Below are positions 1 to 64,000 of a DNA stretch of 64,000 nucleotides, one piece after another. The notes beneath the pieces are model-generated. The model was not told where the DNA came from and searched no databases. It saw only the letters and a program-made list of their open reading frames with translations. Position 1 is the first letter of the stretch. Each line of letters opens with the position of its first letter. The translations under genes and the position numbers were made by a program. The stretch is from Cymodocea nodosa (taxonomy: Eukaryota > Streptophyta > Magnoliopsida > Alismatales > Cymodoceaceae), in contig CM072340.1 of the NCBI GenBank assembly GCA_036874045.1, positions 5,099,001-5,163,000 on the forward strand. The letters are read 5' to 3'.

Positions 1-1
1 C

Positions 2-802
2 CCAACTAAGAGAAATGATGCTAAAGTTGTTGTTGATTTTCTTAGATCTAACATTTTTGCTAGATTTGGTATTCCAAGAGCTATAATTAGTGATAATGGA
101 CCTCACTTTTGCAATAGAGTATTTCAAATGGCTTTGAGGAAGTATGGGGTTACTCACAAGTTAGCAACACCATATCATCTTCAAACAAGTGGGCAAGTTT
201 AGGTATCTAATAGGCAAATCAAGCACATGCTCGAAAAAGTAATCAAACCATGTAAGAAGGATTGGGCAGAAAAGCTTAATGATGCACTTTGGGGTTATAG
301 GACTGCCCATAAAACTGTGTTGGGAATGTCACCATTTAGAGTAGTTTATGGGAAAGCATGTCATTTACCTATAGAAATAGAACATAAAGCAGAATGGGAT
401 ATTAGAACATTTAACATGTGTGTTGATGATGTAGGAAAAGCAAGAAAATATCAACTCAATGAGCTAGAAGAAATAAGAAGAGAGGCTTATGAAAATGCTA
501 AGATTGCAAAAGAACAAGCAAAAGCATTCCATGATAAGAAAATTTTGAGAAAGGACTTTCATGAGGGACAAGAAGTTTTATTATATAACTCTAGATTACA
601 TTTGTTCCCTGGAAAATTTAAGACTAGATAGACAGGACCATTCATCATTAAACATATATATAATCATGGAGCTATAGCTATAGAAAATTGTAAGACAGGA
701 TTTAAAACTGTAGTGAATGGTCAAAGACTTAAAGAATATTATCTTGGAAAAACCTACAATCATGGAGAGAGTGCTTTATTGTTGGAACCCAATTATAATT
801 AG
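2..802 (+). pseudogene. Integrase fragment (catalytic core and C-terminal part)
   Basis: The reading frame starting at base 2 matches the PG-A2 integrase from before the second catalytic Asp (ISDNGPHF) to the C-terminus (EPNYN). Integrase inserts the cDNA into the host chromosome. TAG at 200-202 replaces the Glu codon of SGQVEVSNR, which is the third residue of the D,D35E triad. A second TAG at 629-631 replaces a Trp in the conserved RWTGPF motif. The 5' part of the gene is outside the window. The frame is otherwise open, so the copy is old enough to carry two nonsense changes but not frameshifts. The family assignment is firm. Confidence 0.92.
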
Positions 803-2332
803 TTTTTATATGTATTTAGTTGTAGATGTAGTTTTTCTTTTCTTAATTTTTAGTAATTTTTCATTATATGTATTATTGTGTTAGTAGTTAACAATAAAAT
901 TGATTATTGCAAGTTCACATCTAAATTTTATATGCATGATTTTCAAACACTTGAAGGGTGTAGAATGGGTTGAAAGACTTTATCATTATATCATGTGTTT
1001 GTTTGACGAATTGATGTTCAACCACAATTAGAGTTAAATACATTTTATCTACACTACTTGAAGAGCAATGCACAACAGGTATGCGCTAACATTTTTCACT
1101 TATTCTTATTGTTGAAACAATCCTTTCTACATTGAGGACAATGCAGGAACTAAGTGCAGGGGGGAGGAGAAAGTAAAAAAATGTTTTAGGGTGCATACTA
1201 CATCAATGAAATTGAAAATTTTCCAATGTAAGTTTCTTACACAAGCATGTTGGTGGTAAGTTTCAAATTCGTTCTATATGTTGCATGCCACCATGTTTTA
1301 TATGTATCCATGATAAGAACTTGCATGTCAATTTTTTTTTTAGGAAATAGCTTTGTTAGTTTAATTTTGATTTTGAATTATTGCATCTTAGCCTTACCAG
1401 CATGCCATTCAATCTCCATTATATGCTCTTAAGGTTAGGATCATTAATTCTTTATTATTTTTAGCTTTGTTTTCGTTTGAACTTAATTTCTTTTTGTGGC
1501 ATGTTGAATTTTCCTTAGTAATGTTCTTTCCTTATGATGTCTTACACTTAGAGCTGAGCTTATCTTTAAGGTGAGGATAGGAATATGCATTTGAGATGCC
1601 AACTATAGTTTCTTACTTATAACATATACACATTCTTGCACTAGACTCTTAATCATGTGGTATCTAGAGGACTCTTCTTATGACATGAATCTTGAGGAGT
1701 GGATTAGGACATCTTTCCAATAGGTTGTCCCATGAGAAGGGTAGATAAATGAATTTGGAAATAAGGATTGATGCCCGTTCTCATAAGGTTGCTGGGGACG
1801 GAGGCTAAGCAACCTCTTAGTCTTCACGTGTAAACTCTTTATGGGAGGTATCCTAAGGGTAGGGGTAGGATGTGAAAAAAGAGAGGTATCTAAAAAAAAA
1901 AAAAAAAAAAAAAGAAGTGTTCTATAGAATGAATAAAGAAAATACTTTTATAGAATCAAAGAGAAGAAATACTCAATTGACAGTAAAGGGGCAATGTACT
2001 AGAGGATAGAAGCCTAAAGAAACCTTCATGTATTCTTGGATTAAGTGAGATGAACCTAGGTGCTATTGATTATGGGTCTAAGCACTTTGCACTTAATAGT
2101 ATCTTAAAAACTTATTTTCCTTAGGTTGGCATTAGATGTCTATTCTAAATTCCTCACCATTACAGGAACTCATGCTTGTGAGTGGAGATTATCTATAAGT
2201 ATTGTTGCATTACTTGGCGAGAATTTGATTTGCCTTAATTTTCTTTATTGTGTTTGTTTGTTTCAAGGGGTTCCTTAATCTTTTCTTCTTTAAATTTTGC
2301 TAGAGGACTAGCAAAGTTTAAGTGTGGGGGGG
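803..2332 (+). other. PG-A1 3' noncoding region with gag-deletion scar, hairpins and G-rich tracts
   Basis: This stretch has no coding capacity. At about 943 the sequence jumps from the integrase 3' flank to what lies after gag in PG-A2 (60732), with ATGC microhomology. A hairpin CATTGAGGACAATG at 1130-1143 is followed by a G-rich tract at 1155-1167. A long A tract lies at about 1889-1913. A second hairpin, GCTAGAGGACTAGC at 2299-2312, is followed by the LTR-adjacent purine tract at 2313-2332, which should be the plus-strand primer site. Confidence 0.8.
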
Positions 2333-3869
2333 TGTTCAAGCTTTAATTTTGCCCATTTTTAATGAATTTTATAAGTAATTTTGCATGATATTATCTATCT
2401 ATGGTGGATAAATGATATTAATTATGGGTAATATAAGTCTTGAAATATAGTGCAATATAGAAATTTAATTAACAAGTGCATCCCCCATTGAATATAATTT
2501 TACATGGAACACATTTATTTTATTTTGAATGTCCTATGTTGGCTAACGTCTCTTGGAGTTCAATTTCCATTAATTGTAGGTAACACACATATAGAAGGAG
2601 CTTAATGCAAAAGACCAAAAGAAGATGTAAAGAATCAAAAGTTGGTGGACTAAACTTTAAAGAAGAGGGCATGCCAACACCTTATTGGCCCTCCTAGATC
2701 TATGGCATCCTATTGGCTTGGTGATAAAACCAAGGTGTCACATCAAAGAGAGAGAACACATGCTAACATAAATGCAAGGGGAGAGGAATTTCGTAGGCCA
2801 CCTTGGTGCTTCCAACGAGAGAAAGAAAGAAGAGAAGAAAGCTTGGAGGTGAGGCTTATGCTTGCAAGGAGACCATCCATTGATGCTATTCACCATTCCA
2901 AGGGTTAAGGAGAAGACGTCCAAGCTTGGAGGTGGAGTTGCTGCCAAGTTCCATTGAATTCAAAGCTCTAGAGAAGAAGATAAGAAGCTCCTAAGGTAGT
3001 GACAACTCTTAGAGTTTATTATTTTCTTGTATAGAAGGAAGAATTGATGAGAAATGGTGGTGAACATCTCAATTATATGTCTTCTTAGCTAGATAGAGTT
3101 CAATGAATGTATATGAATGTTTAATTCTTCTTTTCAACTTCTAATTTGCATCCTCTATTCACGTGTATTGTTGGGGCTGTTGGTGAGGCTTTCACATGAG
3201 TGAATGACACTCACCAATGGTGGCTTGGTGCATTTGAGAAGAAGGTGTGAGTTGAAAGAAGAAGAAAATAAGTGTTGATGTTCATTTGAATGAAGAACCT
3301 ATCACTTATATCTAGTTGTTAATTTTAATTTTAGTAGTTAATTGAGTTTGTTATATCTTATATTGATCACATTTTGTCCTAATCAATCTCCAAAAAGAAT
3401 TTCTAATGCAAGTAGTATAGTATAGTTTATCTAGATTAGCGAATAGCATAGTTGCATGCATTTAGTATAAATTAGAATAGAGTAGTATAGTCTATTGAAC
3501 CTTCTTGTTTTATTTTTCTTTCCTCAATATTGATGCATTGATATCACTGCTGAAATCACGTGGAACTTGTGTGCATGTTATATTGAATGAGTTGATAGAT
3601 TTATAAGTAAAGAAATTGATTCACATCACCATTTTCCATAATACATTGCCTTGAAACTACATGATTTATGAGCTTGTGTTAATTTTGATTATTCTACATT
3701 CACATGTCATTAATTTACTGAAGTATACCTAAGAGCTTGAAGAACAAGTTGAGTAATAGTTGATTAAGTCATAAACACAATCCTTGTGGAAGAATGACTT
3801 GTATTTGCCATGTACACCAAAAGAACTGTGCACTTGCAGTAAAGCTTGAGCTAAAAATATAGCTCAACA
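2333..3869 (+). repeat. PG-A1 3' LTR
   Basis: A 1537-bp LTR that starts TGTTCAAGC and ends CTCAACA. It is the same length as both PG-A2 LTRs and differs from them by scattered substitutions. It carries the same inverted CCAAT boxes and ATAAATA box as those LTRs. Confidence 0.95.
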
Positions 3870-6800
3870 TGATGCTAATATATTTTGTATATAATTTACA
3901 TATGTTTAAATATATTTGCAGGTTGGAGAGGAGAAAACAATGTTAAATTGAATTACTAAAAAATACAGAATATCTTTATAATAATCTAATTTATGTATTT
4001 TGAAGAAAAAAATGAAGAATTAGATCTAGCACTTTAGAAAGACCAACTAGTTAGATCTTAGTAGTTTGCTAAGTGACTACCAAAAGTTAAGTATGCGGGA
4101 AGCGTTTAGAATGAAAAAGTGCATAATATTAACGGTTAAATGATGGTTAATTGCATAATATTTAGCTTATCATATGAGAATTAAGTCATTATGTTATAAT
4201 TGCACTATTATATGCTTTAATGAAAGAATTTGCATAATTTCAAGGAATTAGAGTTAATTAAGTACATTTCTGAACTGTTGGTGAATTACAGGTTTTTAAT
4301 TCTTAAGTATCCGAATTTTTTGTTATTTTAGAGAGTTATATTGCATGTACTGGACAGTTATGTTTTAAATGCTTAAAGAATATTTAATTATTTCCTAGAG
4401 TACATGTTTTGTGTTAGGACCTTATGGCTTACCAGAGGGGGGTGAATGGTAATAATCTATTATTTTTTGTTATTTAATGGCTGATTGATATAGAGAGTTA
4501 ACAAGCACACAATAACAATAATACACACAGGAATTTTAGGTGGTTCACCACTAACGGCTAGTCCACCCCCAAGGTACACTTGGGCTTCACTAAACTTTCA
4601 CAAACTTACAATCACTTGCTTTAAGGTTTAAGCAAGAACCAACCAACTGATTGAGCTTTCAAGTCGTAGCTCCAACCAATCTTTCTCTGAAGTTTTGATC
4701 CATGTACTTCATTAAACACTAGCTTGAATGTAACAGAGTTGAGTGCGTGATGAGCTTCTAAAATTGAGTCTGTAAATGTTGAAGATGATTTGATCTCTAA
4801 GGCTTTCTTTTGTTGAGCTTGGTGTAAATATATGTATGAGAAAAAAGCTATCTAATTATGTTGTCTGTTGCTTGTATATATACTAAACATGTGTAATGAT
4901 CATATTTTTCTTCTAACGGATGTATTCTACTGTACTTGGTAAGATTTTAGTCCCAAATATGGTAAGTTACCATTCAAGAAGATATTTCAAGATATCCTTT
5001 CGATTTTCTCAAACTTTCGGATAGTTAGCTGTATAACTCTCCGAAGGATGTTTGTAACTCATCGAAAAATCACTTAAGTCTTACTGCCATGTAGGATTTC
5101 AGATCGTACAATGAGAGCTGTCACTCAATCGGATACTTGCAGCTGTAACTTACCGAACTGTTATTTAACTATCAGATAGTTAGCTACTGTAACCCTCCAA
5201 AATCCTTTGTTAAGTTTCTGACTACTTTATCTAATTCAGCATGTGCATAATAGATTGACTTAAGTTTTGGATGGTTAAACCTATAACTCACCGAAACTCT
5301 TCAAGATTTTGGATAGTTAGTTCTAGTAACCTTCTAATTCTTCATACATCCATCTTCCTAACTTTTTGAAAGTCTTCTAACTGTTAGATACTTAATTCTT
5401 CTAACTGTCCAATAGTATTGCTATTTCTTTATACTACCTTTTAGATATTTAGACTGTTAACTCACCAAAAATATTTCTCTTTCGGATAGTTAAGCCTGTT
5501 AACCTTTCGAAAATCCTTTTTATCACTTGCAGTATACTTTGAACTGTCTGTATCAACTTCTGCTTTCTTGCTGACTATTAAGCCTGAGAAGTACAATTTA
5601 AATTCTCAGATTGATTTTTGCATTATCAAAATCTAGAGGTCCTTTCATTTTGAAACCTTAATGGATGACTTAAGTGAATGTTCAGTAAGTTATCTGCTAA
5701 CTATCTAAAATGTGTCTAAGCATCGGATAGTAAGGTTTGTAAGTATCCAAAATATCTGAACTCGTTAAGTTAGAATTATGCACGTGTTTTATAGTTAAAT
5801 CAACGAAGTAAGTTCGTTGAGTTACACTAACTCCATGGACCATTTATTTTCTAATATGCCACTGTAGTAGTTGTAGAAACAGAAAATTTGAAGGAAAACC
5901 ACGATTGCACATATCACGTAGGAATTCACTTGTGGAATGAAGAGGAAATCACCATTGTTGATATGAATGAAGGAAATCCAACCGATCATTTAAGTAGAAG
6001 TAGTTACTATTGAAAGAAATATTAAAGAAGAGGAGAAAGACAAAAAAAAAGTGTGGGGAGAGGTGGAGAACTACACTAACTACAGGAAGTGTCGGAAGTT
6101 CCTTGAAGCTCTACACCACCACCAAAATCACCAACCATCGAAGGTCTGTGAGGATACTTTCTAAATGTTGGGTCGATTCTAAGCTAAACACGGTGACTGA
6201 CAACCATTATGAGGAGTGATCACGTCGCAGGAAGGGAAGCCATTTTCACCAAGCACCGACTCATATCTCAAGAGATCATAAAGCTTCTAGCCTTAGTTTC
6301 AAGTTGATGCCAGTATGTTAAAGAGGAGATCAACTTACAATTCTTGGTTCACGATTCTATAGGGAGAGGAGGCAAGATTGTAAGTGATTAAATTTTCAGT
6401 GGTGTGATCACGTCGCATGTAGTGACGAAAGTTTTTACTATCAATAAAGATTTTTACATTTCACATTTCGCTCATTTTTAGGAACATATCAAAACAAAAA
6501 TACCAAAAACAAATCATTATCTATGTTTACATTTAGTATTAAAGTGTTGTATTGTTTATTTTGTATTGTGATTAATGTTATTATTGTTAGTATTGTGAAT
6601 GTTTTATGTTTGTTTAATTCAAAAAATAGAAAATAATTTTATTATTTACTGAAATTGATTCATCCTAAATACTTAAAGATTTTAATGGTTACTATTTGAA
6701 ATATCTGAATGTTAGTGTTGCTTAATGACAAATCTCAGATTAACTAACATTAAAGAGCTTAATTGATATTATTTACATTCTATGGAACTGCCCAATGGTT

Positions 6801-7208
6801 GGTTGAATTCCTTTGTGAATAGCAGTATTTAATTGGAAAGGTAGGCTCGTGGAGTTAACTTAAGTCCACGAGGTTAGTTCGTTGAGTTAACCATAACTCC
6901 ACGAACGAAGTTCGTTGAGTTAACTGTAAATTTCGTTAACTGTAATTCAACAAAATGCTTAATTGAACACATATAAACTCCAATATAAAAATAAAAATAG
7001 TACACAATTCTTACTCAATCTCTATGGGATCGACTTATACTTGCACACAAATACAATATACACTATGCACTTGTAGTTAAAATATAAATTAGACTTAATA
7101 TCTAATTTTTGTGAATGGTTGTTTGTTTACTTCTAAAAGAATTTATTAATATAAGCACAAAAACAAATCAAACAAGTTTTCTGGTATTAAGGCATCACTT
7201 AATAGACA
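3870..7208 (+). mobile_element. PG-B1: 3' end and 3' LTR of a PG-B gypsy element
   Basis: Bases 3870-4102 are AT-rich noncoding DNA ending in a degenerate purine tract (AAGTATGCGGGAAG), as expected just before a 3' LTR. The LTR starts at about 4103 (first T decayed to C) with GTTTAGAATGAAAAAGTGC, as in PG-B4 at 15737. It runs to about 7208, interrupted by a solo copia LTR at 4412-5647. The exact right end is uncertain (7174 to 7208), because PG-B LTR tails vary in length. To the right lies the opposite-strand extra ORF of PG-B2, so B1 was inserted into B2. A conserved promoter-like stretch (AATATTAAAG) lies near 6010. Confidence 0.75.
4412..5647 (-). repeat. Solo LTR of a SIRE-like copia element
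   Basis: A 1236-bp insert that starts TGTTAGGACC and ends GGTCCTTTCA, so the ends are short inverted repeats of TG...CA type. It is flanked by the 5-bp direct repeat TTTTG at 4407-4411 and 5648-5652. The sequence near the left end (AGAGGGGGGTGAAT) matches the minus-strand LTR end of CO-2, and the length is nearly that of the CO-2 3' LTR (1238 bp). No internal region is present. It therefore looks like a solo LTR left by LTR-LTR recombination. It interrupts the PG-B1 LTR, and it contains many CGGATAGTTA/TAACTNTCCGA motifs. Confidence 0.88.
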
Positions 7209-7411
7209 AGTTTCTGATTTAACTTTTCACCACAATACAATGTTCTAACATTCAAATTTACTAGCTTTCTAGTAAAGAAGAATAGATCATCCTCTACCTC
7301 TTTCACTTGCTTTTCTCTCGTGGTGTTTCTGATGTTTTGCTTGAAATGCCATTCCTTCGACGATCTAAAAAATTTGGTAGTGTCAAATTGATCCCAAAAG
7401 TTTGGCTCCAT
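7209..7411 (-). pseudogene. Start of the extra ORF of PG-B2
   Basis: Reading from 7411 leftward, the protein begins MEPNFWDQFDTTKFF. It matches the N-terminus of the extra ORF in PG-B3 (start 14906) and PG-B4 (start 21857), which begin MTLEFWE. It is cut off at about 7209 by insertion of PG-B1, so only some 65 codons remain. The conserved part is charged and likely helical. Its function is unknown. The leader upstream (7412-7550) shares long stretches with the leader of the PG-B3 copy at 14907-15060, including AATGCCCCCAAATCCTAAG. Confidence 0.75.
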
Positions 7412-8160
7412 CTCTGTCTTCGTTGTGTTACGGAGTGAAATGGAATCACTCTAACTTTTACTGTGCTAAGTTCTAAATGATTGCCACAGATAATGCCCCC
7501 AAATCCTAAGCTTTAGATAAACCCCAAGTTTTTGGTAGGTAATCAGGTCTTTTTCCCGTGCAAACTATCACTTCTTACGTATACTACTTCATGGAGTTAT
7601 AGTTAACTCCATGGAATAAGTCCATGGACTTACCTTAAATACTCCGTTGAGTTACGGTTAACTCAACAGAGTAAGTTCATTAACTTATCCTAGACTCAAC
7701 AAAATAAGTTCGTTGAGTTAAGCTTAACTCAATGGACCTCCGGTAAAGTTATAACTAATAAAAATAAATAACTATAATGATTTTATACTCGGTCAACACC
7801 GAAGAATCTCCAGTCTGACCGACTCATAATTATTCTATTTGCTTAACTTCGGTCAAACCGTTGCTTTTCCTTAGTCGAACTGAAATTACAGAATTTTTTT
7901 CTTTTTCTACCAATTGAACTGATACCATGCTTTGGTAAAATTGACATTTTTACTTAATATAATATATATATATATATTTATTTTTTTATGTTTCATTCAA
8001 ACTAATGGATCCTTTCGGTGTGACTGTAACAATTTTTTTCTTTTACTATATGTTTCGGTAAAACCGATAATTTCTTTTAGTTGAACCACTACTATATTTA
8101 AAATAAGTTTTTTTTAAAAAAAAAATATTCACACATATTTATATATATCTACTTAATAAA
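7412..8160 (-). other. PG-B2 spacer between integrase and extra ORF, rich in palindromes
   Basis: This is noncoding. Bases 7580-7745 hold several imperfect palindromes of the type GTTGAGTTA...TAACTCAAC. Bases 7780-8090 hold a second motif family, CGGTCAAACCG and CGGTAAAACCGA, in AT-rich DNA. The spacer lies directly before the extra ORF in the element's own orientation. The corresponding spacer is deleted or shortened in PG-B3 and PG-B4. Confidence 0.6.
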
Positions 8161-8465
8161 GCTCGAGTAGTCCTTTACTCTTACTTCTTTTATAATTCCA
8201 AAGGAACTTTTTGGAATTTTTAGAATAGGTCTAAGTCTTTGTCCATTTACTTTAAATATATTCTGATTTTTAGGGTTTTCAATTTCTGTAGTTCCATAGG
8301 AATAAATATTTCAAACTATGTAAGGTCCTGTCCATCTAGATCTTAATTTTCATAGATGGTTATGAAGTCTAGCATATCTCCTTCATCTTCTAGAAAGTCT
8401 ATAGTATGTAAGGACATTTCTAACTCCTCAAACTTTTCTAGTTTGAAAATGTTTAATTGAGTATT
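8161..8465 (-). pseudogene. PG-B2 pol remnant: PR-RT linker fused to integrase C-terminus
   Basis: Read leftward from 8460, the first ~110 bp match the PR-RT linker of PG-B4 near 19606-19690, which encodes EELEMSLHTIDFLED there. The frame then jumps to the integrase C-terminus, with RSRWTGPYIV and GQRLRP readable at 8345-8200. RT, RNase H and most of integrase are therefore deleted from this copy. Bases 8461-8465 (AGTAT) are the left target duplication of PG-B3; its partner is 31891-31895, on the far side of the insertion. Confidence 0.85.
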
Positions 8466-9757
8466 GTTTGGGGTTGTTAAGTCACATCATAAACTTGCTT
8501 GATTTTATTTTTATGCCTATATTAATAAATTCTCTTAGAAGTAAACAAACAACCTTTCACACAAATTAGATATTAAGTCCAATTTGTATTTTAACTACAA
8601 GTGCATAGTGTATATTGTATTTGTGTGCAAGTACAAGTTGATCCCATAGAGATTGAGTAAGAATTGTGTACTATTCTGATTTTTATATTGGAGTTTATAT
8701 GTGTTCAGTTAAGCACTTTGTTGAGTTACAATTAACACAACAGACTTAGTTCGTGGAGTTATGGTTAACTCAATGGACTAACCTCATGGACTAAAGTTAA
8801 CTCCACGAGCCTCTCTTTCTAGTTAAATATTGCCATTTACAAAGGAATTCGACCAACCATTAGGCATTTTCATAGAATGTAAATAACATCAATTAAGCTC
8901 TTTAATGTTAGTTAATATTAGATTTGTCATTAAGCAACATTAACATTCAGATATTTCAAATACTAACCATTAAAATCTTTAAGTATCTAGGACAATTCAA
9001 TTTTAGTAAACTATAAAACTATTTTCTATTTTCTGAATCAAACAAATATAAAACATTCACAATACTAGCAATGATAACATTAATCACGATACAAAACAAA
9101 CAATACAACACTTCAATACTAAATATAAACACAGATAATTTGTTGTTTTTGGTTTTTTTTTTTTTTGATATGCTCTTGAAGATGAGTGAAAGGTGAAATG
9201 TAAAAATCTCTATCGATAGTAAAAACTTTCGTCACTACATGCGATGCGATTACACCACTGAAAACTTAATCACTTACAATATTGCCTCCTCTCCCTATAG
9301 AATTGCAAATCAAGAATTGTAAGATGATCTTCTCTTCAACATACTGGCATCAACCCAAAACCAAGGCTAGAAGCTTTACGATCTCTTGAGATATGAGTCG
9401 GTGCTTGGTGAAAATGACTTCCCTTCCTGCAACGCGATCACTCCTCATAGTGGATGTTAGTCACCATGTTTGGCTTAGAATTGACCCGACATCTGGAAAG
9501 TATCCTCACAGACCTTCAATGGTTGGTGATTTTGGTGGCGGTGTGGAGCTTCAGGGAACTTTCGACGCTTCCTGTAGTTAGCGCGGTTCTCCACCTACAC
9601 ACACATTCTTTGTCTTTCTCCTCTTCTTTTATATTTCTTTCAGTAATAACTACTTTTGCTTAAATGATCGGTTGGATTTCCTTCATTCATATCAATGATG
9701 GTGATTTCTTCTTCATTCCACGAGTGAATTCCTACATGATACGTGCAATCGTGGTTT
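8466..9757 (-). repeat. PG-B3 3' LTR, truncated at its 5' side
   Basis: This starts TGTTTGGGG on the plus strand, which is the complement of the LTR 3' end. It matches the second half of the PG-B4 LTR from the promoter region to the end. At about 9757 the LTR sequence stops abruptly and the F-box fragment begins, so the purine tract and U3 half have been lost. It includes a conserved ATATAAAAG box at about 9629-9637, read on the minus strand. Confidence 0.85.
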
Positions 9758-10112
9758 TCCCCATAATCAAAATATTGGGTAATAGAATTGCATATCTTGG
9801 TTTGGTTTTGAAAATAATTAATCATTCATCTATCCCCATAATATGATCTATTCCTTCTAATGTATTAGGTGGAATTCCAATAGTTTCTTCTATATTCAGA
9901 TATTCATAGCTGATTGAACTACGATTAAATGACTTCCATAAAAATTCATCTCTAATATTAGTCATTTTTGCACCCTGTAGTCCATGAAAATATTTTTCTC
10001 TAACATATTCTTTAATTTCCTTTGACACACAACACAATCTACATAGATCTTTAGTTGATAAGTTACTCAGAACTTCCCTTAGTGCATCTAGTGGTAATTT
10101 CATCAATTTCAT
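9758..10112 (-). pseudogene. F-box-like ORF, N-terminal part (PG-B3 copy)
   Basis: The ORF starts at 10112 with MKLMKLPLDALREVLSN and runs 96 residues. The first ~45 residues have the F-box pattern: LP-D-L-EVLS-L, then KDLCRLCCVSKE and an aromatic YF pair. F-box domains bind SKP1 in SCF ubiquitin ligases. The downstream sequence matches the PG-B4 copy (26540-27672), but after MGIDE a stop follows and the rest is frame-shifted. At 9757 a deletion joins it to the 3' LTR. The position after gag is the same as in PG-B4. Of the two copies, this one has the cleaner F-box. Confidence 0.8.
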
Positions 10113-10456
10113 CTATTGTGATTCTATATAAACAAAATTTAGCAGAGATAAAATTAACATAGCTACTTACACATCCTCGTGGAGTTAGGTCATAACTCAA
10201 CAGACTAAGTTCATTGAGTTAAGTAATAACTCTATGATACTACTAACTATAATTAAACTTACATTTTTTTTATATTTTTCTACTTACTATATTATACATA
10301 GTTACTTTAGTTATACTACTTCATTCAGCTTCCCTCCCAAAGGATGTATCAATTTCATTAACAGTTCTATTGATAGGGTCAGACACTACTTGCATTGGCA
10401 ATCCTCTAGTAGGTCTAACTTCTATTGATTCCTTTTGTCTAGGGGTATATTTCTAT
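10113..10456 (-). promoter_or_regulatory. PG-B3 spacer between gag and the F-box-like ORF
   Basis: This noncoding spacer corresponds to 26347-26539 in PG-B4. In the element's orientation it has an AT-rich stretch with TATAAAAAAA (about 10265-10275), then palindromic motifs of the GAGTTA/TAACTC type at 10180-10240, then the F-box start at 10112. The same order of AT-rich site, palindrome and ATG is seen in PG-B4. A promoter role is inferred from this layout only. Confidence 0.45.
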
Positions 10457-11666
10457 TCATATTATGATTCTAATGGTAGTATTTCCAGATACAAGATCTA
10501 GACGATTGTTTAATTGTTGAATTATCTTTTCTAACTTCTTTATTCTAGATGCTTGTTCAATTAATGCTTCATAACTTATATTTTTGTCATTTATATTTTC
10601 TCCCCCTTGGAAATTGTTATTTCTCCAAGATAGGTTAAGGTGATTTCTCCAATTAGGGTTATAAGAATTTCCAAAATTATCTTTCTGGTTTCTAGCATAA
10701 ATAATATCTAAGTCATTAATGTTTTTATTCTTTTCTGCTAGCTTTTGATTTAATGATAACTCTTTTATTTTCCTTGTTAATTCAGTTAATTTAACTTCAA
10801 GCATAGTACTTGAATCTATTTCATGCATTCCCCTTGGCAATATTCTTTTATCTGTAATAGCTTCAACCAAGTTTTCCCACTATGTAGTTCTTTTTGCAAA
10901 GTTTTCTAAGTATGTCCATGCTTCTTCACTACACAATTTTAAAAATTCATTCTAACACGTAGATTCTAATAAAGATTTAGTTGAAACATCTATGCCTTCA
11001 TAAATTATACCTATTAATTGTGCTTTACTCATTGCATGATGTGGACATTAAGTTAGTAAATCTTTAAATCTTTCGAAATATTTCCAGAATGATTCTCCTT
11101 ATTTTTGGCTACACATTAATATTTCCTTTTTCTTTTTAATCGTTTGATGTGTTAGATAATATTTTTCTAGAAAAATAGAGTAAAATTCAGTCCATGTAGA
11201 AATTGAATCAAGCGACAAAGTATATAACCATCTTTTAGTTGTCTTTTAAAGCAAAAGGGATATATCTAAGTTTAATAACATCAATACTCATGTTCGACAT
11301 TTTCATCATTTGACAAACTTCATTAAATTCTCTAAGGAAATAATAGGCATCTTCTCTTTCCAATCCATGAAAGTGTGGCAATTGACTAATATAATTAGAT
11401 TTCAATTCAAACCTATCTCCCTCAAAGTTTGGCAATCAGATACATGAAGGTTCATCAACTAATTTAGGATACAGAATTTCCCCTAATGGTTTTTCTACTA
11501 GAGTAGCTATATCTTTGTTCTCTTTTAAAGAAAGGTTAGCTACACCCCTAAGAATTTCGTTAAAGTCTAATTTAGAAAATATTTCAGTATGCTTCTATGT
11601 TGAATAATCCTATGGAAGTGCTCTAACTAATCATTTAGTGCTAGGAGAACGAGTCCATGTGCTCAT
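10457..11666 (-). pseudogene. Gag (capsid) of PG-B3
   Basis: Gag is the structural protein that packages the element RNA. The start at 11666 (MSTWTRS) is shared with the PG-B4 copy. The body holds the retrotransposon gag core: FELKSNYISQLPHFHGLE, then YFLREFNEVCQMMK, then GESFWKYFERFKDLLT, and a C-terminal coiled-coil-like part after the YNPNWRNH motif. There are several in-frame stops (for example in the region 11100-11240) and a damaged middle. No CCHC zinc knuckle is visible in this gag, unlike gag of PG-A2. It lies downstream of integrase and of the extra ORF, so gag follows pol here too. Confidence 0.88.
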
Positions 11667-12758
11667 AAACTCTTAACATAAAGTAAAATTGTAGAAGATT
11701 AATTACATACTAGTCTGAAGCTTTATTCCAGTAAATAGTTGTTGACGGTTGAAGTTGAATCAACTGCTTCTCCTTCTAGTTCCCCAATGAATTTTCTTTT
11801 CTTTCCTTAAGTGCTGGTAACTTGTAAATAACATTCTATTCTATATTTATAATGCATGACCATAAGGCAAATGAATCTTATTGCAAGAATGTGTCTTGTA
11901 ACGTGCAATATGGTTCTTATTTTTATGGATGCGTGCCCTCTTATAATTTTTAAATTTTCAATAACCACTAAACTCACGAAGTTTCATTCGTGGCTAAAAG
12001 AATAACCATTCAGCTTAATCCATAAACTAACCTCGTTGATTTACAGTTAACTCATCAAACTAGCTTTGGTTACTATTTCTAACTCAACGAACTAACCTTG
12101 TTGAGTTACAGCTAACTCAATGGACTAGCTTCATCGCCTATTTGCTAAGTCCACAAACTAACCTCGTTGAGTTATAGATAACTCAATGGACTGACCTTAT
12201 ATTTTATTATTGACCTCGTGGAGTTAAGGTTAACTCAACAAACTTACTTCGTTGAGTTAACACTTAGCAAATTTTTCTAAAACTTACTCCTCGTATTAAA
12301 TTCTATATTTTTTCTTTCTACATATTATCAACTTAATTAAAGTTAAATACATGTCATTAATGCAGTGTTCTAATTTAAACTCCTTTAAATCTGAACATTA
12401 TATGCATATTTAACTTACAGTTCATTTCCTGTTATGCAAAATTTACATTTTACTATTCAGTATGAAGATATTTTCAATCATTAACCAAGCATCGTGCATT
12501 TAACTATGTCATTCATAAAAATTTATAAATATTTTAAAATAGTCTTGCACATCTTTAAACAACCATATAATATTCAATTCAATACAGTTCTCAGTTATAT
12601 CATTCATTCACAATTACACAAATTCAAAAATAAATTGATGTTCAAACATTCATATGTATAAATAGTTTACATTTACATATAATCAGACATTTTTCAATAC
12701 AATAGAAGTAGACAAACAATACATTTTAATCTTTCTTCCTAAGTTCATCTACTTCCTT
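11667..12758 (-). promoter_or_regulatory. PG-B3 spacer before gag with palindromes and TATA-like box
   Basis: About 1.1 kb without coding potential between the extra ORF and gag. In the element's orientation it contains an array of CGTTGAGTTA/TAACTCAACG-type palindromes (12010-12260). Next comes an imperfect palindrome TTACAAGA/TCTTGCAA around 11882-11906, then TATAAATA (11844-11851), about 180 bp before the gag ATG. PG-B4 keeps the same three parts in the same order (24483-24843). This conservation over decayed copies suggests a promoter for gag, but there is no transcript evidence. Confidence 0.5.
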
Positions 12759-14906
12759 CTAGAGCTTTTCAAATTGTTGTTCTAATTGATTGATACGCTC
12801 AATAGCTCCTATAATGTTTCTAGAAGGTCTAGTTATCTCAACAGCAGCATAATTTTTGTATTCCTTCACTAAAATGGCTCTAGATCTTATACTTTTGGAT
12901 GTCCATTTCGTGAAGTCAATATTGTCCTCCATTAATGCTGGTATCAAATCTCCATAAAATAGTTTCTTCTTTGCAGACTTTATCTTTGATAGGAAGACTT
13001 GACACCAGTTAACTTGAATTCCATTTACAACTACATACATGTCCCATTTAACAAATTGACTCAATTCAATGTCGTAGCCATGCCTCTGATAAACAGTTTT
13101 AACTAAAATGTTTGCCACCTTGTGTGCTTTCCTATTTAAATACTTCAGTCTGTTCAGTAATGGCACACTAGGGTCAATGGCTAAACATTGCTTGATTGCT
13201 TGTTCTGTCCATTCAGTTGTAGTTGTATTTTCCAGGATTTCAATGCCTTCATTTTTCAATCCAAAAATATTGTGGAGAAGCTCTGGTGTTATTTGTACAT
13301 TAACTTCTTCCACGTTTGAAATTAATTTTCCTTCTTCCTCTCTCAAGTTTGCATAGAAGCAGGACACTAAATTTTCATATACTACATGCCCTCTCTATTG
13401 AGAAATAAATTGTAGTAGACTTTGGAACTCAAATAATTCTTTAATGTCATTCATGCCGTCCTAGTTTATTGGTCTACTGTATATAATATCATACCCCTTT
13501 ATCTCTTGATATTTGCTATATACTTCCTAACTCCAAAAGTGAACTTCATTTACAATAGTTGCTTCAAACGGATCAGGAATCTTCATTTGTTGCTCTAGAG
13601 GGGTTTGTTCTTGAATTTCTTCTTCAATTTGCTGAACTTGAGTTTGTTGGAAATGCTCTAGAGATTCCTGCATTTCAACTCCTCTTCCTATCTATGGTGG
13701 AGAGCCGATAGATCTCTCCACTATTCTTTCTTGAATTCTTTCAATTAATTGCTGAAGAGTCTCTCCCTCTTTAGTGGAATCTATCGAGTCATTTCTTTCT
13801 TATTCAGTATGTACTTGTTCAGCTTCTTCTCTTTCTTCTTCCTCTTGACTACCAATCTGCATTGTCATTGTTCTTTCTGATTCTATGGTAGATTGGGATG
13901 GAGTCACAAGAAAATCAGCTTCTACCCTAACTTCAATTTCTTCTATTTGTATAGGTTACAGACTAATTTCTACTTGTTTTCCTTCTCCAATTTGCTCTTG
14001 CTGCTACACTCTTGCTCCTCAGATTCGGATAGCAGATCTACAAAAATGGGCTCTTTAGGCCCTACTTATATTATAGTCTCAGATTTAATCTCTGCTTGAG
14101 CTTCAATCACTATCTCTTTACCTTTCCTTCTTCTAATTAATTGTGCCTGATCTTCCTCTTCCTCCTTTGAGATTAAATCTACAAAATTGGGCTCTATAGG
14201 CCCTCAAGCCATAAGTATTGGCTCTTCCTGTTTCACTTTTTCTACAGTTACTGGTCTCGAAGGACCAACTTCCTACTTTTTGATGTTGTTCAACTTTAAC
14301 TTTGTATTGGGCCTTCAACTTTTCTTTAGCCCGCTTTTTCTTTATAGCATCATATAGAATATGTGCCTTGGCCATAGCCATTTCTTCATTATCTCCTTGT
14401 TCTTTTGCTGCTTTGACCAAGCTAGCAAACTCCTTGTCTTCTTCTTCAGTTCTCGGCCAAGCAAAAGTTACTAGTGGTAATGGTTCTGTTGGTGGAACTG
14501 AAGGTCCTACTTGTTCTGCTTTTGTAGTTAGCATTTCTACTACAGGTTCTTTCACTGCTTTCCTCTATTGCTCCCAGGTTTTCCACCGGACATGACCAAC
14601 AATATGTCTTACAAACCAAAGTCATGACTTGCACCAGATCAACTCTAGGGCAACCTCATTATTTGGTCTAATTTTTCTTTCTCTATTTACAACAACTTCT
14701 ATTGCTACTTTAATCATTGTTTCCACAATCTAAGGTATTCTTATATCTAAATCTACTAAAACTTTTCTCTAGTAGAAGATGTCAGATTCTACCTTTTCTA
14801 GTTCTTTTTCTTGTGTCGTGTTCTTAATCTTTTGTCTTGTATGCCATTCTTCTAATTCTCTAAAACATCTCGTAGTGTCAACTGCCTCCCAAAACTCTAG
14901 CGTCAT
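12759..14906 (-). pseudogene. Extra ORF of PG-B3 (accessory protein shared with copia elements)
   Basis: One frame of 716 codons from ATG at 14906 (MTLEFWE) to the stop at 12759, with several nonsense codons. The N-terminal ~130 residues are charged and helical. A proline-rich part (PSVPPTEPLPL) is followed by an E/A/K-rich helix (EEEDKEFASLVKAA), then a variable acidic middle. The conserved C-terminal domain begins at about 13370 (CFYANLREEEGKLISN, ITPELLHNIFGLKNEG, FYGDLIPALM, WTSKSIRSRAI). The protein ends in a coiled coil (INQLEQQFEKL). The C-terminal domain matches the one after pol in the copia elements here. I believe Pfam lists it as a putative plant transposon protein domain. Biochemical function is unknown. 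Confidence 0.85.
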
Positions 14907-15112
14907 CTTAACTTCATAGTGTGACAGAATGGAACAGAATTGAATTGCTCTGATCTTTACTATTCTAAGTTCTAAATGATTTCTACGGATAATGCCCCCA
15001 AATCCTAAGTTTTAGTATAAATAAACCCTAAGTTTTTGGCGAGTAATTAGGTCATTTTCCCACACAAACTCTCACTCTCTCACTTACCTCTCCGTGGAAT
15101 AAACTTCATTCC
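14907..15112 (-). other. Leader upstream of the extra ORF in PG-B3
   Basis: Noncoding. It contains AAACCCTAAG (a telo-box-like motif, plus-strand 15025-15034), a T/A-rich TTATTTATAC site and a GAGAG-rich stretch. The stretch 14985-15020 is nearly the same in PG-B2 (7478-7515). To the right it joins the integrase remnant, whose C-terminal part is deleted. Confidence 0.5.
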
Positions 15113-15731
15113 TAAATTCTTCTAATTCAATAAATTGCATTTTTCTATTTTCAACAACTTGATTTAAATTAGTGTTCAGAGTTTTTAATGCCAATTACAT
15201 TCAATTCAGCTAGTAAATGGCAACATTTTCCATATACTAGTCTAAAAGGTGACATACCTAAGCTTGTCTTATAAGCAGTTCTATAAGCCTAAAGTGCATC
15301 TATTAATCTATTAGCCCAATCTGTTCTAGTAGGATTTACTACTTTTTCTAAGATTAACTTAATTTATTTGTTTGCACTTTCTACTTGTCCACTTGTTTGC
15401 AAATGATATGATGTTGCAATTTTGTGATTTACTCCATATTTCTTCATTAAGGCTTCAAAACTTCTATTACAGAAATGAGTTCCTCTATCACTAATAATAG
15501 CTTTAGGTATTCCAAATCTAGCAATTACATTAGTTCTTATAAAATGTATTACCACTTTATGGTCATTAGTTTTTGTAGGAATAGCTTCTATCCATTTACA
15601 TACATAATCCACTCCTAGCAATATAAAATTAAATTGATTAGACATAGGAAATGGACCCATAAAATCTATTCCCCACACATCAAAAATTTCAACCTCAATA
15701 ATAGGGTTCAAAGACATCATATTCCTCTTTG
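15113..15731 (-). pseudogene. Integrase core of PG-B3
   Basis: Read leftward from 15731 it encodes [18 protein letters not shown], then WGIDFMGPF (first catalytic Asp), ISDRGTHF (second Asp) and SGQVESANK (catalytic Glu). The central DWANRLIDAL region follows and the frame ends near 15113. The C-terminal RWTGPF part is missing. All three D,D,E residues are still present, but stops occur after SANK. The upstream zinc-binding part is on the other side of the PG-B4 insertion, at 28640-28845. The ATATT target duplication lies at 15732-15736 and 28635-28639. Confidence 0.92.
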
Positions 15732-15736
15732 ATATT

Positions 15737-17986
15737 TGTTTAGAATGAAAAAGTGCATATTATTAACAGTTAAATGTTGGTTCATTGCATAATATTTAGC
15801 TTATCATATAAGAATTAAGCCATTATGTTATAATTGCACTATTATATGCTTTAATTAGAATTACTACTTAATTTTGGGGAATTAATATCAATTTAGTACA
15901 TTTTTGAACTGTCGGTAAGTTGTAGGCTATGAAATTCTTAAGTATCCGAATTTTCTGATATTTCAGACAGTTATGTTTAACATACCGAACATATTTCAAA
16001 CAATTATGTTTAACAGACCGAACATGTCGGATAGTTATGTTTAAATTGCCGAACAGTTATGTTTTGAAAGAATATTTTATTATTTTCTGAAGTACACGTG
16101 TCAAAACCATAATGCATGACTTAAGTGAACTTTCGGTGAGTTATCTCTAACTATCCAAAATTGCAGCTGGGCATCAGATAGTTATATGTGTAACTCTCCA
16201 AAATCTCTTTTTATTTATAAAATAGCTGTGGACACGTGTCATGTTTTGGTAAAGTGACTTAAGTGGATTTTCGGTGAGTTATCTATAACTATCCAAAATG
16301 CATTTGAGCATCAGATAGTTAGACCTGTAACTCTCCGAAATGTGTATTTTATTATTAAACTGTTGTTGACACGTGTCGAGATCTGGTAGATTTACTTAAG
16401 TTATATATCGGTGAGTTATTTGTAACTATCCGAAATGCATCTGAGCATCAAATAGTTAAGTTTGTAAGTATCCGAAATGCATCTAAGCATTGGATAATTA
16501 AATTTATGCACGTGTTTTATAGTTAAATCAATGAAGAAAGTTCGTTGAGTTATCTGTAACTCCACGGACTATTTATTTTCTAATATGCCACTGTAGCGGT
16601 TGTAGAAACAGGACAGTTGGAAGAAAAACCACGATTGCATGTATTGCGCAGGGAGAAGAAATCATTGCCATTGATATGAATGAAGGAAATCCAACCGACC
16701 ATTCAAGCAGAAGTAGTTACTACTGAAGAAATATAAAAGAAAAGAAGAAAAAGAAGAAAAGGGTGCGTGTGTGATCGATGGACGACCAATGTGTATAGAG
16801 GAGGAGCACAGAGCTTTTTGTAGGCAGTATCGGCAATTCTCCAAAGTACCACACCAACCATCGTTACCACCACCATATCCACCATAATCACCAACCATCG
16901 GAGGTCTATGAGAATACTTTCTTGATGTCGGGTCGATTCCGAGCAAAACACGGTGCTTGACAATCACTGTGAGGAGTGATCGCGTCGCGGGAAGGGAAGC
17001 CATTTTCAATAAGCACCAACTCATATTTCAGGAGATCGTAAAGCTTCTAACCTTGACTTCAGGTTGATGCCTGTATGTTGAAGAGGAGATTATGTTGCAA
17101 TTCTGGACTCGCGATTCTATAGGGAGAGGAGATAGGATTGTAAGTGGTTTAATTTTTAGTGGTGTAATCACGTCGTATGTAGTGACGGAAGTATTTACTA
17201 TTGATTGAGATTACTTTACATTTCACCTTTCGCCCATTTCCATGTTCATATTAAACCAAAAATACCAAAAACAACTTATCTGCTATTGTATGTTGTATTT
17301 GAGTGTTATGTTGTTTGTGTTGTATCGTGATTAATGTTATCTTTGTCAGTGTTGTGATTGTTTTATGTTTGTTTTAGTTTTACAGTTTACTGAAATTAGT
17401 TCGTTCAAAAGACTTAAAGATTTTAATGGTTACTGTTTGAATTATCTGAATGTTAGTATTGCTTAATGATAAATCCAGTGTTTACTAACATTAAAGAGCT
17501 TAATTGATGTTATTTACAATCTGTGGAATCACCCAATGGTTGGCCGAATTCCTTTGTAAATAGCAGTATTAAAAAGAAAAGACAGGCTCGTGGAGTTAAC
17601 TTAAGTCCATGAGGTTAGTACGTTGAGTTAGCCATAACTCAACGAACTTTATTTCGTTGAGTTAACTGTAATTCAACGGAGAGCTTATTGAATATATAAA
17701 TTTGATTGTTAACAAACGGACAGTTCTAAACTCTTAAGCAATTCCCTGTGGGATCGACCTGTACTTGCACATTAATACAATAGACACTGTGCACTTGCAG
17801 TTAAAATACAAATTGGAATTAATATCTAAATTGTATTAAGGGTTGTTTGTTTACTTCTAAAAGAAAAAGAATAGGCATAAAGATAAATTAATTAAGTAAA
17901 AATAGAAGTAACAAATCCAAGTTTTTCTAGTACATTATTGGAGATCTAATCAGATATTCTAGTGTCGTGTTGGAAAAACACAAACA
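15737..17986 (+). repeat. PG-B4 5' LTR
   Basis: A 2250-bp LTR from TGTTTAGAATG to ACACAAACA. The first ~800 bp (U3) carry tandem repeats and CGGATAGTTA-type motifs. A TATA-like box lies at 16728-16736. The right end is confirmed by the 3' LTR remnant at 28451-28634, which ends with the same bases just before the target duplication. Confidence 0.92.
16095..16736 (+). promoter_or_regulatory. PG-B LTR promoter: G-box tandem repeat and TATA box
   Basis: CACGTG occurs at 16095, 16233, 16370 and 16509, spaced 137-139 bp. Each lies in a diverged tandem repeat with CTTAAGT and a GTGAGTTA...TAACTATCC palindrome. Three of the sites fit the ABRE/G-box form ACGTGTC. ATATAAAAG at 16728-16736 is the best TATA candidate, and it is kept in the other PG-B LTRs. 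Promoter function is inferred. Confidence 0.6.
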
Positions 17987-17993
17987 AGTTTTA

Positions 17994-18011
17994 TGGCGTT
18001 GTTGTTGGGGA
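17994..18011 (+). other. Degenerate tRNA-Asp primer binding site of PG-B4
   Basis: TGGCGTTGTTGTTGGGGA lies 7 bp after the LTR end. It equals the complement of the plant tRNA-Asp 3' end (TGGCGCCGTTGCCGGGGA) with four C-to-T changes, as expected from decay of methylated cytosines. Confidence 0.75.
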
Positions 18012-18092
18012 ATTGAATTGATATAAGCAACTGTTAGAGCTGTTTTGTTTTAATAGCCAGAGTGTTGTGTGTTTTCTTCTGTAATTGAGAAT

Positions 18093-21000
18093 ATGGCATA
18101 TGCTTATGCTCAAAGATTTCTGAAACCTGTAATTAGCATATGTGAATTCTGCAATTCTGAAGGACATGACATTTCTGACTATTTGAAACTGAGACGTTTA
18201 CAGATGGTTAGATCCCATGAACAACAAATGAATTATCCTCAGCATAATAGAGTCAAGTATGAGAATCTTATAGTTTACCCAACTGATGGTCAGTATAGAA
18301 TGTGTAATATGTTGAGAGACACTGAAGTTTGGGATAGGTATGACAGACTGGAGCGTAGTATAGAGCAAAACCTGGACAAACTAGAATACTTTATGTGTCA
18401 GCAACTAGAAGTCAACCAATTAAATTATAAGGAAGCATATTCAGAACCTAAAATGGATATAATTTACGAAACTGAAAAAACCATAATGAAAATTGATCAA
18501 AAATTGAATGCAATGAGATTAGATGATTTGGAAAGAAAATTAAAAGCATTAGACGAATATACAATGAAAATACAAGTTATGCAATAGGACAATGAAAATT
18601 ATAATGTTATAAACTTGCATAATTTGCAAAATATACAGCAAACAGAAAATATTAATGCAAGAGAATTTACAGAATGCACTTTAAAACTAAAAACAATTGA
18701 AGATCATAATCATGAAAATGATATACAAAAACATCATGAGAGTAACGAAAATCTGGAAGATGTATGTGTAACATTAAGATCTGGAACTGATATACCACCA
18801 AGAACTCAAAATGAAAATGATATGAAAGTGGATAAGAGTAAAAATGAAAATGATAATGAAAATGTAATAGCTGAAATCTAGAAATCACTAAAGAACAATC
18901 TGAATCTGCTAATGAAGCTAAAAATGATCAAACAAATCAACTGAAAGAAAAAGAATCTTTTAAATCACAATCCTTAGCACCCTATCCTGAAAGATTACAA
19001 CAAACAATACCTGAAAAACAAGAATAAATCAGAGAAATTTTTGAAAAAGTACAAGTTAACATTCTTTTGTTAGATCTATTGTAGAAAATGCCACCTTGTG
19101 CTAAATTTCTGAAGGATTGGTGTACTAGGAAAAGAGAGTGAAAAGTTCTTAGAAAGGTCTTTTTAGCTGAGCAAAGTAGTTCCCTATTTCTGCCACAAAT
19201 TCCTAAAAAATTATTTGATCCTAGAATCCCTATTATATCATGCACCATAGGAAATACCATTCTAGAAAGAACATTAATAGACTTAAGTGTAGGTATAAAT
19301 GTTATGCCAAGTGATATATTTGCATCCTTAGGATTAGAAGGCTTAACTCCTACTAGTACGATTATTCAATTAGCTGATAGAAGTATAAGATACCCTAGAG
19401 GAAAAATAGAGGATGTTTTAATTAAAATAAAAAACTTTATATATTCTATTGATATTGTAATTTTGGATTCCCAACAAATTAAGCATAAAAATAGTGATAC
19501 ATCTTTAATTTTGGGAAGGCCATTTTTAGCAACATCAGGGGCTGTGTTATAAATTGTAAAATTGGAGTAATGAAGTTAGCATATGGTAATGAGGATACTT
19601 AATTAAATATTTTCAAACCAGAAAGGTTTGAGGAGTTAGAAATGTCCTTACATACCATAGACTTTTTAGAGGATGAAGGAGATATGTTAGAAGATGTGAT
19701 TCAAGAAGAATTAAATAGGCAAATCAATTCTGAAACTTTAAAGGAAAGTGAAAGCATAAATATAGAAGGAGATCAGGAAGAAATTAATTTAGAAAATGAT
19801 GATGTTCAATTAGGAGCTCTAGCTTCTGATGGGCAACATTTAGAATTAAAACCTTTACCTCCTGAATTAGCCTATATATTTCTGAAAGAGAAACGAACCT
19901 GTCCAATCATTATTGCTTCAAATTTAAAAGAGGATCAAATAGCTAAATTAAAAGATGTAGTAAAAAGTTATAAAGAAGCAATAGGATGGACTATGACTGA
20001 TATAAAAGAGTTAAGTTCAACTTTATGTTGTCACCACATATATTTAGAAGAAAATGCTAAACCTGTTAGAATTCCTGAGAGGAGATTAAATCCAAATTTT
20101 AAGGAAGTAGTCAGGAAGGAAATAGTGAAATGGTTAGATAATGACATAATTTATCTGATTTTTGATAGCTCGTGGGTTAGCCCAATCCATGTAGTTCCCA
20201 AGAAATCAGGATTAACAGTTATTAGGAATGAAAGTCAAGACTTGATACCTACTAGAATTCAATCAGGCTGGAGAGTATGTATAGACTATAGAAAGCTGAA
20301 TGTTGTGACTAGGAAAGATCATTTTCCCTTATATTTTATAGATCAAATGCTGGAAAGATTAGCAGGGCAAGAATATTTTTGTTTCCTAAACGAATATTCA
20401 AGTTATAATCAAATTCTAGTAGCATTAGAGGATCAAGATAAAACAACTTTCACTTGTCCTAATGGAACTTTCAGATTATGCAATGCACCAACTACCTTTC
20501 AAAGGTGTATGCAGGGCATATTTACTGGAATGACTGAAGATTTCTTAGAAATATTTATGGACGATTTTACTATATATGGCAACTCATATGAAGTTTGTTT
20601 AAGTAATTTAGACCAAATATTAAAACGCTGTGTGGAAAAAAATTTGGTTTTAAATTGGGAAAAATGTCACTTCATGGTTAAACAAGGAATAGTCTTAGGG
20701 CATGTTGTTTCTAAGAAAGGGTTGGAAGTAGATAAAGCTAAAATAGAAGTAATTTCTAATCTACCAAAACCTAAATCAATAAAAGATATTAGATCATTTC
20801 TAGGACATGTTGGTTTTTATAGAAGATTTATTAAAGACTTTAGCAAGATAGCTAGACCTTTAACTAATCTATTAAAAGATGTTCCATTTAACTTTGACAA
20901 AAATTGCAAGGAAGCATTTTTCAGACTTAAGACTAGCTTAATTTCAACTCCTATAATTCAAGCACCTGATTGGAACCATCCATTTGAATTAATGTGCAAT

Positions 21001-21835
21001 GCATCTGATTTTGCTGTAGGAGCAGTGTTGGGACAGAAGATAGAAAAATCTCCTAGAGTGATTCATTATGCAAGCAAAACCTTAAATGATGCTCAAGTTA
21101 ATTACACAACTACTGAAAAAGAACTATTAGCTATTGTGTTTGCCTTAGAAAATTTTAGATCATATCTGATTGGAGCTAAAGTAATAGTATAAACGGATCA
21201 TTTAGCTTTAAAACATGTAATAAAGAAAAAAGATACTAAACCTAGATTGATCCGATGGATATTATTATTACAAGAATTTGATCTAGAAATTAAAGATAAA
21301 AAAGGTTGTGAGAATGTAGTAGTAGATCATTTATCAATATTACAAATAGAAAAATCAAATATTGAAATTAAGGATAATTTTCTTGATGAACAAATATATT
21401 TGCCAGATTTGGAATACCTAAAGCTATTATCAGTGATAGAGGAACTTATTTCTATAATAGAAGTTTTGAAGCCTTAATGAAGAAATATGGAGTAAACCAC
21501 AAAATTGCAACATCATATCATCCGCAAACAAGTAGACAAGTAGAAAGTGCTAACAAACAAATTAAGTTAATCTTAGAAAAAGTAGTAAATCTTACTAGAA
21601 CAGATTGGGCTAATAGATTGATAGATGCACTTTGGGCTTATAGAATTGCTTATAAGACAAGCTTAGGTATGTCACCTTTTAAGCTAGTATATGAAAAAAG
21701 TTGTCATTTACTTGCTGAAATAGAACATAAAGCTTATTGGGCATTAAAAACTTTGAATACTAATTTAAATCAAGCTTCTGAAAATAGAAAAATGCAACTA
21801 ATTGAATTAGAAATCAAAGCGATACCGTGCTGTTG
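18093..21835 (+). pseudogene. Pol polyprotein of PG-B4 (zinc knuckle, PR, RT, RNase H, partial integrase)
   Basis: The first ATG is at 18093 (MAYAYAQRFL). A CX2CX4HX4C-type knuckle follows at once (ICEFCNSEGHD), with the last Cys changed to Tyr; PG-B2 keeps it. LRSG precedes the protease, whose active site reads IDLSVGINVMPS at about 19281-19320. RT is at 19900-20600 with an FMDD motif at about 20555 but lacks about eight residues before FRLCNAP. RNase H is at 20960-21340. A deletion at about 21389 removes the integrase zinc finger and first catalytic Asp; the second Asp (ISDRGTYF) and Glu (QVESANK) remain. Stops occur throughout. No gag lies between the primer site and this gene. Confidence 0.9.
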
Positions 21836-21856
21836 TGTAACTCCATGATGAGGAAG

Positions 21857-24057
21857 ATGACGCTTGAATTCTGGGAAGATGCAGTGGACACCGCATAGTT
21901 TCTGAAGGAATCTGAAGAATGGCATACGCGGCAAAAGATCCGAAATACAACAAGAGAGAAAGAGCTACAAAAGGTAGAATCAGAACTCTTTAACTTGAGG
22001 AAAGTTTTAGTTGAGTTAGAAATACAAATACCACAAATAATGGAGACATGAATTAGAGTAGCAACTGAAATTGCAATTAACAAAGAAAGAAAAATTCGGC
22101 CAAACAATGAAGTAGCCCTAGAGCTAATTCAACGTAAAGCCAGATTGTGGTTTAAGAAACGCATTGCTGGTCAAGGAAGCTGGGCAATATGGGAGTAGCA
22201 ACAAGCAAGAGAACAGGAAGAATCGACTGCTGAAAGACCTGCTCCTAAGGAATAGCAGTCAGGACCTCTAGTTCAACCAATAGAGCCATTGCCACGATTA
22301 GCATTTGTTTGGCCGAGAATTGAAGGAGAAGTGAAAGAATTTACTAGCTTGGTCAAAACAGCAAGAAACCAAGGTGACATTGAAGAAATAGCTATGGCTA
22401 AGGCACATATTTTATATGATGCCATTAAGAGAAGAAAGGCCGAAGAAAAGATGAGGGCCCAATACAAAATAAAGGTTGAGCAGCATTAGGTAGTAGCTAA
22501 ATCAAGTGCTGCAAGAGAAGTTGAGGTTGGTCCTTCGAGACTAGTAATTATAGAGAAAGTTAAATAGGAAGAGCTAGTACCTGTGGCTCGAAGGCCTACA
22601 GAGCCTAGTTTTGTAGATTTAATTTCAGAAGAAGAAGAGGAAGAACAGACATAATTAATTAGAAAAAAGAAAGGAAAAGAAAAAATGCCTGAAATTGAGG
22701 AAATTAAATCTGAAGTACCAATTTTCACAAGGTCTGTGGAGAAAATTTTTATAAACCTTCTATTCGATTCTGAGGAGCAGGAAGAGCTGCAGTAGGAGGA
22801 GCAAAGACAAGAAGAAAATCAAGCTGAAATTAGTTTGCAGCCTGTACAAGAAGAAACAGAAATTAGGGTAGAAACTGAATTGCCTGTGACTCCATCCCAA
22901 TCTGTTACAGAATCAGAAAGAACAGTAACAGAACAGATTGGTAGTGAGGAGGAAGAAGAAAGAGTAGAAAATGAAGAGGCTGAAAGAAGCCATTTGGACA
23001 AAAATAACTTCACAGATTCCACTGAAGAGCAAGAAACTCTTCAACAATTTATGGAAAGAATTCAAGATAGAGTGGAGATTCTGCCGACTCACCACCATAG
23101 ACAGAAACAGAAACAGAAATTCAGGAATCTGTAGAGAATGTTCAAATGCAGCCTATAGAAGAGGAAGAGCAAGAACAAACCCCTTTGGAACAATAAAGTC
23201 ACCTTCCTGACCCGATTGAAACAATAATTTTAAATGAAGTACATTTTTGGAATTAGGAAGCTTATACCAAATATCAAGAAATTAGGGGTTACGATATTAT
23301 TTATAGTAGACCAGTAAATTGGGATGGAATGCAAGAAATCAAAGATTTATTTCATTTCCAAGGTCTATTGAAGTTTATTTCTCAAGAAAGAGGGCATGCA
23401 GTATATGAGAATTTAGTGCCCTATTTTTATGCAAATTTAAGAGAAGGAGAAGGAAGATTAATTTCCAACATGGAGGAAGCTGATGTACAAATAACACCAG
23501 AGCTTCTCCACAACATTTTTGGATTGAAGAATGAAGGACTAAAATTTTTGGAAGACACAACTACCGTTGAATGGACTGAACAGGAAATCAAGGACAGTTT
23601 TGCTATCAATCCTGGTGTGCCTCTATTAAACAGATTGAAGCATTTAAATGGTAAAGCACACATGGTAGCTAACATTCTGATTAAAAATGTCTATCAACGA
23701 TAGGGCCATGACATAGAATTAAGTCAATTTGTCAAATAGGCCACATATGCAGTTGTAAACAGGATTCAAATAAATTGGTCTGTAGTTTTTATCTCCAAGC
23801 TGAAAGCAGTAAAGAAAAAATTGTTTTATGGAGATTTGATTCCATTGCTGATGGTGGATTGTATTGATTTCACGAAATGGACATCAAAAAGGATCAGATC
23901 AAGAACCATTTCAGTGAAAGAATACAGAAATTTTGTAGCTGAAGAGATAGCTGTACCTTTTGGAGGAATTACAAGAGCTATAGAAAGAATTAATCAATTA
24001 GAACTTCAATTAGAAAATCTCCAGAAGGAAGTAGATGAACTTAGGAATAGAGATTAA
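21857..24057 (+). pseudogene. Extra ORF of PG-B4
   Basis: Begins MTLEFWEDAVDTA at 21857 and ends LQKEVDELRNRD at 24057, about 730 codons with several stops and one frameshift near 23090. Layout: a charged helical N-terminus; a proline-containing segment; an A/E/K helix (AMAKAHILYDAIKRR); a long Glu-rich middle (EEEEEEQ, ETEIRVETE); then the conserved domain from about 23329 (LFHFQGLLKFISQERGHAV, ITPELLHNIFGLKNEG, KLFYGDLIPLLM, WTSKRIRSRTI); and a C-terminal coiled coil. The same domain order is found in the copia elements CO-2 and CO-3. It lies between integrase and gag. Its role is unknown; an envelope-like label by position is not supported, since no signal peptide or clear membrane segment is seen. 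Confidence 0.85.
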
Positions 24058-25002
24058 ATTGTATTGTTCGTCTACTTGTATAAAATTGTATGAAATTGTA
24101 AGATGTATTTGTATTGTAAATTGATTCATATTAATGAATATAAATTTTTCAGATGCAATTTTCATACATGTTTTGGATGTGAAAATGAATGGAATTTATT
24201 GAATATTATGTAATTTGTGGAACTTTATGAATGAATATGTAACAGATTTACAATTTGCTGAATGACAAGATAAATGCTTAAAAGTTTCTGCATGTTGCAA
24301 GGTAAAATGTAAATTCTGCATAATATAAAATGACCTGCAAGTTAAATCTTTATATAATGTTCAGATTTAAATGAATTTTGATTAGAATGATGCATTAATG
24401 ACATAGATTTAACATTATTTCAGTTAGCAGAATGAAAAAGAAAAAAGTAGAGAGAAATTTACGAGAGTAAACTTAGAGGTTGCTAAGTGTTAACTCAACG
24501 AAGTAAGTTCGTTGAGTTAATTGTAACTCTACGAGGTCAGTAATATAATATAAGGTCACTCTGTTGAGTTATCTGTAACTCAACGAAGTTAGTCTGTGGA
24601 GTTAGCAACAGTAACCGACTATGCTCCGTTGAGTTATCTGTATCTCAACGAGGTTAGTTCGTGGATTAAGTAGAACGGTTATTCTTTTAACCATGAACGA
24701 AACTTCATCGGCTTAGCAATTACTAAAATTTGAAATTAATAGTGGTACACGTACCCATAGAAACAGGAACCACGATGCACGTTGCAAGACACGTTCTTGC
24801 AACGAGATTTATTCACTTTATGGATATACATTATATATATAAATCAGAATGTTATTTACGAGTTACCAGCACTTTTAAAAGAAAGGAGAATGCGTTGGAG
24901 GAACTAGAAGGAGAAGCAGCTAATTCAACTTCATCCGACAACAAATATTTACTGAATGGAAAGCTTCAGACTAGTATGTATTTAATCTTCTACTATTTAT
25001 TT
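24058..25002 (+). promoter_or_regulatory. PG-B4 spacer before gag: palindromes and TATA-like box
   Basis: 945 bp without coding capacity. A perfect 13-bp inverted repeat with a 5-base loop lies at 24490-24520 (TTAACTCAACGAA and its complement). Others lie at 24563-24584 and 24625-24650. A 9-bp palindrome, GTTGCAAGA/TCTTGCAAC, lies at 24781-24803. TATATATATAAA lies at 24832-24843, about 160 bp before the gag ATG. The parts and their order are kept in PG-B3. This is a candidate internal promoter for the displaced gag. Confidence 0.5.
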
Positions 25003-26346
25003 ATGAGCACATGGACTCGTTCTCTAAGTACTAAACGATTAGTAAGAACACCTACCTAGGAATTTTCATCGCAGAGGAGTATTGAAAAATTTTCTAAACT
25101 GAACTTTAACAAAATTCTTTAGGGTGCAGCTAACCTTTCTTTAAAAGAGAACGTAGAAATGGTTGTTCCAATAGAAAAACCATTAGGAGAAATTCTATAT
25201 CCGGAATTAGTTGATGAACCTTCATGTATTCGATTGCCAAACTTTGAGGGAGATAGCTTTGAATTGAAATCTAATTATATTAGTCAATTGCCACATTTTC
25301 ATGGATTAGAAAGAGAGGATGCCTATTATTTCCTTAGAGAATTTAATGAAGTTTGTCAAATGATGAAAATGCCGAACATGAGTATAGATACTTTTAAACT
25401 TAGATATATCCCTTTTTCTTTAAAAGACACAGCTACGAGATGGTTATATACTTTGTCGCCTGATTCAATTTCTACATGGACTGAATTTTGCTTTGTTTTT
25501 CTGGAAAAATATTATCCAACACATCAAATGATTAAAAAGAAGAAGGAAATATTAATGTGTAGCCAAAAACAAGGTGAATCATTTTGGAAATATTTTGAAA
25601 GATTTAAAGATTTACTGACTGAATGTCCACATCATGCAATGAGTAAAGCACAATTAATAGGTATAATTTATGAATGCATAGATGTTTCAACAAAATCTTT
25701 ATTAGAATCTACTTGTCAAAATGGATTTTTAAAGTTATGTAGTGAAGAAGCATGGGCATATTTAGAAAACTTTGCAAAAAGAACTACACAGTGGGAAAAC
25801 TTGGCTGAAGCTATTGTAGATAAAAAAATATTGCCAAGAGGAATGCATGGAATAGATTCAAGTACTACGCTTGAGGTGAAATTAAATGAATTAACAAAGA
25901 AAATAGAAGAGTTATCATTAAATCAAAAGCTAGCAAAAAAGAATGCAAACATAAATGATTTAGATATTATTTATGCTAGAAACTAGAGAGATAACTTGGG
26001 AAATTCTTATAATCCTAATTGGAGAAATCACCCAAATTTATCTTGGAGAAACAACAATTTCCAGGGAGGAGAAAATGTAAATGAGAAGAATATAAGTTAT
26101 GAAGCATTACTGGAACAAGGATCTAGAATAGAGAAATTAGAAAAGATAATCCAACAATTAAACAATCATCTAGATTTTGTATTTGGAAATGCTGCAATTC
26201 AAAATCAGAATAGAAATATACCACTTAGACAGAAGGAACCAATGGAAGTTAGACCTACTAGAAGATTGCCAATACAAGCTATACCTAATCCTGTCAATAG
26301 AACGGTTAATGAAATTGATACCTCTTCTCGGAGAATAGCTGAATGA
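25003..26346 (+). pseudogene. Gag (capsid) of PG-B4, located 3' of pol
   Basis: ATG at 25003 (MSTWTRSLSTKRLVR) is shared with PG-B3. The gag core matches Athila-type gag: CIRLPNFEGDSFELKSNY, YFLREFNEVCQMMK, RYIPFSLKDTATRWLYTL, GESFWKYFERFKDLLTEC, then YNPNWRNHPNLSWRN. A helical stretch follows and the protein ends IDTSSRRIAE. In-frame TAG codons lie at 25057, about 25123 and 25984; all could be C-to-T or similar single changes. There is no CCHC knuckle, which instead sits at the start of pol. Gag forms the virus-like particle. With gag after pol and the extra ORF, its expression cannot follow the usual gag-pol scheme. Confidence 0.92.
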
Positions 26347-26539
26347 AGCAACATATCTGAAGCAACTATCTGTATATATATATGTTTTTATTTATAGTTA
26401 ATAGTATCGTAGAGTCAGTCCTTAACTCAACGAACTTATTCCGTTGAGTTATGCCTTAATAACTCCACGAGGGTGTGCAGTAGTTATGTTAATTTTTTGT
26501 CTCTACTAAATTTTTGTTTGTGTTATACAAAATCAACAA
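26347..26539 (+). promoter_or_regulatory. PG-B4 spacer between gag and the F-box-like ORF
   Basis: Noncoding. TATATATATATG (about 26372-26383) is followed by TAACTCAACG...CGTTGAGTTA (about 26423-26451) and then the ATG at 26540. PG-B3 has the same order of elements. Role inferred only. Confidence 0.4.
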
Positions 26540-27672
26540 ATGGAATTGATGCAATTACCGTTGGATGCACTAAGGGAAGTATTGAGTAACTTGTTAGCTA
26601 AAGATCTGTGCAGGCTGTGTTCTGTATCAAAGGAAATTAAAGACTGTATTGAAGAAAAATATTTTTAGGGACTACAAGCTGCAAAAATGACTAAGATTAG
26701 AGATGGATTCATATGGAGGTCATTTAATCGTAGTTCAATTAATCATGAATATCTTGCTATGGAAGAAACTACTGGAATTCCACCCAATACATTAGAAGGA
26801 ATAAATCATATTATGGGGATAGATGAAGGATTAATCATATACAAGACGAGACCAAGGTATGCAAGTTTATTATTACCTGATATTTTGATAAGAAATCCTA
26901 TAACAGGAGAAGAATAGAATATAGGAAGACCTAATAGATTTGAAGTACCAATTGTAAATTGTGGATCGGCTTTAATATTTTCTAATAAAAATTTTACAAT
27001 TCCTGAAAAATTATATTATTGGAGACCTACGGGAAATTGGGGTAAAGATTTACGCTTAAGTGTGTATAATTTTCTGAATAGATCTTGGAATGAAAATATT
27101 ATGATATATCTAGGACGGAAATCATTAATTAACCAAACACATGTCATACTTGATGGATATATATATCTTGTCACAGATATATCAATTGCATTTGGATCTG
27201 ATTTATACATAGTGAGCATAGACAGTTATGATGAATATATAGAAATTTTACCTATACCGAGTGATATAGCTAAACCACCATCTGCAGAATTTAATAAAAT
27301 TCAAATAGGAATGTGGTATAATGAAGAAGATGATCCTACTTTATGTCTGATAAGATGGTGGGATGAATTGATGAAATTTCAAATATGGATTATGGAAGAC
27401 ATTAATGAATGGAAGAGGAATATATTTAAATAGATGTAGAAATAGAAACTACTACATTACCCTGGAACCAAAAAGGATCCCTTTTTGCATTTCATATCAT
27501 TAATGGTAATACACTTGTATTTGGAATTTATAATATATTACACATTTACAAATTAAGAAGGAACAAGAACTACATGAAAACAGAATTAATAGCAAGAAAA
27601 ACTATGCCTAAAAAGTTTGCTTGGACTAATACATTTATTCCATTTGTTCCTACTTTTCAATCATGTTCTTAA
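26540..27672 (+). pseudogene. F-box-like protein captured by the PG-B retrotransposon
   Basis: Starts MELMQLPLDALREVLSN at 26540. Residues 5-45 fit the F-box consensus (LP-D-L-EVLS-L, KDLCRLCSVSKE, YF). The rest resembles plant F-box-associated domains: ILIRNPITGEE, FEVPIVNCGSALIF, ILDGYIYLV, IEILPIPSD, LIRWWDELMKFQIWIMEDI, and, after a frameshift near 27430, KGSLFAFHIINGNTLVF. Stops at 26666 and 26915 plus that frameshift break about 377 codons. F-box proteins select substrates for SCF ubiquitin ligases, and this fold usually occurs in host genes. It lies between gag and the 3' LTR in two independent copies, so it is part of the family and not a chance insertion. Confidence 0.8.
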
Positions 27673-28450
27673 GCTGTGATTTTGTGTGTTTAATGTTGTG
27701 TGTATTCTACGTTTATTTTTAGAAAAAATATAGTTTTCATTTTATTTTATAAAAGAAAAAAAAAACAAAATATCAATCTAGTTTGTTGGTATCTGTTCTG
27801 GGAAACCAACTAGCTTGCTTGTGAGCTACCAAAGGCGTAGGAGCCTGGGTTCCACACAAGACACTAAATTATCAATATCTGTTAAATGTTATTTTGTTAT
27901 ATATTTTTTGCTTTTATCTGTGAATGAAAAGTTTTCAGAATCAAAAATCAAAATATGTAGAAGGAGATACAAACAAAACAAGGTATGTAACTAATTACTT
28001 ATCCTGAATTTTAATCAACAAAACTGTATTCATTCCTGCTATAATTACTGTATTTACTACAAAATCTTTTACATTGAGGACAATGCAAAATGTAGGTATG
28101 GGGGGGAGGTAATTAAAGTAACAGCCATGTAAATTTGTTAATTAAAAAAAATTAAAATGGTACTGCAAAGTTTTGTGGAAATTGAAAATTTTTATGAACT
28201 TGCTGTAACTATCTGATAATTGAGACTGTAAAATTTATAATCTATAACTGCTTGAATGTTATATTTAGAAGGCTATATATAATGCTATAGAATTTACTAT
28301 TTATGCAAATCTAGATATAGTATCTTATGTTTTTTCTGAATTTCATGAGTTTAATAGTTTCACGATTTTAAAATGAAATCAGAATGCTTAATGAAAAATC
28401 AGTAAATTATCTGAAGTCCTGAAGGAGCTGAGATGTAAATTCTAGATTAA
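27673..28450 (+). other. PG-B4 3' noncoding region with hairpin and G tract
   Basis: No gene is seen. The hairpin CATTGAGGACAATG (28072-28085) is followed by TATGGGGGGGAGG (about 28097-28109). This is the same combination as in PG-A elements and is known near the 3' end of Athila-type elements. The true LTR-adjacent purine tract is missing, because a deletion has removed most of the 3' LTR (junction about 28450). Confidence 0.7.
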
Positions 28451-28634
28451 ATGATACAAATTGGAATTAATATCTAAATTGTATTAAAGGTTGTTTGTTT
28501 ACTTCTAAAAGAAAAAGAATAGGCATAAAGATAAATTAACTAAGTAAAAATAGAAGTAACAAATCCAAGTTTTTCTAGTACGTTATTGGAGATCTAATTA
28601 GATATTCTGGTGTCGTGCTGGGAAAACACAAACA
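28451..28634 (+). repeat. PG-B4 3' LTR remnant
   Basis: The last ~184 bp of the LTR, nearly identical to 17803-17986 of the 5' LTR, ending AACACAAACA and followed by the ATATT duplication. Confidence 0.92.
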
Positions 28635-28639
28635 ATATT

Positions 28640-29523
28640 CTTCCTATTTGTTGACATCTTAAACAACTTAAGCAATATTTATGAGCATCTTTGAATAGTG
28701 TTGGCCAATAAAATCCACATTGCAGAATTTTGGTAGTAGTTTTCCCTGAACCAAAATGCCCTCCACATGTTTGGTCATGACAAAAAGATAATATGCTCTC
28801 ATATTTAGTTTTTGGAACACACCTCCTTAAAACCAAATAAGACATTTCTTAAATAAGTATGGGTCTTCCCAATAGTAATATTTTACTCTTGAAAAGAATA
28901 ATTTCTTATCTTGTCTATTCCAATCTTTAGGTGTTAAACCAGTAACTAAGTAATTAACTATGTCTGCATACCAAGGCAATGTGTTGATGGCGTTAATTGT
29001 TCATCAAGAAAATTATCCTTAATTTCAATGTTTGATTTTTCTATTTGTAATCTTGATAAATGATCTGCTACTACATTCTCACAACTTTTTTTATCTTTAA
29101 TTTCTAGATCAAATTCTTCTAATAATAATATCCATTAGATCAATCTAGATTTAGTCTCTTTCTTTGCTATTAGGTGTTTTAAAGTTGAATGATCCGTGCA
29201 TACTATCACTTTAGCTCCAATCAAATATGATCTAAACTTTTCTAAGGAAAACACTACAACTAATAGTTCCTTTTCAGTAGTATAATTAATTTGAGCATCA
29301 TTTAAAGTTTTGCTTGCATAATGAATCCACTCTAAGAGATTTTTCTATCTTCTGTCCCAACACTACTCTTACAGCAAAATCATATACATCATATATTAAT
29401 TCAAATTGATGGCTCCAATCAGGTGCTTGTATTATAGGAGTTGAAATTAAGCTAGTTTTAAGCTTGAAAAATGCTTCTTTGCAATTTTTATTAAAGTTGA
29501 ATGAGACATCTTTTAATAGATTA
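28640..29523 (-). pseudogene. PG-B3 RNase H and integrase zinc-binding region
   Basis: Read leftward, 29523-29300 encodes the RT-RNase H connection (NFNKNCKEAFFKLKTSL, IIQAPDWSHQFELI). RNase H follows to about 28900. Then comes the integrase HHCC finger at 28845-28640 (FCHDQTCGGHFGSGKT, CLSCLRCQQIG). Stops and small changes are frequent. The gene continues upstream across the plastid insert (29970 onward) and downstream across PG-B4 at 15731. Confidence 0.9.
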
Positions 29524-29969
29524 TAGGAACTTGTTACGGGTGGGTTCATTGGATTGCTTTCTCAAAAACTTTAAGTAAAAATCCCATTTTGACTCTGCAC
29601 CATTGATTCCACTATGATTGGTAATTAATAATGGAATAATTCCTTCATATCATAAAGAAGATAGAGGACATAATTTACATGGATATAGTAAGTCTCGCTT
29701 AGGCTGCTTTAATGGTAGTCTTTACATTTTCCCTTTCGCTTGTAGTGTGGGGAAGGAGTGGGCTTTAGGGATACTACTATACTAATTAAGTATAGGTAAT
29801 GGAATTGTATCTATTGTTTAATTGATCATTTTGTGAAGTGTTTTAGAATCAAACTATGAATCTCATAGTTGTATTTCGAAACCCAATTCAATAGGATACA
29901 TATGGTAGGATTTTATTTCCCCCCTTAAATATTTGATTTTGATTTGAGAAATCTGCTCTTACCAGAATG
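29524..29969 (+). other. Plastid DNA insert (NUPT) inside PG-B3 RT
   Basis: About 446 bp with no retrotransposon homology break the RT gene between GLN/LEU-coding bases that are contiguous in PG-B4 (near 20866). The insert holds petN and its spacers, including a run of C at about 29921-29926. Base composition and gene content are typical of plastid spacer DNA. There is no clear target duplication, as expected for end-joined organelle fragments. Confidence 0.85.
29679..29768 (+). pseudogene. petN: petN (cytochrome b6f subunit N) in nuclear plastid DNA
   Basis: A 29-codon frame starting MDIVSLA, then a TAG at codon 8 where Trp is expected, then AALMVVFTFSLSLVVW and a natural stop at 29766. This is the plastid PetN protein, a small single-span membrane subunit of the cytochrome b6f complex in the thylakoid. 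The TGG-to-TAG change shows a nuclear, non-functional copy. Length and sequence fit petN exactly apart from this codon. Confidence 0.95.
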
Positions 29970-30958
29970 AGTTAAAGGTCTAGCTATTTTGCTAAAATCT
30001 TTAATGAATCTTCTATAAAATCTAGCATGTCCTAGAAATGATCTAATATCTTTTACTAATTTAGGTTCTAGTAGATTAGAAATTACTTCTATTTTAGCTT
30101 GATCTACTTCCAGCCCTTTCTTTGAAACAACATGTCCCAAGACTATTCCTTATTTAACCATGAAGTGACATTTTTCTTAATTTAGATCTAGATTTTTTTC
30201 CACACAGCGTTTTAATACTTGGTCTAAATTATTTAAACACACTTTATATAAAGTTCCATATACAGTAAAATCATCCATAAATATTTCTAAAAAATCTTTA
30301 GTCATTCTAGTGGATATGCCCTACATACACCTTTGAAAGATAGTTGGTGCATTACATAATCTGAATGGCATTCTCTTAAAAGCATAAGTTCTATTAGGAC
30401 ATGTGAAAATTGTTTTCTCTTGTTCCTCTAATACTACTAGAACTTGGTTATATTTTGAATACCCGTCTAGGAAATAAAAATATTCTTTCCCTGCTAATTT
30501 CTCTAGCATTTGGTCTATAAAAGGTAAGGTAAAATGATCTTTCCTAGTTACAACATTCAGCTTTCTATAGTCTATACACACTCTCCAACTTGATTGAATT
30601 CTAGTAGGTATCCAGTCCTGACTTTCATTCCTAATAACTGTCAATCTTGATTTCTTGGGAACTACATGGATTGGACTAACCCATGAGCTATCAAAAATCG
30701 GATAAATTATGTCATTATCTAACTATTTCACTATTTCCTTCCTGACTATTTCTTCAAGGTTTGGATTTAATATCCTCTTAGGAATTCTAATAGGTTTAGC
30801 ATTCTCTTCTAAATATATGTGGTGACAGCATATAGTTGCACTTAACCCTTTTATATCAGCCATAGTCCATCCTATTGCTTCTTTATAAGTTTTTACTACA
30901 TCTTTTAATTTAGAAATTTGATCTTTTAAATCTGAAGCAATAATGATTGGACATGACC
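29970..30958 (-). pseudogene. PG-B3 reverse transcriptase
   Basis: Read leftward from 30958 it encodes SCPIIIASDLKDQISKLK, then the RT fingers (WRVCIDYRKLNVVTRKDHF at about 30580), AFKRMPFRLCNAP, and a palm region at about 30280 corresponding to FMDD. The thumb follows (GHVVSKKGLEVDQAKIEV, SFLGHARFYRRFIKDFSK) to 29970. Stops are present, for example near 30170 and 30320. At 30958 the RT joins LTR sequence: a deletion has removed the rest of the 5' LTR, the primer site, the zinc knuckle and the protease. Confidence 0.9.
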
Positions 30959-31890
30959 TCTGATGGTTGGTGATTTTGGTGGCAGTGTGGAGCTTCAGGG
31001 AACTTTTGGCACTTCCTACAGTTAATGCAGTTCTCCACCTACACACACACTTCTTCATCTTTCTCCTCTTGTTTTATATTTCTTTCAATAATGACTACTT
31101 TTACTTAAATGATCGGTTGGATTTCCTTCATTCATATCAACAATGGTGATTTCCTCTTCATTCCATGAGTGAATTCCTACGTGATACATGCAATCGTGGT
31201 TTCCTTAGAATTTCTTGTTTCTATAACTACTACAATGGCATGTTAGAAAATAAATGGTCCGTGGAGTTAGTGTAACTCAACGGACATACTTCATCAATTT
31301 AACTATAAAACACATGCAAATAAGAAATAACGAGTTCAGATGTTTCAGATAGTTACAACTATAAGTATCTGAAACTTACATGCATTTTGGATAGTTAGCA
31401 CCTAACCTTCCGAAAGATAACTTAAGTCAAGTTTCCAAATCGTGACACATGTCCTTAGTAAGTTTTATAATAAAAAGATGTTACGGATACTTGCAAACTT
31501 AACTATCCGTTGCTCAGACACATTTTAGATAGTTAGCAAATAAGTTACTGAAAATCCACTTAAGTCATGCATTAAGGTTTCAACACGTGTACTTCAGGAA
31601 ATAATAAAATATTCTTTAAGCGTTTAAAACATAACTGCCTAGTACATGCAATATAACTCTCCAAAATAATAGAAAATTTAGATACTTAAGAATTTCATAG
31701 CCTATAACTTACCGATAGTTCAGAAGTATACTTAATCAATGCTAATTTCTTGAAATTATGCAGATTCTTTTATTAAAGCATATAATAGTGTAATTATAAC
31801 ATAATGGCATAATTCTCATATGATAAGCTAAATATTATGCAATTAACCATCATTTAACCGTTAATATTATGCACTTTTTCATTTTGAACA
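30959..31890 (-). repeat. PG-B3 5' LTR, first ~930 bp
   Basis: Starts at 31890 with TGTTCAAAATGAAAAAGTGC read on the minus strand, as in other PG-B LTRs. It runs through the CGGATAGTTA-type repeats to the TATA region before the deletion junction at 30958. The AGTAT duplication follows at 31891-31895. Confidence 0.88.
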
Positions 31891-31895
31891 AGTAT

Positions 31896-33387
31896 CCTCA
31901 TTACCATATGCTAACTTCATCACTCCAATTTTATAATTTATAACAACCCCTAATGTTACTAAAAATGGTCTTCCCAAAATTAAAGATGTATCATGAGTCT
32001 AATGCTTAATTTGTTGGGAATCCAAAATCACAATATCAATAGGATATATGAAGTTTTTGATTTTAATTAGGACATCTTCTATTTTTCCTCTAGGGTATCT
32101 TATACTTCTATCAGCTAATTGAATGACAGTCCTAGTAGGGGTTAAGCCTTCTAATCTTAAGGATGCAAATATATCACTAGGCATAACATTTATACCTACA
32201 CCTAGGTCTATTAAGGTTCTTTCTAGAATGGTATTTCCTATGGTGCATGATATAACAGGGATTCCTAGATCACATCACTTGTTAGGAATTTATGGCAGAA
32301 ATAAGGAACTACTTTGTTCAGCTAAAAAGACTTTTCTTAAAACTTTTCACTCTCTTTTCTTAGTACACCAATACTTAAGAAATTTAGCACAAGGTGGCAT
32401 TTTCGGCAATAAGTCTAACAGAGGAATGTTAATTTGTACTTTTTCAAAAATTTCTCTAATTTTTTCTTGCTTTCCAAGAAATGTTTGTTGTAATCTTTCA
32501 GGATAGGGTACTTATGATTGTGATTTACAAGATTCTTTTCCTTTCATTTCATTTGTTTGATTATTTTTAATCTCATTTTCAGATCTAGATTTTTCTACAT
32601 TAATTTATAAGTTTTCAGATATTACATTTTCATTATCATCTTTAATTTTGTTCTTATCCACCTTCACATGGCTTTCTTTTTGAGTTCTTGGTGGTATATC
32701 AACTCTAGGTCCTGATGTTATACATACATCTTCCAGATTTTCATTACTTTCATGATGTTCTTGTATTTCATTTTCATGATTTTGATCTTCAATTGTCTTT
32801 AGTTTTAACTTACATTCTTTAAATTCTATTGCATTAGTATTTTCTTTTGTCTATATGTCTTGCAAATTATGCAAATCTGTAATATTAAAGATTTCATTTG
32901 TGTTTTCCTATTGCATAACTTGTAATTTCATTGTTAATTCGTCCAATGCTTTTAGCTTTCTTTCTAGATCATCTAGTCTCATTGCATTCAATTTTTGATC
33001 AATTTTCATTATGGTTTTTTTAGTTTTGTATATGATATCAATTTTAGGTTCTGAATATTCTTCCCTATAATTTAACTGCTGACACATGTATTGTTCCAGT
33101 TTGTCTATGTTTTGCTCTAAACTATGCTCAAGTCTATCATACCTATCCCAAACTTTCTTATCTCTCAACATATTACACATTCTAAACTGACCATTAGTTA
33201 GGTAAACTATAGTATTCTCATACTTAGCCCTATTATATTGAATATAATTTATTTGTTGTACATGTAATCTAACCATTCGCAATCGTCTCAATTTCAAACA
33301 ATTTGAAATGGCATGACCTTCTAAATTGCAGAATTCACATATGCTAACTACAGGTTTCAAAAATCTTTGAGCATAAGCATATGCCAT
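31896..33387 (-). pseudogene. PG-B2 pol N-terminus and protease
   Basis: Starts MAYAYAQRFLKPVVSICEFC at 33387. An intact CX2CX4HX4C knuckle (CEFCNLEGHAISNC) lies within the first ~35 residues. A coiled-coil-like stretch (LDDLERKLKALDEL) follows, then the conserved IREIFEKVQINIPLLDLL block. The protease at about 32240-31930 has IDLGVGINVMPSD and LILGRPFL. At 31896 the gene is broken by PG-B3 and resumes at 8460. The gene begins directly after the primer site with no gag between, so pol comes first in this copy as well. Several stops are present. Confidence 0.88.
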
Positions 33388-33467
33388 ATTCTCAATTATA
33401 TAATAAAACACACAACACTCCTTTTGATGTTAAAACAAAACAACATTCACAGTTGCTTAGCTTCTTA

Positions 33468-33485
33468 ATCCCCGACAACGGCACT
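33468..33485 (-). other. tRNA-Asp primer binding site of PG-B2
   Basis: On the minus strand the sequence reads AGTGCCGTTGTCGGGGAT, close to the complement of the tRNA-Asp 3' end. It lies 8 bp from the LTR end at 33494 and is better preserved than in PG-B4. Confidence 0.8.
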
Positions 33486-33493
33486 AGAAAACT

Positions 33494-34220
33494 TGTTTAG
33501 ATTGGAAAACTTATTTGATTTGTTTTTATGCTTATATTAATAAATTCTTTTAGAAGTAAACAAATAACTTTTCACACAAATTAGATATTAAGTCTAATTT
33601 GTATTTTTAACTACAAGTGCACAGTGTATATTATATTCATGTGCAAGTACAGGTCAATCTCACAAAGATTGAGTAAGAATTGTGTACTATTCCAATTTTT
33701 ATGTTGGAGTTTATGTGTTCAGTTGAGCACTCCATTAGTTATAGTTAACTCAATGGACTTATTTTGTGGAGTTATGGTTAACTCAATAGACTAACCTCGT
33801 GGACTTAAGTTAACTCCATGAGCCTACCTTTCCAATTAAATATTACTATTCATAGAGGAATTCGACCATCCATTGGGCAGTTCCACAGAATGTAAATAAC
33901 ATTAATTAAGCTTTTTAATGTTACTTAATGTGAGATTTGTCATTAAACAACACTAACATTCAAATATTTCAAATAGTAACCATTAAGATCTTTAAGTATT
34001 CTATATAAATCAATTTCAATAAACGATAAACTATTTTCTATTTTCTGAATCAAACAAACATAAAACATTCACAATACTGACAATGATAACATTAATCACA
34101 ATACAAAACAAACAACACAACACTTTAATATTAAATGTAAATATAGATAATGATTTGTTTTTGGTATTTTTGTTTTGATATGTTCTTGAAGATGAGCGAA
34201 AGGTGAAATGTAAAAATCTC
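33494..34220 (-). repeat. PG-B2 5' LTR, segment 1
   Basis: The LTR 3' part read on the minus strand, ending TCTAAACA at 33494. It is interrupted at 34220 by CO-2, whose ATCTC duplication occupies 34216-34220. It continues at 52732-52779 and 63674-64000. Confidence 0.9.
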
Positions 34221-35458
34221 TATAAGATCGTTATATCACAAGAGGGGGGGTGAATTGTGTCTTTAGTAATTAAAATTACTAGCAGATAAAACAAGAGCAC
34301 AAAACACTCGTAAATAAAATTCTATTCTTTATAAATTTTAAAGACAGAATTTACAATATCTTTTTAGCTCAATTCCCTTCTTGACGGTTTTGATACAGTA
34401 ATGTTCGATATACAATTCAAGTAGAAAATGAAGTCCTTATTCAAAACTAATTTCGAATTGTATAAAACCTGATCTTTATGCACGTAGCTCCTTTCCTTCT
34501 TTTTGCTCAGCTTCTGTATCTCTTCTTCTCTAGTTGTTGAATTTCTAGACTTCTTGCGTTTGCAACTTCTTTTCCGAAATTGCTTGGAATTTCGAACTTC
34601 TTCTAATCTTGGAGAATTTTTCTAAATATGAATATTCAAATTTAACTTTTCAGTTTGGGATCCGAATTGAATATTCAGACTTGGTTTTTGAGATTAGGAT
34701 CCTCATTGTAACGTAGATCATACTCTCTATTAGTAGTCGAACTCTGTCTTCACATTCAGCATGTTCATCTACTTAATCCATAATCTACGTACTAATTTTT
34801 TCTTTAATTCAAATTACTATCTTTTTGAATTTCCACTTTCTCCACTATCATTTTGAATTCCCACGATCTCCACTCGTAGATTCACTAAAACTTTATCTTC
34901 CTAGAGTTTTGTGGAATATCTTCTAAGTCTTCGTTTTAGTCGAACACTTATCCTTTAAGTCTTGTAAAAACTTGAACACTTATCTGTAACTCTTCGAGTT
35001 TTTGCACCTACAAAACATGTGACTAAACATAGCAAACTTATCTGTTCATTAGTCATTTTATAAAACTCGAACAATTATCTATCCATGTGCATAAAAACTC
35101 GAATAGTTATCTAACTCTTTGATTTTCATACCGAACGCACATGGAAAACATGTGACAACTTAAAACATTAAAAACACACGTGCATATAACTTAACTATAC
35201 GAGTTTTTAACATAACTCTTCGACTAAATCGAAACGTTAACTATCCGAAAGTTTAACTGTTTGAAATTCTAACTATCCAAAAATTTTAACTATCCGAAAA
35301 CTGTAACTATCTGAAAGTTAACTATCCAAAATTAAAATGAAACTTTTCGATAACTTGTCAACATTTAATTACGTGACTATTTTACTTAGAAAATATTATT
35401 TAGACTTATTTATATAAACTTTAATAAAGCATTTATCATCAAAACAAAATTCCTAACA
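34221..35458 (-). repeat. CO-2 3' LTR
   Basis: 1238 bp. The outer end has decayed from TG to TA (TATAAGATCG). The inner end is complementary to TGTTAGGAATTTTG, followed by ATCTCCCCCTTTTT, the complement of the purine tract. It holds a dense array of TAACTATCCGAAA motifs at 35225-35340. Confidence 0.92.
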
Positions 35459-35764
35459 ATCTCCCCCTTTTTGATAATGTCAAAACCTAATAGGTCAAAT
35501 AATCTTTCTCGCCCTTTTTGGTATTATAAAAAAGTAAATAAAATGTAAGGATGAAAAACTTTGCTAAGTATATATCATTTAAAAAGACATTTTTAAGCAT
35601 GCATAACTATCGTGGATAAGAATAAACTGTTTGAAAAAACTTGTCAAAAACAAGTATATGATCGTTAAATGTAGTAAACAATTTACATAATGTGATTGCT
35701 TTACACAAGTAATTTTTGGTAACAAATTACAATAAATAAATCATGCAATACATAATTTGTATAA

Positions 35765-38353
35765 TCACAAGCCTCTTTGTCTTTGAAAAAGATTGATCAG
35801 AGTATTTGAAATTTGCCTTGCAATTTCTGTACTTACTCTGTTGATCTGATCAATTATTGCTTGATCTAAATCAGAATGTGAAACTTGTGACGGTTGCTAC
35901 AAAAATTCATTATTTATGTCTGTATGTAAATCTGTATGTGTATTTGTATTTATACTTGTATTTGTATTTGTATGTTGCTATTGTTCTGAAAACTGTGTCA
36001 ACTGTTGTTGTTGCTATTGTGACTGATTTTGCCAATCCTGTTGTTGTTGCTGTCGAATTACAAGTGTATCTACTTCCTAGTATTTTTGTAGTTCTTTTGC
36101 AGAGAAAGATCTTGATTTTAATCTTTTCTATGGCCAAGGTGTAATATTTGTTTGACTTGCCACAATTCTCAAAAGTGTGTCACCATAAAATAATTTACTC
36201 TGCAAGTTTAAGATATAAGAAACAAAAATATCATACTAGTTCACCTGTATATGGTTAATTAATGCATATGTAGCATAAAGACAGCATCTACCAACCTCTG
36301 CACCATGACCAAACCTCTGAAAGAGTGAAGCATGCAGTATTTTTGCAATAAAGCGTGCTTGGTCATTTAAGTCATTTGGTAATCTCATTGGATTGTTGGT
36401 ACTCAAATCTTTGGCTAAACTTTTAATGTCCCATCCCAATTGATAAACCTGCTTTCTTTCTGATAATTTAACTCCTTCAATTTTTAGACCAAGTACTTGA
36501 TAAAGTAATTTTGGAGTTAAATATATATCGTAGTCTTGTATATTGGAAACAAGAATACCTTCTTCCACTATTAAGTTTGAGTAAAAACAACTTATAATTT
36601 CTAGTATAACTAGATGGCCTAGCTGTTGTGGAAGTAGAGTCAACAAGCCTTGAAATTCAAACATTTCTCATATATGTGCCATCCCTTCAAACTTAACTAG
36701 TCTTGAATATAAAACTGTAAAAGTTTTATATGTCTGAAATTTTTCATAACAGGAACTATTTCTGAACCATAATAATGTATGTTCGTCTAAATTCTATTTA
36801 GAATTGGGTATTTTCTTGTCATGATGTTCTGATCTGGGACTTGTTTTAATATTATCAGTAGCATCTATATTTTCAGATCTTTCAGAACTGGTGGAATTTC
36901 TATCGAAGCTAGGATAAATGTTTGAAATATCTGTTATTATCGTATCAATAATCTACTGAATTTCCTCTATTTGTTCTTCTTGAAACATATTAGTATCAAT
37001 AGTCTCGATATTGTTTTGTCTATCAGCAACATTTATTTCTATAATTGGTCTATATAACAACTGTCTCTATATGAAAGAATGTTCTATATCTATTTGTGTA
37101 ATAGAATCATCTTGTATTTCTAAAATTTCTAGAATTGAGACATTGGCAGTGTTATATTCTATTTGTAACTGTGTAGTTTGTTGATTATATATATTTATCA
37201 ACAAATATATTATATACTATAACAGACATAATCACATGTAGAAACTATAGTATAAGCAACTATACCAAAAATCGAAAGTCTCTATCTAAGATATAGTAAG
37301 AGGAAGAATAGTTGTACATTCCTCTTCAGATGAAATATCATCAAAATTCATAGACTCAGTGTCTATGTCATCAAAAATGTCATCAAAATTGATATCACCT
37401 GTATATATATCATTAAAATTTCCTACATGTTCTCTTTTCATAGGAAAAGAATGTTGGCTTGCAACATGATGTGAAAAACTATCCATTGTATTAAAAGAAA
37501 CATTATGCACTAATGTGACACAATACCTTAGAGTGTATGCTTGTAATCCGATATTTGTCACATCTGTTGGGATTCTTGAAACAAAATCCTATCCAACTTG
37601 TGCAATGGAACATAGTTTTCCATTTTTCAATGATTCTTCTCTTTGTTGCAATATGCCTTTTACACCTATAGTCAGTTCAAAATATTCTAATGTCTTCTTC
37701 TTTTTCTAACTATATGTCTGCAGTGTTTTTGGTTATTCAGGAGGTTTTAAAGTTTTCTTAATTTCTCCTATTAAAGGCACTTGTGGTCTTGATGGTCCTT
37801 TACCATGATGCCTAGGTTGTAATAATGGAATATAGAGTTTTAAGCTCTCAACCCTTGCCATTTTTAGTTGATAAACTTTTTGTCCTTCACTTCAAAGGCC
37901 CATTTTCCAAATGGTAGTTTTCTATTCATCAATAAATTGTTGAATGTTGTCTAAAACAGTCGGGGGAAAATAATGTTGGGAATACAAAGATTCTAATTTC
38001 TTGTTGGTATTTTCTATCATTGGTCCCCATTTCTTTTCATAATAAGTAATAGACTATACTGATTTTACAGGTACTTATCTAGAACTTGTAACAACTGCAG
38101 GGTTAGGTTGTAAAGTTCATTTCCACATTTGTAACGTGGAAAGTTCGATCTGTTTTATTCTAAACTATGTTTTAGCATAATTTCAGATAAATTTCCATCA
38201 GAAATTTTTCTCGTCTTGAACAACTTTTCTAATTTCATGTAGTACTTCATTAGAAAAAGTATACCTTGAGTAAATGTCGTTGATCTCATTTTCTATCTTT
38301 TGAAGTTCCATCTCTCTTTTCTGTACTTTTGACATTCTACCACGTCCTAACAT
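35765..38353 (-). pseudogene. Extra ORF of CO-2 (accessory protein, copia version)
   Basis: A single frame of 863 codons from ATG at 38353 (MLGRGRMSKVQKREMELQK) to the stop at 35765, with about a dozen nonsense codons but no frameshift. The N-terminus is a basic, coiled-coil-like helix. A block near 37900 reads KVYQLKMARVESLKLYIPLL. The Asp-rich part is at about 37430-37300. The conserved domain begins at about 36664 (MFEFQGLLTLLPQQLGH, LTPKLLYQVLGLKIEG) and is followed by KLFYGD and KRLKSRSF. The C-terminus is Gln- and Thr-rich, then a helix. The domain is homologous to that in PG-B3 and PG-B4. It is the only full-length copia version in the window. Function unknown. Confidence 0.85.
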
Positions 38354-40320
38354 TGTCGATTAATCTTTGTTGTTCACTGTAGAACTTAGTGGAAGTAAAG
38401 ATTGTGAAACTAGGGTTTTACCAAGGTAGAAACACGAAAGGTTGTCAGTAAAACATTTATAACTCTTCGAGTTTAGAAACGGATTCAATCATTGAAATCA
38501 TAAATATAAGATCCGTTATTGATAAATAACTTGAATGCTTACAATAACTGTACGAGTTTTACAACCGACAAAAGCAGAATACTTAGCATAACTGTTCGTG
38601 TATAGAAAATAACTACGAGCTAAGTGAAAATTGAGAAAACTCGAAGACTTATGATAACTATTCGAGTTTTGTAAGTTGTAAAACACATAACTATACGATA
38701 AACAAGAATAGTTATTGTCATATTTTAAGTCTTTCATAAAAATATAATAATATTAAGTTAACTATTCGAGTTTCTCGGATGAATATGTGAAAAAGTCGAA
38801 GACTTAAGCATAACTCTTCAAGTTTCTTAAAAGAATAAAATAGAAGAATTTAAAATAGAAACTTAGAGAGAAATCTACCTATTCGAGTTTGTAGAAGAGT
38901 AAAAACTTAACAATACGAAAAACTCTCAGGGTTAGATAAAATAGCTGAAATCAAGTGAAATATATAACTATACATTAAACTAACTAAATGAGTCTAACTT
39001 TTTATCAGTATAAGTTCTAGAATATTTGCATTTGATTAAATGTACCATTCTTTGTCATTGTTTGCTCCCCCTACATAAATGTAGTCTAGAGAATCTATGG
39101 CGTACTTAATATTAGGTTGCCAAGCCCTAATAGATTTGTCATTAAAGTCCAAGATTAGCTGACTTAAGTTGGTTGCTAAGCCTTAAATAGATTTGTCATT
39201 TAAGTTAAAATTCTAACATACTTAAACTGGGTTGCGAAGCCCTAAACAGATTTGTCATTTAAGTTCAAAATCTAGCATACTTAAACTAGGTTGTGAAGCC
39301 CTAAATAGATTTGTCATTTAAGTTCAAAATCTAGCATACTTAAACTGGGTTGCGAAGCCCTAATAGATTTGAGTCTCTCTATAATTTTTTTTTATTTTTT
39401 AAATACAGAAATAAGTAGTAGATTTAACAATTTAGACTTTCTGGCTTTTATCTTATTCAGTTTACAAAAGAAAATTCATAGAGATATACCTTCAAGTAAC
39501 TTAAAAGAATTTAATAATGAGTACACGAACTTAAGAAGATAAATACATTACATTATTTGTCAAGGATAGATAATAACGAAGAAAATTAACAAAGATTATA
39601 TGCATAGATTATGGCAGAATTGTTATAACACCTATAAAAGAAATTAAGTTTGAGTACATTGCCTCTTTTTTCTTTTAATTTATATATATATATTTTATGT
39701 ATTACCTCACACAATATCATCTTTTTACGTTATCACAATCCCTTGCTTAGGGGAAAGATAACTAGTTACTCAGTGATAAGTGAGAACAAGTAACTTTTTT
39801 TTAAATTTTTTATAACTTAAATAGAACCTAAATTACTTGTAAAATGAGTTTTCAATCAACACATCCCAAACCGGTTTATTCAAGTGACTAGGGTTTAAGA
39901 TCCCCCAACGGACTTAATTACTCAAGCAATTGTAGACAAACAATAAAATAAGATAGTAAATTGAATAAGAAATTAAATTCTAAAATCTTAATTTTTCAAT
40001 AGTATGTTAATAACTTTCCTTTAATAAACAGTACATATTTTCAATGTATTTTCCAATTAAAATCTCTATAATGGCGTATACATAAGTAACAAAAATACAA
40101 TTGGCACTCATATTGAATTAAATTAACTTTCCTTAAGTAACCTTTTCTGAATTTTTCTTAAATAAATTGACATCAATAAAAATCAGAATTTCATAAATTC
40201 TTAACTACCAAAAAATAGTAATTCTAAAATAGATATTTTGAGTTTTTTTTTTTAATAAAGAAATTAAATTCTAAAGCTACCTTATAACAAACCAAAATGT
40301 TATGCAATGAATAGGACAAT
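38354..40320 (-). other. CO-2 noncoding interval replacing pol
   Basis: About 2 kb with no coding potential. Bases 38420-38960 resemble the CO LTR in motif content (CTCGAAGAGTTA, CTCGAATAGTTA). The part next to the extra ORF looks like a leader, with AAACCCTAG about 60 bp before the ATG. Bases 39115-39375 are a 59-bp tandem repeat. The rest (39376-40320) is AT-rich and I recognise nothing in it. Confidence 0.6.
39115..39375. repeat. 59-bp tandem repeat, about 4.5 units
   Basis: Units start with GGTTGCGAAGCCCTAAA at 39115, 39171, 39230, 39289 and 39348, a spacing of 56, 59, 59 and 59. The last three units are nearly identical, which suggests recent local duplication. Confidence 0.92.
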
Positions 40321-40901
40321 TTAAACATCAAATAACCTACAAATACTAAGTTCTTGTGCATGCTTTTGATTTTCATCTTTAAATTTATTCAACGTAGAGT
40401 TCAGAAAATCAATCTTATTTTTAGATTCATCTATCATTTTCCTAGTGTTCTTTCCTTCTGTTTTTACTTTCTTATATTTTCTAACCAGTCTATTGTATTC
40501 AACAAGTAATCCATCAAAACTATCAAAACTAGCATTTTGATCAGAAGATACCTCACTAGATTTTGCCATGAATCATACATTTGCTAGATTTTCTTCTGAA
40601 TCTGATGTTGATAAGGATTCATTAACTGATGTTGAATCCTTTGTTGCTTCACTTTGTGAAGCTGAAGAGTCATCCCATGTCACTTTAACTGCCATTCTCT
40701 TTTTGAATTTGTTATTCCTGAAATTCCTCCTCGAATTCTTTTTATCTTTGTTGAAAGGACAATCAGTTTGAAAGTAACCTAGCCTGTTGCACTTGTAGCA
40801 TATGATTTTGTCTTTCATGCATGACTTCTTCTCCATATCTCTAGATGTCTTTGCTAACCTGAAGTTCCTATGTTTCTTCAATAGATTTCTAAATTTTCTG
40901 G
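40321..40901 (-). pseudogene. CO-2 gag, C-terminal part
   Basis: Read leftward it encodes SAKTSRDMEKK-like sequence, then the zinc knuckle region CYKCNRLGYFQTDC, where the knuckle His has become Tyr. A Ser/Asp-rich stretch follows, then a coiled coil (ENKNKIDFLNSTLNKF-like). It ends LSICRLFDV at 40321, where homology with CO-3 gag is lost. The N-terminal part is at 50860-51587. The two are separated only by CO-3 and its TCTGG/TTTGG duplication. Confidence 0.9.
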
Positions 40902-42104
40902 TGTTAGGAATTTTGTTTTGATGATATATGCTTTATTAAAGTTTTTAAATAATTCTAAATAATATTCTTTAAGTATATTTCTCTAAGTATAATAGTTAAC
41001 AAATTATCGGAAAGTTTCATTTTTATGTCGGATAAGATAAAGATTTCTGAAGAGTTAGATTTTCGATAGTTAAAATTTTGGATAGTTAACATTTCGTTTT
41101 TGTCGAATAGTTTATGTTAAAAACTCATATAGTTGAGTTATCTACGCGTGTGTTTTTAATGTTTTAAGTTGTCACATGCTTTCCATTTGTGTTCGGTAAT
41201 GAAAATTGAATAGTTAGATAACTGTTCAAGTTTTTATACGCATGGATAGATAAATCTTCGAGTTTTATAAAATGACTAACGAACAGATAAGTTTGCTATG
41301 TTTAGTCACGTGTTTTGCAGGTGCAAAAACTTGAAGAGTTACAGATAAGTATTCGAGTTTTTACAGGACTTAAAGGACAAGTGTTCGACTAAATCAAAGA
41401 CTTAGAAGATATTCTACAAGACTCCAGGAAGATAAAGTCTCGGTGAATCTATGAGTGGAGATCGTGGAAATTCAAAATTATAGCGGAGAAAGTGGAAACT
41501 CAAAAAGATAGTAATTTGGATTAAAGAAAAAATTAGTACATGGATTATGGATTAAGTGGATGAACATGTTGAATGTGAGAACATAGTTCGACTACTAATA
41601 GAGAGTACGAGCTACATTACAACATAGGATCCCAATCTCAAAAACCAAGTTTGAATATTCAATCTAGATCCCTAACTGTAAAGTTAAGTTTGAATATTCA
41701 TATTCTGAAAAATTCTCCAACATTAGAAGAAGTTTGAAATTCTAAGCAATTTCAGAAAAGGAGGTGCAAACGCAAGAAGTCTGGAAACTCGACAACTGGA
41801 GAAGAAGAGATACAGAAGCTGAGCAAAGAGAAAGAAAGAAGCTGTGTGCATAAAGATAAGGTTTTATACAATTCAAAATTAGTTTCGAATAAGAGCTTTG
41901 TTTTTCTATTTGAATTGTATATCGAACATTACTGTATCAAAACTTTCAAGAAGGGAATTGACCTGAAAAGATATAGTAAATTAAGTCTTTACATAAAGAA
42001 TAGAATTTCATTTACGAGTGTTTTGTGCTCTTGTTTTATCTGCTAGTATTTTAATTACTAAAGACACAATTCACCCCCCCTCTTGTGATACAAACGATCC
42101 AACA
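40902..42104 (+). repeat. CO-3 5' LTR
   Basis: 1203 bp, TGTTAGGAATTTTG to GATCCAACA. It contains CGGATAAG/GATAGTTAA motifs near the start and a C-rich run (TCACCCCCCCTC) just before the end, the mirror of the G run at the CO-2 LTR edge. Confidence 0.95.
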
Positions 42105-42106
42105 AT

Positions 42107-42118
42107 TGGTATGAGAGC
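42107..42118 (+). other. CO-3 primer binding site (tRNA-iMet)
   Basis: TGGTATGAGAGC follows the LTR after two bases. It matches the common copia site TGGTATCAGAGC with one change. Confidence 0.88.
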
Positions 42119-42199
42119 ATCTTATCTTAATTAAGAGCTTTTATTTCTCTATTTAGGAATCAATTTTTCCTATCATTTTCTCAAGATCATTTGTTTAAA

Positions 42200-44213
42200 A
42201 TGGATAATACTGAAATCTTAGTTATGACTGAGGGACAGACCACTAATCGTCCTCTTATGTTCGAAGGTAGCAATTATGGCTACTGGAAATATAGGATGAA
42301 AGTATTCTTTTAGTCAATCGATTTCAAATTATGACATATAATTAGCAATCCTATAGTGTTAGTTACAACTCCATATGATACTTGGACTTTTGATGAAAAG
42401 GAGCGAATGACATTGATTGCTAAAGGTTTAAACATCTTGTTTTGTGCTTTATCTCACGATCAATTTAATAAAGTTTCTGTATATCAAACTGCATATGAGA
42501 TATGGCATGCATTAGAAGTTGCCAACGAAGTACTAACCAAGTCAAGGAATCTAAGATTAATATGTTAGTAGATAAATATGAGCTTCTTAAAATGCACGAA
42601 AATGAATGTATGTCTGACATGTTTTCCCATTTTCTTGAGATTGTAAATTCATTAAAATCTTTAGGCAAGAAATTCAAGGAAAAAGACTTGGTAAGAAAGA
42701 TCCTTAGATCTTTAACTAAAATTTGGGCTCAAAAGACAACATCTATTGAAGACTCCAAAGATTTAAATACATATACTCTCGATGATCTCATAGGAAATCT
42801 AACAGCCTATGAAGTACAACATTTAGATCCAAAAGGTAAAAATCCTAGAAGGGATCTAACTTTTGAGGCTGATAAAGTCTCAGAAGTCACTAGTGATTCT
42901 AACGATGATTTACTGTTGTTGACTAGAAAATTTAGAAATCTGTTGAAGAAACGCAGGAACTTCAGGTCAGCAAAGACATCTAGAGATATGGAGAAGAAGT
43001 CATTCACGAAAGACAAAATCATATGCTACAAGTGCAACAGACCAGGTCACTTTCAAATTGATTGTCCGCTCAACAAAGATAAGAAGAATTCGAGGAGGAA
43101 TTTTAGGAGTAAGAAATTCAGAAAGAGAAGGGCACTTAAAGTGACATGGGATGACTCTTCAGCTTCACAAAGTGAAGAAACAAAGGATTCAACATCAAAC
43201 AATGACTCCTCATCAACATCAGATTCAGAAGAAAATCTGGCAAACGTATGCTTCATGGCAAAATCTAGTGAGGTATCCTCTAATCAAAATGCTAACTTTG
43301 ATAGTTTTGATGGATTACTTGTTGAATACAATAGACTCGCCAGAAAATATAAGAAAGTAAAAATAGAAGGAAAGAACACTAGGAAAATGCTAGATGAATC
43401 TGAAAATAAGGTTGATTTTTTGAACTCTACGTTGAATAAATTTAAAGAAGAAAATCAAAGGCATGCATAGGAAATTTTAAAGTTTACTGCAATAGAAAGA
43501 AAATTTCATGCTAATCGTGAAAATTTAATTGTTGATAAGAAGAAAATGATTTGTGAAATTGAAAAACTGGAACTGACTATTACTGATTTAAATTCAAAAA
43601 TTGATATGTTAAAGATTAAGGTTTGCGATCAAAAAGCTATATTAAGTAAATGGAATAATAGTCAAACTATAACAAATGAACTTAGTAGTAAAATATCAAA
43701 TGTAGAAAAACATGGTATTGGTTTACACGATGCATCTTCTAAAAATTATATATTGCATGATGGTACTACTAAAAATAATGTCTTTATTTTCAGTACTAAG
43801 AATAGTAAGAGAAAAACTATTCCGTGTGTAATTAAAAAGGGAGAAAAATATGTGCAAATTGATAAAATGCAGCATATAAATGATAGCACACGATGCAAAA
43901 ATGTCAAAAGAAATTTTCAGAAAAATCAAGCTAAGACATTTGAGAATCTTAATATTCTTGATCAATTTTCTTCATATTTAAAGAATATCGGATATTGGAA
44001 ATCAAATAATGTCAAAAATAAAAATTTCAACTCTAGTTTACATAGAGATAAATGTTCTGATAATTATAACACTAAGAGAAAGAAATGAAAAAATAATTAT
44101 CAGAAAATAGATAAGTTGAAGTCTAAAAATACGGATTATTTTGATATAACTCTCTCTAAAATTCTTGGATCCACTCAAAAATGGGTTCCAAGAGATAAAA
44201 TCTCTTTTTGACT
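42200..44213 (+). pseudogene. CO-3 gag
   Basis: Starts MDNTEILVMTEGQTT at 42200. The copia gag core follows (MFEGSNYGYWKYRMK, FLEIVNSLKSLGKKF). Two early stops lie near 42312 and 42330. A one-base loss near 42530 (GAAGTACT, against GAAGGTACT in CO-2) shifts the frame. The zinc knuckle CYKCNRPGHFQIDC is intact at about 43024-43065. A Ser-rich region and a long coiled coil (NENKVDFLNSTLNKF-like) follow, with a TAG at 43468 and a TGA at 44086. The protease continues in a different frame, so a further frameshift lies at about 44205-44235. Gag is the structural protein of the particle. Confidence 0.9.
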
Positions 44214-44234
44214 ATTTTGTAGGTACAAAAATCA

Positions 44235-45197
44235 AAATGGATAATGGACAGTGGAGCATCCAGCCACATGACTAGAGATATACAATTACTTACAGAAATA
44301 ACAAAGACCAAGAATGGACAAGTTACCTTTGGAAATAAAAGCAAAACAAATATCCTTGGGTTTGGCAAGGTTCAGGTAACTGAGAAATGCTTTATAAATG
44401 ATGTCTTACTAGTGGAAAACTTAGGTTTTAATTTATTGAGTGTTCCTGTTTTAATGAAGTTTTATAGAGTAATTTTTGAAAAAGATTCTTGTAAAATTAT
44501 AGACATGTCTACAAACGAAATTTTATTCACTACATACAAGAAAGGATCCATTTGTATTCTAAATTTGCCTTCTGATATTATTAAAGACAATGCTTGCTTA
44601 ATTGCAAAATCAGATGAAGTTATTTTATGGCATAGAAGGTTAGGACACTCAAATTTAAAATTATTACAAAAGCTATCTAAAAAGAATCTAGTTAGAGGTT
44701 TACCTAGTATTAAGTACTCGAAAGAGTTTATCTATGATGCATGTGAACTAGGTAAATTACATAAAACATCCTTTAAAAGTTTAAATGAAATAACAAGCAA
44801 AAGAGTATTAGAACTAGTGCATATGGATTTATTTGGACCTACTAGGACAACCAGTCTAGGAGGTAAACATTATGCTTTTGTACTAGTTGATGACTATTCT
44901 AGATTTACTTGGGTCTATTTTCTAGCTAATAAAACTGAATTTTTTGAAATATTTAAGATATTATGTAATAAAGTTCAGAATGAGCAAAATGTTAAAATTC
45001 AAAAACTTAGGAGTGATCATGGTACAGAATTTGATAATGATCAAATGGACACCTTTTGTGAAGAATTAGGCATAGATCATAGGTACTCATTTCCAAGAGC
45101 TCCTTTACAAAATAGGATAGTAGAACGTAAAAACAGATCACTTCAGGAAATGTCCAGAACCATGTTAAATGAGAATAAGTTACCCATATTTCTCTAG
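44235..45197 (+). pseudogene. CO-3 protease and integrase
   Basis: The protease active site is KWIMDSGASSHMTRD at 44235-44280. The integrase zinc finger spans LWHRRLGHSNLKLLQK to YDACELGK; the first Cys of the CxxC pair has changed to Tyr. The core has VHMDLFGP (Asp), LRSDHGTEF (Asp) and NRIVERKNRSL (Glu). The frame ends at a TAG at 45195. The protease cuts the polyprotein and the integrase inserts the cDNA. The frame continues after the stop towards TACYVINRVHL and the GKL-type C-terminal part. Confidence 0.93.
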
Positions 45198-47133
45198 GTA
45201 GAAGTAGTTCATACAGCATGCTATGTTATAAATAGAGTACATCTAAGACCAATTTTAGATAAAACTCCTTATGAGATATGGTATAATAGGGTTCCTAAAA
45301 TAAGTTATTTAAAACCCTTTAGCTGTAAGTGTTTTATTTTAAACACTAAGGAATGAAGAGACAAATTTAAAGCCAAATCAAATGAGGGTATTTTTGTTGG
45401 TTATTCCATTAGAAGTAAGGCATATAGAGTTTATAATAAACCAACAAAAACCATTGAGGAAACCCTACATGTAAAATTTCATGAAAATTCTCATTTGGAT
45501 GTGTGACATGCTAAATAGGAAACCCTACATGTAAATTTTGATTTAAAAATTCTCCTAGAAATGGTATCAAATGATTTTAACAGAGAAATTAAGAGATTAT
45601 CTGATGGAATAAGAAATATAAACTTAAATGATGAAAATTTAGAAGAAAATAATGTCATACCTATAGAAAATATGGAACAACATAGAAATTAGCGTTATGC
45701 TTCATCTCATCCTATCGATCAGATAATAGGTGATCCTAATTAAGGAGTTAGGACTAGGTCATCAGTAGTCAACATTTGTGGTGCTTATTCATTTGTTTCT
45801 TTACTAGAACCTAAGAAAATTGAAGATGCCTTAGAAGATGAATTTTGGTATTTAGCTATGCAAGATGTGCTAAATCAATTTATAAGAAATGAGGCATGGG
45901 ATCTAGTTCCACCACCTGAAAATCAGTCCATAATAGGAACAAGGTGGGTATTTAGAAACAAAGTAGATCAAGATAGACATATAGTTAAAAATAAAGCTAG
46001 ATTAGTTGTTCAAGGTTACAAGCAAGAGGAAGGAATTGACTATGATGAAACATTTGCTCCTGTTGCTAGACTAGAATCAATATGAATTTTGTTAGCATAT
46101 GCTTGTTATATGGATTTCAAATTATATCAAATAGATGTTAAGACTGCCTTTTTAAATGGATATATAAAAGAAGAAGTGTATGTAAAACAACTTCCAGGTT
46201 TTGAAGATTCAAAACATCCTGAGTATGTTTATAAGCTTATGAAGGCACTATATGGCCTTAAACAAGCCCCTAGATCTTGGTATGAGAGATTATCTAAATT
46301 CCTTATGGAAAAAGGGTATTCTATGGGAAAGGCAGATCACACTCTTTTTATCAAGAAGATCGAAAAAGATATATTAGTAGTTCAAATCTATGTAGATGAC
46401 ATCATATTTGGAGCAACAAATGATAAATTAGTTGAGTCCTTTTCGGATGACATGACTAATCAATTTGAAATGAGTATGATGGGTGAACTATCATTTTTTC
46501 TAGGCTTACAAATTAAGCAATTAGATCAGGGTACTTTTATTTCATAAGAAAAATATACTCAAGATTTATTAAAGAGGTTTGGTTTAGACAACACTAAAAC
46601 AAAGAATACACCAATGAGTACTATCACCAAGTTGGACAAAGATGACTCTGGAAAAATTGTAGATGTAAAACAATATAAAAGTATGATTGGTTCATTACTT
46701 TATTTAACAGCTAGTCGACTAGATATTATGTTTAGTGTGTGTACTTGTGCTAGATATCAATCTAATCCTAAGGAATCACATCTACTTGCTGTTAAACAAA
46801 TTTTTAAGTATCTATTAGGAACCATTAATTTCGGATTGTTTTACTTTAAACACAGTTCTTTAAATTTAATAGGTTATAGTAATGCTGATTTCGTAGGATG
46901 TAAGTCTGAAAGAAAAAGCACTAGTGGTAATTGTCAATTATTAGGAAATTCTTTAGTGTCATGGTTTAGCAAAATGTAAAATTGTGTAGCATTATCTACA
47001 ACTGAAGCTGAATATATAGTTGTTGTACTTTGCTATGCTCAAATCCTATGGATCAGACAAACTTTAAAAGATTTTAATTTAGCCTATGAACCAACTAAGA
47101 TTTTCTGTGATAGTAGTTCAGCAATAAGTATAT
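45198..47133 (+). pseudogene. CO-3 integrase C-terminus, reverse transcriptase and RNase H
   Basis: After the stop, integrase continues (SYLKPFSCKCFILN, GIFVGYS). A local duplication of about 70 bp carrying GGAAACCCTACATGTAAA lies at 45455-45540. RT starts at about 45820 ([34 protein letters not shown]), then [12 protein letters not shown] and the catalytic YVDDIIFGA at about 46390. RNase H is at about 46870-47130 (GYSNADFVGCKSERKSTSG, STTEAEYIV). The end of RNase H is deleted at 47133. In-frame stops are at 46083, 46545 and 46977, among others. Confidence 0.92.
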
Positions 47134-47134
47134 A

Positions 47135-49366
47135 GATGACATTCAACATTATTTTCCCCCGGCTATTTTAGATGACATTCAATAGTACATAGATGAACAA
47201 AAAATTGCCATTAGGAAAATGGGTCTTCGAAGTGAAGGACAAAAAGTTTATCAACTAAAAATGGCAGAGGTTGAGAGCTTAAAACTCTATATTCCATTAT
47301 TACCACCTGGGCATCATGGTGAAGGACCATCACGACCACAAGTGCCTTTAACAGGAGAAATTAAGAAAATTTTAGAACCACCTGAACAACCAGAAACACT
47401 GCAGACATATAGTCGGAAAAAAAAAAAGACATTAGAATATTTTAGACTAACTACAGGTGTAGAAGGAATAATGTAGCAAAAAGAAGAATCATTGAAAAAT
47501 GGAAAACTACGTTCCATTGCAGAAGTTGGACAAACATTTGTGTCAGGAATCCTAGCCGATGTGACAAATATTGGATTACACGCATATACTCTAAGGTATT
47601 GTGTCACATTAGTGCATAATATATCTTTTAATAAAATGGACAGTTTTTCACATCATGCTGCTAGCACACATTCTTTTCCTACGGAAAGAGAACATGTAGG
47701 AAATTTTGATGATACATATACAGATGATATCAATTTTGATGATATTTTTGATAATATAGACACTGAGTCTATGAATGTTGAAGATATTTCATCTGAAGAG
47801 GAATATACAGATATTCTTCCTCTAACTATATCTCGGATAGAAACTTTTGATTTTTGGTATAGTTGCTTATACTACAGTTTATACATATGGTTATGTCTGT
47901 TACAGTATATAATATACTTGTTGATAAATGTATATAATCAACAACATACACAGTTACAGATTGAATATCACACTACCAATGTTTCAAGTATAGAAATTTC
48001 AAAAATACAGAATGAATCTATTATAGAACATTCTTTCCTACAGAGACAGTTGTTGTATAGATCAATCATAGATATAAATGTTGCTGATAGACAGTTTGAT
48101 ATAGAGATTGTTGCTACTCATATGTCTCAAGAAGAACAAACAGAAGAATTTCAGCAGATTATTGATACGACAATAACAGATATTTCAAACATTTATACCA
48201 GCTTTGATAGAAATTCCACCAATTCTGAAAGCTCTGAAAATATAGATACTGCTGATAATTTTGAAACCAGTCCCAGATCAGAACATTATGACAGGAAAAT
48301 ACCTAATCCTGAACAGAGTTTACACGAAAATACATTATTATGGTTCAGAAATAGTTCCTATTATGAACAATTTCAAACATATAGAACTTTTATAGTTTTA
48401 TACTCAATACCAGTTAAGTTTGAAGGGATGGAACATATATAAGAAATGTTTGAATTTCAAGGCTTGTTAACTCTACTTCCACAACAGCTAGGCCATCTTG
48501 TTATACCCGAACTTATCAGCTGTTTTTACTCAAACTTAACAGTGGAAGAAGGTATTCTTGTTTCCAATATACAAGAAAATGACATATATTTAACTCCAAA
48601 TTTACTTTATTAAGTACTTGGTCTGAAAAATGAAGGAGTTAAATTATCTGAAAGAAAACAGGTTTATCAATTGGGATGGGACATTCAAAGTTTAGCCAAA
48701 GATCCAACTGCCAACAAACCAATGAGATTACTAAATGATTTAAATGGCCAAGCACATTTTATTGCAAAATTACTACATGCTTCATTGTTTCAAAGGTTTG
48801 GTTATGGTGCAAAAGTTGGCAGATGTTGTCTTTATGCTACGTATGCATTAATTAGCCATATATAGGTGAACTGGTATGATATTTTTGTTTCTCATATCTT
48901 ACATTTGCAGAGTAAATTATTTTATGGTGATACGATTTTGAGAATTGTGGCAAGTCAAACAGATATTACACCTTGGCCATAGAAAAGATTAAAGTCAAGA
49001 TCTTTCTTTGCAAAGGAACTCCAAAAATACTAGGAAGCAGATACACCTATAGTCCAACAACAACAACAACAAGATAGGCAAACACAGTCACAATAGCAAC
49101 AGCAACAATCAACACAATTTTCAGAACAACAACAACATACAGATATCAATATCGATATACATACAGATATAAATACAGGTATACAAACAGATACAAATAC
49201 AGGTATACATACAAACATCCATACTGAATTTTTACAGCAACCATCACACGTTTCACAAAATGATTTAGATCAAGCAATAATTGATTAGATAAATAGAGTA
49301 AGTATAGAAATTGCAAAGCAAATTTCAAACACACTAATCAGTATTTTTCGAAGACGAGGCTTGTGA
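47135..49366 (+). pseudogene. CO-3 extra ORF, N-terminus deleted
   Basis: Matches the CO-2 extra ORF from about its residue 140 to the end at 49366. Conserved parts: KVYQLKMAEVESLKLYIPLL; an Asp-rich region (DDINFDDIFDNIDTESMN); the shared domain from 48451 (EFQGLLTLLPQQLGH, YALISHI, KLFYGD, KRLKSRSF); a Gln run near 49060; a 24-bp repeat encoding TDINTGIQ/TDTNTGIH; and the C-terminal helix (IEIAKQISNTLI). Stops include 47474, 48440, 48613 and 48864. The N-terminal 140 residues and the end of RNase H are lost at a junction flanked by two copies of AGATGACATTCAA. Confidence 0.88.
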
Positions 49367-49588
49367 TTATACAAATTATGTATTACATGATTTACGTATT
49401 GTAATTTGTTACCAAAAATATTATGTAAATTGTTTACTGCATTTAATACTCGTGATTATTTTTCATAATTTATATTTAAACAGTTTATGCTTAATCCATG
49501 ATAGTTATGCATGTTTAAAAATATCTTTTTGAACAATATGTACTTAGAATATTGTTCTTCCTTACATTTTATTTACTTTTTTATAATG

Positions 49589-49655
49589 CCAAAAAGGGGG
49601 AGAAGAGATAGATTATTTGACTTATTAGGTTTTGACATCATCAAAAAGGGGGAGA
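49589..49655 (+). other. CO-3 duplicated polypurine tract
   Basis: CCAAAAAGGGGGAGAAGAG (49589-49607) and CAAAAAGGGGGAGA (49642-49655) lie 52 bp apart. The second directly precedes the 3' LTR. CO-2 has the same pair (complement at 35459-35520), so the doubling is a family trait and is likely the plus-strand primer region. Confidence 0.8.
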
Positions 49656-49656
49656 T

Positions 49657-50859
49657 TGTTAGGAATTTTGTTTTGATGATATATGCTTTATTAAAGTTTT
49701 TAAATAAGTCTAAATAATATTCTCTAAGTATATTTCTCTAAGTATAATAGTTAACAGATTATCGGAAAGTTTCATTTTTATATCGGATAAGTTAAAGATT
49801 TCTGAAGAGTTAGATTTTTGATAGTTAAACTTTCGGATAGTTAACGTTTCGTTTTTGTCAAATAGTTTATGTTAAAAACTTGTATAGTTAAGTTATCTGC
49901 ACGTGTGTTTTTAATGTTTTAAGTTGTCACGTGTTTTCCATGTGTGTTCAGTAATGAAAATCGAATAGTTAGATAACTATTCGAGTTTTTATATACATGG
50001 ATAGATAAGTCTTCGAGTTTTATAAAATGACTAATGAACAGATAAGTTTGCTATGTTTAGTCATGTATTTTGCAGGTGCAAAAACTCGAAGAGTTACAGA
50101 TAAGTATTTGAGTTTTTACAGGAGTAAAAGGATAAGTGTTCGACTAAATCGAAGACTTAGAAGATATTCTACAAGACTCCAAGAAGATAAAGTCTTGGTG
50201 AATCTATGAGTGGAGATCGTGGAAATTCAAAATTATAATGGAGAAAGTGGAAACTCAAAAAGATAGTAATTTGGATTAAAGAAAAAATTAGTACGTGGAT
50301 TATGGATTAAGTGGATGAACATGATGAACGTGAGAACATAGGTCGACTACTAATAGAGAGTACAAGCTACATTACAACATAGAATCCCAATCTCAAAAAC
50401 CAAGTCTGAATATTCAATCTGGATCCCTAACTGAAAAGTTAAGTTTGAATATTCATATTCTGAAAAATTCTCCAACATCAAAAGAAGTTCGAAATTCCAA
50501 GCAATTTCAGAAAAGGAGCTGCAAACGCAAGAAGTCTGGAAATTTGACAACTAGAGAAGAAGAGATATAGAAGCTGAGCAAAGAGAAAGAAAGAAGCTGT
50601 GTGCATAAAAATCAGGTTTTATACAATTCAAAATTAGTTTTGAATAAGAACTTTGTTTTTCTATTTGAATTGTATATCGAATATTACTGTATCAAAACTT
50701 TCAAGAAGGGAATTGAGCTGAAAAGATATAGTAAATTCTATCTTTACATAAAGAATAGAATTTCATTTACGAGTGTTTTGTGCTCTTGTTTTATCTGCTA
50801 GTATTTTAATTACTAAAGACATAATTCACCCCCCCTCTTGTGATACAGACGATCCTACA
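49657..50859 (+). repeat. CO-3 3' LTR
   Basis: 1203 bp, same ends as the 5' LTR (last bases GATCCTACA against GATCCAACA). It carries two CACGTG sites near 49900-49935 and many GATAGTTAA motifs. Confidence 0.95.
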
Positions 50860-51587
50860 TTTGGTCAACAATAGTAAATCATCATTAGAATCACTAGTGA
50901 CTTTTGAGACTTTATCAACCTCAAAAGCCAGATCCCTTCTAGGATTCTTCCCTTTTGGATCTAAATGTTGTACTTCATAAGCTGTCAGATTGCCTATGAG
51001 AACATCGAGGGTATGTATTTAAATCTTTGGACTCTTCAATAGATGTTGTCTTTTGAGCCCAAATTTTAGTTAAAGATCTAAGGATCTTTCTTACCAAGTC
51101 TTTTTCCTCAAATTTCTTGCCTAAATATTTTAATGAATTTACAATCTCAAGAAAATGGGAAAACATATCAGAGATACATTCATTTTCGTGCATTTTAAAA
51201 AGCTCATATTTATGTACTAACATATTAATCTTAGATTCCTTGACCTGGTTAGTACCTTCGTTGGCAACTTCTAATGCATGCCATATCTCATATGCAATTT
51301 GATATGTAGAAACTTTGTTAAATTGATCATGAGATAAAGCACAAAACAAGATGTTTAAACCTTTAGCATTCAGTGTCATTCGCTCCTTTTCATCAAAAGT
51401 CCAAGTATCATATGGAGTCGTAACTAACACTATAGGATTGCTAATTATATGCCATAGTTTGAAATCAATTGACTAAAAGAATACTTTCATCCTATATTTC
51501 TAGTAGCCATAATTGCTACCTTCAAACATAGGAGGACGATTAGTGGTCTGTCCTTCAATCATAACTAAGATTTCAGTATTATCCATT
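50860..51587 (-). pseudogene. CO-2 gag, N-terminal part
   Basis: ATG at 51587 (MDNTEILVM), then gag core residues (TPYDTWTFDEKERMTL, ALSHDQFNKVS, MFSHFLEIVNSLKYL) to 50860, where CO-3 interrupts. Stops occur near the YWKYRMK region and near 50975. In this copy the VANEGTNQVKE stretch is in one frame, which shows that the frameshift in CO-3 gag is a later single-base loss. Confidence 0.9.
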
Positions 51588-51666
51588 TTAAACAGATGAT
51601 CCTAAGTAAATGACAGGAAAAACTGATTCCTAAATAGAGAAATGAAAGCTCTTAATTATGATAAAT

Positions 51667-51678
51667 GCTTTGATACCA
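51667..51678 (-). other. CO-2 primer binding site
   Basis: The minus strand reads TGGTATCAAAGC, a near match to the tRNA-iMet site, two bases from the LTR edge at 51681. Confidence 0.85.
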
Positions 51679-51680
51679 GT

Positions 51681-52731
51681 TGTAGGATCGTTGTATCATA
51701 AGAGGGGGGTGAATTGTGTCTTTAGTAATTAAAATTACTAGCGGATAAAACAAGAGCACAAAAACTCGTAAATAAAATTCTATTCTTTATAAACTTTAAA
51801 GACAAAATTTACAATATCTTTTCAGCTCAATTCCCTTCTTGACGATTTTGATACAGTAATGTCTGATATACAATTTAAATAGAAAATGAAGTCCATATTC
51901 AAAACTAATTTCGAATTGTATAAAACCTGATCTTTATGCACGTAGCTCCTTTCCTTCTTTTTGCTCAGCTTCTATATCTCTTCTTCTCTAGTTGTATTTT
52001 CAGACTTGTTGCGTTTGCAGCTCCTTTTTTGAAATTGCTTGGAATTTCAAACTTCTTCTGATGTTGGAGAATTTTTCTAGATATGAATATTCAAACTTAA
52101 CTTTTCAGTTTGACATCTGGATTGAATATTCAGACTTGATTTTGAGATTGGGATCTTCATTGTAATGTAGCTCGTACTCTCTATTAATAGTCAAACTTTG
52201 TCTTCACGTTCAGCATGTTCATCCACTTAATCCATAATCCACATACTAATTTTTTCTTTAATTCAAATTACTATCTTTTTGAATTTCCACTTTCTCCACT
52301 ATCATTTTGAATTCCCATGATCTCCACTCGTAGATTCACTGAAACTTTATCTTCCTGGAGTTTTGTGGAATATCTTTTAAGTCTTCATTTTAGTCAAACA
52401 CTTATCCTTTAAGTCCTGTAAAAACTCGAACACTTATCTGTAACTCTTTGAGTTTTTGCACATGGAAAATACATGACAACTTAAAACATTAAAAACACAC
52501 GTGCAGATAACTTAACTATACGAATTTTTAACATAACTCTTCGATTAAATCAAAACGTTAACTATCTGAAAGTTTAACTATTTGAAAACTATAACTATCC
52601 GAAATTAAAGTGAAACTTTCTGATAACTTGTCAACATTTAACTATGTGACTATTTTACTTAGAAAATATTATTTAGTCTTATTTATATAAACTTTAATAA
52701 AGCATTTATCATCAAAACAAAATTCCTAACA
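51681..52731 (-). repeat. CO-2 5' LTR
   Basis: 1051 bp, from TGTAGGATCG to TTCCTAACA as written on the plus strand. It is about 190 bp shorter than the 3' LTR, mostly through loss of repeat-rich sequence in the part matching 35000-35300. Confidence 0.9.
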
Positions 52732-52779
52732 ATCTCTATCGATAGTAGAAACTTCTGTCACTACATGCAACGTGATTAT
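52732..52779 (-). repeat. PG-B2 5' LTR, segment 2
   Basis: A 48-bp piece that continues the LTR sequence interrupted at 34220 (compare 9216-9265 in PG-B3). It begins with the ATCTC duplication of CO-2 and ends with the ATTAT duplication of PG-A2 (52775-52779). Confidence 0.9.
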
Positions 52780-54316
52780 TGTTCAAGCTTTAATTTTGCC
52801 CATTTTTAATGAATTTTATAAGTAATTTTGCATGATATTATATATCTATGGTGGATAAATGATATTAATTATGGGTAATATAAGTCTTGAAATATAGTGC
52901 AATATAGAAATTTAATTAACAAGTGCATCCCCCATTGGATATAATTTTACATGGAACACATTGATTTATTTTGCATGTCCTATGTTGGCTAACGTCTCTT
53001 GGAGTTCAACTTCCATTAATTGTAGGTAACATATATATGGGAGGAGCTTAATGCAAAAGACCAAAGAAGATGTAAAGAATCAAAAGTTGGTGGACTAAAC
53101 TTTAAAGAAGAGGACATGCCAACACCTTATTGGCCCTCCTAGATCTATGGCATCTTATTGGCTTGGTGATAAAACCAAGGTGCCACATCAAAGAGAGAGA
53201 AGACAAAACAACATAAATACAAGGGGAGAGGATTTTCGGCCATGACCTTGGTGCTTCCAACGAGAGAAATAAGGAGGAGAAGAAGCTTGGAGGTGAGGCT
53301 TGTGCTTCCAAAGAGAGACCATCCATTCATGCTATTCACCATTCCAAGGGCTAAGGAGAAGACGTCCAAGCTTGGAGGTGGATTTGCTGCCAAGTTCCAT
53401 TGAATTCAAAGCTCTAGAGAAGAAGATAAGAAGCTCCTAAGGTAGTGACAACTCTTAGAGTTTATTATTTTCTTGTGTAGAAGGAAGAATTGATGAGAAA
53501 TGGTGGTGAACATCTCAATTATATGTCCTCTTAGCTAGATAGAGTTCAATGAATGTATATGAATGTTTAATTCTTCTTTTCAACTTCTAATTTGCATCCT
53601 CTATTCACGTGTATTGTTGGGGCTGTTGGTGAGGCTTTCACACGAGTGAATGACACTCATCAATGGTGGCTTGGCGCATTTGAGAAGAAGGTGTGAATTG
53701 AAAGAAGAAGAAAATAAGTGTTGATGTTCATTTGAATGAAGAACCTATCACTTATATCTAGTTGTTAATTTTAATTTCAGTAGTTAATTGAGTTTGTTAT
53801 ATCTTATATTGATCACATTTTGTCCTAATCAATCTCCAAAAAGAATTTCTAATGCAAGTAGTATAGTATAGTTTAGCTAGATTAGCAAATAGCATAGTTG
53901 CATGCATTTAGTATAAATTAGAATAGAGTAGTATAGTCTATTGAACCTTCTTGTTTTATTTTTCTTTCCTTAATATTGATGCATGGATATCACTTCTGAA
54001 ATCACGTGGAACTTGTGTGCATGTTATAATTGAATGAGTTGATAGATTTACAAGTAAAGAAATTGATTCACATCACCATTTTCCACTACACATTGCCTTG
54101 AAATTGCATGATTTGTGAGCTTGTGTTAACTTTGATTATTCTACATTCACATGTCATTAATTTACTGAAGTATACCTAAGAGCTTGAAGAACAAGTTGAG
54201 TAATAGTTGATTAAGTCATAAACACAATCCTTGTGGAAGAATGACTTGTATTTGCCATGTACACCAAAAGAACTGTGCACTTGCAGCAAAGCTTGAGCTA
54301 AAAATATAGCTCAACA
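52780..54316 (+). repeat. PG-A2 5' LTR
   Basis: TGTTCAAGC to CTCAACA, 1537 bp. It differs from the 3' LTR at three places seen by eye, all within the first ~250 bp. Confidence 0.97.
53129..53219 (+). promoter_or_regulatory. Candidate PG-A LTR promoter
   Basis: Two inverted CCAAT boxes (ATTGG at 53129-53133 and 53157-53161) lie about 80 and 52 bp upstream of an ATAAATA box at 53213-53219. The same set is in the 3' LTR. No transcript start is known. Confidence 0.45.
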
Positions 54317-54322
54317 AGTTTT

Positions 54323-54341
54323 TGGCGCCGCTGCCGGGGAT
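54323..54341 (+). other. PG-A2 primer binding site (tRNA-Asp)
   Basis: TGGCGCCGCTGCCGGGGAT, six bases after the LTR. It matches the complement of the plant tRNA-Asp 3' end with one mismatch. This primer is typical of Athila/Tat gypsy elements. Confidence 0.9.
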
Positions 54342-54465
54342 TGGCAATTTGGCTTAGTTTATTTTTACCATATTTGAAGTTCTTAGTTGGTTGTTTGACA
54401 AATTTTGATAAACATATCTTTCTTGTGCTTAGTTGTGAATTTTATTGCTTAAATTTCTTGCAAGT

Positions 54466-57400
54466 ATGTCAAATTTTCATCATGATGATCCTTTTAAGTT
54501 TATAAATGAATTTTTATCTGAAAGTGCTTGTTCTTATTGCCATGTAAAAGGTCATGATGAAAGCATATGTACCAGCAAGTTATTTAATATAAAAATTCAA
54601 CCAGTAGAAGAAACAACTCATGTTAGTGATGAATATGATGTCTTGCATGATGCTAGTGAATTTTCTTACGATTTTGATATGCATAAATCTCATATTGATG
54701 AAAGAAATGATGTTTGTGATTGCTCTCATGTTAGTAGTAGTTCTATAGAAGAGTCCATGAGGAATATAGAGAGAATCATAGAGTTAGGAGATAGCTATTA
54801 TGTTGCCACTAAGCTCCTACAACAAAAAGAAGGTGTAATTGTCATAGATGATGAAGAAGACTCTAATGCTGATGAAAACGTGAATTTAATCTTAAGATCT
54901 GGAAAAACCATAGAAAGAAACATATTAGAACATAAAAGTGAAGAAAAACAAAGTGAAGAAAACGTAGATGAAAAGGAAGAAAATATGTTGACAAGAGATG
55001 AACATAAGGATGTAGAACTAGAACATGAAGGAGTTGAACTTGAAAAATGTCTAATGGATGAAACTAATGAAGAATTAATTGAAGAAAACCTTGTTATAGA
55101 CTTAGAAATGGATAAAAAGAAAGAAGAAACATCTGAAAATATGAATAACAAACCACCATTTCCTAGTCGGCTTGACAACAACAAAGAAAATGAGGAAAAT
55201 GAAGCTATAAGAACCATATTTGAGAAAATCAATGTTAATATGCCTATGTTAGAATTAATTAGAAAAATTCCAGCATATGGGAGGGTGCTTAAAAACCTTT
55301 GTACCAAGCATAGGAAGCCAAGAAAAAAATTAAGTAAGCAAGTTTATTTAACCGAGTTAAGTAGTTCAATGTTGCTTGATAGTTTAGCTAAAAAATTCAA
55401 TGATCCTCTAATAACTTGCTTAATAGGGAATGTTTTAATTGAAAAAGCATTATTAGATCTTGGTGCAGGAGTTAACGTGATGCCAAAACACTTATATGAA
55501 CAATTGAGAATCACAGGAATTAAGAAAACTAGAACACTAATTAAACTAGCTGATAGATTATATAGGAGTCCCATGGGTATTGTAGAAGATGTCTTAATTC
55601 AAATTGAAGATTTTATATACCCAGCCGACTTTATCATTTTAGAAACCAATGCACCAACTTGTGAACCAAATGAATCTACATTGATCCTAGGGAGACCATT
55701 CTTAGTAACTATTAATGCTCACATTAATTGCAGAAATGGTAAAATGTCAATCTCATTTAACAATAAGGTGATATCATTGAACATTTTTAAAAGAGATAGG
55801 ACTATAAACCATCAAGTAGATGACAACATTAGTGTAAGCATTTCTGAATTATTTGAAGAAGTCGAAAATAGTAGTAATGAGGAAGAACTTAGTGCTGAAA
55901 TTTGCTTTCTAGACGTTGAAGATAATCTAGAACACAAGGCATCTTTACAAGAGAATAGTGGTGAGCATGAAATGAATAATGACTTGATTTTAGAAGTTAA
56001 GGAAAGGAATAAATTAAAAGCACTCCCACAAAATCTGAAATATGCATTTATAGATAAGCAAAATGAATATCCTATTATAATTGGAGCAAACTTAATCCCA
56101 AACCAAGAAGAAAAATTAATGAAGATATTAAGTAAAAACAAGAGAGCTCTTGGTTGGCAATTGAGTGATATTGTAGGAGTTAGTCCCACTATAGTTCAAC
56201 ATAGAATTATCCTAGAAGATGAGAACTATGCCTTTAGAGAACCTCAACGTAGATTAAATCCCCAAATGAGTGAGGTGGTAAAGAAGGAGATAGTTAAATG
56301 GCTTGACAATGGCATTATATACCCTATTAGTGATAGTAGGTGGGTAAGCCTTGTGCATGTAGTACCTAAGAAATCGGGCTTTACAGTAGTTGAAAATCAA
56401 GATCATGAGTTAGTGCCTACTAGAATAAAAACTAGTTGGAGGGTATGTATTGATTATCGTAAATTGAATTCTGCAACTCGTAAAGATCATTTCCCATTGC
56501 CATTTGTTGATCAGATGCTAGAAAGGTTAGATGGACATGAATTTTATTGTTTTCTTGATGGATACTCTGGGTACAATCAAATACCCATAATCTCTGAGGA
56601 TCAAGAAAAGACTACTTTTACTTGTCCAAGCGGAACCTATGCTTTTAGGTGTATGCCTTTCGGTTTATGTAATGCGCTTGCAACATTTCAAAGATGCATG
56701 GCAGGAATTTTTTATGATATGAATGAAAAATTTTTAGAAATTTTCATGGATGACTTTTCTGTTTTTGGCAAAAATTTTGATATTTGTTTACATCATTTAG
56801 ATATGGTTTTGCAAAGATGTGTTGAAAAGAATTTTATCTTAAATTGGGAAAAGTGCCATTTCATGGTGAATGAAGGCATAGTTCTTGGGCATGTGATATC
56901 TAATAGAGGGATTGAGGTGGATAAGGCAAAAATTGACGTTATATCTCATTTGCAGCCACCTAAATCTGTTAAGGAGGTTAGAAGCTTTTTAGGACATGCT
57001 GGTTTTTATCGTAGATTTATTCATGATTTTAGCAAGATAGCAAGACCTATAGCTAATTTACTTGCAAAAGATTCTGAGTTTGTTTTTGATGAACATTGTC
57101 TTGCTGCCTTTAATCAACTTAAGCATGCATTAATATCTCCTCCTATAATTCATGCCCCAATATGGGATTATCCTTTTGAAATTATGTGTGATGCCTCCAA
57201 TTATGCAGTAGGTGCAGTACTTGGGCAAATAATTGATAAGAAACATCATGTCATATGCTATGCTAGTAAAACTTTGAATGAAGCTCAAGTAAATTATACT
57301 ACCACAGAAAAAGAATTTCTTGCTGTTGTTTTTGCTCTAGATAAATTTAGACCATATTTAGTTTGCAATCAAGTTATTGTGCATACTGATCATGCAGCTA

Positions 57401-58905
57401 TTAAACATTTGATGAGTAAAAAATATGCAAAACCAAGATTAATTCGTTGGGTTTTATTGTTGCAAGAATTCAACATAGAAATTAAAGATAAGGTTGGAAA
57501 AGAAAATTTAGTTGCTGATCACCTCTCTAGATTAGAAAATATTCCAGCATGCAATAATGTGATTAATGAAAAGTTTCCTGATGAGAGTTTATTTCTAGTT
57601 GGTAAGTTACCTTGGTTTGCAGACATTGCTAACTATCTTGCTACAGGGTTAATACCAACTGATTTATCTAAACCAGATAAGAAAAGATTGAGGTGCATGA
57701 CTAAACATTATGTTTGGATGGAACCTTATTTGTATAAAATGGGTTCTAATCAAATTTTAAGAAGATGTCTTCCTGAAGATGAAATTGCTAATGTCTTAAA
57801 TTTTTGTCATAATCATGCTTGTGGAGGTCATCTTAGCCATAGAAAAACTTCTTTGAAAATTCTTGAATGTGGATTTTATTGGCCTTCTCTAATTAAAGAC
57901 TCTAAAGATCATTGTAGACATTGTGATAGATGCCAAAGAATGGGAAAAATTTCCAAATGAAATATGATGCCTTTGAATCCTATCATTGAAGTTGAAATTT
58001 TTGATGTTTGGGGCATTGATTTCATGGGACCATTTCCCATTTCTTTTGGTTATTCTTATATTTTGTTGGTTGTTGATTATGTTTCTAAATGGATTGAAGC
58101 TATCCCAACTAAGAGAAATAATGCTAAAGTTGTTGTTGATTTTCTTAGATCTAACATTTTTGCTAGATTTGGTATTCCAAGAGCTATAATTAGTGATAAT
58201 GGACCTCACTTTTGCAACAGAGTATTTCAAATGGCTTTGAGGAAGTATGGGGTTACTCACAAGTTAGCAACACCATATCATCCTCAAACAAGTGGGCAAG
58301 TTGAGGTATCCAATAGACAAATCAAGCACATGCTCGAAAAAGTAATCAAACCAAGTAAGAAGGATTGGGCAGAAAAGCTTAATGATGCACTTTGGGGTTA
58401 TAGGACTGCCCATAAAACTGTGTTGGGAATGTCACCATTTAGAGTAGTTTATGGGAAAGCATGTCATTTACCTATAGAAATAGAACATAAAGCAGAATGG
58501 GCTATTAGAACATTTAACATGTGTGTTGATGATGCAGGAAAAGCAAGAAAATATCAACTCAATGAGTTGGAAGAAATAAGAAGAGAGGCTTATGAAAATG
58601 CAAAGATTGCAAAAGAACGAGCAAAAGCATTCCATGACAAGAAAATTTTGAGAAAGGACTTTCATGAGGGACAAGAAGTTTTATTATATAACTCTAGATT
58701 ACATTTGTTCCCTAGAAAATTTAAGACTAGATGGACAGGACCATTCATCATTAAACATATGTATAATCATGGAGCTATAGATATAGAAAATTGTAAGACA
58801 GGATTTAAAACTGTAGTGAATGGTCAAAGACTTAAAGAATATTATCCTGGAAAAACCTACAATCATGGAGAGAGTGCTTTGTTGTTGGAACCCAATTATA
58901 ATTAG
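54466..58905 (+). pseudogene. Pol polyprotein of PG-A2, interrupted by one TGA
   Basis: First ATG at 54466 (MSNFHHDDPF). Residues 22-35 form a CX2CX4HX4C knuckle. An acidic region and LRSGK precede the protease (Asp 331, LLDLGAGVNVMP). RT has FMDD at 760-763. RNase H acidic residues fit Asp 909, Glu 948 and Asp 975. The integrase finger is His 1117, His 1122, Cys 1153, Cys 1156. TGA at 57958-57960 (codon 1165) splits finger from core; related copies have Arg at or next to this place, so CGA-to-TGA is likely. The core has Asp 1185, Asp 1244 and Glu 1280 (exact D,35,E spacing), and the protein ends EPNYN. All catalytic residues are kept. It starts 125 bp after the primer site, leaving no room for gag. 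Confidence 0.95.
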
Positions 58906-59278
58906 TGTTTGTATGTATTTAGTTGTAGATGTAGTTTTTCTTTTCTTAATTCTTAGTAATTTTTCATTCTATGTATTAGTGTGTTAGTAGTTAACAATAA
59001 AATTTATTATTGCAAGTTCATGTCAAAATTTTATATGCTTATTATCATGCATCTATCCTTGTTGTTTCATGTCATCTTGAATTTATATGGTGAACCATTC
59101 ATGCTGAAATTTTATGATATATGATGGTACTTGTATACTTTGATGATATTTCACCATGTAAATAACTCTTGCATATACTCTTGAATTACATAACTGATGT
59201 GAATGTCTTAGTGCATGAAAAGTTGGGAGAGGCGCAGATAATAGGTTGATACGCATAGAGAATCAAAAAGAAACACAC
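58906..59278 (+). other. PG-A2 pol-gag spacer
   Basis: 373 bp, AT-rich, no ORF. It would have to hold whatever lets gag be made: a splice acceptor, an internal promoter or re-initiation. I see no convincing TATA box or polypyrimidine-AG site by eye. No CGTTGAGTTA palindrome is present, unlike in PG-B. Confidence 0.5.
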
Positions 59279-60574
59279 ATGGCAGCAAACAATAATGAGA
59301 GGAGGGTGGTGCTGAAGGACATGTTCTATCCTACACAGAGAAGTAGGATCACTTGCATTCAACTACCAGATGAGAATGGAGCACATTTTGAGTTGAAATC
59401 CCACTACATCAGCCAATTACCAAAGTTCATGGGACACGATGATGAGGATGCTTATGGCTTCCTTGAAGAATTTGAAGATGTATGCAACTTAATGAAGATA
59501 CAAAATCTGACAGATGATTCCATCCTATTGAGATTTGTTCCCTTTGCCTTGAGAGACCAAGCAAGAAGGTGGCTTCAAAGTTTACCACCCAACTCTATTA
59601 CTTCATGGGAGCAATTTAGTGCCATCTTTTTGAAAAGATTCTATCCAATTGCCAAAACAAATGAGATGAGAAAGGTTATTAATTCTTGCTATCAAATGCT
59701 AGAAGAATCATTTGCTAATTTCTTTAGCAGGTTCAATGAATTGCTTGTGAGGTGTCCACATCATGAGATACCCTTGTGGAGACAATGCCAAATCGTGTAT
59801 GATGGAATCCCTACATCGGTAAAGGGCTTGCTGGAATCCATGGTGCAAGGAGACTTTGCAAATCTTGAAGATACAGTGGCATGGAACTTCTTGGAAGAGT
59901 TGGCGGCAAAGACATTAAGTTGGGAGAAATCCTCTCCAAGATCTGAAACAAGGCAAGAGAAGGGCATTCATTCCATAAATGCAACCACGGCCCTTGAAAT
60001 GAAATATGGAAGCCTATTGAAAAGGGTTGAAGCAATAGAAGGAAAAGGGAAAGAACCAATCAAGTGCTTGGGATGTAATATGGTAGGCCATATTGTGAAT
60101 GAATGTCCTATGTTGGCTAACCCTTCTACTGATGTTCAGGAAATATACACAAGGAACAATCAAAGGCAAGAAGTTTATGGCAACTCCTACAACCCATCTT
60201 GGAGGAACCACCCAAACTTTTCATGGAGAAACTCACATTTTCAAGATAATCAACATGGTGAATCCTCAAATTTTCAAGGCAATCAACCTACACGAAATAC
60301 TATGGAATTGGCTAAGAAAAATGATCATTCAGTAGTAATAGAAGACATGGGAAAGAAGATAGACAGCTTGATCAAAGGCATGGAAGCATTCGCCATGAAC
60401 AAAGCTAAATATCAACCAATTGTGCATGCTAATGCACAATCAATCAGTAAGATAGAGGCACAACTATCCCAAATATTAGCAAGGCTTTGCGAGAGGGAGA
60501 AAGGAACCATTCCAAGCCAAGCTATCACAAATCCACGTGTCAACCAAGTGGAGACAACTTTAGGAGAAAAGTAA
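59279..60574 (+). CDS. Gag of PG-A2, complete, located 3' of pol
   Basis: ATG at 59279 (MAANNNERRVVLKDMFYP) opens 431 codons without a stop; an upstream non-ATG extension in frame is unlikely. The capsid core is clear: ITCIQLPDENGAHFELKSH, FVPFALRDQARRWLQSL, ITSWEQFSAIFLKRFYP, FFSRFNELLVRCPHHE. Next come a CX2CX4HX4C knuckle at residues 263-276 (CLGCNMVGHIVNEC), then YNPSWRNHPNFSWRN, a Gln/Asn-rich stretch and a C-terminal helix. It ends QVETTLGEK. Gag builds the virus-like particle and its knuckle binds RNA. It is the longest fully open, recognisable gene in the window. Its place after integrase is the reverse of normal. Confidence 0.96.
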   Translation: MAANNNERRVVLKDMFYPTQRSRITCIQLPDENGAHFELKSHYISQLPKFMGHDDEDAYGFLEEFEDVCNLMKIQNLTDDSILLRFVPFALRDQARRWLQSLPPNSITSWEQFSAIFLKRFYPIAKTNEMRKVINSCYQMLEESFANFFSRFNELLVRCPHHEIPLWRQCQIVYDGIPTSVKGLLESMVQGDFANLEDTVAWNFLEELAAKTLSWEKSSPRSETRQEKGIHSINATTALEMKYGSLLKRVEAIEGKGKEPIKCLGCNMVGHIVNECPMLANPSTDVQEIYTRNNQRQEVYGNSYNPSWRNHPNFSWRNSHFQDNQHGESSNFQGNQPTRNTMELAKKNDHSVVIEDMGKKIDSLIKGMEAFAMNKAKYQPIVHANAQSISKIEAQLSQILARLCEREKGTIPSQAITNPRVNQVETTLGEK

Positions 60575-62136
60575 AGAGAAGAATCACTTGCAATCAACAA
60601 GATAGCTAGAGGCAACCTTTTATCTCCACAACTTATGCTCGGCTTATTTGATAAGAGACTTATTTTATTTCATGCTTGAGATGTTTAATTTTAAAGAACA
60701 GAATTTGATGATATATTTGAAAGTAGTTAGATGCATGATTTTCAAATACTTGAAGGGTGTAGAATGGGTTAAAAGACTTTATCATGATATCATGTGTTTG
60801 TTTGACGAATTGATGTTCAACTATAATTAGAGTTAAATACATTTTATCTACACCACTTGAAGAGTAGTGCACAACAGGTATGCGCTAACATTTTTTTATT
60901 ACTTATTCTTATTGTTGAAACAATCCTTTCTACATTGAGGACAATGCAGGAACTAAGTGCGGGGGGGAGGAGAAAGTAAAAAAATGTTTTAGGATGCATA
61001 CTATAGCAATGAAATTGAAAATTTTCCAAATGTAAGTTTCTTTCACAAGCAAGTTGGTGGTAAGTTTGAAAATTCATTCTATATGTTGCATGCCACCATG
61101 TTTTATGTGTATCCATGATAAGAACTTGCATGTCAATTTTTTTTAGGAAATAGCTTTGTTAGTTTAATTTTGATTTTGAATTATTGCATCTTAGCCTTAC
61201 TAGCATGCTACTCAATCTCCATTGTATGCTCTTAAGGTTAAGATCATTAATTCTTTAGTAGTTTTAGCTTTGTTTTCATTTGAACTTAATTTCTTTTTGT
61301 GGCATGTTGAATTTTCTTCAGTAATGTTCTTTCCTTATGATGTCTTACACTTAGAGCTGAGCTTATCTTTAAGGTGAGGATAGGAATATGCATTTGAGAT
61401 GCCAACCATAGTTTCTTACTTATAACATATACACATTCTTGCACTAGACTCTTAATCATGTGGTATCTAGAGGACTCTTCTTATGACATGAATCTTGAGG
61501 AGTGGCTTAGGAAATCTTTCCAATAGGTTGTCCCATGAGAAGGGTAGATATATGAATTTGGGAATAAGGTTTGATACCTGTTCTCATAAGGTTGCTGGGG
61601 ACGGAGGCTAAGTAACCTCTTAGTCTTCACATGTAAACCCTTTATGGGAGGTATCCTAAGGGTAGTGGTAGGATGTGAGAAAAGAGAGGTTTCAAAAAAA
61701 AAAAAAAAAAAATGGAAGAAGTTATTCTATAGAATGAATAAAGAAAATACTTTTATAGAATAAAAAAAAAAAAAAACTCAATTGAAAATAAAGGGGCAAT
61801 GTACTAGAGGATAGAAGCCTAAAGAAACCTTCATGTATTCTTGGATTAAGTGAGATGAACCTAGATGCTATTGATTATGGGTCTAAGCACTTTGCACTTA
61901 ATAGTATCTTAAAAACTTATTTTCCTTAGGTTGGCATTAGATGTCTATTCTATATTCCTCACCATTACAGGAACTCAACTTGTGAGTGGAGATTATCTAT
62001 AAGTATTGTTGCATTACTTGGTGAGAATTTAATTTGCCTTAATTTTCTTTATTGTGTTTGTTTGTTAAAAGGGGTTCCTTAATCTTTTCTTCTTTAAATT
62101 TTGCTAGAGGACTAGCAAAGTTTAAGTGTGGGGGGG
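60575..62136 (+). other. PG-A2 3' noncoding region with two hairpin/G-tract modules
   Basis: 1.56 kb with no gene. Module 1: hairpin CATTGAGGACAATG (60933-60946), then AAGTGCGGGGGGGAGG (60955-60970). Module 2: hairpin GCTAGAGGACTAGC (62103-62116), then AAGTGTGGGGGGG (62124-62136), directly at the LTR. A tracts lie at about 61694-61712 and 61762-61775. The same layout is found in PG-A1. Confidence 0.8.
62117..62136 (+). other. PG-A2 polypurine tract
   Basis: AAAGTTTAAGTGTGGGGGGG lies directly before the 3' LTR and is the expected plus-strand primer. Similar tracts are known in Athila/Tat elements. Confidence 0.85.
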
Positions 62137-63673
62137 TGTTCAAGCTTTAATTTTGCCCATTTTTAATGAATTTTATAAGTAATTTTGCATGATATTATAT
62201 ATCTATGGTGGATAAATGATATTAATTATAGGTAATATAAGTCTTGAAATATAGTGCAAGATAGAAATTTAATTAACAAGTGCATCCCCCATTGGATATA
62301 ATTTTACATGGAACACATTGATTTATTTTGCATGTCCTATGTTGGCTAACATCTCTTGGAGTTCAACTTCCATTAATTGTAGGTAACATATATATGGGAG
62401 GAGCTTAATGCAAAAGACCAAAGAAGATGTAAAGAATCAAAAGTTGGTGGACTAAACTTTAAAGAAGAGGACATGCCAACACCTTATTGGCCCTCCTAGA
62501 TCTATGGCATCTTATTGGCTTGGTGATAAAACCAAGGTGCCACATCAAAGAGAGAGAAGACAAAACAACATAAATACAAGGGGAGAGGATTTTCGGCCAT
62601 GACCTTGGTGCTTCCAACGAGAGAAATAAGGAGGAGAAGAAGCTTGGAGGTGAGGCTTGTGCTTCCAAAGAGAGACCATCCATTCATGCTATTCACCATT
62701 CCAAGGGCTAAGGAGAAGACGTCCAAGCTTGGAGGTGGATTTGCTGCCAAGTTCCATTGAATTCAAAGCTCTAGAGAAGAAGATAAGAAGCTCCTAAGGT
62801 AGTGACAACTCTTAGAGTTTATTATTTTCTTGTGTAGAAGGAAGAATTGATGAGAAATGGTGGTGAACATCTCAATTATATGTCCTCTTAGCTAGATAGA
62901 GTTCAATGAATGTATATGAATGTTTAATTCTTCTTTTCAACTTCTAATTTGCATCCTCTATTCACGTGTATTGTTGGGGCTGTTGGTGAGGCTTTCACAC
63001 GAGTGAATGACACTCATCAATGGTGGCTTGGCGCATTTGAGAAGAAGGTGTGAATTGAAAGAAGAAGAAAATAAGTGTTGATGTTCATTTGAATGAAGAA
63101 CCTATCACTTATATCTAGTTGTTAATTTTAATTTCAGTAGTTAATTGAGTTTGTTATATCTTATATTGATCACATTTTGTCCTAATCAATCTCCAAAAAG
63201 AATTTCTAATGCAAGTAGTATAGTATAGTTTAGCTAGATTAGCAAATAGCATAGTTGCATGCATTTAGTATAAATTAGAATAGAGTAGTATAGTCTATTG
63301 AACCTTCTTGTTTTATTTTTCTTTCCTTAATATTGATGCATGGATATCACTTCTGAAATCACGTGGAACTTGTGTGCATGTTATAATTGAATGAGTTGAT
63401 AGATTTACAAGTAAAGAAATTGATTCACATCACCATTTTCCACTACACATTGCCTTGAAATTGCATGATTTGTGAGCTTGTGTTAACTTTGATTATTCTA
63501 CATTCACATGTCATTAATTTACTGAAGTATACCTAAGAGCTTGAAGAACAAGTTGAGTAATAGTTGATTAAGTCATAAACACAATCCTTGTGGAAGAATG
63601 ACTTGTATTTGCCATGTACACCAAAAGAACTGTGCACTTGCAGCAAAGCTTGAGCTAAAAATATAGCTCAACA
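62137..63673 (+). repeat. PG-A2 3' LTR
   Basis: 1537 bp, same ends as the 5' LTR. It is followed by the ATTAT duplication at 63674-63678. Confidence 0.97.
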
Positions 63674-64000
63674 ATTATATCACTGAAAACTTAATCACTT
63701 ACAATCTTGCCTCCTCTCCCTATAGAATCACGAACGAAGAGTTGTAAGTTGATCTCCTCCTTAGTATATTGGCATTAACCTGAAACCAAGGCTAGAAGCT
63801 TTATGATCTCCTAAGATATGAGTCGATGCTTAGTGAAAATGGCTTCCCTTTCTGTGATGCGATCACTCCTCACAATGGTTGTTAGTCATCATGTTTGGCT
63901 TGGAATCGACCCGACATCCGAAAAGTATCCTCACAGACCTCCAATGGTTGGTGATTTTGGTGGTGTTGTGGAGCTTCAAGGAACTTCTGATGCTTCCTAT
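63674..64000 (-). repeat. PG-B2 5' LTR, segment 3, running off the window
   Basis: Continues the PG-B LTR in the minus orientation (compare 9255-9575 in PG-B3), starting with the ATTAT duplication. The LTR start and the target duplication of PG-B2 lie beyond 64000. Confidence 0.9.

Follow-up and report, generated by a model that had tools for sequence, protein, structure and literature searches.

Can a Ty3/gypsy retrotransposon propagate with its gag gene behind pol? In Ty3/gypsy elements gag precedes pol, and Gag is made in excess over Pol. To our knowledge, the gag-first order is treated as general in LTR elements and retroviruses, the Gag excess being obtained by frameshifting, readthrough or a short gag RNA. 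The question is raised by element A2 in a 64,000-nucleotide stretch of the Cymodocea nodosa genome (contig CM072340.1, 5,099,001–5,163,000; hereafter the window, in which all positions are counted). We consider it likely, taking the explanation as a whole, that A2 arose recently within a Ty3/gypsy family of the Athila lineage in which gag is a separate downstream gene having a start and stop of its own, that this layout goes back to one ancestor, and that Gag would be made from a spliced RNA.

Structure of element A2

A2 occupies 52780–63673 in the order LTR-PBS-pol-gag-PPT-LTR, with all features on the plus strand. Its 5′ LTR (52780–54316) and 3′ LTR (62137–63673) are 1537 bases each and differ at 3 positions. 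A2 is flanked by an ATTAT target-site duplication (52775–52779 and 63674–63678) and is inserted in an LTR of family B. An Athila-type PBS (54323–54340) lies 6 bases past the LTR; by its sequence type and position it fits putative pairing with tRNA-Asp, by comparison with the description of Diaspora in PMC1142308. The polypurine tract, a G-run at 62130–62136, adjoins the 3′ LTR, and a second PPT-like G-run is found 1.2 kb upstream of it (60961–60967). A2 has two LTRs with TG...CA ends, a PBS, a PPT, a short target duplication and the PR-RT-RH-IN order within pol, all features of Ty3/gypsy elements. LTR comparison and Pfam searches confirmed what the initial annotation had described, a pol-first, gag-last layout inside one LTR pair with a target duplication.

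The pol gene (54466–58905) encodes a zinc knuckle, protease, RT, RNase H and integrase. It had been annotated as one frame; its position before gag holds, but its continuity does not, an in-frame TGA at 57958–57960 splitting it. Pfam identified RT, RNase H and the integrase zinc-binding domain in 54466–57957 and rve in 57961–58902; the protease was recognized by a sub-threshold Pfam match (E 0.022–0.038) together with alignment to Athila proteins. The TGA is private to A2, occurring in 0 of 20 other copies of its family (family A), which rules out conserved stop-codon readthrough at this site. Pol is open across 1489–1491 codons in 9/20 of those copies.

The gag gene (59215–60574) matches Pfam Retrotrans_gag (PF03732, E 1.3e-18, 59279–60571) and carries its own zinc knuckle (60065–60106). 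A full Athila-like gag at 59279–60574, after integrase, had been proposed. Its identity and place stand and its start is revised, with the Athila-type N-terminus beginning at 59215. In A2 the first codons from 59215 are out of frame, the open frame beginning at 59219 and reaching its stop at 60574; as read by eye, the frame at this start is kept in 19/20 other copies, one of which contains a stop codon. With the TGA in pol and the shifted first gag codons, A2 itself is broken. Its gag terminates just before the usual LRSG junction. A structure model of Gag was of low confidence (mean pLDDT 58) and its PDB matches all had E ≥0.5; the 50 listed were retroviral capsid or Arc proteins. From the end of pol to the 3′ LTR, gag is the only plus-strand frame of at least 80 codons, and no env-like protein was found downstream of pol in A2.

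The distance from LTR to pol ATG is 149 bases, so A2 has no room for a 5′ gag. Nor did the 9.5 kb lying upstream of A1, another family A copy in the window, contain a gag match, and a hidden 5′ gag is ruled out. The N-terminus of Pol contains a CX2CX4HX4C zinc knuckle (54529–54570) that was absent from the initial description. As a test of the pol N-terminal segment as the stump of an old 5′ gag, it was compared with 40 ordinary Gags over their stretch from knuckle to LRSG. The similarity comes from the knuckle (median z 2.2, 8/40 above 3) and is gone behind it (median z 0.6, 1/40 above 3). No Pfam family reached the cut-off for this segment or for the 5′ ORF of family B.

Gag-last copies in three families

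We searched the genome for related copies. The initial annotation had set the test beforehand, with refutation defined as gag-first order in all related full-length copies or an assembly artefact, and the outcome was the opposite. Family A gave 39 scored matches, from which 20 other copies on 13 contigs were fetched. Integrase precedes gag in all 20, at variance with the GAG-before-PROT-RT-RH-INT order used for Ty3/gypsy classification in PMC6317226. The 5′ LTR-PBS-pol part is present upstream in 19/20, and direct LTRs flank both sides in 15/20. Nine copies could be compared at both ends: five have perfect 5-base target duplications, one matches over the 4 visible bases, one matches at 4/5 bases and two do not match. 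These duplications, with an LTR divergence of 0.3–1.5% in 12 copies, bear out the claim of recent transposition in this layout. Family A has multiplied gag-last by ordinary retrotransposition, and the order is common to many of its copies and to two more families in the genome.

The first of these, family B, is represented twice in the window. B-plus (15737–28634, plus strand, target duplication ATATT) comprises a 5′ LTR (15737–17987), a 5′ ORF with a zinc knuckle (18087–18584), PR (18944–19543), RT/RH (19843–21402), IN (21390–21812), ORF X (23389–24021), gag (25003–26343) and an F-box ORF (26540–27430), the last two with stops, and a 3′ LTR remnant (28447–28634). B-minus (8491–34223, minus strand) is split by B-plus and consists of a 5′ ORF (33393–32911), PR (32799–31900), RT/RH/IN (30962–28636), a further IN part (15723–15202), ORF X (13394–12762), a broken gag (11486–10577), the F-box ORF (from 10112) and a partial 3′ LTR (9760–8491); its 5′ LTR appears to continue past the inserted A2. 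Both have the order pol-X-gag-Fbox, with ORF X before gag and the F-box ORF after it, and so do 2/3 other B copies fetched, the third (L051) having foreign sequence at the expected place of pol. In family D, located elsewhere in the genome, pol is followed by gag in 2/2 copies fetched.

How Gag would be made

A splice-donor-like CAA/GTATGT (54464–54469, plus strand) overlaps the pol ATG (54466). It is the only donor-pattern match in A2 between the LTR start and 54700, and is present in all 19 fetched copies that keep this region. A splice-acceptor-like AG (59210–59211, plus strand) precedes the gag ATG (59215) by 3 bases and is kept in 20/20 fetched copies. This conservation says little, because family A copies are 97–99% alike; the function of both sites is read from sequence. 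It is reasonable to suppose that making Gag takes an RNA that is spliced or started internally. The splice-like sites of family A fit this, but in family B neither a donor-like site nor an acceptor was evident.

Of these two routes, splicing is probably the one used. Pol would be translated from unspliced genomic RNA and Gag from a spliced subgenomic RNA joining the donor at 54464, at the pol start codon, to the acceptor at 59211, before the gag AUG. Splicing would thereby turn pol off and gag on, and its rate would set the Gag:Pol ratio. A less probable, though quite possible, alternative keeps the layout as described and has Gag made from an internally initiated transcript, whose promoter would lie between pol and gag or within the 3′ portion of pol, by means of an internal ribosome entry site, or through reinitiation once pol has been translated. 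It would account for the fact that no splice-like sites common to A and B were seen, but not for the placing of the family A sites directly over the pol ATG and 3 bases before the gag ATG; splicing for gag is moreover known in plant retrotransposons (PMC8892269).

Origin of the gag-last layout

A2 resembles the Athila lineage (Athila4, Diaspora, Calypso, Cyclops) in RT and integrase, in its Gag type (PF03732, with the N-terminal W-x-R motif, WRNHPNFSW), in the type of its PBS, which likewise follows the LTR within a few bases, and in a G-run PPT. In that lineage gag comes first, alone or fused to pol, and this A2 does not show: Diaspora is described as having gag first, fused to pol in a single 1892-codon gag-pol ORF (PMC1142308), whereas A2 has gag after integrase. 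The RT of A2 matches Athila-like plant proteins at up to 68–73% identity and falls among them, in trees built without Tat, Ogre or named Athila references.

For the gag trees, 82 gag matches were thinned to 38 at 75% identity and 3 window rows were added. In the first tree (9 long-branch or weak rows omitted, P0126 added), A2, B-plus and B-minus without P0126 did not form a clade (AU p 0.169, not rejected), as is expected if P0126 belongs inside. With 15/41 rows omitted and 12 new rows plus P0126 added, A, P0126, P0162 and B formed one clade (support 96/81) beside gag-first proteins. Similarly, A, P0001, B and D formed one clade of moderate support (83/79) in the RT trees, from which 6/33 RT rows were omitted. 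The two trees agree in placing the gag-last elements as one clade, apparently inside ordinary Athila, and indicate that families A, B and D descend from one gag-last ancestor. The JGI metagenome proteins P0126 and P0162 stop at the equivalent position ahead of LRSG, and P0001, which groups with A2, is a pol lacking gag. As protein sequences they hint at the same layout in another plant. Neither gag nor P0001 picked up a relative in scans of viral_contigs.

The likeliest history is a single move of the entire gag gene, after which the layout multiplied. In the ancestor the gene would have relocated to the place that env-like ORFs take in other members of the Athila lineage; template switching or recombination involving two copies would be the simplest mechanism. 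The N-terminal segment of pol, which has a zinc knuckle of its own, would have been either retained or acquired. Several independent captures of gag, as a 3′ extra ORF, by pol elements lacking gag appear improbable to us. They would agree with the differing surroundings, gag lying about 0.3 kb past integrase in families A and D and past ORF X and several kb in B, and with A1 (1–3869, plus strand), the 3′ part of an existing family A copy without the gag block. Against them, the gag-last gags form one clade on which both trees agree, and the gag ends correspond between A and B. A1 was also considered as a sign of recent gag insertion, which we reject: A1 is otherwise deleted, continuing upstream of the window into partial RT, then other sequence, then a 5′ LTR fragment, and its 4-base ATGC junction (by eye) fits deletion or insertion equally. 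The integrase part of A1 versus A2 gave dN/dS 0.33 (0.14–1.21), not separable from 1.

Still less probable than such captures is a relic status of the 3′ gag, with ordinary gag-first elements supplying the Gag for particles. The gag stretch does have at least one in-frame stop in 15/20 fetched family A copies, but the 431-codon stretch is open in the other 5, at least one of which is open in pol too. Copies with open gag and with open pol exist, and the family does not lack a required gene in the way that non-autonomous elements complemented in trans do. Between the two B copies, purifying selection was found for gag, RT and the other ORFs tested, with dN/dS of 0.37 (0.24–0.59) for gag, equal to that of RT (0.37). 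When the gag-protease protein P0161 was used as query, 67/67 scored genome matches (17 without internal stop) ended at residue 417–443, before LRSG at 454 and the protease, and none ran on into protease, even though a longer match of that kind would have scored higher; an end at this point is also expected from a gag-first copy with a frame change there, order being known for the fetched copies only. Finally, the idea that A2 alone is a chimaera or an assembly artefact, in favour of which nothing was found, is refuted by the same order in 20/20 copies on 13 contigs and by their target duplications, and we give it practically no weight.

Comparison with other retroelements

Bagy-2 reportedly expresses an additional ORF from a spliced RNA, and in BARE a separate spliced RNA for Gag is said to set the Gag excess. 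In foamy viruses Pol is made from its own RNA without a Gag-Pol fusion; in the absence of a fusion they resemble A2, but foamy gag is still first. For the Ty1-copia element EVADE, a separate spliced subgenomic shGAG RNA is described as giving Gag excess (PMC8892269). EVADE and BARE carry gag at the 5′ side, and their short RNA is a spliced one that terminates early; in A2 it is pol that would be spliced out. Additional sense ORFs, such as env-like ones, between pol and the 3′ LTR are known (PMC7264820); gag takes the same position in A2, but here the ORF is gag itself and not an env-like protein or one of unknown kind. BARE-2 and some Retand clusters are reported to be without gag (PMC11963269) and likewise have a pol ORF with no gag in front, differing in that they are without any gag domain. 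For Gymny of pine, which is Athila-related, the passages in PMC2633040 place gag sequence near the 5′ end and make no gag-last claim.

Implications

Exact-phrase searches, with most subscription journals and bioRxiv outside their coverage and hence of limited weight, returned no published description of a gag-last element and, with the same limits, none of an F-box ORF in a retrotransposon. In a reference survey of plant LTR elements, those with unexpected domain order are described as removed in every case as likely mispredictions (PMC6317226), so lineages of this kind may have been lost to filtering in other work. We see an even chance that these families represent an old, successful Athila-type lineage with inverted gag-pol, in which Pol would be the default product and Gag a subgenomic one under a splicing switch at the pol start, family B adding an F-box ORF and a second ORF beside gag (pol-X-gag-Fbox). 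A high-copy pol-first lineage would show that the gag-first order is not essential. In gag-last elements the balance between shell protein and enzymes must be set by some other route, and the lineage makes the setting of Gag excess testable by simple RNA mapping.

Pol precedes gag in A2 and in all fetched copies of its family

The Athila-like Ty3/gypsy element A2 (52780–63673, + strand) has LTRs of 1537 bases each, with three differences between the pair, and ATTAT on either side; it is inserted in an LTR of the element B-minus. Six bases separate the 5' LTR from the PBS, and 149 bases separate it from the pol ATG. The pol product carries a zinc knuckle at its N-terminus, then protease (a weak match in Pfam that aligns clearly with Athila proteins), RT, RNase H and integrase. 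The gag ORF, located 0.3 kb past the pol stop, matches PF03732 (1.3e-18) and has a zinc knuckle of its own. Its end corresponds to the position at which ordinary Athila polyproteins continue into the LRSG linker and protease; in A2 this linker is carried by Pol, behind a segment of ~140 residues. A2 is not intact, as pol is split by an in-frame TGA and the first gag codons are out of frame. Two PPT-like modules (GAGGAC...AAGTG[CT]GGGGGGG; 60961–60967 and 62130–62136) lie 1.2 kb apart; the upstream copy is possibly an older PPT.

Further copies of this family (family A) were sought by DNA search with gag in the same assembly (374.6 Mb, 28 contigs). Forty of 89 candidates were scored, the window copy included, at 97–100% identity, and of the 39 scored outside the window the best 20, on 13 contigs, were fetched as 10-kb stretches. 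The reversed order described in the initial annotation recurred in every one: integrase precedes gag in 20/20. All but L024 (19/20) have the 5' LTR end, the PBS leader and the pol N-terminus upstream, and a whole or partial 3' LTR follows in direct orientation in 16/20, with other or inverted sequence in its place at L013, L018, L020 and L025; both flanks are present in 15/20. Pol is a single open frame of 1489–1491 codons in nine copies and the 431-codon gag stretch is stop-free in five, the two occurring together in at least one copy. Flanks were read for 13 copies, nine of them comparable at both ends: five have a perfect 5-base duplication, one matches across the 4 visible bases, one matches at 4/5 and two have no match. 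LTR divergence is 0.3–1.5% in 12/13 copies; the figure for L018 is meaningless because its 3' LTR is absent. At L031 (with L011) a G-run precedes the 5' LTR, the arrangement expected of tandemly repeated elements with a common LTR. The integrase dN/dS between A2 and A1, a partial family A copy in the window, was 0.33 (0.14–1.21), which does not exclude 1.

Two other families carry gag last

A second family in the window, B, is represented by two elements whose RT protein is ~62% identical to that of A. B-plus (15737–28634, +) sits within the integrase of B-minus (8491–34223, −), with a 5-base duplication, ATATT. Both have the order 5' ORF with zinc knuckle, protease, RT, RNase H, integrase, ORF X, gag, F-box. 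The 5' ORF stands at the front of pol, and its knuckle (18141–18182, +; ORF at 32911–33393, −) is, by eye, complete in B-minus and has its last Cys replaced in B-plus; no CCHC knuckle was seen in B-plus Gag over its open part (25123–25983). ORF X (23389–24021, +; 12762–13394, −) has similarity to PF20167 below that family's cut-off, and the ORF recurs, more weakly, in other window repeats (36068–36619, −; 48491–49030, +). Ty1/copia-type fragments (CCHC gag, integrase and RT by eye; 42499–46547) lie within the block 34223–52736, which is rich in inverted repeats.

The ORF after gag is a retrotransposon-borne F-box protein, detected in B-plus by PF00646 (1.7e-9; 26540–27430, +), in B-minus by alignment (10112–9766, −), and in the fetched copies L050 and L052 near 8370–9290 on the element strand. 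The order RT-integrase-X-gag-F-box was found in 2/3 further B copies fetched; the third, L051, has X-gag-F-box with foreign upstream sequence, copia-like by eye. Family B is probably very large, since the genome search with its gag gave 4331 first-look candidates (40 scored, 95–100% identity). Between B-plus and B-minus, dN/dS (bootstrap range) was 0.37 (0.24–0.59) for gag, 0.37 (0.23–0.58) for RT, 0.28 (0.16–0.52) for the 5' ORF, 0.18 (0.11–0.29) for X and 0.23 (0.11–0.48) for the F-box ORF. The dS of X between these copies, 0.82 versus 0.19 for gag, suggests mosaic ancestry.

The genome was also searched at the protein level with P0161, an ordinary gag-protease protein, and 67 of 12198 first-look candidates were scored. 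All 67 matches, 17 of them without internal stop, end at residue 417–443, short of LRSG at 454; a gag-first copy would outscore them by extending further. A frame change there would end a match in the same way, so gene order is known solely for fetched DNA. Among the more divergent matches, two (family D) were followed into upstream DNA, and in both protease, RT, RNase H and integrase were read ahead of gag, ~0.3 kb apart from it.

Phylogenetic placement

In the RT tree (29 rows), A2 grouped with the database protein P0001 (96/95), and B and D each formed a group (100/100). All were joined in one clade at 83/79 (not starred), or 90/78 without D (27 rows), a moderate level of support for common placement. 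This clade adjoins P0009, gag-first type by sequence. In the gag tree (39 rows), A2, P0126 and P0162 (100/98) and B (100/100) formed one clade at 96/81, adjoining P0163 as well as P0161 and the Apostasia protein P0164, both of which continue into the LRSG linker. Tat, Ogre and named Athila references were absent from both trees. In its source annotation P0001 is a gag-less pol, whereas P0126 and P0162 represent gag ORFs ending at the point corresponding to the A2 gag end; all three are on JGI contigs <3 kb, which therefore do not show their gene order.

How Gag could be made

With gag downstream of pol, Gag cannot form the start of a Gag-Pol protein. At 54464, family A has a donor-like CAA|GTATGT that overlaps the pol ATG; it is the sole match to the donor pattern before 54700 in A2 and is kept in 19/19 copies retaining that region. 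An AG lies 3 bases ahead of the gag ATG in 20/20 fetched copies. Splicing between the two would take out the start of pol and leave gag as the first gene, and we propose from these sequence features that Gag may be made in this way. EVADE (PMC8892269) provides a precedent for making Gag from a spliced RNA. The main rival, an internal promoter, would produce Gag from an RNA started within the element; the initial annotation had named both routes. No equivalents of the donor- and acceptor-like sites of A were evident in family B. Counted on DNA, the LTR and leader contain 36 ATGs upstream of the pol ATG. The route by which gag came to lie behind pol is likewise inferred. When the N-terminal segment of Pol was compared, as a possible stump of a former 5' gag, with the region from the knuckle to LRSG in 40 ordinary Gags, similarity was concentrated in the knuckle (median z 2.2, 8/40 above 3) and disappeared beyond it (median z 0.6, 1/40).

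Relation to described elements

No description of a gag-last element was found in the literature searched, which was covered in part. Gag is first, or no other order is mentioned, in the sections seen of the Diaspora paper (PMC1142308), a review of additional ORFs (PMC7264820), the Retand survey (PMC11963269), the ICTV Metaviridae profile (PMC7879559) and, on splicing, a host-factor review (PMC12786077). According to a reference survey of plant LTR elements (PMC6317226), elements with unexpected domain order were always dropped as likely mispredictions, and the silence on gag-last elements may stem from such removal.
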